Shown: piece by piece, positions 1 through 64,000 of the stretch | Numbering within the stretch: the stretch's first letter is position 1 | Layout of the letters: each line of letters begins with the position of its first letter | Assembly: GCA_008638375.1 (NCBI GenBank) | Contig: CM018031.1 | Location: forward strand, 14,810,062 to 14,874,061 | DNA from: Nyssa sinensis | Taxonomy: Eukaryota; Streptophyta; Magnoliopsida; Cornales; Nyssaceae | Direction of reading: 5' to 3' | DNA: 64,000 nt | Program-made: the position numbers and the translations under genes | The notes under the pieces: model-generated | Seen by the model: the letters and a program-made list of their open reading frames with translations, nothing else | Database searches by the model: none | What the model was told of the DNA's origin: nothing

Positions 1-172
1 TTTTTTACTTGTTGGCGTGGCTATTCGGGTGCTAGTGAATTCAGCCTCTTAGTGCTAGTCAATTAAACCACTTGGACTCACTTGGCATGACTAGCTACAA
101 CAGGCTTCATTGACTAGCACCAACAGGCTGAATTCACTAGCACTCAAACGGTCACATTAGCAGGTAAAAAAA
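1..172. repeat. Foldback MITE-like inverted repeat in ADT intron
   Basis: The first 65 or so bases pair with the reverse complement of about 108-172. Both ends read TTTTTTAC(C/T)TG inward, and both arms contain GTGCTAGTGAATTCAGCCT. The unit is nearly palindromic over its length and lies just upstream of the ADT exon at 285. The left boundary may extend beyond the window. No coding capacity; superfamily not identified. Confidence 0.6.
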
Positions 173-284
173 TTTGGTAAAATGTTATGGTAAGGATAGC
201 ATTATTTGCTTTGACTACCTGCATCTTTGTCTTAATTATAAATGGACTATAATGGTTTATCCTTCTTGCTTTTTTTGACTGCAG

Positions 285-3200
285 GCTGTCGAACGGTGGC
301 TTGTCGAGAGAGCAGTTTTACCGATTGAAAATTCTCTAGGGGGGAGCATCCACAGGAATTATGACCTTTTACTTCGACATAGGTTGCATATAGTTGGGGA
401 AGTGAAACTTGCAATCCGGCATTGTTTACTAGCTAACCATGGTGTTAAAGTTGAAGACCTGAAAAGGGTTTTAAGCCATCCACAGGTGTGTTATCCTTAT
501 TTCAAATAATTTTCACTCCTGTTGTACATCATGAGTTTTATTTGAAATTTGGTGATATTTCAGGCTCTTGCACAGTGTGAGAACACACTGACAAAGTTGG
601 GAATGGTCAGAGAAGCTGTGGATGATACTGCCGGTGCAGCAAAGGTAGGAATAAATTGGCAGTTGACCAACTGATCCCCTAGCACATGTAAAATTAAGCT
701 TTACATGGGATCAAAAGAAAAAAAAAGGAAAGAAAGAGAATGAATGGGTTTGGGATAGTGGGCACCCACTATTAAATGGCAGATTTAATCTTATAGAATG
801 GTTATGACACCATTCCATAGTCTTGTTCTAGGCTAATCTAGTCAAATTAGCATCAATTCTACTAAACTCAACAAAGCCTTATCCTAATTGTGTTGGATTG
901 GCTACATGAATTATATTTCAGTATTATGTTCTATCTAAGGCCACCCCCAATCAAACCACACACTATTATATATTTTTTTCACTATCTCAACCCTTGTTAA
1001 TTTTGGCCTTCCCCTTCTCCTAGTCTGACCAACAATGTGAATCATGTTACTCTTTCATACTGGGGCAATTATTGGTCTTTGATACATGTGATCACACCTT
1101 CTTAATTGGTTTTATCTCATTTTATCCCTTATAGGTGTTGCTTCTACTATCTCATGAATGATTTTATTTGTATTTTTATTTTTTCTTGTCTTACAAAACA
1201 TGCACGTCAACGTCCTCATTTCACACATTAATTTTATTAACTTGTTTCAGCCCTATACAACATAACTGGTCTATAAAATTTACCTTTCCATTTTAGAGAC
1301 ACACATGCTGAAAGCACTCGTTCATTTAACCCATCCTGCTTTAATTTTGAGTAACATCATCTATTATCTTTCCCTCCTTATGAATAGGCATAGGTAATGA
1401 AAATTGTTCAATTTTATTATCTCTTGATTTTCAATCTTCACCACATCCCTTTTTATATTCCTCGCTTCACTAAAGTTAGATTCCATATCTTCGATTTAAT
1501 CCTACTTATTTTAAACCCTCTTAATCATAAAGCCTCTCTCCAAACCTCTAACTTAATATTGATAACTGTTTTAATTTCATTAATTAAAAAGTATTATTTA
1601 CATCGTGAAACTTCATATTGTATGTAACTAGTCAATTTATCCATTACTAAGGCAAAAAGATAAGAAGTTAATGCTTACATCAAGCTTAAACTCTGTTGCA
1701 TTTGTATTGTCGTCATAATTCCATTGTACATGCCCTTTATCATTTGATTTTTTGTGACTTTTTTTTCTTCTAAAACTTACTATATTAAATATTTAGGGAC
1801 CTTTTTATAAGTTCTCTCCATATTTATAAATACCATATGAAGAATGTTTTTCCTTTTATACTTTTTTGTAAGTCTCCTCAATAAGTGAATAGCTTCCATT
1901 TTTTACCTACCTGAACCCAAATTAATTTTCGACACGGTTGTTTAAGTCTGAATTGGTGCTCAGTCAATCTCTCCTAAGGTTTTATAGTATGACTTGTTAG
2001 TTTAATACCACAACAATCTGTGCAATTTTTTATATTCCCCTTATTTTCTTATATATAGGAACCTAAATACTTTTCTTTACTCGTCTTTTAATTGTTATGA
2101 TCTTATTAATTTTGTCACTCAAAGCAAGTCATACTCCCCTAAACACTCCCTAGTCTCAATAGGATACTATCTTGCCCTAAGACTTTAATTGTTTTCATCT
2201 TAGGGTATGCATTTTTCACCTTGGACAACAGAATCCAACAAAAGAAATATTTCTCTCCAATCTCCCTGAGTTTTTATTAAGTTAAGCTTTCTAAATGATT
2301 TTCATTTAACTACTTCTCAAAATTACTTTTCCATCTTTCTGTAATTTCTCTATCATTCATCAACTATCCTTGAGTCCTCACCTTTTATGCACGTAATATG
2401 GTTAAAATCTCTAGTTTTTCTCTCTCTTAAATTAAAATGTTTGTATATATTCTTTTCCTCATCTTTGTACTCCATTTAAAATAAAAATCATTTATGTTCT
2501 ATACTTAGCATCTCTTACTAGTTATTTTAACCTAATTCCTTATTTTTTTTTGTCGGACTCAACTTTCATCATCTTGAGTTTTTTCCTCTGTTTCAAAACA
2601 TCCTTTTGGCTTTTACTACAGTTTGGACTTCCTCATTCTACCACCAAGTTTTTAAATAATGGCCTATTTCTTTCAATTCTCCAAGAACCTCTTTTGATAT
2701 TCTTTTAATACATCAGTTACCTTATTCCATATTAGATTTTCAGCATCTAAATTTCATGTTATTTCTTTTGGCATCTAATTCTTAGCTAATTATACTTCTC
2801 TCCTATTGAATTCCACCACTTAGTCCTTGGTTTTTTAGTTTCTTTACTCTTTCTTATTTCCCATTTCATATATACATCTAAAACCATTAACTTATATTGT
2901 GAGGTCATACTCTCTTTTGGAATAACTTTACAATCTTTGCGCATGAGCCGATCTACTCAGATTAGCCTGAACAAATAAATATGAAACATTATGTTTTAAT
3001 TAATATGAATCTCTATCTTTTCTGGTTGCAAGATTTATAATTACTTACTTTCAGATCAAATGATTATGTTTAAGTAATCGGTATAATTCATGGCATATGT
3101 ATGATTTTAACATGCTAAATTTTTTTCTCTATGTAGCTTGTAGCTTTTCAGAAACTCAAAGATGCAGGGGCTGTTGCTAGCTCTGCTGCTGGGAGGATCT

Positions 3201-4368
3201 ATGGCTTGAATATACTTGCTGAAGATATTCAGGTTCGTATTCAAAATTTCTTGGGTAGTTTTGGTATCCAAAACTCCTGGTGTAGTTATGAACTTAGTTT
3301 GATGGTAAATACATGAATGCATTAAATCATTTTTTTTTTCTTCCAATAGGATGACGCTGATAATGTCACTCGATTTCTAATGCTGGCAAGGGAACCCATA
3401 ATTCCTGGCACCGATAGGCCATTCAAGGTTGGTCCTCTCATTTTACAAATCATTGGCAATTGAAAGAAAAAATTTACCATGATTATTCCATATCTGCTCT
3501 AAAACATCAAATTTCATCAATATTTAGTCTATTAGGAAGCCATGATTCCTGGCGCCAATAGGCTATTCAAGGTTAGCCTCTCACTTTAAAAATACTAGCA
3601 ATTGAAATAAAAAAAGTAAGTATGGGTTATATATAGTATTTTCTCCCAAACATTAAGTTTCTAAATTTTTTTTATATCGGCACCTAATTAGTTATCACAT
3701 GTAGAGTTCACTGAGGAATTTTGTTATTATTCCTTTAGACAAGTATAGTTTTCTCACTCGAGGAAGGTCCTGGGATGCTTTTCAAGGCACTTGCTGTTTT
3801 TGCAATGAGAGAAATCAACCTTACTAAGGTATATTCCTCTTGCATTGAAATTGTGGTCATTCTTATAGTATGAGTGCTGGTATGTGGCTCAGAACAGCTG
3901 TTTCACAGCTTTTGTTATTATTTTCTGTTGAACCAGATTGAAAGTCGTCCCTTGCAGAAGCAGGCTCTGCGAGCACTTGATGATAGCAATAATGGATTTC
4001 CAAAGTATGTACAGTGGATATCTTGCCTTATATTTCCATGGTGTGGCTTGATATTTGACCCCTTCATAATTGTATTTTAACACCAATTTTGAGCCGTGTC
4101 AATTGAACACTGTTTTGAGCGTCTGTCTTAATTCCATCTTATATTCTCGTGCAGATATTTCCCTTACCTCTTCTATGTGGATTTTGAAGCATCAATGGCT
4201 GACCAAAACGCACAGAATGCCCTTGGGCATCTAAAAGTGTGTTTCTTATAAATTTCATTCAGTGTAGGAGTATTTTGAATTTTGACTATGGATGCTCTTC
4301 TTTGGCAGGAGATGGCTACATTCTTGAGAGTGCTGGGGAGTTACCCAGCGGACATTAGCATGGCATGA
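285..4368 (+). CDS. ADT: Arogenate/prephenate dehydratase, last 8 exons (5' part off window)
   Basis: Catalyses the last step of plant phenylalanine synthesis (arogenate, sometimes prephenate, dehydration and decarboxylation) in plastids. Exons by hand: 285-485, 564-644, 3137-3232, 3350-3427, 3739-3828, 3937-4004, 4155-4236, 4309-4368, all GT-AG with matching phases. The first visible exon carries the PDT core motif [19 protein letters not shown], the fourth carries VTRFLML with the TRF motif, and exons five and six carry the regulatory ACT domain including GPGMLFKAL and IESRP, the phenylalanine-binding signature. The C-terminus is [14 protein letters not shown] then TGA. Many introns place it with the intron-containing ADT1/ADT2-like clade rather than intronless paralogues (family knowledge). 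The transit peptide and N-terminal exons lie left of base 1. The second intron (645-3136) is swollen by an RTE LINE relic. A possible poly(A) signal AATAAA lies at 4892-4897. The visible part has no frameshift or stop. Confidence 0.93.
860..2940 (-). mobile_element. RTE-type LINE relic in ADT intron
   Basis: Read on the minus strand, this stretch gives broken frames typical of plant RTE-clade non-LTR retrotransposons. A WWNEEVQ-like block at about 2640-2620 is followed by ERKTRD plus a CIKGED-like block near 2400, and the 3' part (about 1650-860) matches another copy at 42830-43450. Its 3' end, read inward from 860, is the family tail corresponding to plus-strand AACTCAACAAAGCCTTATCC. Many stops and frameshifts and a missing RT core mark it as long dead. 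It accounts for nearly all of the 2.5-kb intron. Confidence 0.7.
3535..3615 (+). repeat. Partial duplication of an ADT exon end inside the intron
   Basis: This intronic stretch repeats, with scattered substitutions, the segment at about 3391-3470 that spans the 3' end of the fourth visible exon, its GT donor and the start of the intron (ATTCCTGGC..CCAATAGGCTATTCAAGGTTAG against ATTCCTGGC..CCGATAGGCCATTCAAGGTTGG). It is a local direct duplication and not a usable exon. Confidence 0.75.
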
Positions 4369-5689
4369 ATGACCTTTAAATCCTGGTAAAATTCCATTAT
4401 TTTGAACAAATATGCCAAGTAGATCTTTCAGGGACCCCTATTCATGTAAGGTGTTTATCTGACTGAAAAATTAAAGGAAAGAAAAAGGTCATTCATCTTT
4501 TCATAAGGAGTTCTGTTCCTACTAAGCCTGATACTTACTGAGTAATTCTGTCTAGCAGACATATAGTTGTTTTTTAGTTTACTATATAGATGAACTTCTC
4601 TCCAAAACCTCCTAAAAATGGATTGCTTCTCCCAAGGCGCTTTATATGAGCCAAGAGCTAATTCTCTAGGCTTCTTGAGGTTGGCCCAATAACTATTGTG
4701 CTCCAACTGAGAATTATGTTTGGTTTGTCCATCTCATGAATGATGTTCTAATTAAGCCAATCTCAATCTGAGCTTTCAGCAGTGGAGCACGTTGCCTACA
4801 CAGATCACCAGTGAAATGCTTTAAGTGGGAAGTGCTAATGAGAACAAGTGGAATGCAAAAAGGGAGTGGATTAATGTAGCAAAAATGACTGAATAAATAA
4901 TATTAGAATGCTAAGGTGATATTCTTTGGTTGTTCCCAGTCAATTGCCTATGTATGTATCATATATACCATGCAATTAATATTATGCATTGCATCTTACT
5001 TATCAATATATATATATATAGGTGCTAATGTTAAAATTAGTTTTGGCCAATTAAAATCCTCCAAGAGTATCAATGTGTTGAATTATATTCAAGTGTATTA
5101 AAATAATCCAGGAAGGGTAATTTCTTATTCCCTCTCCTCCCTTTCTCGAACATCTCTTCTTCTTCTTCTTCTTCTCCTTTTCTCATCATGTTCTGAACCC
5201 TAAATCACACTTTGAATATTTTTAACTTGGTGGAGAGTGAATGAGGAAAATTCATGATCTCATCTCTCATCCTTATATTTATACTATTATAGCCATAAAA
5301 GTACAAGATTGTTAACGTAATTTAACACAATGTCTATACCACCAAGCGATAGCTTGAATAATATCTATTCCACCACCCAAAAAGGAGTGATGGGGAGCGC
5401 GAGGGCATTGGATGACTATTTAGATTGTAATTTAGGGATTATGATTTATTTTTGATTATTTATATTTTCTATTTTTGAGGATTTTTAGTAATTTTGGTAA
5501 TTGTTACTATTTTGATATTTTAGGTTTGCCTATAAATATAGGCTGTATTGGTGTTTTAGACTTTGGCATATTGATATTGAATAACTACAGATTATTGGAT
5601 TTCTCTTGGTTTCTTCTACTCACAATTTTCTCTTCCTTCTCTCTCAGATTTTCTCTTCTTTCCTCTTCTCTTCATCTCCTATTGGCTCT
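4369..5689. other. Intergenic, nothing recognised
   Basis: Downstream of the ADT stop. It contains the probable 3' UTR, an AATAAA at 4892-4897 and a short TTC microsatellite near 5156-5177. I see no gene or recognisable element; the short open frames lack motifs. Confidence 0.5.
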
Positions 5690-5786
5690 GCACCAGGGAG
5701 ATTGAGGGTTTGAGTCCCAATTGGGGGGAAAAATTTTGTGTGTGGATGGGTGGACCGTGGCCTGACTTACATATCAAAAGAGAGAG
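5690..5786 (+). mobile_element. 5'-truncated tRNA-derived SINE
   Basis: A B-box-like GGGTTTGAGTCCC is followed by a G-rich stretch and the tail CATATCAAAAGAGAGAG. The same layout, B box then GGGGG..AAA..GTGTGTG then a TATCAAAA tail, is seen in the better copy at 28857-28966. The A-box half is missing. Confidence 0.45.
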
Positions 5787-7088
5787 ATCTTCTAATTTAG
5801 GATAAACACTGATGCCAATAGAGTAGATTGCAAGATAATGCAGGCTAACAAACTCCAAACAGTAACAGAACACTCTGTGAAGACATATAACAACAGTTTA
5901 CATAAAATATAAGGATTGGGAACAAGTATTTCTTTAGATATTAGGAATATATATGACAACTGTCACTTTCTTTTTTGATCGGGAAAGTTGAATATGTATC
6001 ATAAACAAGGTGCCTGAGGGGGGCAAACCTGTATACAAAAGAGAATGGACAGGCTAAAAAAAAAAAATAAGAACCCCAAAAAAACCACAATCACAAAAAA
6101 GAATCTATAAGTACTCATAAAGGAGTCTCGTCTTCCTCAAAAATCCGACGGTTCCTTTCTCTCTATATGCTCCAAACAAGGCATAGTGGTGCCATCCTCT
6201 ATACTCCCCTTAGCTCCTTCCTTCATACAACTAGCTCTCCAATCATGTACATTCGTGTAATTATTCAACACCTCCATAAGTTCCATCACCTCCCCCAAGG
6301 CCTGAATTCCCAATTGTGTACATTCCTTCTAAAGCAAGGACTCCACACCACTTCTCCTGTCACCCACTCCATGTACTCCGCCACTGTTGCGTCTTTCCTC
6401 CTTGTTGCTGCAATGATGTACAACAAAGGAAACTTGTCTTCCAGCTGATGCTCACAACACCACAAGTCATCCCAAAATTTGACCTGCAAACCATGCCCCA
6501 CTTCAGAGCTCACTAACTCGCTAGACTTCTCCCTCCTCTTCTCGATGGCTTTCCACACACCACACCGATAAGTCTCCCTAACTTCTCTCGAATACCACCC
6601 CATCCCTTCCTCTCCATATTTAATTGCAATAACATCCCTTCACACAGCTTGATCCTCCACCACATATCACCACAACCATTTGCCCAACAAAGCCTTGTTG
6701 AACAAACACATATCTTTAAAGCCCAATCCTCCCTCTTCAAACGGGCGTTTCATCTTCTCCCACCCCAAAGTATGAATATTTCTCTCCCCTTTCTTCCCCT
6801 CCCAAAGAAAGCCCCTCTAAATCTTCTCCAACCTATTATCCACTGAAGCTGGCATTGGAAAGATACACATGAAGTGCTTGTTGGATGAGCTATGGAAAAG
6901 TGCAGTTTGAGTTAAGTTGTTGAGTGTTTGAATGAATATATTTGATAAGTGCTTAAATGATATTGTAGGATTTTGATGAGCTGTTAATAAGTGTTGAATG
7001 ATTATGAATTGTCTTTCTTACCCTTGTATATTAAATTGTGTGTGTTATGTATTATGTTTTTATAATTATGTTATCTTTATAAATAAGA

Positions 7089-7112
7089 AATATATATATA
7101 TATATATATATA
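7089..7112. repeat. (AT)n microsatellite
   Basis: About 12 uninterrupted AT units in AT-rich sequence just left of the TRIM at 7203. A second AT tract lies at about 7886-7912. Confidence 0.9.
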
Positions 7113-7202
7113 TTTATACCAATAAAATAAGTAATTATTTTTTATATGAAATATATGTTACCAATATTATATACAAATACAATATTATATTATATTAAAT
7201 AT

Positions 7203-7451
7203 TGTGAAGTTACCAACTCATCTAAAAGCTTAAACTTTTAGATATGGTGTGACTTTATTATTATATTCTCTAACACGCCCTTCTCACTTGTGGCCAGTCT
7301 GAGCCTACACGTGTCAATTGATATTTTCAGGGTGACGGTGAGGTTTGAACTCAGGACCTTTTGCCTGCTCTGATACCATGTGAAGTTACCAACTCATCTA
7401 AAAGCTTAAGTTTTTAGATATAGTGTAACTTTATTATTATATTCTCTAACA
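7203..7451 (-). mobile_element. TRIM (miniature LTR retrotransposon), complete
   Basis: Two 73-bp terminal repeats (7203-7275 and 7379-7451) begin TGTGAAGTTACC and end TCTCTAACA on the plus strand. They flank a 103-bp internal part whose right end, CTGATACCA next to the LTR, is the reverse complement of the tRNA-iMet primer-binding site TGGTATCAG, so the element runs on the minus strand. The 5-bp target duplication AATAT flanks both ends (7198-7202 and 7452-7456). It has no coding capacity, as expected for TRIMs. Relatives lie at 45200-45447 and about 58148-58380. Confidence 0.9.
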
Positions 7452-7881
7452 AATATAATATGTAATTTTTAGTTAAGATTTATTCACTTGCAATGAATTG
7501 CTTTAACTTTCACCTGAAGTATTTTGAAAGATTAGCCAAAGTATTCTTGATGAGCATTCTCTGACCTCCCTTGAATGCCTTTTTCAGGACTCAACTAGCC
7601 TCTTTTGAAATCTTTCAGTCACAAAAGATCTCGTTGAAGCTCCCAAATAAGGCCCAAATAAATCAAGGGAAGGACCCACCTATGAAGCACGAACACTATT
7701 TGCTTCACATATCCCTGTTAGACATGGACATGCTTGGACATGTGTCGGATACTTGAAAAAAGAGTTTCCAATTTTTTTGAATTTCGTACTCGTCCCAAAC
7801 ATGTCCCAGACACGTTAAGACATGTTTTTGGATTTTTTTATTTTTTTTCTGGATTTTAGCCTCCTTTTCTCCTTTTTTCTC

Positions 7882-7922
<41 letters not shown>

Positions 7923-8011
7923 TGTATATATAGTAGTTAATAAATTTTTTTTGAAACTTGGATTAAATGATAAAGTTATTGAATTTTTATTTAATAGCTT
8001 TGTTATTTTGA

Positions 8012-8172
8012 GGCTGTGTCTTGGCGTAACGATAAGGTTGCTCCATTGTGATCTGAAGGTCACAGGTTCAAGTCGCGGAAACAACCACTTCACTTGTGGA
8101 GGTAAGACTGTGTATATCTAACCCTCTCCATAACCCGCAATGGCGGGAGCCTTGTGCACTGGGTTTGCCTTA
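8012..8172 (+). mobile_element. Au-like tRNA-derived SINE
   Basis: Pol III box A (TTGGCGTAACGATAAGG) and box B (GGTTCAAGTCGCGG) are about 45 bases apart. They are followed by the Au-family body GGTAAGACTGTGTA..CGCAATGGCGGGAGCC and the end TTGTGCACTGGGTTTGCCTT. The flanking TTGTTAT-like sequences (left near 8000, right near 8179) may be the target duplication. It is nested inside the split LINE. Confidence 0.85.
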
Positions 8173-9065
8173 ATAATATTGTTATAATTTGTGTATTTTT
8201 ATGTTAATTTTGATTGAAATGATATTAAAATTTTATTATATTGTCATATAAACAAATATAGTCAACGTGTTCCCAATGTATTCATGTCTTAGTTTTTGAG
8301 AAATGTTGTGTCCACGTGTTCGTGTCTCGTATCCGTGTCTGTATCCATATCTGTGCTTTTTAACACGCTACAATCCATCTCCTGAGCCATGCTTTCCATC
8401 CATTTTTCCCTACCCACCGAAATCTCACTCTTCCTTAAATTAACCTTTACATTCAGAACTGCTTCAAAGCAAACAAGAATGCACCGTAGGTACCTGAGCT
8501 ATCTCCTCTTAGCTTCACAAAAAATCAAAGTGTCATCTACAAACAAAATGTGAGATATTTCCAGCCTTCTTCCCCTTCCATCTTCCTCAAAAACACCTTT
8601 CAACAAACTGTCATGGGCTGCTCTATCCACCATTCTAGTGAACGCCTGCATAATAATCACAAACAAGAAAGGAGATAGCAGTTCACCCTGTCTCAGCTCG
8701 TCAGAAGACCAGAAATACACAGTCCGGCATTGACCAGAACTGAGAATGACATGGTCGATATACACATTTGGATCCACCTCCTCAATCTCTTCCGAAAACT
8801 TATCTTTCTCAATACATACAAGAGAGAGTTCGAATTTACATGGTCATACGTCTTTTCAATGTCGAGTTTGCAGATTAAACCCTGGCTGAGCGCTTTTCCT
8901 TCTTGTATCCACACATTCATTAGCCATCAAGCACACGTCCAAAAATTTTCTGCCTCACACAAACGCATTCTGACTGCTTCAAATTACATCTCCCATCACC
9001 CTTCTCAGACGCATAGAGAGGACCTTTGCCAACTGTTTATACACACCTTTTCTGTCACTTTCTAG

Positions 9066-10264
9066 AGCTTGACTGTAGAGAATTAGCAGCAAAGCGCTGG
9101 TCTTTTGTGCTATACACAATTGAAGACAATTTTTTATTGGGCATCTATGCTTCTGTGCTTGTCTTCTTCTGCTTTTCTTGCCTTTTCTTCTTTCAGTTGT
9201 TCCAATGCAGGCTTGCAGCTAAGAGGAAACCTTAAGTTCTTTCTTTCAATATGTCCGATTTCTGAGCTAAAGGACTTTAGATAAAGCAACACTTAGGTCT
9301 AATTCAGTCTTATGTCAGCTGCTTTCCATCACAATAATTTAACACAGCTTGCATTTGAGGGCTAATCCCATTTCAAATTATAAATCATGACTTTCAAGGT
9401 TAACCCAATTTAAAAGCCTTCGCATCTTACCTTCTAGCTGCTTTGATTCCTCTTCTCACTTTTTATGGGCCACACATGGGGCAGGGGGTGATTTCATCAA
9501 CTGATATAAATGTCAGCTAGTTTGCCACATTTTTTCTTAATAGGAAGATAAGGAGATGGCTCCAAGAAATTTATCTTTTTATTTTAAGTCCAATATTTAT
9601 TGAAATTGCTACTTTAGATTGCATTTTTTTTTTGTTCTTTTTGTTGCAACCCAATGACTAAATTCAAACTCATCATACCCTACTATTGCTTTTTTGTATA
9701 TTGCTATGATTTATAGGGACTCAACAGTATCATTCCTTCACAAAGTTGGTGATTGGTGAGAAGAATTGAATCTTGGAGTTGCTGATGCCAGGCTCTTCAA
9801 ATATGAGTAGATCTCGTGACTTATGTAAAAGCTTTGGGATTTCTAATGTACACCCTTGAAGTTAAAGAGCAAAGGTTCTTGCCCCTTGGGTTTGAAATCC
9901 GACTTAAAATGAAACAAGAGAGTTCACAAATCACAGAATTTGAATTTATGAGATTTGAAACAATGAAATTTGTGAATTCTCATGGTTCTCTATTTTCGCT
10001 AAAAGAACACAACCTTGTACAAAAAGACCCAAAACACCGAATTTAGACTCAGCTAAACCATGTTAGGATCCACTGCCCAAAACAAAAGAACCAATTTAGG
10101 ACTCAAAACTGAAATGACAAAAAATACTCCTTGAACTAAACTAATAGTAAAAAACAGCATAAAATACTTACTTATTTAGGACTATACTTATAATTACCTT
10201 ACACCGACAATTTAACCAGAATAGGCACTATATAGTTGACTTCTAACAACTAATAGATAAAAAG

Positions 10265-10266
<2 letters not shown>
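9066..10266. other. Intergenic, nothing recognised
   Basis: AT-rich DNA with short open frames that show no motif or codon bias. No gene, RNA or element recognised. Confidence 0.5.

Positions 10267-10323
<57 letters not shown>
10267..10323. repeat. (CT)n microsatellite
   Basis: About 28 perfect CT units. A shorter CT tract is at 11224-11252 and a GA tract at 12212-12266. Confidence 0.97.
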
Positions 10324-10326
<3 letters not shown>

Positions 10327-11219
10327 TGCATGCATCAATAAACCAATTATATATGCATTTGTAACTGGTTTCCTGACTTGCTTCTCCAAATTTTCCATTT
10401 ATTGTCTGAACTTTTACGTTCTAATTTCTAAGAAGTTCAATTATGGTAATATATAATTTGTGAGCATGTCAATCTGAACTAGCAAATGTGAAGTTTGATT
10501 CCTTTTGATCAGATTGCTTCCTTTTCTGATACACTTGCTCCTTCTGCACCAATGATAATGCAGGGATCATGGATGGATCATTTATGCTATATGGAATGAC
10601 GTGCTTAGTATTTTGTTTTTCTTCATTACATTTCAAGAAATGTGGTTTAATCTTTTGAAGGATATGTACAGAACTGACATGTTTGTCATAGAAGCTGTGT
10701 GCTTCTGAAAGTATAGATTTTGATTGATATCTCCTGATGATATTTTGGATGTTCTTGCAACATTTTGACAATCGCTTAAACTGAAGATTATTATCTCTGA
10801 ATGGCATAATGCTTCTATCTATTGATGTACTTGGATCGCGGAAGAGGATATACTTTGCAAAAGTTCATGTTATTTTATTTTGATATTAAAAATTTATTGT
10901 TCCATTAAATCAGGATCTTTCCTAGAAAATATTTCTTGGATGACTTGTCAATCGATTTTTTCTGGACCCATCATCTGGTGGCCCTCCATCCTAGTGAGTG
11001 TCTGCACCATGTGATTGAGGAATTAAATTTGCTTGAGAACTTGTGATTCGAATATGAGATTGTGCGAACTCCTAGAAGTAAAATCGGCCATTTAAGGTTT
11101 GATTTGCAAATTAATTCCACGAGGGTTATACATTAGATCTACTTAAAATGGTAAAGCAAAACGCAAATGGTGGAGAGAAGTGACATTTGAGATGATCCAT
11201 GGACCATTTATGATTCTTA

Positions 11220-11254
<35 letters not shown>

Positions 11255-11690
11255 GGTGATAAATTGAAGAATCGCCAAATTTGTTTTAGTGGTTTGATGT
11301 TTATACCCTGTTATTGTCATTCCTTCAATTTTAACACAATGAGATCATCTCCAGTAAAGTTTTGGGACCTGAGCTCTTGAGGGGCCAGGTCACCAATGGT
11401 CTCCAACGGTATGTGAGAAGCAATTGTCCTTTTTTGATTAAAAAAATTGTGAAACTCACGTTGTGCTTGAAACTCAAATTAGCAGCTTTAAAGAGTTTGC
11501 TATGGCTCTGTTAAAAAAATGTGAGGTCCACGTTATTTGTTTAAAAAAAAAATTAAAATTTACTAGTTTTATTATTGTGTTAAATTTTGAAAGTAACAAT
11601 TTGTATAGCAAATGGCACATTTACAAATTTGTTTAGGTGGTTTGATGTGTCTACCCTGTTGTTGTCATTCCTTCAAATTTAACACAATAA
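10324..11690. other. Intergenic with a CT tract and a diverged direct repeat
   Basis: No gene is recognised, and a 112-codon minus-strand frame at 10469-10807 has no motif I know. About 11285-11340 is repeated, diverged, at about 11635-11690 (TGTTATTGTCATTCCTTC against TGTTGTTGTCATTCCTTC), a direct repeat that may bound an unclassified element. Confidence 0.4.
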
Positions 11691-11920
11691 CTTGCGTTCA
11701 TCTGGCTGTATAATTGTGTGGATAATTATAGATGGTTTATTGGGCAGACAAAATCACTCTTGGAGAATTCATAATATTTTAGAAGATTGTAAAAACATTA
11801 TTAGGGATAAAGGTTTAGAGGTTGAACTTAGATATGTTTATCGAGAGGCAAATATATATAGCAGCAAATTGGTTAGCCAAGAAAGCTCATAGTTGGAAAT
11901 GTAGAATTGTGAAGGATAAG
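11690..11920 (+). mobile_element. RNase H-like fragment of a LINE
   Basis: The plus-strand frame reads an RVT_3-like stretch: NHSWRIHNILEDCKNII, then an ELRYVYREAN motif, the conserved HVYREAN/HTYREGN box of the RNase H domain at the end of plant LINE ORFs and of derived domains. The upstream half is unrecognisable and there is no complete domain. Confidence 0.45.
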
Positions 11921-12207
11921 TAGGTTTCCCATGGAATTATGGTCAATTATTCTTGATGATGTGAGGGGTACAGCTTCAGAGAGAATGATTTGTTCTTAAC
12001 CCGGAAAAAAAAAAAAGAAAAGATCTGGCTGTACTGAGGTCCCAAAACCCATCATTTTTCTTTTGCTATAGAAAATGGCCAGCCACCCCTGGGATGATAA
12101 CAATAATACTCCATAATAACAATGATAAGAATTGTATTATATATATAGTACAAAAAAGATGTAATTCAATGTAGTTTTATGATTTGATCACAGCTGAACT
12201 AAAGTAA

Positions 12208-12211
<4 letters not shown>

Positions 12212-12266
<55 letters not shown>
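12212..12266. repeat. (GA)n microsatellite downstream of the protease gene
   Basis: About 27 GA units ending about 110 bases past the stop of the minus-strand NEDD8 protease. It would be a pyrimidine (CT) tract in that gene's 3' transcript. Confidence 0.97.
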
Positions 12267-12269
<3 letters not shown>

Positions 12270-12373
12270 TGCCAAGGGAAGGAAAAACCTGATACTAATT
12301 AATGATATGTGGAATGTGTAGCAACCATGCAAGCATTATACCAAACTTTGACTCCAATACATTTAACAAGAGT

Positions 12374-13061
12374 TCACTTGGTGGCCATAAAACTTCTTAT
12401 TAGGCCCAAAATTTTATTACGCATGTCAGCAACAACAGATGGTACTACCTGCTCAGTCACAGCAGAAAACCACAAACCCTCTTCATCTTTGGGTCCACCA
12501 TTTTTGTACCAGCAGCAAATAGCTTCTGCAATGGCTGCAACATACAAACCACAATCATAACCATTCGCTTGCTGCGGGTTACTAGAGCATTCAACATAAC
12601 CGCCATTTGTTGCCTTACTGGAGGTTTCCATATATCCAACAACAGCTTTATAAAGCCGTTTGGCATGCCCCTTATTCATGCCTCCATAACTATCATGATG
12701 CACAAATACATTGGCATCTCTCTCAAATGCAAGTAAACTCCAATGATTCCCACCTTCTGCTTTGGTTACATCACTATTATCATTAACAGGAAATATTACC
12801 AGTTTCTTACCAGGGAAAATTAAGGGGTTGTAGAAAATCTTTGAGGCTCTCAACATCAGGACAGTTTGTTATCCAGAAAGCTATTGAAGGTGGAACTAGT
12901 AAGATATCCTCAGAAGGGTAGCATGAAGTAAGATAACTGAAATAAAACTCAATAATGCGATCGTTGAGAAAATGCGGCCCACTGAGAATGTCGAGATCCG
13001 ACCGTCGAAGTACAACATCATTGTAACTGAGAATCTTCTCGTCTGCTGTTGATTTCCTCAT
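12374..13061 (-). CDS. NEDP1: NEDD8-specific protease 1 (Ulp1/SENP8-like), single frameshift
   Basis: A cysteine protease that matures NEDD8/RUB1 and removes it from targets such as hyper-neddylated cullins, acting in cytosol and nucleus. Two minus-strand frames join to about 228 residues, the usual length of plant DEN1/NEDP1. Frame 1 (13061 to about 12816) has KILSYNDVVLRRSDLDIL and the substrate-binding FLNDRIIEFY. Frame 2 (about 12815-12374) has the triad: His in EGGNHWSLL, Asp in VHHDSYGG, Cys in QQANGYDCGLY. They are offset by one base at the GGG run 12813-12815 (CCC on the coding strand); one base fewer restores the family sequence LNFPGKKLVIF-like. Frame 1 otherwise hits TAA right after LNFPW. 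All other family residues look intact, so this is a recent single-base insertion, an allele or an assembly error. A plausible 3' splice site (TTTTGATTTGTTAG) lies about 26 bases upstream of the ATG, suggesting a 5'-UTR intron. Confidence 0.85.
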
Positions 13062-16000
13062 CTTGTAGACGTCAATTTATGTATACCTAACAAATCAAAA
13101 CCCAATCAGGCTTAAAACTATCTGAAGGGAAAAAAACCTAATGTTGCTGAACTTTAACAAGAAAGAATGTCAAAGAACTTCTGTAAACATGGAGAAAATT
13201 GAACATAAAATAGTTTGTTGAAGTTTAGGAGCACATCTAAATGCCAAAATGAGCAATTTGAAAGCCTTCGAGGATGACAAAGATAGCATGTAATCTTCAT
13301 ACACTATCATTTTGCAGAGTTGTTATTAGTAGAACTGATACTCGTTCATTTTCATGTCAAAACAACAAAGTAGTATGGTCAGCAACGATTTTGAATAAAC
13401 AAACCATTTATCAGTATTTATTTAATGATTTATCAATTTCAGATTATTTATTGATGCGTAAGGCAGAACTCATCATGAATGAGATAAATAGTGCATTTTC
13501 TTCAACTCTTGTGAAATTACTGTGGAGATAGCTCCTGTAAAGAGAATCCTACTGGATAATGTTTTTTTAAGGTTTTTAAAGAAGAATTTCCTCTAAGACT
13601 ATAACAACTGCAAGTATTGGGAAATTCTATTATGTACAGTAAGGTGATTCAAAATTGAAACTCCCAAATGACTACGGAGTAGTTAGGAAAAGGTTGGACT
13701 AATCCGCAAAAAAAAAAAAATGAAAAAGGAAAAGACTGGGGGCTTGCAAGGTCAGAATCTGATTTTATTTATTTTCATTTTAAAGAAAGGATAATGTCTT
13801 TTCAATGTATTGTACAGATTCTAATTTTCCTGCCATCTCTTTTGGTTTTTTCTTAGACCAAGGAGTATGTTGAATTTTAGTTTAATCCCAAAACTTGGGA
13901 ATTTTTCAGATGTTTGAACAACAACCAAAGGGTAAAGATTTACATTAATAGTGTGTGTTGATGGATGCAGTTTTCACTTTCAATTTAGAGTACAGGAACC
14001 AAAAATGGACTCAAAACAGTGGTATCCCAAAAAAAGTTGGGGAAGAAAATAATGAAACCAATTTTTTCATACATAATAAAAATAATTCACTAAAAAGTGT
14101 TGGAGGAGGTGCAACCTACTACATATGGAGTACACAAGAGAGCTCATATAGAGCACACCAAAAACAATTAAAAACAAACAAAACTACAACCCCATGTCAC
14201 TAGTCACTACTCAAACGTTCTTTTTTTTTTAATCAGTAAAATGCTACTCAAACGTTCTATCAAGTCTATAAAATAGAAGCATAAAGCTCCCCCAACAAGC
14301 AATGAAGCAAATAACTCAACGAACACACTTCGACTTGAAGATCAGAATTTCCATCCCCTCAAACAACTACTACTCCTTTCAAACACTCCAGAAAGATGAA
14401 GGGCATGAGGGCTGATACCTATGCTGATCTAACTCTTCTATTTCAGCAATCCCCTTGCAAACATTCCACAACCACTCTAGCTGAACTATGCATAACCCAA
14501 TGCACACTGGAGAGGGTAGTTGCAAACAACAAATAAAATGATATGATTCTACACGTGGAAGAAAGCAAATTAGGAAAAGAGAACACGAGAAGTGTTATTA
14601 GATTGGCAAGCAGGTCAATGACTGGAAGGTAGCAATTTAGCAGATGAAGATAGTGTCCAAACTCCTCATAAGATTTCGACCAAAGTATGGGGACATGACA
14701 ATGGCATTAAATTATCTTTACTTGCACCTCATGTCCTTAAATTTTTTTTCTCATGTACTACAATTTCTTGGTTTTCAGATAGGGTAGTTCTGTAGTTTTT
14801 CAATAATCCAAGTTCCTTGAGTGTCCAACTCCACTACCAATGGTCAAGATGAAAACACTAAAGTTGCAAAGATTGGTGGAATTTCATAGTAGAATATCAC
14901 TGTGAAGACACGGAAGTGGGTGCTAACAGAAAAGAGGATGGTTAAATGATGCTTAGGTCGGTAAAAATGAGGAAGAAGAGAAGCCAAAAAATGAGGATGA
15001 TAATAACGAAGAGAATAACGGGCTGGGATTTCGTGAGGGTTAGATGTATGAAACTTTAACCCTGCGAGTGGAAAGGCTGTGTCGGTGAATCAAACCTGCA
15101 ACTTCCAGGTCACCATGGAGCAAATGAGAAGCTACTTATGTTCAACAGTTCATCATCCCATTTTAGGCTTTCATGATAGGGAATACTATACAGCTGAAAA
15201 TGGACTACCATCCCAAAAGAAGGTAACTTGTTATATAATCAGTGCAACTTGTGAAAGATGTTGAAATTTGAAACTTTGGACTCTTTTTTTCCTTCTTTAT
15301 TTCATTAATTCTGTTTTAAAAGTTTTGATCAGAAGTATTGAAAAATAAAAATGAAATAAGGAGTCAAGTACAATAGCTAGATTAATAGATAAGATTTCCA
15401 TGTGTAATGTTCATTGCATACCTGTGCATGCCAGGTAACATAGCAGGACTAACTGGTGTGGGGCAAGTCACTAATCTAAGATTCTAAACTTTAAAAGAGG
15501 GAATGGGATAAACATATGATGATCCCTGCCCTAAACACTTTACAACATCATATAAATGAGTCTCAAAAAGCTCTTCAACATCCAAAGTCCAAAGGTTCCC
15601 ACTTCCATTCAAAACCACCAATGCCACATAAATTCTGCATGTAATTCCATCCCTGCAACTGCAACAAACATTACTTTTGTTCTCCTCCTCAATTTCGACT
15701 GATCTTGTCAACCCTTCATACAACCATCAACCCCCACCGCTTCATCAATAATATCCCGTCAAATGATAAACAATGGGCAATCCAAGCTTGTAGATTCTAT
15801 TTTACAAGGCCCTACTGCATACCTAAGTCCTCAAGATATTTAAAACTATTAACTCAATAACTGCAACTTGCAAACAACCTTTGCATTCCACATTTTCTAC
15901 TATCCCATTAACGAGTTCCCAAAGACCCATTTAGCACAATCAATGACTGGTGAAACCATGCGCAAGATACTCCCTGTATCCGTAGGGTGACTTTGCTCTC

Positions 16001-16788
16001 CACCGGTATGTATTATGCCATCAATCAGAACCCTGCAATTTGAGGCATAGTCAATGCCTCTGTTTGATGAGATAGAGACACTGGTCTTCCACTTAGCTCC
16101 TGTTCTATCGTATCACCCTATCCATGATCTAACCCACTCCCAAAAACCAACTAACTACATGACCAGAGGAAAAAATTTCTTCTTGGTCCCCCTCCCCCCA
16201 CCCACCTTTTGGGTGTTCCAGCTGTTGGCGAGTTGGGGGGCTTGACTTGTATGTCACTTTAATTAACCAACTAAACAAGTTTGATAGATTGATGCACTTC
16301 GGAAGTCTAAAACTGAGGTTTAGGCCCCTTCAGTTTAAGATCTTTTTCATCCAGGAGAAAGTGTCCCTAATACCTGAGTCTCGTATTTCTTAAACACTAT
16401 AAATATATATCTTTATAATAACAGTAAGAAAAAAATTCATTTTAATGTTATGAGATCATGTAAACAAAAATAGTAGTTAGTTATGTCTAGGCTATTATAG
16501 CAACATAATGTTCATAATACTGTAATAGGTAGTACAATGTTGTCAGCTCACACTTTACAGCAATGAAATAGTAAGGGGTTTTGTGTCTCTTTGGTTTCAT
16601 TGTTCAGTTTATTGATGGTCTAAAATAGTTTGATCAAGGAATACTGTCAATACTTAATAAAGGTAATTCAAAAGGGCTGCAATCATCTCTTTTGAAGTTC
16701 ATGAATATTTAATCAAGAATTTGCAACTTGTGAAGTTTTGTTTGGTTTGATTATTTTTACTCCCCAGTGTGCATGTTTAAGAAATGAA
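13062..16788. other. Upstream of the protease; no gene recognised
   Basis: 3.7 kb of AT-rich DNA. A 79-codon minus frame at 15484-15723 has a coding-like composition (IEEENKSNVCC, then a TLDVEELFE-like stretch), with further in-phase scraps up to 16050, but I cannot name a family. No transposon ends or RNA genes seen. Confidence 0.4.
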
Positions 16789-16808
16789 GGTTATGTTTGG
16801 TTATCAAC
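16789..16808 (+). repeat. Left outer terminal repeat of the composite element
   Basis: GGTTATGTTTGGTTATCAAC. Its counterpart, read inward from 28622 on the minus strand, is GGTTGCGTTTGGATAATGA. They share GGTT, GTTTGG and TA at matching positions. Both are flanked by GAA on the plus strand. Confidence 0.55.
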
Positions 16809-17405
16809 TGAAAATAAGATTTTCCCTTTTCACTATTTGAAATTGCGTTTGTTTAGTCAACAAAATCTTAAATTTATCTTAAAAGCTGTCAGAATTTTTG
16901 CTGCAATACACTTTTCATTTCCTTTTCATATCTACCCATATCTTCCACACACACAACCCAAGACCCCTTCTTTTCACCCTATGTCTTCTACACCCTAGCC
17001 ATTCATTATGGCTGTGAGAACTTCTTTTGCAGCCATTCGGACAGCAGGAAAACCCAGTGTGGAGCCCAAAAATTCTCTACAACAAGAAGAACCAAACCCT
17101 CATCCACTCAATCAGATTTCAACACTCTGATCCGTTTTTTCTCTGTCTCGCTCTCTCTTCCCTCTCTCTCAACCCAACGACATGTCCTTATGCCGATTTA
17201 TCCTGCAACTTTTCAAACCCTAGCTGTAACAAATCTTGAACTGGATATCTAGGTTCGAACTAGATCTGCACTCTCATCAGAGCAGAATCTCTTCTGCTGC
17301 AAAATATCTTCAGATAGAGTGAAAGACGAGCCAATCCATCCATCAATTGGTTGTTCATCAACAATTAAATTTATAGCTCCACAATAACTTGTGGTGCTCA
17401 CTCCA

Positions 17406-17829
17406 TGCCTTCAACGCATCGCATGATCAGCAAAGGCCGGAAGAGGAAGACGCATTGTCACATAGCCACACTGACGAAAATAGTGTTCCAGTTCCGCCGT
17501 CCCCCTTCAAGAAGGTAACAAAAATCCCAAAACCTTTTTACTATGAGAGTGAACTATTTTGGTGCTGTAGTGGTTTTTTTCCGTCAAATTTTTTGAGATA
17601 ATTTTGTGCAAATGACAGAATCACTCGGTTTTACTGTATTATAATTTTTGTAAATTGTTGTGACTAAATTTACAACTGGATTTCATCTGTTTTCACATTT
17701 TATTTAACCAATCTTTGGATTCTATATGCAAAAAACCCATCATTGTTGTTGACGTATACCATAGGCTGAATTGGATCCAGAATAATTGTTTAAACTTGTT
17801 CACTATGCAGCAACCAAAACCTGCCCCTG
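17406..17829 (+). pseudogene. Leader exons of unknown small ORF, left arm (broken)
   Basis: A start ATGCCTTCAACGCATCGC opens a frame coding MPSTHRMISKGRKRK. In the left arm the frame is then lost by a 16-base deletion relative to the right arm, at the repeat GAAGAGGAAG. The exon ends at a GT donor after CCCTTCAAGAAG near 17515. A TATGCAG acceptor near 17807 leads to a short reading CAACCAAAACCTGCC and a stop. I do not recognise the product; it may be a spliced leader of the transposon mRNA. Confidence 0.35.
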
Positions 17830-20013
17830 CGTCACTGAAATATTGCTACTAATCTCACATTCACACCTCCGTTTGACTGCCGCTTGGGGATTTAGTTGTA
17901 GTTACGTTAATCTTAGTGGGTTGTTGGCTCCACAAGTGACATTGGGGTTACTGATGCTTATGGTTTAAATGATGTTAAGTAGTCCTCATGAATTGGTTGC
18001 AAAAAATATGAATAATCTGTCAACAAATTTCTCTATTACTGTGTTTTAGAAGCCTTGTCAAGGTGCTTGTCGATTGCATAAGTCCTTGTGTTTAGGCATT
18101 TGGATGCACATGCCAACTTATCATAAAATGGTAGTGCAATTTTCGTTTTCTTTCATATCTATGTTCGATCAGCATAAATATAGAGTTTGTCATTGTCGTA
18201 GGTGATAATAAATTCAGTACTATCTCCTGTTTGATCTAAAACAAACTACTGTTTGCTGAATAATACAATTTCATAATTATAATTGTAGTAATTTGAGTTA
18301 AGGAACAAAAGCAAATAACTAAGGCAAAAATTGTACAAGCAAAGTACAGGAATCAATACCAACAACAACCAATAAATTTTATGTGGTTTGGCACTAAGCC
18401 TTGCGCCCATGGACAGTTTGGCAAGAAGATTCTTTGTCAAAAATGGTGTGTTCTTGTCACAGGAATCTAAATTATGGGATTTGACACATCACAAATCTAG
18501 AAACTATTTCAATTCCTGTGATTAATATCTAGCCATTGTTTGGTTTAAGTATAATTTTTTGGTTTAATACCCAATTGTTCTTGACTCTCATGCTATCATA
18601 GACAGTTGACAAATTTACAGGATTTGTATGTACTAGATTCATTACTGTTGTTTGAAATTCAGAAATGTTTGATTACTTTTTCTAAATTAATTTGTAATCA
18701 ATGGGTCTGCTTATTATTAGCAATTGTTGGATTAGCCACTAAATAACAAATTATTTTTTTTGCAAAAAAAACACGAGTTAAGATTAATGCTTATAAGTAA
18801 CTACTTATCACAATAATAATAATAATAATACTTATCAGAAACCAGCTTCATTTGTTGTTTGAATCAGCAATAAGGATTATTGCATTTGGGATTTCTCTCT
18901 CTTGTTCTTTTTGTATATTTTTTTGCAGGCTAGGTGGCCTACCTCAAATTGGAAGTTGATTCTTTGTTGCCTGCAGCTGTAGGTCTATGTTAAGCTTCGC
19001 TATATATCCAATCTTTTTGGTAACAATATTGAAAGGTTACCTACCAAAAAAAAGTTGTCCCGAGTTATATGTTAGTCCCCAAGATTAGAGTGAATCAACT
19101 CACGTTGCCATTTTTCTTCTTTTTTTTTCCCCTTCTTGTTTAATAGAGTGAATACTTTAGTTGCTATTCCTGTGTCTATTTCTTATCCATTTATGAAACA
19201 GCTGCACCTCTAATGGGAAAATCTAACCACTTTTAAGTTTATGTTCATTCTTCTAACAAATTCAATATTTGAGGATCCTCAAAATTTTATGTCATGTAAA
19301 TCCTCTAAATTTTAAGTCATGTAAACTATAGCAAATTTAGTTTGTTGCACCTTGTAATCTACTCATCAACTTCACCACACGGCAGATCTTTGCTGTAGTG
19401 CTTTCCATCGCATTCATTAGGCGCCCCACAGCTTGTGGATATGGCATATTTACCATTTAAAGGTAATTTTCTGGCCAGGATATAGCACTTAGGACAAAAT
19501 TGTTCCTGTGACTCCTCAAAAAATAAGTTAAATTGTTCCTATGACAATTTGGATGCTCTGAAGTCTAATACTGTTATAGAGGTGCTATATCCAGGTTTTC
19601 AATTAACTAACAAGAACTATTAACAAACACTAATCAGTCTTAGTGGGTGGGTTCCCCGGATTGTGCTTTGATTGCGGATTTAAACAGTCAATTCTCCTAT
19701 GATAACATATGAAACCTGTAAGCTTTGTGATTTGAAGGGACAACCCTCATGCACATTCTGGTTGTGTTACTGTCAGATATATGGTGTTTTTACCAGGAAT
19801 ATGGTTTACATGTCGTGGTTGCTTATGCACCCTCACTATTGCCAAACTTGATAATTGTTATGGGCCTATGGCTTTGGTTTTCTACTCTTCTCTCCTCACA
19901 TGCAGTGGATATGCTCATAATCCTTAATATGTTATAAATATCGGTTTATGTCAACTTTACACTAGATATTTATAATAGGGGCAGTAGTAGTTTAATGGCC
20001 ATTTTTTAATTAG

Positions 20014-21086
20014 ATGGCTAAACCAATTGACGATATGGAAGACTCTGTCCACTAGCCACCTAGTGGCAGAAGAGGCCTTTATTACTTTAATGGTTGAACA
20101 AGTCAACCGATCTGCTTTGGTTTCAAACACATTCCCGAAGAGTATTTTTCAAAGATTTGATGACCAATTTTATGAAAAATTGGGCAAAAAATACACGGTC
20201 CCGAAACTGAAATCAAAGTATAACCGACTACGTCTGAAGCACAAGGAGTTTTCCATCCTATTGGGTGAGTCGGGGTTCGGTTGGGATCCTGACACCAACA
20301 CAGTGACTGCAAGTGAGGATGTTTGGCAGAGACATCTTAGGGTATTTTACTCACACCTACTTTATTGTTTCACAACCCATAAGAATAGTTTCCTTACATA
20401 TTGTTTTTATAAAACCTTTGTAGGCACATCCACAAGCACAGCAATTTCGGCGCAAGGGATGTGAATTCTACAGCCTGCTGGGTATTATTTTTAATACCAC
20501 AACTGCGACGGGTGCACTTGCTAGGTCTTGTAGGCAACAACGTCCGACCTCTGATGAAGAGAGGAAAATAGAAGATGCATTCATGGGAGCAGGTGTCCAT
20601 GTCAATGCTGAAACTGTGTTGGTAGATTCCCCTGAGCAGCCCACCTCGAGTAGTAGGAAGCGGAACACGGATGGCTCTTCTTCTTCAAGACCTAGGAAAG
20701 AAAGTAAGAGTAGTAGCATGGAGAAAGCTTTTGAAGCATGGACTTCATTTTCCATTGCTCGAACCAAAAAGATTGAAGGGGAAGGACGTCTTGACACTCG
20801 TAGTAAGACATCTGATCCATACTCTGTAAAGGCATGCATTGAAGTTCTAAGTTGCCTTGACGGTATTTATGATGCTCAGTACATGAAGGCATGTAAGAAG
20901 TTTATCAAGGCTACTTGGCGAATGATGTTTATTCGTGTGCCCCCTAGAAAGGACGTTGAAATGGGTGACGAATCTCTAAAGACGTTGGTTGTTGCTTACG
21001 TGTGGTTGATGGTTCTGTTTTGGTTATGTCTAAAACAATTGCACATGTTATTTCCTATAACTATTTTCTATTATTGTCTTAAGTAG
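20014..21086 (+). pseudogene. Harbinger ORF1 (Myb/SANT-like), left arm
   Basis: PIF/Harbinger elements carry a second, Myb/SANT-like DNA-binding protein needed with the transposase. Exon 1 is 20014-20341, an 82-base intron 20342-20423 has GT-AG ends, and exon 2 is 20424-21086. The Myb_DNA-bind_3-type part reads EAFITLMVEQVN, FDDQFYEKLGKKY, LKSKYNRLRLKHKEF and GFGWDPDTNTVTASEDVW. Exon 2 has FRRKGCEFYSLLGIIFN, a Ser/Arg-rich linker and a C-terminal helical part. The N-terminus from ATG 20014 hits TAG after 13 codons (shared with the other arm) and has two extra bases near 20060. It lacks 24 bases near 21020 that the right arm retains. Downstream starts could still give a shortened protein. Confidence 0.75.
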
Positions 21087-21389
21087 TTGGTACAATGTGA
21101 TATTATGGAATGTAATAGTAACTGTGCTAGACTGTGCATTGGCTAATGTTTTCATAGCACTATTGTACTACTTGATATATTTGAATGTATGCATTATCTA
21201 ATGTTTTTAATTTTATTTTAATTTTTGTCTCTTATATATGCAATCTGATTTGTTACATAGTAATATAATCAAATTTTAAATTTATGTTTCGATTAATAAT
21301 TCTCATTTCTAGACAGGATACGAGCTGAATTATTTGTAATTTTCTTGTTTGCTTCATGCATGTAAGTTTACCAACACCAGTAGCATCCA

Positions 21390-22746
21390 ATGTCAATTGG
21401 TGGAGACACTGATACGGAAATAGAAGAGGAGATGGATGAATTAATGGATGCTTTTATGTTGACTCAGTTGTATACTAGGTCTACTACTATTGGAAAACAA
21501 CCTTATAAGACATCAGCTTTAACCAGGTATGATTACGTGCAAGAGTTACTATTGGGACATCCAACGTGAATATACGAAATGTTTCGCATGGACTCTGAAA
21601 CATTCATGGCCCTTTGTAACACATTAAGGAATGGATTCCTTGATGAAAGTTCACACCGACATGTCCCCATTGAGGAGTCAGTGGCAATTTTCTAACTAAC
21701 ACTATGTCATAGTACTCGACATAGAGTGGTCGCAGAAAGATTTCAACACTCAACTGAAACAATCAACCGCCAATTCAAAGAAGTTTTGAGAGCAATTGCT
21801 AAATTAGGAGTATTCTTAATTCGTCCAAAGCAACCATACGAAAAGGCGCCAGAAATTTTGAACAATCATAAATTTAACCCATATTTTGTGGTATATTTCG
21901 AAAACTTTCATTTAAATTTGATATCTAGTCGTATGCCTAATAAGCACACTGTGGTAGGACTGCATTGGTGCCATAGATGGGATGCACGTGGCTGCATGGG
22001 CACTTGCATCTAAGCAAATAGCATTTCGCAGCCGTAAAACAACAATCACCCAGAATGTTTTGGTTGCATGTTCGTTTGATATGCTTTTTACATTTGTTTA
22101 CACGAGGTGGGAAGGAAGTGCAAATGACTCGCGTGTTTTTTTGAATGCAATAACCCAACAAGACTTGCAATTTCCCCTACCACCTACCGGTAAGAATCTA
22201 AATAGTCAAATATTAGTATACTATGAAATTAATGTTTGTTGTGCACTAACTATGAAAAATTTTTTCACTGTAGGAAAATATTATGTGGTAGATGTTGGGT
22301 TCACAAACGTGGCGGGGTTCTTGGCCCCTTATCGTGGTGAACCATACCATTTGGCTGAATTCCAAGCCAGAGGTCATGGGGCACGGGGTCCGAGAGAACT
22401 GTTCAATCATAGGCATTCATCTTTGCGAAATGTGATTGAGAGATGTTTTGGTGTATTAAAGAAAAAGTTTCCCATCTTTAAGCATATGACCAATTACAAG
22501 GTTGTCCGCCAAGGGCCAGTAGTCATTGCTTGTTGCACAATTCATAACTTCATTCGAATGCATTTCCATGGTGATGACTTCTTCAATGATTTCAACATTG
22601 AGGAAATGTTAGTACCGGATGAAGCTAATCTAAATGGACCACGCCCCAAAGTCGACATGTCCCAAGAACAAGCAAATGCCATGGCCACTTTACGTAATGA
22701 AATAGCTGCCCAAATGTGGTTGGATCATAATATTAATGGACAATGA
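21390..22746 (+). pseudogene. Harbinger DDE transposase (HARBI1-like), left copy
   Basis: Nuclease of the PIF/Harbinger superfamily (DDE_Tnp_4). Exons by hand: 21390-21887, 21958-22189, 22274-22746, with two short GT-AG introns (70 and 84 bases) in phase. The DDE triad is present: Asp in GAIDGMHV (21976-21978), Asp in YVVDVGF (22291-22293), Glu in NVIERCFGVLK (22438-22440). Exon 1 keeps the helix-turn-helix-like region AERFQHSTETINRQFKEVL but has in-frame TGA at 21567 and TAA at 21693. Both also occur in the partial right copy. The C-terminal half is uninterrupted and ends at TGA 22744-22746. It is the only copy in the window with the catalytic region. Not functional as it stands unless read-through or a downstream start is used. 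Confidence 0.85.
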
Positions 22747-23227
22747 AGAGTAAAGTTATGTTACATGTTTAAATTTGTTTAAGGATCACTCTACTTAATG
22801 TAAATGTAATATTTTTAATTTTTGTAATATATGTTAGCTAGCTCCTTTTATTTAAAGACCAAACGTCACTGATGTGTATGCATTTGGACAATATTGCCTA
22901 TACATATAATGTATTTGAAAATTATATCAAACTTCAACAAATCTCTTATCACACATGCAGGTACAATGGAATAACTAATTTGCATTTTAACCTCTTTTTT
23001 TCTTTTTGACAGAACCATAATTAGTTTGGCAAAAGCTCAAAATTATAATATATATTTATAAAATTAACAATTAATTTACCTAAAATTTGCTTATAAAGAC
23101 AAAACTGTTGGAAAAAATTATAAAAAAAAAATTCAAAAAAAAAAATTTATTATATTCAAATGCGTTTTCATATTTTTCAACTCTAAATCTGTTTTAAGAT
23201 TACCACATCCAAACGCATTTTCATAAT

Positions 23228-23251
23228 ATTATACAACTGAGTCAACATAAA
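23228..23251. other. 22-nt templated filler at the inner junction
   Basis: TATACAACTGAGTCAACATAAA at 23230-23251, immediately before the right arm starts, is also found inside the right arm at 23738-23759 and, reverse-complemented, at 21453-21474 in the left arm. It sits exactly where the arm homology ends. Confidence 0.85.
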
Positions 23252-23822
23252 TGCAGTCCTACCACAGTATGCTTATTAGGCATATGACTAGATAATCAAT
23301 TTAAATGAAAGTTTTCGAATATACCACAAAATTATGGGTTAAATTTATGATTGTTCAAAAAGTTCTAGGCGCCCTGTTTCGTATGGTTGCTTTGGACGAA
23401 TTAGAATATCCTATTTAGCAATTGCTCCCAAACTTCTTTGAATTGGCGGTTGATTGTTTCAGTTGAGTGTGAAATCTTTCTGGCGACCACTCTATGGCGA
23501 GTACTAGACATAGTGTTAGTTAGAAATTGCCACTGACTCCTCACTGGGGATGTCTGTGTGAACTTTCATCAAGGAATCCATTCCTTAATGTGTTACAAAG
23601 GGCCATGAATGTTTCAGAGTCCATGCGAAACATTTCGTATATTCACGTTGGATGTCCCAATAGTAACTCTTGCACGTAATCATACCTGGTTAAAGCTGAT
23701 GTCTTATAAGGTTGTTTTCCAATAGTAGTAGACCTAGTATACAACTGAGTCAACATAAAAGCATCCATTAATTCATCCATCTCCTCTTCTATTTCCGTAT
23801 CAGTGTCTCCACCAATTGACAT
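23251..23822 (-). pseudogene. Truncated Harbinger transposase, right arm
   Basis: Inverted copy of transposase exon 1 from the start codon (23820-23822) through the first intron to eight bases into exon 2 (matching GAC TGC AT of the left copy), where the duplication breaks off. It therefore lacks all three catalytic residues. It carries the same nonsense TGA as the left copy, and one T fewer around the second stop, so its frame differs there. Confidence 0.85.
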
Positions 23823-24125
23823 TGGATGCTACTGGTGTTGGTAAACTTACATGCATGAAGCAAACAAGAAAATTACAAATAATTCAGCTCGTATCCTGTC
23901 TAGAAATGAGAATTATTAATCGAAACATAAATTTAAAATTTGATTATATTACTATGTAACAAATCAGATTGCATATATAAGAGACAAAAATTAAAATAAA
24001 ATTAAAAACATTAGATAATGCATACATTCAAATATATCAAGTAGTACAATAGTGCTATGAAAACATTAGCCAATGCACAGTCTAGCACAGTTACTATTAC
24101 ATTCCATAATATCACATTGTACCAA

Positions 24126-25221
24126 CTACTTAAGACAATAATAGAAAATAGTTATAGGAAATAACATGTGCAATTGTTTTAGACATAACCAAAACCGAAC
24201 AGACATAATTTCACCAAACAGAACCATCAACCACACGTAAGCAACAACCAACGTCTTTAGAGATTCGTCACCCATTTCAACGTCCTTTCTAGGGGGCACA
24301 CGAATAAACATCATTCGCCAAGTAGCCTTGATAAACTTCTTACATGCCTTCATGTACTGAGCATCATAAATACCGTCAAGGCAACTTAGAACTTCAATGC
24401 ATGCCTTTACAGAGTATGGATCAGATGTCTTACTACGAGTGTCAAGACGTCCTTCCCCTTCAATCTTTTTGGTTCGAGCAATGGAAAATGAAGTCCATGC
24501 TTCAAAAGCTTTCTCCATGCTACTACTCTTACTTTCTTTCCTAGGTCTTGAAGAAGAAGAGCCATCCGTGTTCCGCTTCCTACTACTCGAGGTGGGCTGC
24601 TCAGGGGAATCTACCAACACAGTTTCAGCATTGACATGGACACCTGCTCCCATGAATGCATCTTCTATTTTCCTCTCTTCATCAGAGGTCGGACGTTGTT
24701 GCCTACAAGACCTAGCAAGTGCACCCGTCGCAGTTGTGGTATTAAAAATAATACCCAGCAGGCTGTAGAATTCACATCCCTTGCGCCGAAATTGCTGTGC
24801 TTGTGGATGTGCCTACAAAGGTTTTATAAAAACAATATGTAAGGAAACTATTCTTATGGGTTGTGAAACAATAAAGTAGGTGTGAGTAAAATACCCTAAG
24901 ATGTCTCTGCCAAACATCCTCACTTGCAGTCACTGTGTTGGTGTCAGGATCCCAACCGAACCCCGACTCACCCAATAGGATGGAAAACTCCTTGTGCTTC
25001 AGACGTAGTCGGTTATACTTTGATTTCAGTTTCGGGACCGTGTATTTTTTGCCCAATTTTTCATAAAATTGGTCATCAAATCTTTGAAAAATACTCTTCG
25101 GGAATGTGTTTGAAACCAAAGCAGATCGGTTGACTTGTTCAACCATTAAAGTAATAAAGGCCTCTTCTGCCACAGGTGGCTAGTGGACAGAGTCTTCCAC
25201 ATCGTCAATTGGTTTAGCCAT
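24126..25221 (-). pseudogene. Harbinger ORF1 (Myb/SANT-like), right arm
   Basis: Inverted copy of the left ORF1: exon 1 25221-24895, intron 24894-24813, exon 2 24812-24126. It keeps the 24 bases deleted in the left arm (reading GEIMSVRF near 24200) and lacks the two-base insertion near the start. From ATG 25221 the reading frame meets TAG after 13 codons and then continues in the same frame as VAEEAFITLMVEQVN, so a single stop separates the start from the rest. It is the better preserved ORF1, 5'-truncated by that stop, and points toward the left ORF1. Confidence 0.75.
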
Positions 25222-26400
25222 CTAATTAAAAAATGGCCATTAAACTACTACTGCCCCTATTATAAATATCTAGTGTAAAGTTGACATAAACCGATATTTA
25301 TAACATATTAAGGATTATGAGCATATCCACTGCATGTGAGGAGAGAAGAGTAGAAAACCAAAGCCATAGGCCCATAACAATTATCAAGTTTGGCAATAGT
25401 GAGGGTGCATAAGCAACCACGACATGTAAACCATATTCCTGGTAAAAACACCATATATCTGACAGTAACACAACCAGAATGTGCATGAGGGTTGTCCCTT
25501 CAAATCACAAAGCTTACAGGTTTCATATGTTATCATAGGAGAATTGACTGTTTAAATCCGCAATCAAAGCACAATCCGGGGAACCCACCCACTAAGACTG
25601 ATTAGTGTTTGTTAATAGTTCTTGTTAGTTAATTGAAAACCTGGATATAGCACCTCTATAACAGTATTAGACTTCAGAGCATCCAAATTGTCATAGAAAC
25701 AATTTAACTTATTTTTTGAGGAGTCACAGGAACAATTTTGTCCTAAGTGCTATATCCTGGCCAGAAAATTACCTTTAAATGGTAAATATGCCATATCCAC
25801 AAGCCGTGGGGGGCCTAATGAATGCGATGGAAAGCACTACAGCAAAGATCTGCTGTGTGGTGAAGTTGATGAGTAGATTACAAGGTGCAACAGACTAAAT
25901 TTGCTATAGTTTACATGAATTAAAATTTAGAGGATTTACATGACATAAAATTTTGAGGATCCTCAAATATTGAATTTGTTAGAAGAATGAACATAAACTT
26001 AAAAGTGGTTAGATTTTCCCATTTGGAGGTGCAGCTGTTTCATAAATGGATAAGAAATAGACACAGGAATAGCAACTAAAGTATTTACTCCATTAAACAA
26101 GAAGGGGAAAAAAAAAAGAAGAAAAATGGCAACGTGAGTTGATTCACTCTAATCTTGGGGACTAACATATAACTCGGGACAACTTTTTTTTGGTAGGTAA
26201 CCTTTCAATATTGTTACCAAAAAGATTGGATATATAGCGAAGCTTAACACAAACCTACAACCGCAGGCAACAAATAATCAACTTCCAATTTGAGGTAGGC
26301 CACCTAGCCTACAAAAAAATATACAAAAAGAACAAGAGAGAGAAATCCCAAATGCAATAATCTTATTGCTGATTCAAACAACAAATGAAGCTGGTTTCTC

Positions 26401-26404
<4 letters not shown>

Positions 26405-26438
<34 letters not shown>
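26405..26438. repeat. (ATT)n microsatellite, expanded in the right arm
   Basis: About 11 ATT units. The matching position in the left arm (about 18814-18830) has about half as many AAT units, so the tract changed length after the arms separated. Confidence 0.85.
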
Positions 26439-26439
<1 letters not shown>

Positions 26440-27699
26440 GTGATAAGTAGTTACTCATAAGCATTAATCTTAACTCGTGTTTTTTTGCAAAAAAAATAAT
26501 TTGTTATTTAGTGGCTAATCCAACAATTGCTAATAATAAGCACACCACTTCATATTGATTACAAATTAATTTAGAAAAAGTAATCAAACATTTCTGAGTT
26601 TCAAACAATAGTAATGAATCTACTACATACAAATCCTGTAAATTTGTCAACTGTCTATGATACCATGGAAGTCAAGAAAAATCAGAACAATTGGGTATTA
26701 AACCAAAAAATTATACTTAAACCAAACAATGGCTAGATATTTAACAAATCACAGGAATTTGAATAGTTCTAGATTTGTGATGTGTCAAATCCCATAATTT
26801 AGATTCCTGTGACAAGAACACACCATTTTTGACAAAGAATCTTCTTGCCAGACTGCCCATGGGCGCAAGGCTTAGTGCCAAACCACATAAAATTTATTGG
26901 CTGTTGTTGGTATTGATTCCTGTACTTTGCTTGTACAATTTTTGCCTTAGTTATTTGCTTTTGTTCCTTAACTCAAATTACTAATTATGAAATTGTATTA
27001 TTCAGCAAACAAAAGTTTGTTTTAGAACAAACAGGAGATAGTACTGAATTTATTATCATCTACGACAATGACAAACTCTATATTTATGCTGATCGAATAT
27101 AAATATGAAAGAAAACGAAAATTGCACTACCATTTTATGATAAGTTGGCATGTGCATCCAAATGCCTAAACACAAGGACTTATGCAATCGACAGCACCTT
27201 GACAAGGCTTCTAAAACACAGTAATAGAGAAATTTGTTGACAGATTATTCATATTTTTTGCAACCAATTCATGAGGACTACTTAACATCATTTAAACCAT
27301 AAGCATCAGTAACCCCAATGTCACTTGTGGAGCCAACAACCCACTAAGATTAACGTAACTACAACTAAATCCCCGAGCGGCAGTCAAACGGAGGTGTGAA
27401 TGTGAGATTAGTAGCAATATTTCAGTGACGCAGGGGCAGGTTTTGGTTGCGCATAGTGAACAGTTTAAACAATTATTCTGGGTCCAGTTCAGCCTATGGT
27501 ATGCGTCAACAACGATGATGGGTTTTTTGCATATAGAATCCAAAGATTGTTAAATAAAATGTGAAAACAGATGAAATCTAGTTGTAAATTTGTCACAACA
27601 ATTTACAAAAATTATATACAGTAAAACCGAGTGATTCTGTCATTTGCACAAAATTATCTCAGAAAATTTGACTAAAAAAATCACTACAGCACCAAAATA

Positions 27700-27865
27700 G
27701 TTCACTTTCATAGTAAAAAGGTTTTGTGATTTTTGTTACCTTCTTGAAGGGGGACGGCGGAACTGGAACACTATTTTCGTCAGTGTGGCTATGTGACGAT
27801 GCGTCTTCCTCTTCTTGTTCCTTCCTCTTCCGGCCTTTGCTAATCATGCGATGCGTTGAAGGCAT
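27700..27865 (-). CDS. Leader exon of unknown small ORF, right arm (open)
   Basis: Right-arm counterpart of the exon at 17406. It is open for about 42 codons, basic then acidic and Ser/Pro-rich: MPSTHRMISKGRKRK, a run of glutamates, then SHSHTDENSVPVPPSPFKK, followed by a GT donor. The basic cluster could act as a nuclear localisation signal (inference). The acceptor in front of the second exon, AG in the left arm, is damaged here (GCGCAACC instead of GCAGCAACC). Function unknown; a host-derived or transposon leader exon are both possible. Confidence 0.35.
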
Positions 27866-28500
27866 GGAGTGAGCACCACAAGTTATTGTGGAGCTATAAA
27901 TTTAATTGTTGATGAACAACCGATTGATAGATGGATTGGCTCTTGTCTTTCACTCTATATGAAGATATTTTGCAGTAGCAGAGATCCGCTCTGATGAGGG
28001 TGCAGATCTGGTTCGAACCTAGATATCCAGTTCAAGATTTGTTACAGCTAGGGTTTGAAAAGTTGCAGGAAATATTGGCATAAGGACATGTCATTGGGTT
28101 GAGAGAGAGGGAAGAGAGAGCGAGACAGAGAAAAAATGGATCAGAGTGTTGAAATCTGATTGAGTGGATGAGGGTTTGGTTCTTCTTGTTGTAGAGAATT
28201 TTTGAGCGCCACACCCATGGCTCCACACTGGGTTTCCTGCTGTCCGTATGGCTGCAAAAGAAGTTCTCACAGCCATAATGAATGGCTAGGGTGTAGAAGA
28301 CATAGGGTGAAAAGAAGGGGTCTTGGGGTGTGTGTGTGTGGAAGATATGGGTAGATATGAAAAGAAAATGAAAAGTGTATTGCAGCAAAAATTCTGACAG
28401 CTTTTAAGATAAATTTAAAATTTTGTTAACTAAACAAACGCAATTTCAAATAGTGAAAAGGGAAAATCTTATTTTTAGTTGATAACCAAATGCAGCCTAA

Positions 28501-28622
28501 ATTCTGATTAGCATAACTAAATACATTTTCACAGTTTTCAAAAAATTAATTACAAAATTTTGAAACACGTTTCAAAAATATTTTTCAAAAAATCATATCT
28601 GAATCATTATCCAAACGCAACC
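28501..28622. repeat. Extra 3'-end-like segment outside the right arm
   Basis: 122 bases with no match in the left arm. It begins after TAA at 28498-28500 and ends TTATCCAAACGCAACC. Its A/T-rich TTTTCAAAA-type motifs resemble the subterminal region before 23221. It could be the 3' end of another Harbinger copy or a small MITE abutting the arm (inference). Confidence 0.5.
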
Positions 28623-28856
28623 GAAATATTTGATTAACTTAGTTTCTTTCTTCCTCTAGCATATACATACACATAAATCAAGAGGTATCAGAATCTCAGG
28701 TAAATCATCACTTTTGAATCCTTTCTTTTCCGCCCCCTAATGTGTTATTTGAACCTACAGCAGCCCAACCTTCTGACATGGATATATAGTTGATCCTAGC
28801 AAGAGGCACAAAAGCAAGGGCTTCACAATCCCTAATAGATGTTCTATATTAAACCA

Positions 28857-28966
28857 ATGGGCTCTAGCTTGGTTGGCATCTCTTCCACCTCACCATATGA
28901 GATTAAGGGGTCAAGTCCCCTTGGGGGCAAAGTGTGTGTGATTTACCTATCAAAAAAAGAAGAAGA
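28857..28966 (+). mobile_element. tRNA-derived SINE
   Basis: Box A (TAGCTTGGTTGGCAT) and box B (GGGGTCAAGTCCCC) resemble a tRNA gene without a proper acceptor stem. They are followed by GGGGGCAAAGTGTGTGTG and the tail CTATCAAAAAAAGAAGAAG. Same family as the partial copy at 5690-5786. Confidence 0.7.
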
Positions 28967-30938
28967 TATTCTATTTTAAAAATCTTCTACAACACATAAA
29001 CGAAGTAGACCAAGTTGTTGGTGATAGTGAGCTATAGCACACTAGACAGATTGCATCCATGACAATAAGGGATACACTGCAGTAGCGGTAGTGGTGTAAT
29101 GGTATTGGGAGTATCGGGCAATACATACCATTCATATTTTAGCATTTTTCCTCCTATTTCATTCTTTCAAATCAACCAAACGGGGTATAAAGGCGTAGTC
29201 TCAATCTTTGAACAACTACTTCAGTTTTTATACACATAATGAAGAAGCTAAATTTCCCTTCCTCTAAGTCAAATATTTATATACCCTCAATACTGAGCCC
29301 ATTTCTATCTTCCTCGCAAAGAAAAAAGGGGCTTGTGAATAACTAATATTTAATTTAAACTTAAACGACAATTTAACATGTTAATAAACTGGAAGGAAAA
29401 AAAAACCTTTAATCCAATTAGTATTTGGAAGCAATTTTGTTCCATTCCGAAAACATGATTAACTTCAGTTGTTGCTCAAGACAAAAAGAAAGAAAAGCAC
29501 TTCCGCGGGGGTTTGATGATACAAAGCGGCCTTTTAAAAAAAGATACAGAACAGTACCTAAAATTATACGGAATTTAATTGATATCTAAAGTAGTAATCA
29601 AATTTTTTTATATAAAAAAAAAAAAAGAGGAATAAAAAAAAAGGTGGATTGAAGTAAGATTTCAGATCGAAAAATGATTTGCGGCCAGTGGCAAACCTAA
29701 CTGTGGATGAATTCTGCAATATCCGTCGGAAGTAGCGGGACCGAAGCTGTCGCCCACTGGACTCGCTGTTGGAGTAGTATGAAAAAGAGGCTCGAACAAC
29801 AAAAATAACAAGTTGGAGGTTGGAATCGAACTGTGATCTCACAGGCTCTCTGATGGAGATGATTGAGAAAACCGAGACTCTCGGACTCCGACTCCGACGA
29901 TCGTGTAGTTAATCATTGCAATCTTTATTTTGGATAATTTGTACTTTGGTCGAAGGGCTTTAGATGATATTACACATAATTTTTCACCTCACTCTCGCAT
30001 TTTTTTTAAATTTTCTTTTACCATGGAGTTTTATCATTATTTAAAAAACTTTTTTTTTTCTTTAAAAGCATTTTTTAAAAAGATTAATTTTTATTTAAAG
30101 TATGAAAACTTAAAGAATAGTAGAATAGTAAATTCATGAACATTTAAACTTTATTCAACAATTGGTATAAAAAAATTTAGTTAAAAAACATCTTTTAAAA
30201 AGATATTTAAAACATACATAGATAAAAAAAAAAAAAAAAAAATTGCATAAGTGAAGAAAAAAAAATTTAGAAAAAACCTGGATTAGGGAGATAAATATCT
30301 CATATTACATACTTCTTTCACGTGGATTGAAAAATATATTAATCTTCCTTAACGTTTTTGTTTTGTTGGTTAATCGTTAGTTAAATTAACAAAAATGATT
30401 GGCATCAACATAATTTTTTGAAAAGAGATAAATTTATTCTCATGAAACAACTACATGGATTGTTATTTTATTTTAATTTCACCCATTTATCAATAAATAG
30501 TGATTAGGAAGAGACGATGACATGTGAACCGTGATCAAAGGGAGAGAAACCTTCGTGAACGATCATGAAGAGAACCGAGAATACATTCTAGATCCATCTG
30601 GAAATATTTTTAAGCTTACTCTTTATTTTATTTTTTTGTATTTGTTTTTTCATTCTTAGTTTCTATTTCTCTTTGATTTTTAAAGGGTTTACATGGTCCT
30701 CAATCGATTGCAGCCTAATCATGATATTTGTTTTAAAAATTTGAGATTGCATAGACACGTGCACTTTTAAGCTTATTTGGACTTGGGACACTTGTCTCTC
30801 TTTCTCTCTCATAATTTCAATTAGATTTTCCCATCTATCTCACACACATACATGGAGACATAAAGATTAATATATATGGATATGTGAGGTGAAAATTCAC
30901 AAATAAAAGATACCCTCCTACAAAACTAGAAAAAGTTA
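28967..30938. other. Intergenic; possible orphan promoter or 5' exon at 29.6-29.9 kb
   Basis: Mostly AT-rich with no elements recognised. About 29650-29905 is richer in GC and CpG. On the minus strand it reads like a leader exon with a 92-codon frame (29842-29564) lacking known motifs. No downstream coding exons are recognised before the composite Harbinger element. Confidence 0.35.
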
Positions 30939-31537
30939 TGGGATTCCACTATACCAGTGTGATGCTTGTTAAGGATTCTCCGACGATCACGTTAGAATAA
31001 ATGCTTGAACAAGTTAAGTGAGATAGCAGGAAAGCAAATGTTTGAATGCAAGAAGTTATGTTTGATTGTGTATCTCGTTAAGGTGAGGTTTGGGGTTTAT
31101 ATAGTCATCGTTTAACTTGGGGAGACTTGGATATCGGTATCCTTGATAAGGATGTATCCTTGATTTCCAAAGGTTCTCCCATCATGAGGGGGTATAATGC
31201 CACATATGGTACCTATAATGGGGTTATATCCTTGATTATCCTAGGATTGTGATTCCTTCCTATTTTGGGATATTCGAATATAGTCTGACTTGGTCACTCT
31301 AATCGAGCTATTGATAGCCTCATGTTGAAGCTATGCCTGGACCGAGGATTAGTCTGAGTCGTACCGAGTTTCATTCGAAGCAAGTTAGTGTGTTGTACTC
31401 TGGACATATTCGGACTGGGCCTAATTGGCTTGGACGTCATATTTTTTAACAGACCATATCAAAGAAGTTGTTTGGTTACTAAGCTCCCTTTTTGTGTACG
31501 TGGCATGATATGGTTCAATAAGCAAATTTATGCCCTT

Positions 31538-31540
<3 letters not shown>
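30939..31540. mobile_element. Probable solo LTR
   Basis: A 602-base segment starts TGGGATTCCACTATACC and ends TTTATGCCCTTACA, giving TG...CA ends. It has a TATA-like TTTATATAG near 31098 typical of plant LTR promoters. No matching internal region or partner LTR is present, and no clear target duplication, so solo status is an inference. Confidence 0.4.

Positions 31541-31570
<30 letters not shown>
31541..31570. repeat. (AT)n microsatellite
   Basis: AT tract directly left of the foldback element at 31572. A second AT tract (about 32058-32074) lies just right of it, as if the element had inserted into one AT repeat. Confidence 0.9.
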
Positions 31571-31571
<1 letters not shown>

Positions 31572-31579
<8 letters not shown>

Positions 31580-32038
31580 TTACACTGACCTTTCCTAAAG
31601 TTCTGAAAATTATATTGACCTTCCCTATTTTACCTGACAAAGTACAAATACCCCTTTCCAGGCAATTTTACGTTCAAAATGACAAAATTATCCCTTTTAT
31701 GTTTTTTTTATTTTTATATTTTCTCATTTTAGACAATTTTTTCATTTTCAACTAAAATATTGATTTAAACCATTTATTTTTATACAAAATAAAAATAAGT
31801 TATTTACCTTAAATTTTTTTAAAAAATCTTTAAAAGAAGTAAGAAAAAATTGGTCAAAATTGAAAAAAGCAAAAAAAAAAAATTAAGGGGCACTTTTGTC
31901 ATTTTGAAAAAAAAATTGATTGAAAAGGGTATTTGTAATTTTTCAGGTAAAATATGGGGAGTCAGTATAATTTCAAAAATTTTAAGGGAGATCAATATAA
32001 TTGTCAGAAACTTCATGAAAGGTCAATGTAATTTATCT
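31572..32038. mobile_element. Foldback MITE in an AT repeat
   Basis: Long imperfect inverted repeats: the left arm begins TAAATTACACTGACCTTTCC, and the right arm, reverse-complemented, begins TAAATTACATTGACCTTTC. The pairing continues about 150 bases per side (ATTTTACCTGA..ACAAATACCC and TTCAAAATGACAAAA blocks). No coding capacity; superfamily not assigned. Confidence 0.8.
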
Positions 32039-32079
32039 TATATGTGTATGCGTGTACATATATATATATATATAGGTAA

Positions 32080-35000
32080 AAAAAGGTAATTAACTAAGAA
32101 ATGTCAAAACCTATCAAATAGAGCAATCCATTCAAAGCACAAGTTTCAAAGCCAAAATCTAATCTAATAAAACTTACTCAAGATCATCGAAGCAAATGAT
32201 CGAATACATTCAAAGCCCAAAGAATCAAATCAAGTAAAAAAAAGACATTATTTTTTGTTATTATGGGTTTTTGAGTGAATTAAGTTTAGATTGATCATAA
32301 GCGTGAGCTTTAACTATTTAAGTGATTAACAATAACTAATCACAATTTGATTTTTTAAAATATTACATTGATACATTTTAAGTTTTGAAAAATCAAGTTA
32401 TTTTAAAAAAGAGATATTGGTGAAAATAGGCAAACAAGCTTTAACTTTCAAAATTAGTTGATTAGTTATAAGAACCAGTTGACTAATTTTCAAGCTTAAT
32501 TTTCACACTATATAAACCAATCGACCATATTTTTTTATCCAATTGATTAACTGATTATTTTGTACACAAAATAAACCTACTGTCTAAAGACTCTAAACTA
32601 GTTAACCACTTTGCTAAACTAGTCGAGTGATTCTTAAAAGAAAAATTATGTACTAAAAAAATTAGTCGACTAATTAAACAAGATAAATCTTAACCCATTG
32701 GATAAATTAGTTGAGTTGCTTAGTCAACTAGATCTTAATCCAATCGATTGAATCTGTCAATTTGTCAATTGAAATTTCAAAGTTTGAATATATCAAAAAG
32801 AGAGGAATGACTATATTTTGAATCTAAAGCCTATAAATAGAGGTTCATTACAACATTTGTTGCTAAGAAATTATATGTTTTAACTTCTACATCTCTCATC
32901 TTTTAGATCTCATTTATTGCAAAACCTAAATTTGAGAGTTCTACTCATCTTAAATACTTAGAGCTTACACTTGATTAATCTTTAGTGAGTGCGCATTCAT
33001 TGCACCAATCAACTTTGAAGAGAGTATTTATTGATATCAACTTTGTATCTTTTCATTGCGGTGAAATTTATGGATAGGTGCTACTCATGTAAGACAAAAT
33101 GAAATATTTTGCTAAAAAAAGAATTAGGAGCTTTTGTTGTAAATGTTTGACCTCCACTTACAAAGGAGATCAAGATGGTGAAAAAACTTAAGTAATGGAG
33201 CTTAAGTCGATGATGTAGGAAGTTTTTCGAACCTTATAAAAACTTGTTGTGTTTGTTCTCTCTCTTCCTATATTGTGCTTATCTTGCATTCATTTTTAAA
33301 GTTTTTAATATTTTCAAAATACCCTAGTCACCTCTCTAGGGTATATATCTGGGCAACAAGTGGTATCAAAGCTCTATCTCTTGATAAATGAGCTAACACT
33401 CTTAAGAGTAAAAGATATGATAAATATTGTAGGAATTGTCTTTATCGAATAGGCAATCAACCAATAGACCTATATTATTTAGTGCCCAAAATTATACATA
33501 TTGAAAGGATAGATTGAAGATCTATCTTCAAGCCTTAAATTATGAAATATAGAAGGTCATTGTAAATGGACCTCACATCCCAATGAAAGTTGAAAGTTTC
33601 TCTAACGCCACTAAGGTAGCTAAGGAAGAGCGTGAATGAGATGGAAACGACTTTAAACTAATTCAAATAAATATTAAGGCCATGAGTAAATTATATCGTG
33701 CCTTAGACACAAATGACTTTAATAGAATTTCTGCTTGTGAATCTGTAAAAGAGATATGGGACAAACTTAAGGTTACCTATTAAGGTACCAATCAAGTCAA
33801 ATAATCTAAAATTAGCATGTTACTTCATAGTTATGAACTATTTAAAATGGATGCTAGTGAATCCATTTTAAAAATGTTTACTCATTTTACAAATATTATA
33901 AATTTCTTGAAAGCTCTTGGCAAAAGTTATACTAATGTTGAGATGGTAAGAAAAATTCTTAAATCTCTACTAAGAAATTAGGAAGCAAGGTAATGACTAT
34001 CTAAGAAGAAAATGATCTCAACAAGTTAAGCTTAGATGAGCTATTCAAATCACTCATGACTCATGAGCTAACCATATGGAGTCATGAAGAAGATAGCAAG
34101 CCAGAGAAAAACTTTGCCCTCAAATTTTCTTCTAATGAAAATGGAGAAGAAGAAGATCAAGAAAGTGATGAAGATGTTGCCTTAATCAAAAGAAAGTTCA
34201 AAAGCTACTTAAGAAGGAAGCAACTTAATAGAAAACAACAAAAAGGGGAATCAAGTAAGAAAGAACTTCCAACTTGCTATGAATGCCATAAGCAGAGACA
34301 TATAAAGATGGAATGTCATCAACTAAAAAGAAAAGGAAGGAAAAGCAAGAAGAGGACAATGAAAGCCAGTTGTGATGATTCGGAGGAAAAATCAAGTAAC
34401 CAAGAAGTAGCCAATTTTTGCCTCATCTCCTTCTTATGAAGAATTGTAAGATGCTTTTTAACACTTACATGATGAGCTCAAGAAAATCCTTTTAAAAAAC
34501 AAGAATCTTGAAAAGAAATTCTCTTAACTTTCTAACGATTTACTAATTTCAAATAATCAAAAGGAGATTTTAAAGAAAGAGAAAGACCCTTTAGATTTGA
34601 AAAATAAAGAATTTGAAGAGGAAAATAACTATCTTAAAAAGAAGGCGCATGATCTAAATTACCCTATAAAGAAAATCACCAAAAGAAGTGAAATTCTAAA
34701 TAAGATCATCTCTCAATAAAGATGTGTATTTGATAAGGCTAGTTTGGGATATAATGTTCTCACCTTGACAAAAATCTTATCAAAACTTCTTTGTTAAGGT
34801 CTCTAACTCTAATGGAATTACTCATGTTCGATCTTTTAAGTAAATCTAAAAAATGCATGAAAGATAAAGGAAAAATGATTTAGGTTCCAAGAGAAACATT
34901 TTTACCAAAAACTAACCTAAAAGGACCCAAGAAAACTGGGGTACCAAAATGAGTTACTTGAGTTATCTTTGTAGGTTTGTTTAAAGTCTTCTTCAAGTTA

Positions 35001-35726
35001 AGACAAATGATTCATTGATAATGGATTCTCAAGACATATGACCGGAGATAAGACTAAATTCACATTACTCACTTCAAAAAATAGTGAATCTGTGAGGTTT
35101 GGAGATAAATCAAAAGGTAAAATCATAAGCATTGGAAGTATAAGTAAAAGTTCTTCCATATCTATTAAAAATGTGCATTTAGTCGATGGTTTGAAACATA
35201 ACTTCCTTAGTATTAACTATTTATATGTTTAAGCATATGTTGTTATATTTGAAGCTAATAAATACCTAATTAAATATGCATACAATAATGAAAATATCTT
35301 ATTTGTTACATATAGAGATAGTAACATTTATTGCATTGACTTTGATGACATTGCTTCACAAAATGTTAAATGTTTTGCTGCCATAAATAAAAATAGTTGG
35401 CTATGACATAGAAGATTAGGAAATGCAAGTATTGACTTCATTTTAAACTTGTTTATACATGAGCTAGTTAGAGGATTACCTAAAATCAAATTCGTAAAAA
35501 TGGTGTTTGTGGTGCGTGCCAACTAGGGAAACAAGTTAAATCCTCCTTCAAGAAGAAAAAGAATATCTCAACAAATAGTCTTTTACAATTCCTACACTTA
35601 AATTTGTTTAGACCAATTAGAGTTGCAAGCTTAAGAGGAAAATATTATGTATTTGTGATTGTTGATAACTACTCAATATATACTTGGGTATTGTTTCTCT
35701 CTCACAAAGATAAGGCACATGAAACC
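32080..35726 (+). mobile_element. Truncated Ty1/copia element: LTR, gag, protease, part of integrase
   Basis: The LTR 32080-33358 is 5'-truncated by comparison with the LTR at 35727. The primer-binding site TGGTATCAAAGCTC follows at 33361. Gag (about 33600-34440) has the UBN2-type stretch AMSKLYRALDTNDFNRI and SYELFKMDASESILKMFTHF, then a CX2CX4HX4C zinc knuckle (CYECHKQRHIKMEC, 34275-34316). A protease-like NGFSRHMTGDKTKF follows at about 35016-35055, with Asn in place of Ser in the usual DSG active site. The pre-integrase reads HRRLGNAS, and the integrase start has KYYVFVIVDNYSIYTWV. It ends abruptly at the next LTR (35727), without reverse transcriptase. Several stops and frameshifts; inactive. 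Confidence 0.85.
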
Positions 35727-37360
35727 TGTTGACTTAAAGGTTTTCAACCGAGGGCATTCTCATAATTTTGATAATAACATAATTTGATAATAACAAGGTA
35801 TTGATGATGTGAACTAATGATCTATTTTAAATGACAATGCAAATAGGTAATTAAGCTAAAAGACTGGCTAACCAAGCTTTGACTAAAGGTGAAAATGATC
35901 AAATCATTGAGATATTCTCACAAGATCAAACATCAAGTTAAACACAAGATAAATGAAAACACTCAAGCCCAAAGAATTAAGTGAAGACTTTGTTTTATTT
36001 TATTTTAGATTTTTAAGTGAACTAAGATTGATTAATCAAAACATGATGCTTAAAGTATTTAAGTGATAAACTAAATCAATCAACAAAATAATTTTTCAAT
36101 AACATAAGATTGTTAAAACTTAAGCTTTGAAAAATTAATGTATTTGAAAAAGAGAATACTGAACAAAATAGGCAATAGTACAAAATTTTCAAATTCAATC
36201 GACCAAATTGCCAATTTACTCAACTGAATTATGTTAATAAAATATGCCTATTTTGTCTCTGTTAATTCAATCGACTGGACTTAAGACTCAATCGATGAAT
36301 GAGTATTTGTTCACGAGGTCTTGACATATGTCTAACTCAGTCGACCAAATTGAATACTTAGTCGAATAAATCACATAAGACATTTTGTGTACAAATTCGT
36401 ACTAAAAGATTCAGTCAATTGAACCAAAGACATAGTCAATTGAATGACTTTGAATATAGATCAAACTTTACCCTCTGGACAAATCAATTGCGTTTTTCAA
36501 TCAACTGAATTATGATTCAGTCGACTAAAAGATGGATTCACTTGACTAGTTTTGTCGATCCGACACTTTCAAATTCAAATTTTAAACATATCAAAAAGGG
36601 GGGAACGACTATTTTTTGAATTAAACGACTATATTCTTCAAATGCATATAAATAGAGGTTGTTGAAAGCGTTTATTGCTATCCTCTACGTTTAGGTTACA
36701 AACTTGTTCTTACATTCAAATCTTTCACAAACTTGCTCTGACATTTAAATCCTTCAAAGTGACTTGAGATATCTTTATTTTCATATTTATATCTCAAAAT
36801 TCTCTCAGCTCTTAAATACTCATGTATTTATTGATCAATCATTTGAGATTGAACTTTTATTATACCATTCAGCTCTAAAAGAGAGCATTACTTAGTAAAC
36901 TCTTTGTATTTTCTCTTTGTAAAATGAGGATGTTTGAAGTTTTTCAAACCTCGTAAAAATCATCGTATTTGTCCCCTCTCTCTCTCTTTACTTTTTTTTA
37001 CATACTTGTGCATATTTAACATTCATTTTTAAAGTTTGTAAAAATTGTTAATATTTGACAAAATATTCTATTCACCATCTCTAGGGTAAATATCTGGACA
37101 ACAAGTAGTATCAGAGTCCTCATCTCTTATAAAATAGAATCAACACTCTAAGAAAAAAAATATAGTAAATATTGTAGGAACTCTTTTTGCCAAAAGACAA
37201 TCGATCAATAGATCTTTATTATTTAGTAACTAAAATCACATTTATTGAAAAATTAAAATTAAAATTTATCTTCAAGTCTTAAACTATAAAATATAGAAGA
37301 TTAATATAAATGAGTCTCATATTCTTGTAAAGGCCGAAAGTTTCATCCAAATGGTGAGCA
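35727..37360 (+). mobile_element. Second copia LTR plus 5' end of internal region
   Basis: LTR 35727-37103 starts TGTTGACTTAAAGG and ends GGACAACA. A primer-binding site variant (TAGTATCAGAGTC) follows, and then about 250 bases matching, with divergence, the leader/gag start of the upstream element (33420-33600), after which homology stops near 37360. With the upstream piece the order is LTR, internal, LTR, internal, all on the plus strand. The two LTRs are strongly diverged, so they were not made in the same insertion. Confidence 0.75.
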
Positions 37361-38690
37361 GATTTTTAGTATTTACTCCAGATATTTATGATGAATTCTT
37401 CTAAAGAGAGGAGTTCCCAGATTCTTTTAATTCTATGTTACGGTTACATATTGCCCCTATTGTGGGGGGCTTGGTTTGTTCTGCTTCTTTCTTGATTTGC
37501 TTTTGTCACCCCCGTTTCCTTGAATGGTCAAGTCACTTTCTTCTCTTAAGTTTCAATTTTTATTTTTATTTTTTAAATTGTATTTGCCACATTTTTTACA
37601 AGTGGGATGGAAACTCACCATATGACTTACAGGTTCATGAAACAAAAAAGTAGCCATATATTAGAGATAAGGTATCTGGTCATTCCATTTGAATCAAACT
37701 CTTATTAAATGAAAAGAAGTCTCAAATCCTGACAAGGGGATTAAATATTGTTCTGCTTGTGAAATTTTTAGTAGGGTACATAAAATGGCTCTAAGTAATG
37801 ATGATAGTATTAAATATTTATATGAATATATTTTTAATTGATAAGTTATATCAAATTATTGCTAAGTAAAAGTTTCAAAATTTGTAATAGAAGTTTAAAT
37901 GAGTTAAGTCGAATAATGGTTTAAATTTAATTTGCTTAAAATAAATGTAATTTAAATTATGTTTAATTTTGATTTATTAATTTTTTAAATTAATTTTGAA
38001 CAAGTTTCTAATTGAGTCAATCACGAGCTAAACTTGAGTACTTTGTTTTTTTTTTATATATAGTATTAAACTACTCATTGATTAATCGAACCAAATCTAA
38101 TAAATTAACGAACCCTAAAATAATGGTAGATTCAAAAATTTTAGTTAAAGAGTACAAAATTACTGGTATTAAAATTTAGTAAAGTTTATATAAATATATA
38201 ATTCTAAGAAGAAGACAAGTTCTATTTTATTAAAGTACTCTAAAAAAATTAACGATAAAAAATGCAATATCATTTTTTTGGATTGGGGGAGGAGGGGCAT
38301 GGCCCTCTATTGTCTCCCATAGATCCAAATTTATCTCAAAATATATTTGAATTTGGCTTAATTTTTACTAACTTTCTTTCTTCACTCCTACAAAAACTTG
38401 AATGCTGATTTTCCCTTCAAGAGTAAACAGATATTATCATTGAACCATCGCTCACTTTGACAAGAATTCACTACTATATATAAGAGATTTTAAAAGAATT
38501 TGGAGACCAGAGATCCTTATTATAGAAAAAAAATATAAAAATAAAAAATTAGTTAAAATAGGATATATGATTAGAATAGCCACTTGAGCGATTGGGTAAA
38601 ATAATTTTTAGTTAATTTTAATTAAAATAGAGATAAAATTTATGAAGAGCGCGGTTGGAGATGCTCTTATATAATATTTGGGTTAATTAT
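37361..38690. other. Intergenic, nothing recognised
   Basis: AT-rich sequence with short motif-free frames between the copia pieces and the promoter region of the V-ATPase gene. Confidence 0.5.
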
Positions 38691-39105
38691 ATTTTAATAT
38701 TATGAAGTTTTGTATCGATTTCAAATAAGGTTATCGATTATCAATTGTAATAATTCAATTCCTCAATTTTTAATTTTATTTCAATTGAGATCAATTTTAA
38801 ATGACTGTTTCAAATTCTTAACAGTAACCCTTTACACATTAAAATTATAGAATCTCATTTGAAACTCATATAAAATATAGTCTTATTTGAAACCCATATC
38901 AAATTATATGGTACTATTTTGAAAGTCGTATAAAATTATAAGGTATTAAAATGTGATTAATTTGAGACTGGTCATTAACGATAGTTTGTAATTGGTATTA
39001 ATTGAAATGAAAATAAAAATTTAAAAATTAAATTATTACAATTAATAATCAAAAACTTTATTTAAAATTAAAACAAAATTTTATAATACTGAAGTATAAT
39101 TAACC
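38691..39105. mobile_element. Foldback MITE upstream of the V-ATPase gene
   Basis: Inverted repeats of about 130 bases. The left end reads GGTTAATTATATTTTAATAT; the right end, reverse-complemented, reads GGTTAATTATACTTCAGTAT. Inner blocks pair as well (ATTATCAATTGTAATAATT against ATTATTAATTGTAATAATT). It lies about 670 bases upstream of the start codon. No clear target duplication. Confidence 0.8.
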
Positions 39106-39419
39106 TTAAATATTTTTCAGAATACATTATGAAGTCTTTTGAAAAGTGAAATCTTTTACTAGAAATAATTTTCTTTTTAAAACAAGGCCTTTCTATTTCT
39201 CAATTACTGAGAAATAATTGAAGAATCCAAATGTTGACGCCTGGGAACATTTAGCGTGGAATTTTCGCCTTGGACCGTTAAGACCAGCAAAATGTGTGAC
39301 ATTTAATGCTAGCGATGTGATGGCGTTATTTCATTTAAAAACCTTTTGAAACTAGGTGGGTTCCTAAAATAAAAAATAAATATCGGTGTATCACACTCGG
39401 ACCGCATCTTATCGTCTGC

Positions 39420-39430
39420 TTTATTTATAC
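39420..39430 (+). promoter_or_regulatory. Possible TATA box of the V-ATPase gene
   Basis: TTTATTTATAC lies about 345 bases upstream of the ATG, before a purine-rich leader. Position and sequence are compatible with a TATA element; the transcription start is not known. Confidence 0.35.
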
Positions 39431-39629
39431 TTTCATTTCATTGCACTCTCATGGTGTTTTTCTTCCTCATTTTTCCACTCGATGAAAAAGGGAAGAAATT
39501 CCCGATTCCATTGGCAGTTGCCAAGGGAAAACTGAAAATGAGCCGTCGAGAGAGAGCAACACACACCACAGACATATAGATACAGATTCATAGAGAGAGA
39601 AAGAAAGCATTACATTAGAATTTATTGAG

Positions 39630-39632
<3 letters not shown>

Positions 39633-39679
<47 letters not shown>
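39633..39679. repeat. (GA)n tract in the 5' leader of the V-ATPase gene
   Basis: About 23 GA units ending 94 bases before the start codon, probably within the 5' UTR. Such GA/CT tracts are common near plant promoters and can bind GAGA-binding BPC factors (family knowledge). Confidence 0.9.
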
Positions 39680-39682
<3 letters not shown>

Positions 39683-39773
39683 CTCTGTTCGCACCAGATC
39701 TGAAGATCTATCTAGACACACTCCTTCAATTCTTTGCCGAGCACTGGAGTGGTCTCGTTTTGGTTGATGGAAA

Positions 39774-42700
39774 ATGGAGTTCATAGACAACTTGCCAGCA
39801 ATGGATCTGATGCGCTCGGAGAAGATGACTTTCGTTCAGCTTATCATACCCGTCGAGTCATCCCACCGAGCCATCTCTTACCTCGGCGAATTCGGCCTTC
39901 TCCAATTCCGAGACGTACGTTCCCCACTCGGATCTGTTCTTGTTGTTTCACTATTCTACTTAATATATATACCTATATTTGTATGAGATTTAACGTTCAT
40001 TGATTTTGAATTCCTAAATTTGCTGTTACCTATAAATTTTTTCTAAATTTGATATTGCGTTAAGACCTCTTCACGTGTGCTCTGATAATTAGAAATGATC
40101 GTGGTTGTTTTGAGTTGGTTAGATTTAGTGTTTGGACCTTGATTTGCCATAGGAGAAGAACATAAATTTCATTTATGTGTATGTGTGTGCATGTATATGT
40201 TTGGACCTTGTAATCGCCAATTTGAGCAGAGTAAAATTTCTTACATAAACACACAAGTTGACGAGTCTAGCATAACTTGGATTAAAATTGTGATTAGAAA
40301 TGGTCTGGTTTGTTTTCAGCTGGTTGGATTCAGTGATATGAGCAGAATGCAAATTGTGCAGATCTCATTCACACATCCAATCGCGCACATTTTTGGACCT
40401 TGATTTTTTTACATGAGCACAGATTTCTCACGCTCAAGCACCCTATTAAGTAGGGTATAACTTGCAATGTTTTTTTAACCGGATCAATTTGTGAATCCAA
40501 TGTTCAGGCTATAAATGTGGAATTTAGTATTTTCTGGTAGGTTAAGGGAGGAGGGAGATAGGTGGTTACTGATTACCTGTTTTTGTGATTTGTGCTGAGA
40601 AATCTTGGGAAATTTCTTTAAATTGAACTTAATTACTTTTTACATTGATATATCAAAATTTGATTTTTGGATATATACAAGAATGGCTCGCATCCCACCC
40701 AACATGCACGCGTTTATGCTTGTGAGTGTGATTATGTGAGTGCTCGCTTGCTTGTTTGAATGCAAATAGCAGCATTACCTCATGAATTTAATTAGTTGAT
40801 TCTTCGAAAAAATTTATCTTAATATTCTGTAATGGACAGTGCTTGGTTCCAAATTAGGTAAAAAGAATCTCCTCCTACCCGCGTACGTGTCACAATTATA
40901 ATGTGCCACATATGCAATTGCATGTATATCATGTGACTATTTAGTTTTAACAAAAAAATAAAAATTAAATAAAATTACAAAGCACAAGTGCATTGCATAC
41001 GTGGCAGATTTTAGTTGTGACACGTACATGGGTAGGAAGAACCTCTTCCTACCTGGTTCGGAGCTAAGCATTGTCCTTTTGTAATTGATTGAATTTCTCG
41101 ACTAGAAAAATTTCCAAATTAATTAATGGATCCCTGGTCATTTTCTTTGGTAGCTTAAAAGGCCTTAGACAGAGGGATCATGTTTATTCCCTCTTCATTA
41201 TTGGGATGTAGCCATCGATCGAAAAAAAAAAATTGGGATGTTGGTGTTTAGCATCTCTTATCAACTTATGATACCTTGTCTTCTGTAGGATGGGGGATGA
41301 GAAGTTGAGTTGCTTGAGGCGTATCTTACGAGTTTTGGGGTAGTCTCAAGGCGTAAGGTGGATCTTGGCATAAGTGAATTGATTTCGGTTGGAGAAGTAG
41401 AGGAGATGGATAAGCTAGCATCTGTCTTGGGTTGCAAGGTTGGCTCTCTACCCATATCTTATTTGGGATTGCTGTTGGGTTTCTATATTATAGGTAAAGT
41501 AGTCTATAGCTTTGTTGTTGAATTGTTTGAGAGGAGGTTAGCAGATTGGAAGAGATAACAATATGTTTCAAAGTAAGAAGACAAGCTCACTATCATTAAG
41601 AGCACTCATTTGAGCCTTTTGACATATTTTATGTCTACTTTTTCTATTACAGTTTTAGTGGGAAAAAAAGACTTGAGAAACTCCCACAAACTTTTTACGA
41701 GGGTCTTGGAAATGAGTTCAGTATTATTTTTTGAAGTGGGGTATGGTTTACTCACCTTTTAAAGACACGAGATTGGATGTTACAAAGATTTGATCATTCA
41801 ACCGACTTTGCTAGGAAAATGTTTGTGGAGGATGGCTGAAGATAGGTACAGTTTGTGGGAAAGGCCCATTGGAAAATTTCCTTTTTGGATTTGTTTAGAA
41901 TTGCATTGGATGAAGAGGCTCTTGTATCTGAGGTTTTCAAAGGGTGGGGTTGTTTCAAAACCTTGTTTTGGTAAAGCATGGCAAGATTGGGAGATGGAGG
42001 TGATGGAGGCTCTTTTGGTGTTTTGCATGCTTGCACTTTAGATGGGTGTGGAGGATTCTTTATGTTTGATGCCTTGGAGTTGGAGCTGTAGAATTTGTTC
42101 TCTTTTGGGATTTGTGATAGAATTAGAAAAAATCTTTGGATCTGTAGAATTTGAATTGGTTGGAATTGAATTTGGGTTAGCTTGATTGCAATTCAAACAA
42201 ATTCCAAGGCCCCAATTATACAGTGCCAAACATAACATTAACGATAATCATCTGTGCATGCTGTAGATTGCTTGTGTTGCTAGGTTTTTCTTGAGATTTG
42301 GCTTTGAAACTTCTCAATGAACAAATAGATAGTATTAGGAACTAGAATTTTGTAATTTAAGACAAGATTGAGTTGTAAGTTTTTGCCATCTAGTATTTTG
42401 GAGAAGTATTATAAAATATGTTTGGGATTTAATTTATCTTTTTGCCATAAAATTTTGTTATATTTAAAGATGGTTAGTTTATTGCAGAGCTAAAGGGGGA
42501 AAAAGATTTCTCCCCCCTGCCTGCTTACTTTTTAGTTATTAATCAGATGCACTCACTACTATTTTTTTTTTCTTGGCAGTTAAATGCTGATAAAAGCCCT
42601 TTCCAACGAACATTTGTTAATCAGGTATTTATTGATCAGAACTGCACTTTCATACTGAATGCCTTTCATGATATCTTTTTTGACTTTGGGTTGTAATATC

Positions 42701-45700
42701 ATACACACTGTAAGTTGCATCCATAAAAGAGTTAAATCCTGAACTCTTTTGTAACTCATGTCTCTTATTTATTAGTTAGTATTTGCGGTAGACTTGTTTC
42801 AAGTCATCACTCATGGATTAAATTCACGTATAACTCAACTCAATAAAGCCTTATCCCAATAATTTGGGTTTGGCTACATGAATCCTATCTCACCATTCTT
42901 CTCTATTTAAGGCCATTCTCTTTGTTAGACCACGCATTATCACATATTTTTTAACTACTTCTACTAAAGTTAATTTTAGCCGCCCTCGCACTCAACATGA
43001 CCCTCAATATTAACCATGTCGCTCTTCCTTATTGGTGCATTTGTTGGTTTACATTGTACATGACCATACCACCTTAACCGATGTTCTCTCATTTTATCTT
43101 CTATAAGTACTACCATCTCATGAATATGTTTATTCCTAATTCTAACTTTTCTTGTCTTACTGCTTATTTATTTTAACATCCACATTTCGGTTACACCCAT
43201 CTTATTAAGATGTTGTTTCTTAACTGCTTAACATTTTGTTCCATACAACATGGTTGGTCTAATAACTGTTTTATAAAATTTACCTTTCAATTTTAAAAGT
43301 GTACATCAATTGCACAAGACCCTAGACACACTCCTCCACTTATCCCATGTTGCTTTAATTTTATGAGTAACATCATCTTTAATTTCTCCCTCTTGATGAA
43401 TAAGTGAACCTAGATAACGAAAATTTCACTTTTTATTATGTCTCTTTTTTCTTAGTATTTGCGCTAGACTTGTTTCAAGTCATTGTTCAGGCAAACAATT
43501 CATGCATATGCTGTTATATCTATAATTTTATGTTTCCCCATCTCACGTGGAATTGGAAACTCCCCGGTATCTTCATGTTCTTGTTTCCCCTTAATTAGTT
43601 AAACAGATGAAACTAATTAGGCTACAGCCAATACTATGAATGATTTTACCAAACTAAGCATAAAAGTTGCGTTTCTTTAAGCTCTATGTAACCTATCAAA
43701 AAAAAAAAAAGAAAAACATTTCTTTAAGCTCTATGTATGGATAATCAAAAAGAGAGTTCTATGTTTCTTCCAGTCAAGTGGGATTGAGAAGTCCGCCACT
43801 AGGTCCACGTCACTATCCTTTATGTTTGTCTTTAGTGAGCACGTACTGAGCATGCTCTTTTTTTTTGTGATAATTGTGCTATGAGCATTCTTCTTATTTT
43901 AGTTTATCCATTTTTCCTTTATTTGTTTTCTGGTTACCTCTCTCTCTCTTGCTCTCTCTCTTTGGAGAGAATTTTGTGGGTAGTGGGAGCTTTTGATTTT
44001 GTGGAATTGCCAGTATACCTTTACTTTGGAGAAAGTCATGGACATTTTTGGAAGAATACATGGACTGCCTGAAAAAGATTTAGGCATTATATAATAGTGT
44101 TGCTGAACAAGTAAGATTAATCATACACCACTTAAATGCCTGATCAATTAGTTTACTTTTTAATGTCATGCTAGATGCCTTTCATGTTCTCCCTTTCCTA
44201 ACAAACCCCTTGAAATGTGGTGTAAAGCTAACAACCTTTGTTGCCATTTATTATCAGAGAGAGAGAGAGAGAGAGGGAGAGTTCACGAAATTGGTCTTCT
44301 CTTCTTAGGAGTCATTAACGGAATTTTGAGTACTTAAATGTGTGAAATGTCTATCTAGATCACCTCTGGATATGAACTTAGTGTTAAACAAAAAATTATT
44401 TTTGACTTAGAAATGATATCTACTTCAGTTCCCCTTTATTGTTTTGGTTTTCATGCTTGGGAGATATTTCACAGGTGAAAAGATGTGCAGAGATGTCAAG
44501 AAAGCTACGATTTTTCAAAGATCAAATACATAAAGCTGGTCTACTGTCTTCTGGGCGTCCTGCTTCGCAACCAGATGTTGAGTTGGAGGAATTAGAGGTC
44601 CATTTCTTCATTTCATGACAAGTGAACAATGTTTTTTTTCCCCTGCCGGCTATTCCTGCTGCCAGCAATAACAATATGCTGCAAGGAAAGGTGAATAACC
44701 AATTTATCTTTATGGAAGTACTCAATCTAATGTGGAATATTGTCAACCTTCTCTTGATTTCAGATACAACTTGCTGAGCGTGAACATGAGCTAATTGAAA
44801 TGAATGCTAACAGTGAGAAACTGCGACAAACGTATAATGAGTTGCTAGAGTTCAAGATGGTACTGCAGAAGGTATATTTTCTTGCATTTTTCATAGGTAC
44901 ACTAATGAAGCAGGGACATCCTCTTTGTTGCTTCTGACTTGAAATGTCTACCGACCATAATAAAAATAATGATTTAGGACATCTTATCAATATCCACTGA
45001 TGTATTATTTTCTTCTCAATTTCATTCTAAGCTATTCTTTGCCCATTCTGATATGGAAACTAAGTTGCCTCTTTACGATTGAAGATTTTATTGTCATTTG
45101 TTGGTCCCTTCGTTTGGTATCTCAAAGAGACCTAGACTTTTTATGAAGTCCTCACCCATTTATTGCATCTTCAAAAAATTATTTCCACTTTCTTGTTCTT
45201 GTGAAATTACCAACTCATCTAAAAGCTAAAGTTGTTAGAGAAGGTGTAATTTTATTATTATATTCTTTAACACGCCTCCTCACGTGTGGCCTGTCTGAGC
45301 CTACACGTGTCAATTCATATTTTCAGGGTTATAGCGGGGTTTGAATTCAGGACCTTTTTCCTACTCTGATACCATGTGAAATCACCAACTCATCTAAAAA
45401 CTTAAGTTGTTAAAGAGGGTGTAATTTTATTATTATATTTTCTAACAGTTCCTACTACCCCTCAATATGATTTTCTACAATATCATAACCTTCTGAGGGT
45501 TCTGGATACAAATGCATCATTACTTCCATATTTGACTTGGTGTCCAAACATTGGTTGACTAACGTGAAAGCATTAGGTCTTGACTACTATCCCCCTTCCC
45601 CCCTCTCTTAAAACTTGTTCAAAACTTCAGAAGGGACATGCGTATATAATCATGCTTTCTAGTAATTAGTAAAGCATTAGCATCATTGTATTTTTTAACT

Positions 45701-48700
45701 TCCCTCAAAGAATACCTATATGAAGCATTTTTTTCTTATCTCATTGGAAATTTCAGGCAGGTGGCTTCCTTGGTTCAAGTAAGAGACATGCTGTTGGAGA
45801 GGAGAGAGAATTAGATGAAAATGTGTACTCTAATGATGACTATGCAGATACAGCATATTTACTTGAACAGGTAATTATACTTCTGTATTTGTACCTTTGA
45901 ATGCTGTTTTTATAATAAATTATTACCATGTCACTTATTAAAGATTCTTCATTTTACAGGAGATACGACCCGGACAATCAAATCAATCTGGTTTAAGATT
46001 TGTTAGTGGCATCATCTGTAAATCCAAGATTCTTCGGTTTGAGAGGATGTTGTTCCGTGCTACGAGGGGCAATTTGCTTTTCAATCAGGCACCAGCTGAT
46101 GAAAAAATCATGGATCCTGTATCAACTGAAATGGTCATCTTCTTTCTTATAGCTATCATTATCTTTTAGGGATAAATCTTTTATACATCATTTTTATGAA
46201 TTCTACTTTGTTATTTGAAAAATCTTGACACCATTCCACTTCTTTATAATATATATCTTCTTCATTCATTGAATGTTCAGCTAGTTCACTTTTATTGCTT
46301 TGTATTGGCTGAATTCTTTAGTTCAATAAATCTGACTCCTTGGGTGTTAACTTTGCAGGTTGAGAAAACTGTATTTGTAGTGTTCTTCTCAGGGGAGCAG
46401 GCAAAAACAAAAATACTGAAAATATGTGAAGCCTTTGGTGCAAATTGCTATCCTGTTCCTGAAGATATAACCAAACAGAGGCAAACAACTCAAGAAGTAT
46501 GCTGTTAAAGAGAGAGACTATAAATTTTCTCACGCATGAAAGAAAAATAGTTCAAAGAGTGATGTTCATTCTGTTTTCAAAATGATGTTTGTTTGGCAGA
46601 CTGCATACCCATTGCTTTTGTTTCATTATCACAAGTAGAAAATGTAAAAAGAATCCCCCCCCCCCCCCCCCCTTCCTTTTTTACTTCTCAGGATGCACTG
46701 ATGTTGAATATTTCCAACATAAAGATTTTGATATTTCCATAAAAGGCCATCACCTAGTTTAGGGTGCTAGGAGGGGTGGACTAGGTATAAACCTAACTTT
46801 TGGCATTATTTGCAAAAAAGTGGCTGCCCTTGATTCAAATCTGTGTTCTCTCACTCAATAGTCCTTGGTTACCATTACACCAAACAATGCCTCCTATTCT
46901 AATATTTTCATTAATAAAATGTCATTTTTCTGTTTCCAGGAACATGTATTAACTTCAATTAATTCAACTAAGCCTTAAGCCAATGATTGTTGAAGTGACT
47001 TATGTATGTAGTGATTTGATTACCTTCATTCTAGGATCCAGCATCTATAAATTTTAAGTCAAACTTCAATTTCTTGGTTGCAGGTTATGTCACATCTATC
47101 TGATTTGGAATCCACATTGGATGCTGGGATCCGGCATCGAAATCAAGCCCTTTCTTCCATTGGATTTCACCTAGCAAAATGGATGAGCATGGTAAGATTT
47201 AGCTATTGTACGTTTCTTGTGTTGGAGAGTGAGCATTTTACATTGAGCATTCATTGTGGGAGTGATTATTCATTTACAATATGATAAATTTGAACCTTTT
47301 CTAGGTTAGAAGGGAGAAAGCAGTGTATGATACATTGAATATGCTGAATTTTGATGTTACAAAAAAATGTCTTGTTGGAGAGGGCTGGTGCCCAATATTT
47401 GCAAAAACACAGGTACTCTGTTTTATCTTTACATTTTTCATGGTTTGGGTAAGATAGCTGCAGTTGCTTCCATTATTATATTATGTTAGTTTCATAAGGA
47501 GAGAGTGTTCTGTGATATTATAGATTCAGGAGGCACTTCAGCGAGCAACATTTGATAGTAATTCACAAGTGGGTATAATATTTCATGTGATGGATGCCAT
47601 GGGATCTCCTCCAACATACTTCAGAACCAACTGCTTTACAAATGCATTTCAGGAAATTGTCGATGCCTACGGGTAAGTTAAAATATGCAGCTACAGTTTC
47701 CCATTGGCACATATTTATTTATTTTTTCGTTCTAAGATAGTTATTCTTATAAAAGGTGGTTTCCCAATATGAAGACTCTCCATGTTCTGACGGAGTTTCC
47801 TTTACCTCTTGTTCTTTCGTAAATTTCCTCAGTGATTTTAAGGGCATGTTTTTTTGCCACCCAGTGGCTTCTTTTAGCAAAGTTATTTATCTAGCCGAAA
47901 ATAAGTTGATTCCCATGTTTAGTTATCTCATTTAAAAGCATCTTGTGTTTTAGTGCATAAATTCCTAGCTTACTGTACGTGGGTTTATGTAAGGATTTAG
48001 GAACTTTAAATAGCCACATTTTGTCTCCTAGTGAACCCCATTAGTTTTCACAGCCAAGAAAGGAATTGTTGGGTCATGCTTATAGTTTGTAAGAATTCAG
48101 AAACAAGTAAATCTGTAGTTGTTAACCAGTCTATAACATCAAAGATGTTCTCATTTGCTTATATACTACTTCGTGGTTGATTTGACATGCTGTTAAGTGA
48201 TTGAATTAGCTTTAGGGATATGCTGTTTGCTGCTGAGTTATATCATTTGTACATGCCTCTGTATGTGTGTGTGTGTGTTTATTTGTGGAACTGAGCAAAA
48301 CACTGACAAAACAATTTATTGGCAGTGTTGCTAGATATCAGGAAGCAAACCCTGCAGTTTATACTGTTATTACATTTCCGTTTCTTTTTGCGGTGATGTT
48401 TGGAGATTGGGGTCATGGAATATGCTTGTTGTTGGGAGCATTGGTCCTTATAGCTCGTGAAAGTAAGCTTGGTTCTCAGGTATGCTCTCTTCTCATATTG
48501 ATATTCTTATTTTGAATGTGAGAAAGAAGTTGTTTAATTGGAAAAGAATCATATATAAATGTGAATTTTGTTGTCTTTTAAAGTGGATTAAAACTTATCC
48601 TTTTGAGATCTTAGCAAATAAAGAAGCAAGGGGTGAAGCATTTTGTTGCATAGGATGGTGATGACTGACAAGATGCAATGTAACATTCACCTTAGGCAGA

Positions 48701-48715
48701 TTTTGTGGAGGGGAC

Positions 48716-48749
<34 letters not shown>

Positions 48750-51700
48750 CCCCTGCCCAAAAAATGCTTTCTGAGGGTAAAGCTAAATTGTCGAACCATT
48801 GATGTGGTTGTTTGGAGTAAAAAGGGTAGGTTTTCTGTAAAATCTATCCACAAGGACTTGTCCTATTTTTGAGGTGCTTAACTATCCAAATGAAGAGTTT
48901 TCGATCCCTTTACTTCTCACCAAGTGGCTTTAATCACTTGGTTGTTTAAGAGGAATAATGCTTGAGTGGATTGTGTGATTAGTGTAGAAATATGTTAATT
49001 CCATGTAACAGTGTCATGTGTGAAGAGGCCTTGGAACCAGCAGATTATCTATTTCTCCATGGTTTTTTGGTGAGGGATTTAGTGGATTTCTGTTTTCATT
49101 GTTGTTGGTGTTACATGGCTTTTACCTCACTACGGATCAATGCCAGTAGCAAGGAGTTGAGATGCTTGAAGTGGTTCATACCTATCAAAAAAAGAAAAAA
49201 GAAAAAGAAGTTCAGAGTTTTGGGCAATATAGGAAAAAAATACAAGAATTTCTGGAATTTTGGACTCTGGAGTGTTTGTGTGCATAGTTAAAATTTATGG
49301 TTTTGAGGAATCTTTCTCTGGGACCTCTGGAGGGCATAGGGAATGTATGCTTTTTTGTTAATTTTTCAGATAGTCTTATTTTTATTTTTTTAATAAATTA
49401 TGCTTCTATGCTTGCACATCTCAGGTGTACATGTGCTTTGCTCTTCTCTCTCTAAATAATAATAATAATAATAAATGAAAATATTCCGACTGTAAGTGAT
49501 TGTAAAATCTGCAATTATTTAGATGTAACCGATCACTTTTTGAGAATTTAAAATTTGTTGATTTTGTAAACAAATCTATTCTTTGGTTATGGGCTTATGG
49601 CAGCTTTCAATCCAGATAATCTCCTAATTGAGATAATGCATCCCTGGCTTTAATTGCAATGCTGTTGCAAACTGTTTCTTGTAATTGTATGAGAGCTGGA
49701 CAGGTGGTGGTTCCAGCCTGGATGACCTTATTTGATTGCTAAATCAAATTGGGAAGTTTAGCAAATGGATATTTTGTGTCCACCACTTCCTATCAACACC
49801 TTTCTTACTAAATGCATGAAACATGCACTCTCTCTCACGCTATATCGCATGTTCTATCAAAATGGTACAGGACTGGAACTCCCGATAAAGAGAGAAAAGC
49901 AGACTGGAACTCCATGGCAGAAAAGTTGGTTCTCTTCAAGAGAGCAGTAACCTTCCCCCAACTCTCTCTCTTTCTGCCATGACCTGCATGGTTTGATGAA
50001 AAATCTATCTCATGTTTCATTCTGATTTGAGTACTTGGGAGCAATTTGTCCTGCTCTCAACTAGTCTATAATTTGGTCTGGTTTTGGATCTAAAACAAGT
50101 GGAGAAGCCCCAAAGGTTTGATATTTCAGTGTGGTAACATGGTGTGAGATGTAAATGTGATTAAGAGAAACAAGTTCGTAATATTTAGTGTCAAGAATTG
50201 TATGAGTTGACATTTCACATATTAAGGCTATTGAAATTCCATCTTCGATAATTGAATTATCAAATGTTGCAAAAGAATCTATGCAATATAGAGGCGGTGG
50301 TTTTAAATAATTTCCGTTACATTACGTATAAGTTTTTTGTCTCTCTGATACCAATATTGGTTGCTGTATTGTTGTGACTAAAATTCACAACCGTATTGAC
50401 CGTTGCCATTATGTATCAGCTGTTATACCTGATTTAAGTTTTTTTTTCTTGCAAATTTTTAATTTTCTTTTACTTTAAATTTTTTTTTTTTTTTCTACAA
50501 AATTCTTATGATATCTATTTTTATAAGATTTATATACAACAAAGATACATAACAAAATAATCCAAAAAATTGAAATGGATTACCAAAACATTTGGGTCAA
50601 TACAAACTCGAAAAGGCTTCTTGGCTTCTAAATTTTTAATTTTTTTTATTCCATAACTAATCACACTAAATTGACTTTTATTCTTATAATTATTTTTTGT
50701 TATTATTTATATTATTTGTTATAATATTATTCAAATTAAATAATATTTCTTATTAGTTTAATTTTAAAAAATTCATATAAAATAATAAAATATATTCTTA
50801 TGTGTTATTTATAAGAAAGATATTTTTTAGGTGTTAGAAAATTAAAAAATAATAGTAAAAATATTAAAATGTGTTAATTATAGTCAAGATATGAGTTGAC
50901 TTTTAAGATATTTGCTAGTGTTTGAAAAACATTTATAGTTGCGATTTTCGATTCCCATTATGAATGACCCGATACTCCCGATACCGTTATACCGCGACCA
51001 CAACCGAGTTGTATCCAAAGACCGCGATTTAAATCCATTACTTGATAGAGAGAGAATTTTAAGTTCTGTTGGGGTGCTAGTAGTGCTGAGGATTTGTTTG
51101 ATTGATTAGAGAAATCAACTTGCCATCTCAGTTGTTGTGCCTCAATTTTGAGTAGTGCATCATATTTGTTTTGAATCATGATATAAATTTAGGAATTGGA
51201 ATGAACTTTAAATCTAACTTTCAGTGGATATCCTTCCCCAAAATGAGCTCTACACAAGCCTTATAATTTTGCCCCACCCAAATCAATCAAAAAGGTCACA
51301 TTGATCTACCAAACTGCAAAATTTTCTATTACCAAGTTGCCATTAAGAAATTCAAAATTGGGCTAAGCCCATCTTTGGAAATGTAAATGTAGCTGCACTA
51401 GGTGGTATTAAAAGTTAACCGAGATGATGTGATCATTTGCTGGTAATGGCTTGGCAACATTTGAAGGCTCTTAAGGTATGAGGGAAGGACTGAAGATAAA
51501 TGAATTTAAATCAAGCTTTAGATCGAGAGAAAAGTGGAAATTAAAAGAGAGAAGAAAAGATTAAGACAATTTTTATTTTGTCACACATTAAAATATTATC
51601 TAACAGAGATAACATCTAAAACTCTCACATATATGCAAATATAAAGGGAAAAAAGTACAATATTACCCTTAATCATATAAGACTACTATCTCAATACTCT

Positions 51701-54700
51701 CCCTCAAGTTGGAGCGAAGATATCTACTAGGCCCAACTTGTTCAAACATGAATGTAGAAGAGAAGGACTAAATGTTCTAGTGAAAACTTCCGTGAGTTGA
51801 TTATTAGAGAAAATCCCAACAATAGAAATGATTCCAACTTGAACCTTTTCACGAATAGAGTGAACATTAACCTCAATATGTTTTGTACGTTTATGAAGAA
51901 TCGAACTGAAGCAATCTTAATAGCCAGTTTGGTTATCACAATAGAGAGGTATAGACTTGGGAGAAGGAAATCCAAGCTCTATGAGTAGGGATTTCAACTA
52001 TAAAATTTTACAAGCATCATGAGCCATTGCAGGAGATTCAGCTTCAATAGAAGTGTGAGAAGTGACAGTTTATTTCTTACTCTTCCAAGAGACTAGATTA
52101 TTCCCATAGAAGGTGCAAAAACCTAGAAGTGGAACGTTTATCAGTCAAAGATCTAACATAATCAACATCACTGAAACTTGAGATAGATGAATCACCATTG
52201 TCTATATAAAATAACCTCAATCCCGATAAGATTTTGTATATCAAAGAATCCGCTAGACAGATTCCAAATGTATAGTCCTAGGACAATGTATAAACTGGCC
52301 AACAATACTTACTGCAAAAATATGATTATGCCTAGTATTTGTCAGATGAATAAGACGACCTATTAAATGCTGGTAAGCTAAAGGATCCTTGAGAGGCTCA
52401 CCAATATCAGCATGTAGCTTGTAATGAGGGTCCGTAGGAGCTTGTGATAGTCTACAACCAAGCAAGTCTGTAACTTGTAACAAATCATGAACGTACTTGC
52501 ATTGAGATAAAGAGATACCCCGTTTGGAGTGAGCAACCTCAATCCTAAGAAAGTAACGAAGATGGCGTGAGTCTTTCACATCAAAAACCTAACTTAACTC
52601 CTTCTTTACCTTGGCAATGAAGGAAAAGTCATCTTTTGTAATAATAATATCTTCTACATAAACAAGAACAATTGTGCAAAGACTGTTATGACTCCTATGG
52701 ATAAAACATGTATGGTCTGAATGACAAAAAGCGAGTCCCAAAGCTAGAACAACCACCAAACCGCTAAACCATGCTCTAAGAGATTGTTTTAACTCATAAA
52801 GAGACTTGAAAATTCTGTAAACCTTCCCATAATACTCCCCATGGGGCCCAAAACCGGGAGTTGGCTCCATATAAATTTCCTCATGAAGCTCACTATGAAG
52901 GAAAATATTTTTAACATCCATCTAATAAAGAGGCCAGTGATGGTGAGCAACAAGAGATAAGGACTCGAACAGTAGTGAGTTTAGCAACTGGAGTATAGGT
53001 AACAGTGAAATCAAGTCCAAGGAGTCTAAGTGAAACCTTTAACGACCAGCCGAGTTTAATAGTGTTCAATGATGCCAACCTCACGATATTTGATAGTGAA
53101 GACCCATTTGCATCTAACAGGACTTTTGTCAGGAGAAAGATTAACTAGAACCCACGTATTATCTTTCCGAAGAGCCCCCATTTCAGTGATCATAGCTGCT
53201 GACCAAGAAGGGTGACGAAGGGGTTCACTCACAGCGCGAGTAATAGTGACCGAGTCACTGAGGAAGTTAAAAAAAAAAAAAAAACTGCGATACTACAAAG
53301 GGAGACCTTGATAAGACAAAAATCGAGCAATAGGGTGAATACTGACAACTCTGTTGTCCTTTGCATAAAACAACAATCAAGTCAAAGTCAGTGGAAGATG
53401 AAGGAATTAGAGAAATAACTAGAGCAGAGGATGTATTTGAGGCAAAAGAAGATTGAGGCACATTGCTTGAAATGTGAAGCTTGGCCTGACATGAATAAGT
53501 CAACAATTCACGACATTGAGGAAGAGGACAAGGATCACTAGGAATAGATGAAGGGAATGAAGTAGTCATTGGAAGATTTGGCATCGGCATGGCCAAGGAA
53601 GAAGGATGAGCTTCACAAACCTCCACATTAGTAAAAGAAGAAACATATGGAACATTCTCAAAGAAGGTAACATCAAGGGAGGTAAAGAACCTATGAGAGA
53701 TAGGATCATAACACCAATAACCCTTAAACACAATAGAATACCCCAATAAGATATACTTAATGGACTCATCATCCAGTTTTGTTCGCTAAGGACGACGATC
53801 TTGAACACAACACGTTTATCCAAATATCTTTGGTTCAATAGGAAACAAAGTAGTGTTAGGTTTTAAAAGACTCAAAGGAACTTGACCATGAAGGGTACGA
53901 GTTGGCCTCTAATTAATCAAGTAATTAGCAATACGAACAATCATGCCCCAAAAATACTTAAGCATATTCATAGCCCTAAGTAGACAATGACTACTATTCA
54001 TTAGTTGTCTATTATTACGCTCCGTCATACCATTATGTTTCAGAGTATAAGAATTGATGAGTTGTTGTAAAAGACCATGTTGCTGTAGTTTAAGTTGAAA
54101 AGCAGTGGAGATATACTCCTCTCCGTTATCAGACCTTACAACTTTAACAATATTAACTAAAGTTGAATCGGAGTAACAAAAATAGACAGAACTTTAGTGC
54201 AAGATTTCAACAAATATAGCCAAGTGCATCATGAGTGATTATCAATAAATGTGATATAACACTAATATCCCTCAAAAGATGAAATAGGGGAACGGCCCCA
54301 AACTTCTGTATGTACTAAATCAAATAAATTAGGAGAGCGATGCTTGCGAGAAATATAAGAAGAATGAGTATGTTTAGAAAACTTGCAAATGGCACATTGA
54401 AAATGATGGTTCGTAACTCAAGAAATAACAAATATAAATAGTGAAAATTGACATGGCCTAAACGGGCATGAGTCTTAGAATTAAACCCATTTTTATTAGG
54501 AGACAAAACAAAAACTAAAAGACTAGAGGGAAAGACTGTTGATGGACTCTTACTCGTCGCACTTAGTTGATACATGCCATCCTTTTCACATCCCATGCCA
54601 AAAATCTTTTTGGAACTCAGATCTTGAAAGACACCGTGATCAAGGAAAAATGTTACTTAGTAGTTAAGGAATTTGGTAAGATGACTACCAGATAACAAAT

Positions 54701-57700
54701 TTGTAGATAATTTGGATACGTGAAGAACAAATGTGAGAGAAAGATGAGATGATAAAAGACACTACCTATGCAAGTAACCATTTGCTTGTTGCACAAATCA
54801 AGCATTAATAGGAGGATGGGAAGAGGAAAGTAAATGGGCCTCACTAGTCATATGATCAAAAACACTCAAATCAATAACCAATGGGGGTTTTGAGCCAAGA
54901 GACATAGTATGAAAAACTGATGTAGTGCTTGAATGAGCAATGGAAGTAGAAGTAGAAGCATGATCAATGGTTGTGGATGTAAAAAGTAGGTGGAGCAGCA
55001 AATCAAGTCTGAGTGGATTGGGCAGCTAGTCTCTCACGAACAATGGCATCAATACGGGAATTCAATTGTCCCATATTGAAGGAAGAACCAAGTGAAGATG
55101 CTATAGGATGACTAGTATCTGCCTGTAACAACTGACTGAGTAGCAGAGGAACCAGTAGAGTGATGCGGAGGGAATTCATTTAATTGGTATCTTGTTGAGA
55201 CCTCATGGTTAGTACCACTACAATAAGTACACTCATGACTAAACAATGTTTCAGTCTGGCCATGGCTGCCCCCATGATCTGAATCACCTCTAGAGCGAGA
55301 GGTAGTGGAACTAGACTGAGTAGCTAAAGTAGAGTGATCAACAATAGGAACTGAAATTAGAGAAATCAAAGAGCGTTGGTGCTCATTAGTTTGAATAGTT
55401 GTATAAACTGTCCATAATGGAGGTAGAGGATGAGAAATTAAAATCTTTGCACGAATAAACTCGAACTCAGGGCAGAGGCCTATAAGAAATGCATAGGTAT
55501 GCTGACGTTCAATACGCTCCACAATAACTTTGGTGGCATCCAATGGAAGATCAGATAAGGGCTTGTGGTTCAACTCCTCCCCACACAAGTCTGAAGTTAT
55601 CCAAAATAATTTGAGACTAGGAGATCATCATGTGCAGCCCAGAAAATATCTCGGTCTAGCTGATAGACCTGAGATTCATTTCGAGCATGTGCATACATCT
55701 CAGTTAAGGCAGTCCAAAGATGGGCAACAACATCATGATACATAAACACACGATAAATCCAAGGCTCCAGAGAGTTAAAAAACCATCTCTACACAGTGTA
55801 ATTATTAACTTCCCATTGAGTGTATTTAGGCTCGTAGAATCTAGTACCTTAGTGGCTCCATTGAGAAGACCTAACTTTTCCTGACTGCCCAAATATAATT
55901 TCACAGATCTTGACCAAGACGGAAATTATTACCATCAAGAAGTTCAGTTGTTATACAATGAACATGGGCTGATATAGTGTGAGATAAGGAAATAGAATCC
56001 TTTGATTTGGATGCCATTAATATAAGAAAAGGGGAAAGAAAAAACAGAATCACAAGGTGGGGAATCACACCCACCAGTAATTAATCAAAATAATGTGGGA
56101 ACTGGGAAAAGTACACCCACAATTCCTCAAATTAGAAGAACAACCAATCTAAGATTAAAAATTGCTAACCTTCACAACAGTGGTATCATATCAGAAGAAA
56201 AAGACTCTAGAGGATCCGAAATAGCAAAGTTTTTAAAAACACTGGTCAGGCCACACATGAACAGTGTAGCCAACCCTTTGGAAGCTTATAAAATCCTCAA
56301 ATCTTGCATATAAATGATCAAAAACAGCAATTGAAGCTACTGAGATGCTAGACACACCTTATAGGACTGAATCCAACAAGAGAAACAGATCAAATCTGAG
56401 CCAAATTGCAGAATGCAGATTGAAAAAAATTGACTCCTTTATCTGAAGAAGTTTTGAAAATAGAAAATTCCTATCAAATGATTTCAAAAAAATCTATAAA
56501 AATCACCATAAAACTTGGGAGGAGAAGACAAATTAGGTCATGTAGGCCTTGCCATTCGACGACCGGTCGGCGATGACGTTAGTGCGACGGCAGCCTCTTG
56601 CTGATGTTTTCTCAACTGTTTATCAGTTCTGATACCAAAATGAAGTTAAATCAACCTTTAGATCAAGAGAAAAGTGGAAAAATGGTAGAGAGTCGAAGAG
56701 AATAAGAGAGTTTTTATTCTGTCACATTCTAAGATAAATCCTAAAACTCTCACATATATGCAAATATAAAGGGATAAATACAATAATGCCCTTAGTTATA
56801 TAAGACTACTATCTCAATAAAGATATGGATTGAATTTCTCAGAAAGATTATCAACTTTGCAGTGACTGATGATTTCTCATGATAGGAAGGAACACTAGAT
56901 CATGATTAATAGAACTGATCTTATATAACTCATATTGACTTAATGAAGATGATTACTGTACAAAAATTTCTGAAAAAGATTTATACAAATGTATAATGTC
57001 TGTGATGTATAAATTTTAATATTCAAAATATGTTCTAATTGAGTTTCCTCTGCCCTTTCAAATTGAATCAATTTACTGTGTTTTTGTGTCATTTGTACTG
57101 TTTAATTTTGATAGTTGTTTCATGTCAGAAACTTGGCAGCTTTATGGAGATGCTATTTGGTGGCCGCTATGTACTCCTTCTGATGTCACTATTTTCAATA
57201 TACTGTGGTTTGATTTACAATGAATTCTTCTCTGTTCCTTATCACATATTTGGCGGATCTGCTTACAAATGCAGAGATGGTACATGCAGGTACATTTTAT
57301 TTTATTTTTAAATCTCCAAATAAAAGCAAACTAGTCTGACTAATGCGTTAGATTTTTCAAAACATACTATCCAATGCTTTCTCTGTCAATAAAGAATCTA
57401 GGCCTTTTGATTGTCAAAGAGGAAAATTAATTCTCGATAACAATTTTGGAGCTACTTGTTCCTAGAATGAATCTCTTACCTTCTGAATGCTGTTGATGTG
57501 CTGTCTTTAATATAAAAACACGCTCATTATATTCATTGGTCAAAACATGTAATGTTCATATTGTACAGTCACATCAGTGATTATGTGATGTTGTAGTTAT
57601 GCTTAATATGCTTGGATCAATATCCCAGCCTACTAGGCCATTAGACCATATATTAGCTAAGAACATGATGTAAATCTATAGCTAGTTTAGGTACAAGTTC

Positions 57701-60700
57701 CCTTACCATATTTGAATCTTATTATTTCATTGTAACTTTTGGTTGTTATATGGTATTTGACTGCTTCATTCTAGCACATCAGAATTATGTGATAAGATGG
57801 AAGTGACTGTTGACCTAGTCAGGACTCAGTAGGTGGTGATTTTTTTTTCTGTTGCTTTTCTTCTTGCATTAGTTTTGTATTCAAACCTGTAGCGTGGCTA
57901 AGGGTATTCTATGTTTCTTTAAGTGGTGATTTGATTCCAAGTGCATTAGGGGTTATATATATGCGTGCGTGTCTAAACCTACTTCTGCAGTGGTCATGTT
58001 TTTGAATTCTGATTACATCGGAATTAATTAAATAATGCGAAGAAAGTTTGTTGACCTCGATAGGGTTTTTCTTGGTAACAGAATAAATTTCTGTTATTTT
58101 TCAATCTAATCTAACCTTTATATCAACCATAAACATAATTTTGATCATTAAACCACCAACTCATCTAAAAGCTTAAGCTATTAGAGAGGTGTAACTTAAG
58201 TATTTAATACTCTTACACGCCCCCCTCATGATTGGGCCTACACATACAACAATTATAATTATCAGGGTAACAATTGGAACCTAGGATATTTGCATGTTCT
58301 CGTAGCATATTAAACCACCAACTCATCTAAAAGTTTAAGCTATTAGAAGGGTGTAACTTAAATATTTAATATTGTTAAGACTAATCAAATGCCTCACAAT
58401 TAATATGGCACATCTCCTACATGCTATCGTGCATTCTTAATTTTTCCTACCCAATACCACATTCTTCAAACTCATGAAGTTAGTACATAACATTGGATTC
58501 ACATTTTTTTAATGAGTTATTAGGTATTTATTTTTAACAACAATTTTTTGTGCTTTGATAGTGATGCACGTTCAGTTGGTTTAGTCAAATTTAGAGATCC
58601 ATATCCGTTTGGTGTGGATCCCAGCTGGCGTGGAAGTCGTACAGAGCTTCCTTTTTTGAACTCTCTCAAAATGAAGATGTCTATTTTACTGGGTGTGGCC
58701 CAGATGAACCTAGGGATCATATTAAGTTACTTCGATGCGCATTTCTTTGGCAACTCACTGGATATTAGGTGTGTAATCTCTACTTTTTCCCCCCTTTCTA
58801 TCATTGTAATCTAAAGGTAAGTAGGGAAGAGTGGAACTTATTTTGTTTTTTATTGTTAGGCATCAGTTTGTGCCACAGATGATCTTTCTTAACAGCCTTT
58901 TTGGGTATCTTTCTCTTCTCATTGTCATCAAGTGGTGCACGGGTTCTCAGGCTGATCTCTATCATGTGATGATTTACATGTTTCTGAGTCCCTTTGAGGA
59001 TCTTGGTGAGAATCAGTTGTTTTGGGGCCAGAGTGTACTTCAGGCATGACCTCTTCTTATTCTTGTTTTAGACTGCATGAACTCATTTTTTCAGTTTCTG
59101 CTTGTTTTGGTTGTTAATAATTAGATTTCTGCAGGTCATATTGTTGCTTTCGGCAATTGTTGCAGTTCCATGGATGCTTTTTCCAAAACCTTTTATTTTG
59201 AAGAAACTTCACTCAGAGGTATTTTGTGCATTAACTTCTTGTCTTACATTTCTTATTCCTGGTTTGAATGAAAAGCCTTCCTGCATGTAATCAGCTCTTA
59301 TTCTTGTGTTGTTTGCTTAGTTATTGTTTACGTTTACTCTCCTTGTATATACTTCGTGTCATTTCTTCAAAAACTTCTTCTATTGCCCTAGGTCAGCATA
59401 TTCTATCTTCCCTCACTCTCTCTTTCTCTCTCTCTACATATATATATATATATATCTACACACACATGCCAAATCATCCATTTCAATGAAATACAATAAT
59501 TCAGATCCGTGTTTATTGAATTGATGCAGCAGCCTATTTTTCTTAAAGTGTGAAATTGTACATCTCATAAAGGGGCATGTTAACTTTGGCTTCTTGATAG
59601 CTTAAATATCAGAAAACTATTTAGATGGAATAGTCGTTTTGTTGAACTCCTGTTTGTGATTGTTGATGGCACCCGGACTTTAGTTGCATCTTGTTTGGCA
59701 ATTTTATATGCTGCCACACTTGCTACAATTAACTATTACCTGGAAAGATGTACTATAATACTTCACTTCATAGGAATGCTATGAAATGGATTATCTAGAT
59801 TCTAGAGAAAAGAAAAGGGAAGTGCAATAAAATGCCAAGTTATGATCTCTTATTCTCGTCAGCATATGATTGACATTGGCAGCTTACATCCTTACAAAAA
59901 ATTTTGACACTTCTGCCATAGTTTCCTGGAGAGAATAAGACAATATTACACACAGTTTTACTTGCCCCTCTCATGGTTCCAATACATATTTTGTTCCAAA
60001 AGGGTCAGTGATATTTCATGGTCAGTGGCAGTGGTGGACCTACAGGTAAGCCAAGGGGGGGCTATGGACCCCCCAAAGTTTTGGAAATTGTATTTTTACC
60101 CATATTTTGTATACAATTTTTTTTATAAAAAAAATTAGAAGTTGCCCCCTCAAATTTTTTGTATATTTATACATAAATCCCCCTTAAGTTTTAACTTTGG
60201 TGTTTTTGAGCCCCCCGCCCCCCAACTCTATGGGCTAGGTCCGCCACTGGGACTCAGTGGTATTTCAAAATTCACAATAACCAGCAAAAACAATTCACTT
60301 TTCCAGCAGTGTTTGAGTGCTGCTTTTCTTTTCAATTGTCTGAAGAAATATGATCCTCTTATGGCTAGAGGGACAAGTGATGGGGAACAAGGACCCCATT
60401 AGGCCAGTTGTATTTGATCCCAAAGGATAGTTTAATTTATGTATTTTTTAATCTTATTTAGGGCTTATTTATTTTAAGACTTAATCTATTTTACCAGTTT
60501 TTTTTTTTTCGTAAGTTTATTTACAGTGTGGCTATATAGGAGTTGATGTGTTGGAGACAGGTAGACAAGGATCAAAATATCGTTTCGATGTATAGTTTCG
60601 GTTTGTCTAGAAACGGAAACGTTTCGGAAACATAATGGAAACGGAGAAAAAATTGGAAACATGTGGAAACATAACTTAAAATTTATTTATTTATACAAAT

Positions 60701-63700
60701 AAGCCTATTTATTGAATATCTGTGCATGTTTAAGGCATATACATCATATTCATGATAAATGACAGTAATTCATGATAAATGACATAATAGATATATACTA
60801 TGTAATATCCACGAATTAGATAATTTGACACAAGTTACATATAAAATAAAATGTAAAATAAATAGTGATTTAAACTTATTATAATTAGTAACTTAGCATT
60901 AAAATAGTTGTTTCTCTACACTTTATTTCTACTACTACTATTCTATTATTTTAGGAAAAATAATAGAAATATCTTTTTGTAATTTTGAGTCTTAATCCTT
61001 GAAAAATAAATGGATATTATTTTTTACTAGCTTCTGGAATTATTGTTGATACAAAAGAAATGTTTCATCTGATTCGGTATGTTTCCACTAGTTTCGGTAC
61101 TGTCTCCACGGAAAAAATTTTGTTTCCATAGAAACATGTGAATTTCGATATTCCACTAGTATTTCGTTTCGGTTCCCTGAGAAACGAAAACATTTCGGCC
61201 GTTTCGATGGAAAAGAAACGAAATTTTGATCCTTGCAAGTAGACTTTGATTATTGAATATTGAGATTTTGGTTTTCTCTTGTGTTCTCTCTTTCTCTATC
61301 TTTCTTCTCCTCTTTCTCTTGCCTCTCTTTATTCCTAATGTCCTGCACCAAGAAGTTTCACTTTTTTTTTTGACTCGACTCACATTGTTGAGTTTCCTAC
61401 TTTTATCTCTTCATGATAGCAATAAATGGAGTGGAATGTTTGAATGGCTTGGAAAGTTATGAAATTGGCGCTTAAATTTTTTTTCCTTGTGGCAATATCT
61501 TCCTTTTTAGAGATTTCAAGGTCGTTCATACGGGATCCTTGGAACCTCCGAGATGGATCTTGATGAGGAACCCAATTCTGCAAGGCAACATCATGAGGAA
61601 TTTAATTTTAGCGAGATCTTTGTGCATCAGATGATACATTCTATTGAGTTTGTTCTTGGTGCAGTTTCCAATACTGCATCGTACCTTCGGCTTTGGGCTT
61701 TAAGGTACAGTTTGTTTTCTCATGTTCTTAAATACATCTTGATTTTCTCTATTAGATTATCTTTTATTTGACATCTGCTAATGCTATTACAGCTTGGCCC
61801 ACTCGGAATTGTCAACTGTTTTCTATGAGAAAGTCCTCCTCCTGGCCTGGGGGTGAGTTACTCCAAACGTTAACGTATTGCATAGTCTTCTTTTGCCATC
61901 TCAACTTTCATTAGTATGCACGTCTCTTTGTTGTTTCTTCATTTGGTGCATGAAACATGAGCTACAAAGATGTATTCCTCCATATTCCTTGTATTTGTGA
62001 GAAGTACCCAAGCTATTACAAGAGGGTGGCCAGTGGCCACATGGCCCTCAAACTCACGCTCCAAATTGTGTGGTGGGTTTCAGTTTAGGCCAAGAAGTAC
62101 CCAGAAACCAGGCCTTGTTTCTTTTCACTGTGGGTTGAATCAAAGTAAAAAGACATCTTTCTGAAGTTCTTGGGCACTCAAATGATCTTTTAGTTGTCCA
62201 AGATGGTTTGATTATGTATGTCAAAGACCAATAAATGCAACTATAGAGGGTGTTTTGGTTCAAGTTGAATTTGATTATAAAGGGACAAGAGGAAGACCAA
62301 AAGACATAATGGCCTATGATATAAAAGAAGATGCCATCATAGATACTGCTGAACGGTTGAAAAGCATTTGCTAATATGCTGAACCCAAGTATTTGGCATT
62401 AACACTTTGTCGAATTGGGTAGATGCCAAGCAATTGATTTTGTATCTTTCAAAAATTGTCCCCTGCTACCCTGAGTATGTGGACATTTTTATCTTTTTCA
62501 TCGCACTTGATAGCAAGCTTGTAGGATATGCACAAGTGCTGACTTATTTGATCAGTGTTATTATATTACGGCCAATGGCAATGATGGTCTACATATGTTA
62601 GAGGATGGATGACCAGGATAAAGTTCATTGGTGAAGGAGGATATGGTGTTTGTTGAACCCTAGCAATTGTGATTGATGCTATGTGGAGTTGAGCAGACAC
62701 CAAGAAAGTGTTTCATGCCTTCTAGAATTTATTCCATTTGATATTCAGAGGGCACTGTCAAATCAGCAGGGCCTTTTTGTCATTTCACTTGATAGCAGGG
62801 CCTGTCAAAGAGTTGATATTTATGAGCACTGTTATTTTTTATAGGCCTTTGGATTCAGTCAACTGTTAAAAGCCTTAACCTACAGAAGCTTTGGGTCCTC
62901 TGTAAAAATTATTTTCTATCTAAAGCTTTGTTAGAATATCATAACCAGAAACCATTACAGTTTCTGAGTGTATTACTTATCCCAAAAAACAAAGGGGTTT
63001 CTGAGTAGATGAGAATTAGATAGGTTTATTATTTAAATCTGCATATTGCTCATTTTTGTGTTGATACTATTATGTATTTTGTATTATCAAACAAAAGCCT
63101 ATTTCCACCAAAAGCCTTCATCATCTCTTGAAACTGTATTTCCATTTTATTTTGTTTTAAGATATCAAGAGACCATACATGTTAATCATAATGAGTTGCA
63201 AGTTTAGGGCTCTTAATCTAGGCAACATCACTCGATTTTGTGTTGAATACTATGCTATTTTTAAGTTGAGGGATTTTGACTGACCCGTTCTATTTTTTGT
63301 TAAACATAATTATTTATGCATCTACAAACACAAAGCTCATGGAAAACCCACTCATTCCCCCACCCCCTCTTATGCATTTGTAATACCAATATATAGAGAA
63401 GCATGGTTGTGGACTTACCTCAATTTGAGGTCTAATCCCTATTGTTTGTAAGATATAGTTTGAATGTGGAGATTTTGGATCAAGAATTACTCATCAATGG
63501 TTAAATTAACTCCCATGGTTTGTGATGGATCTGCAACATTTCCGTGAGTTCTATTTTTACTACTGTTAATGATGATTATTGCAGGTATGATAACATCATC
63601 ATCCGGTTGGTGGGGCTAGCGGTTTTTGCCTTTGCAACAGCCTTCATACTTCTCATGATGGAGACCCTTAGTGCCTTCCTTCATGCCTTGCGACTCCATT

Positions 63701-63789
63701 GGGTAGAATTTCAAAACAAGTTTTATCATGGTGATGGCTATAAGTTCAGACCTTTCTCCTTTGCCTCATTAACAGATGACGATGATTAG
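39774..63789 (+). CDS. VHA-a1: V-type H+-ATPase subunit a, VHA-a1 type (18 exons, complete)
   Basis: V0 subunit a gives the proton half-channels of the V-ATPase; the a1 isoform acts at the trans-Golgi network in Arabidopsis. Exons: 39774-39914, 42580-42624, 44475-44597, 44764-44871, 45757-45870, 45960-46133, 46359-46496, 47084-47191, 47305-47412, 47524-47672, 48326-48479, 57129-57289, 58562-58768, 58860-59043, 59135-59218, 61511-61704, 61793-61852, 63585-63789. They sum to 2457 bases (818 codons plus stop), all in phase. Start [20 protein letters not shown]; cytosolic N-domain to about residue 400; membrane part from [13 protein letters not shown] onward; essential Arg in [15 protein letters not shown]; end [11 protein letters not shown]. 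The stretches [12 protein letters not shown] and RFQGRSYG favour a1 over tonoplast a2/a3. Intron 14 has a GC donor (59044). Intron 11 is 8.6 kb, holding a copia element. Intact open frame, no lesion. Confidence 0.96.
40834..41076. mobile_element. MULE-type MITE in VHA-a1 intron 1
   Basis: 243-base foldback element. The left end reads GGACAGTGCTTGGTTCC; the right end, reverse-complemented, reads GGACAATGCTTAGCTCC. Further pairing covers CCTACCC..GTACGTGTCACAA. The flanking 9-base repeats TTCTGTAAT (40825-40833) and TTTTGTAAT (41077-41085) match at 8 of 9 positions, the target-site length of Mutator-like elements. Confidence 0.85.
41280..42045 (+). mobile_element. LINE reverse-transcriptase C-terminal fragment, VHA-a1 intron 1
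   Basis: Broken plus-strand frames give the region after the RT catalytic box of plant L1-like LINEs: [35 protein letters not shown], then ERRLADWKR, and a later [20 protein letters not shown] segment. Same sense as the host gene. No start, no tail, many stops. Confidence 0.8.
42060..42238. mobile_element. Possible small MITE, VHA-a1 intron 1
   Basis: The ends form a short imperfect inverted repeat: TTATGTTTGATGCCTTGG on the left, and on the right the reverse complement TTATGTTTGGCACTG with GGCCTTGGAATTTG further in. 180 bases, no coding. Target duplication not resolved. Confidence 0.4.
42830..43450 (-). mobile_element. RTE-type LINE 3' fragment, VHA-a1 intron 2
   Basis: Minus strand, same family as the relic in the ADT intron (860-2940). 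Shared blocks include AAAGCCTTATCC..GGCTACATGAAT, TATAAAATTTACCTTTC and TTGCTTTAATTTTATGAGTAACATC-like sequence. It encodes the degraded C-terminal part of the RTE protein (LKGKFY..AIRP-type region). Confidence 0.75.
45200..45447 (-). mobile_element. TRIM, second copy, VHA-a1 intron 4
   Basis: Two 73-base terminal repeats (45200-45272 and 45375-45447) match those of the TRIM at 7203. The CTCTGATACCA primer-binding site (reverse complement TGGTATCAGAG) adjoins the right repeat. Flanks GTTCT (45195-45199) and GTTCC (45448-45452) match at 4 of 5 positions as target duplication. Antisense to the host gene. Confidence 0.9.
46655..46672. repeat. Poly-C tract, VHA-a1 intron 7
   Basis: 18 consecutive C. 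The complementary strand can form a G-quadruplex. Length may be unreliable in the assembly. Confidence 0.9.
46742..46893 (-). mobile_element. Probable tRNA-derived SINE, VHA-a1 intron 7
   Basis: On the minus strand, a box A-like TTGGTGTAATGGTAACC is followed about 35 bases later by a box B-like AGATTTGAATCAAGG. A non-tRNA body to CCTAGTCCACCCCTCC and CTAAACTAGGTGATGG follows. Family not named. Confidence 0.5.
46955..47038 (-). mobile_element. Short RTE 3'-end relic, VHA-a1 intron 7
   Basis: AATTCAACTAAGCCTTAAGCC..TTATGTATG resembles the 3' terminus of the RTE copies at 860 and 42830 (CTCAACAAAGCCTTATCC..GGCTACATG). Only about 80 bases remain. Confidence 0.4.
48660..49205 (+). mobile_element. 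LINE 3' end (zinc-binding region), VHA-a1 intron 11
   Basis: Plus-strand frames give [18 protein letters not shown], then [21 protein letters not shown], the zf-RVT hallmark of plant LINE ORF2 C-termini. The 3' tail is TACCTATCAAAAAAAGAAAA at about 49183. The 31-base C run at 48717-48747 lies inside it. Broken, inactive. Confidence 0.8.
48717..48747. repeat. 31-base poly-C tract, VHA-a1 intron 11
   Basis: Uninterrupted run of about 31 C within a LINE relic. G-rich on the template strand of the host gene, so able to form quadruplex structures. Such tracts are also common sites of assembly error. Confidence 0.9.
52253..52921 (-). pseudogene. Copia reverse transcriptase, degraded
   Basis: Two adjacent minus frames. 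The first (52921-52589) starts [18 protein letters not shown] and carries the fingers/palm region plus the catalytic box as YVEDIIIT, where the family has YVDD; FSGLVVV replaces the usual aromatic-rich stretch. The second (52579-52253) continues with [26 protein letters not shown] and [16 protein letters not shown], the standard copia thumb/connection. One frame break separates them near 52585. Confidence 0.85.
55112..56017 (-). pseudogene. Copia gag, degraded
   Basis: From ATG 56017 the frame reads [20 protein letters not shown], then a capsid-like region broken by stops and frameshifts. The 158-codon piece 55588-55112 has the gag end with [17 protein letters not shown], a CCHC knuckle lacking its last Cys. 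Confidence 0.75.
58148..58380 (-). mobile_element. Diverged TRIM relative, VHA-a1 intron 12
   Basis: Two direct repeats of about 70 bases (TTAAACCACCAACTCATC..GTGTAACTTAA) match the core CCAACTCATCTAAAAG..GTGTAA of the TRIM LTRs at 7203 and 45200. They flank an internal part CACGCCCCCCTCATG..GGGCCTACACA that also matches. The primer-binding site is poorly conserved (TGCTACGAGAACA on the minus strand) and no target duplication is clear. A separate subfamily or an old copy. Confidence 0.7.
60029..60249. mobile_element. hAT-type MITE, VHA-a1 intron 15
   Basis: The ends are inverted repeats: CAGTGGTGGACCTA on the left and, reverse-complemented on the right, CAGTGGCGGACCTAG, the widespread plant hAT MITE terminus. 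G/C-rich inner blocks also pair (GGGGGGCTATGG, CCCCCCGCCCCCC). An 8-base flank GTCAGTGG resembles CTCAGTGG near 60253, but the exact end is uncertain by a few bases. Confidence 0.75.
60566..61235. mobile_element. Foldback MITE with 8-bp target duplication, VHA-a1 intron 15
   Basis: 670 bases. The left end reads CAAGGATCAAAATATCGTTTC; the right end, reverse-complemented, reads CAAGGATCAAAATTTCGTTTC. Internal GGAAAC/GTTTCC and CGTTTCGG words recur many times on both sides. Flanks CAGGTAGA (60558-60565) and CAAGTAGA (61236-61243) match at 7 of 8, consistent with hAT-type insertion. Confidence 0.8.
62040..62400 (+). mobile_element. RTE-type LINE C-terminal fragment, VHA-a1 intron 17
   Basis: The plus-strand frame near 62200-62330 reads RWFDYV, then [20 protein letters not shown] and [17 protein letters not shown], the C-terminal end of plant RTE proteins (RPINAP..GRGRPK motif). 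Degraded at both sides. Confidence 0.65.
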
Positions 63790-64000
63790 TCCATATGTAT
63801 TTCCTTTTATTTTTACAATTTTGTGAAGAAGTACAGAGGGAAAACAAACAACATTTCTACAGTACCTGGTAGCCAAGAATGGAAATTTGCAGGCTCCCAT
63901 TTTGGTTGGCAAGAATTATGGTACCTCTTCACTTTTAACACCGAGAAGCTCAATTTAACTTGGAAATGTAAAATCCAGGCTCAGATTGTTTGGATGTGTT

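What the first reader, a model, noticed from the sequence alone, without database searches (positions are those of the whole stretch)
16789..28622. Harbinger transposon as an 11.8-kb inverted duplication: a candidate hairpin-RNA silencing locus
Seen: two arms of about 5.2 kb in opposite orientation (16789-21965 and 23251-28497) around a 1.3-kb spacer, each with the element's 5' terminus outward and an ORF1 gene reading toward the centre. Known: in maize, Mu killer, an inverted duplication of part of MuDR, makes hairpin RNA that silences MuDR. Inference: transcription from either outer 5' end through the spacer would fold into a very long hairpin covering ORF1 and the N-terminal transposase, a possible trans-acting silencer of active Harbinger relatives in this genome.
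Basis: partly seen in the sequence, partly recalled or inferred. Interest (0 to 1): 0.88.

Follow-up and report, generated by a model that had tools for sequence, protein, structure and literature searches.

The report
Inverted pair of dead Harbinger transposons
In what is very probably the Chinese tupelo tree genome, two broken copies of one jumping gene lie tail to tail, joined by what looks like a repair scar; they could in principle make a silencing hairpin RNA like maize's Mu killer, but nothing yet shows that they do.

Summary
The inverted duplication is in the sequence: 16796-21966 against 28490-23250, 96.0% over 5272 columns. It is the last fifth (second transposase exon and 3' end) of a near-complete left copy; the right copy is cut off in the transposase. 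They meet at one junction holding a 22-nt insertion (23230-23251) identical to sequence about 500 bp away in the right arm, also in the left arm: probably a break-repair scar.

Identity is stepped: outer 2.75 kb with 2.4% substitutions, core 19538-21656 with 2 substitutions in 2118, and the last 300 bp of the right arm indel-rich with its frame lost, perhaps poor consensus.

Both copies are broken. Contig lengths place the window on a 65.17-Mb Nyssa sinensis chromosome. Six ORF1 relatives (61-82%) are annotated there, but no Nyssa transposase is among the 120 listed of 504 hits. C/T differences are in excess at CG/CHG sites, as expected of methylated transposons.

Verdict: most likely ordinary rearranged transposon debris with Mu killer-like geometry, in another superfamily. 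Hairpin silencing is possible and untested; no RNA data were available.

The parts
16789..21966 (+). Left arm: 5' end, ORF1 gene and start of the transposase of the near-complete left copy
   Evidence: BLASTN 96.0% to the right arm; event counts
23252..28497 (-). Right arm: second copy, cut off at about the start of transposase exon 2 (exon boundary inferred)
   Evidence: breakpoint ambiguous by a few bases
21967..23229 (+). 'Spacer': left copy's own transposase exon 2 (ORF 21982-22746, DDE_Tnp_4) and 3' end, with a TGCGTTTGG terminal-like motif at 23209-23217 (-)
   Evidence: Pfam PF13359 E 4.9e-19; tblastn of 12 relatives; motif. No second copy of this stretch in the window
23230..23251 (-). 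22-nt filler at the junction: exact copy of the sequence at 21453-21474 (+) and 23738-23759 (-)
   Evidence: only 2 of 5000 random 60-bp windows outside the locus share even a 16-mer with the arm
19539..21656 (+). Near-identical core, left side
   Evidence: 19538-21656: 2 substitutions in 2118 aligned; change point 19539, 2-lnL interval 19431-19615
23556..25696 (-). Near-identical core, right side; carries 24 bp that the left lacks (24196-24219)
23252..23555 (-). Right-arm stretch rich in one-base indels, frame lost; possible low-quality consensus
   Evidence: 17 indels (16 of one base) and 7 substitutions in 299 aligned with gap-friendly scores, 14 and 11 with stricter scores; Fisher p 2.9e-4 against the outer arm for the first; tblastn
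17405..17520 (+). Left ORF1 exon 1, 16 bp shorter than the right copy and out of frame
27722..27865 (-). Right ORF1 exon 1, in frame
   Evidence: 79% to Nyssa protein P0244 over 48 aa
20027..20464 (+). Left ORF1 Myb/SANT exon
   Evidence: PF12776 E 2e-17
24772..25173 (-). Right ORF1 Myb/SANT exon
   Evidence: same ORF in the right arm
20583..21086 (+). Left ORF1 C-terminal part
   Evidence: 74-82% to 4 Nyssa sinensis proteins
24126..24653 (-). Right ORF1 C-terminal part
21402..21890 (+). Left transposase exon 1 (approximate ends), two in-frame stops at 21567 and 21693
   Evidence: the first stop is also in the right arm at 23645
16786..16809 (+). Left outer end: GAA then terminal GGTTATGTTTGGTTATCAACT
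28477..28500 (-). Right outer end: terminal GGCTGCATTTGGTTATCAACT (read on minus), then TAA on plus, a possible target duplicate

Best explanation
The locus is a rearranged, dead pair of PIF/Harbinger-like copies: a near-complete left copy (16789 to about 23229) and a right copy (28497 to 23252) that lacks its 3' part, in opposite orientation, tail to tail. Shown: the layout, the single junction with a 22-nt insertion identical to sequence in the arms, the stepped identity, and broken coding frames in both copies. Inferred: a double-strand break near the left copy's 3' end was repaired by copying from the other arm and microhomology joining, which left both the filler and the near-identical core; the pair is now methylated heterochromatin. 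It probably has no dedicated function. If it is transcribed at all, the likeliest double-stranded RNA comes from the right-hand 5' end, because that copy has lost its own 3' end and would read on through the antisense of the left copy.
For: Inverted match. Filler 23230-23251 identical to 21453-21474 and 23738-23759. Core: 2 substitutions in 2118 against 66 in 2727 in the outer part; a span of 2227 bp with at most 2 substitutions against a maximum of 1233 in 20000 uniform placements; change point 19539, LR 75.9. The core covers exons, introns and the ORF1-transposase gap, so selection on protein does not explain it. Broken: stops at 21567 and 21693, the first shared by the right arm; left ORF1 exon 1 out of frame; right copy lacks exon 2. 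Methylation-type decay: of 48 C/T-type differences in the outer arms, 10 in CG (3.5 expected), 16 in CHG (7.3) and 22 in CHH (37.2), 24 losses in each arm. The right copy's 3' remainder is not in the window.
Against: The step in identity could also come from an assembler merging the arms, although the 24-bp indel inside the core argues against full merging. The outer triplets (GAA left, TAA right) and the fact that the arms are much closer to each other than to the annotated Nyssa ORF1 relatives (at most 82%; 88.5% over a 61-aa piece) fit a single inverted duplication of one insertion at least as well as two insertions. The CG/CHG excess has no control from elsewhere in this genome. The substitution rate of the inner 299 bp (7, 2.3%) matches the outer rate, so that stretch may be truly old rather than noisy, and its indel count depends on the alignment scores (14 instead of 17 with stricter ones). 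Nothing excludes transcription.
Confidence: 0.6

Rival explanations
1. A Mu killer-like hairpin locus: a transcript through both arms folds into a 5.2-kb hairpin, Dicer-like enzymes cut it into siRNAs, and these silence related Harbinger copies in trans.
For: Same layout as Mu killer (PMC3440606, abstract and introduction), with a longer stem: Mu killer's is given as 2.4 kb perfect (PMC2563033 passage) or proposed as about 4 kb (PMC3440606 abstract). 4453 of 5284 columns in perfect runs of at least 24. Related ORF1 sequences exist elsewhere in the genome: 6 annotated Nyssa proteins. The truncated right copy has lost its own 3' end.
Against: No RNA evidence at all. No Nyssa transposase among the 120 listed of 504 hits, identity at most 52%. 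ORF1 relatives are 61-82% identical in the matched parts. Perfect hairpin transgenes become methylated and silence themselves (PMC9263138 abstract), and the arms show methylation-type decay. A left transcript should stop before the right arm (inference). Even for Mu killer, sense read-through transcripts went with failure to silence (PMC3440606 abstract).
Confidence: 0.18
2. Assembly artefact: the join at 23230-23251 is false, and two separate copies, or one copy, were fused by the assembler.
For: The 300 bp beside the join on the right carry 17 indels in 299 aligned bases, 16 of one base (Fisher p 2.9e-4; 14 indels with stricter scores), a pattern expected of noisy long reads (general knowledge). 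The published N. sinensis assembly is from PacBio Sequel reads with FALCON, Quiver and Pilon (PMC6877568 passages). A near-identical core is what arm merging would leave.
Against: The outer flanks differ and the outer arms differ by 66 substitutions in 2727, 48 of them transitions, so this is no simple read fold-back. The 22-nt filler looks like a repair scar. Subread N50 14.5 kb at 99x can span the 11.7-kb locus.
Confidence: 0.17
3. A variant of the best explanation, not exclusive of it: a single Harbinger insertion was duplicated in inverted orientation, so the whole 11.7 kb is one composite with a 5' terminal repeat at each end, and later gene conversion evened out the core.
For: Outer triplets GAA/TAA agree at 2 of 3 bases. 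The arms are much closer to each other than to the other annotated family members. Equal C loss in both arms (24 and 24).
Against: It needs a separate later conversion event. A 2-of-3 agreement is weak because Tourist MITEs of this superfamily have TTA/TAA duplications anyway (PMC10004981 passage).
Confidence: 0.35

Closest known systems
Mu killer (Muk), maize MuDR inverted duplication
   Same: Same element end outward on both sides; two partial transposase copies ending in an inverted duplication (PMC3440606: abstract and sections 3 and 12 seen). Attempts to span its centre by PCR failed, and the centre is the doubtful part here too.
   Different: Muk is a Mutator element with a genetic silencing effect and siRNAs reported (PMC2563033 passages). 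Here the element is PIF/Harbinger-like, the loop is 1.3 kb of the left copy, the arms are mismatched in their outer half, and no RNA or effect is known.
Tpd1 hairpin, Teosinte Pollen Drive
   Same: Long natural plant hairpin locus; 22-nt siRNAs acting in trans (PMC11390486 abstract and passages).
   Different: It targets a lipase gene and kills pollen; no such target was looked for here.
PIF/Harbinger elements with ALP1/HARBI1-like transposase
   Same: DDE_Tnp_4 transposase and Myb/SANT ORF1; the 120 listed transposase relatives carry PF13359, and those with a name are from plants.
   Different: Here two copies are fused in inverted orientation and both are broken.

Membership tests
PIF/Harbinger superfamily | DDE_Tnp_4 transposase | tested here: met
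   PF13359 E 4.9e-19 in 21982-22746; 504 homologues, 120 listed
PIF/Harbinger superfamily | Separate Myb/SANT ORF1 | tested here: met
   PF12776 E 2e-17
PIF/Harbinger superfamily | Terminal inverted repeats at 5' and 3' ends | tested here: inconclusive
   5' ends alike in both copies; at the left 3' end only a TGCGTTTGG motif at 23209-23217 (-) and a weak alignment
PIF/Harbinger superfamily | 3-bp TTA/TAA target duplication | tested here: inconclusive
   TAA beside the right end, GAA beside the left; no 3' flank was recognised for either copy
Mu killer-like silencing locus | Inverted duplication of part of a transposon with the same end outward on both sides | tested here: met
Mu killer-like silencing locus | Transcript through both arms | not testable with these tools
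   no RNA data
Mu killer-like silencing locus | siRNAs from the arms | not testable with these tools
   no small-RNA data
Mu killer-like silencing locus | Intact, closely matching element to silence | tested here: inconclusive
   transposase relatives at most 52%, none from Nyssa among the 120 listed of 504, candidates limited to 0.55-1.75 times the query's length; 6 Nyssa ORF1 relatives, 61-82% in the matched parts; own genome not searchable

The most novel reading that the evidence does not exclude
A natural hairpin-RNA silencer of a PIF/Harbinger family, formed by one recent break-repair event that both joined two copies tail to tail and made a near-perfect 2.1-2.4-kb stem over ORF1 and the transposase start; because a 5' terminal repeat faces outward at each end, the silencer might itself be movable by Harbinger transposase.
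Probability: 0.1. Interest if true: 0.65.

Novelty: new member of a known kind. Interest (0 to 1): 0.33.

Why it matters
If it makes siRNAs, it would be a natural Mu killer-type trigger outside Mutator, in a tree, with its formation scar still readable, so that how plants first come to recognise a new transposon could be tested on a second case. If not, it is a clean example of how break repair can turn transposon pairs into long inverted repeats, and a warning that geometry alone does not make a silencer.

Tried and rejected
Rejected: chance similarity (score 8496 against 299 for the next pair). Nested insertion of one copy into the other with both halves kept: the right copy's missing 3' part is not elsewhere in the window (blastn; tblastn of the 120 transposase relatives, 1 of 266 matches outside the locus, a 28-residue one at E 0.004). 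My first tblastn for this (240 proteins) left out 12-16 kb as well as the locus, so one search replaces it. Protein-level selection as the cause of the identical core: the core also covers introns and the gap between genes. A terminator argument from AATAAA: in the spacer it occurs twice on minus (23151, 22852) and not on plus, against 1.6 and 1.7 expected by base content, so nothing follows from it. Flanks: joined, they match nothing else in the window but one 58-bp stretch at 76%; seven peptides from the flanks and elsewhere gave no Pfam match above the curated cut-off, two of them weak ones below it; so the empty site could not be shown. Pfam on the three pieces of left transposase exon 1 gave nothing. 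Rfam at gathering thresholds: no match; no tRNA.

Literature: in the lists (9 of 9 papers; 20 of 135; 20 of 29; 11 of 11; 2 of 2; 12 of 371; 2 of 2; 12 of 28; 6 of 6) and 60 (10 of 80,983) no title or abstract start reports a PIF/Harbinger inverted-duplication silencer. The lists are partial and the library holds only some papers, so this is no proof of absence from print.
Full report
What is there. The window holds one dominant inverted repeat: 16796-21966 matches 28490-23250 on the other strand at 95.98% over 5272 columns. At the outer ends the similarity starts within the element's terminal sequence, GGTTATGTTTGGTTATCAACT on the left and GGCTGCATTTGGTTATCAACT on the right; beyond it the flanks differ. 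TTTGGTTATCAAC occurs only at these two places in the window. GAA lies next to the left end and TAA next to the right end.

What it encodes. Reading inward, each arm has ORF1 and the start of a transposase. ORF1 has a Myb/SANT domain (PF12776, E 2e-17), and the left copy goes on into a DDE_Tnp_4 exon (PF13359, E 4.9e-19) at 21982-22746. By protein match ORF1 begins far outside that domain: Nyssa protein P0244 matches an exon at 17405-17520 on the left and 27722-27865 on the right; the left one is 16 bp shorter and out of frame, the right one in frame. In tblastn with 12 of the 240 proteins then held, the left copy keeps exon 1 and exon 2 each in one frame for 12 of 12; in the right arm the first frame ends at 23550-23586 for 12 of 12, and 5 of 12 pick up again in another frame. 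Left exon 1 has in-frame stops at 21567 and 21693, and the first is also in the right arm at 23645. Neither copy can make the whole transposase as it stands.

What the spacer is. 21967-23229 is the left copy's own remainder, transposase exon 2 and 3' end, and has no second copy in the window. So the locus is one near-complete copy of about 6.4 kb and one copy without its 3' part, with a single new junction. At that junction 22 nt (23230-23251) are an exact copy of 21453-21474 in the left arm and 23738-23759 in the right arm, in the right arm's own orientation. As a yardstick, 2 of 5000 random 60-bp windows outside the locus share even a 16-mer with the arm. Templated filler of this kind is a known sign of end joining after a double-strand break (recalled; of PMC11724301, on templated insertions in yeast, I saw the listing and abstract start).

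How alike the arms are. Outer 16789-19537: 66 substitutions (48 transitions) and 27 indels in 2727 aligned bases. Core 19538-21656: 2 substitutions and 2 indels (one of them 24 bp) in 2118. Inner 21657-21966: 7 substitutions and 17 indels, 16 of one base, in 299. With stricter gap scores the counts are 71 and 24, 2 and 2, 11 and 14. The best change point is 19539 (LR 75.9); 20000 uniform placements gave no span with at most 2 substitutions longer than 1233 bp, against 2227 observed. The core covers exons, introns and the gap between genes, so it points to gene conversion or copying repair, or to merging by the assembler; the 24-bp difference inside it speaks against complete merging. The inner stretch differs from the outer arm in its indel share (Fisher p 2.9e-4 on the counts) and only the right arm loses its frame there. 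I read it as probably poor consensus, but its substitution rate is like that of the outer arm, so real old divergence is not excluded.

Where it is. The NEDD8-protease-like exon at 12374-12856 is 82% identical to Davidia involucrata, and the window's own protein is listed on a contig of 65,168,417 bases. An ORF1 relative annotated as Nyssa sinensis lies on a contig of exactly that length. The window is therefore very probably Nyssa sinensis. Its published assembly used PacBio Sequel subreads (N50 14.5 kb, 99x), FALCON, two Quiver rounds and Pilon (PMC6877568, passages only).

Relatives. The transposase exon finds 504 proteins; of the 120 listed the best score has 51% identity, the highest identity is 52%, and none is from Nyssa. 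ORF1 finds 6 proteins, all named Nyssa sinensis: 4 at 74-82%, one at 65%, one at 61% over 35% of the query. The first four are 91-94% alike among themselves, so the window's copies form a separate branch. The family spread in this genome. This is weak evidence against a close active target, because gene models of masked repeats are often missing (general knowledge).

State of the DNA. Of 48 C/T-type differences in the outer arms, 10 lie in CG (3.5 expected), 16 in CHG (7.3) and 22 in CHH (37.2), with 24 losses in each arm. This fits long methylation of both arms, as in ordinary silent transposons; I had no control from elsewhere in the genome.

How it most likely works. Most likely it does nothing in particular. 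Two copies, or one copy and its inverted duplicate, were joined by break repair and partly evened out; both are broken and probably methylated. If transcribed, the right-hand 5' end is the likelier source of double-stranded RNA, since the right copy has no 3' end of its own (inference). A 5.2-kb stem with 4453 of 5284 columns in perfect runs of at least 24 nt would be a Dicer-like substrate by general knowledge. In transgenes perfect hairpins become methylated and silence themselves (PMC9263138 abstract), which would work against lasting expression.

Comparison. Mu killer has two TIRA ends outward and two partial mudrA copies meeting in an inverted duplication (PMC3440606); it is reported to make a 2.4-kb perfect hairpin RNA and to act in trans (PMC2563033 passages), though a later study could not amplify across its centre and found sense read-through transcripts in plants that failed to silence (PMC3440606). 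The geometry here is the same, the superfamily differs, and the functional features could not be tested. It would work like Mu killer only if transcribed, and membership in that kind is unproven.

Scores. Observation confirmed; interpretation partly supported. Interest 0.33: tidy anatomy and a testable idea, but ordinary unless RNA data show otherwise.

Noticed in passing
40831-41079: A 250-bp imperfect palindrome; 40881-41030 folds as RNA far better than its shuffles (z -9.3, 0 of 200 as good). Looks like a MITE-type hairpin.
   Followed up: partly
31541-32073 and 38673-39114: Two longer self-inverse stretches at 66% and 69% identity; the tested central parts fold weakly (z -2.7 for 31735-31880) or no better than shuffles (z +0.7 for 38840-38989).
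   Followed up: partly
12374-12856 (-): Exon of a NEDD8-specific protease 1-like gene, 82% to Davidia involucrata, the best named match.
   Followed up: partly
7202-7451, 45199-45447, 58147-58377: Three related copies of a ~230-250-bp sequence (70-87% identical), each with a ~70-bp direct repeat at its two ends.
   Followed up: no
10268-10323, 12212-12266, 39633-39679: Three long perfect TC/GA dinucleotide arrays.
   Followed up: no
48717-48747: Run of 31 C in a 34% GC window.
   Followed up: no
24196-24219: 24 bp present in the right arm only, inside the otherwise near-identical core, bounded by a GTTT direct repeat: either a deletion on the left or an insertion on the right after the arms were evened out.
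   Followed up: partly
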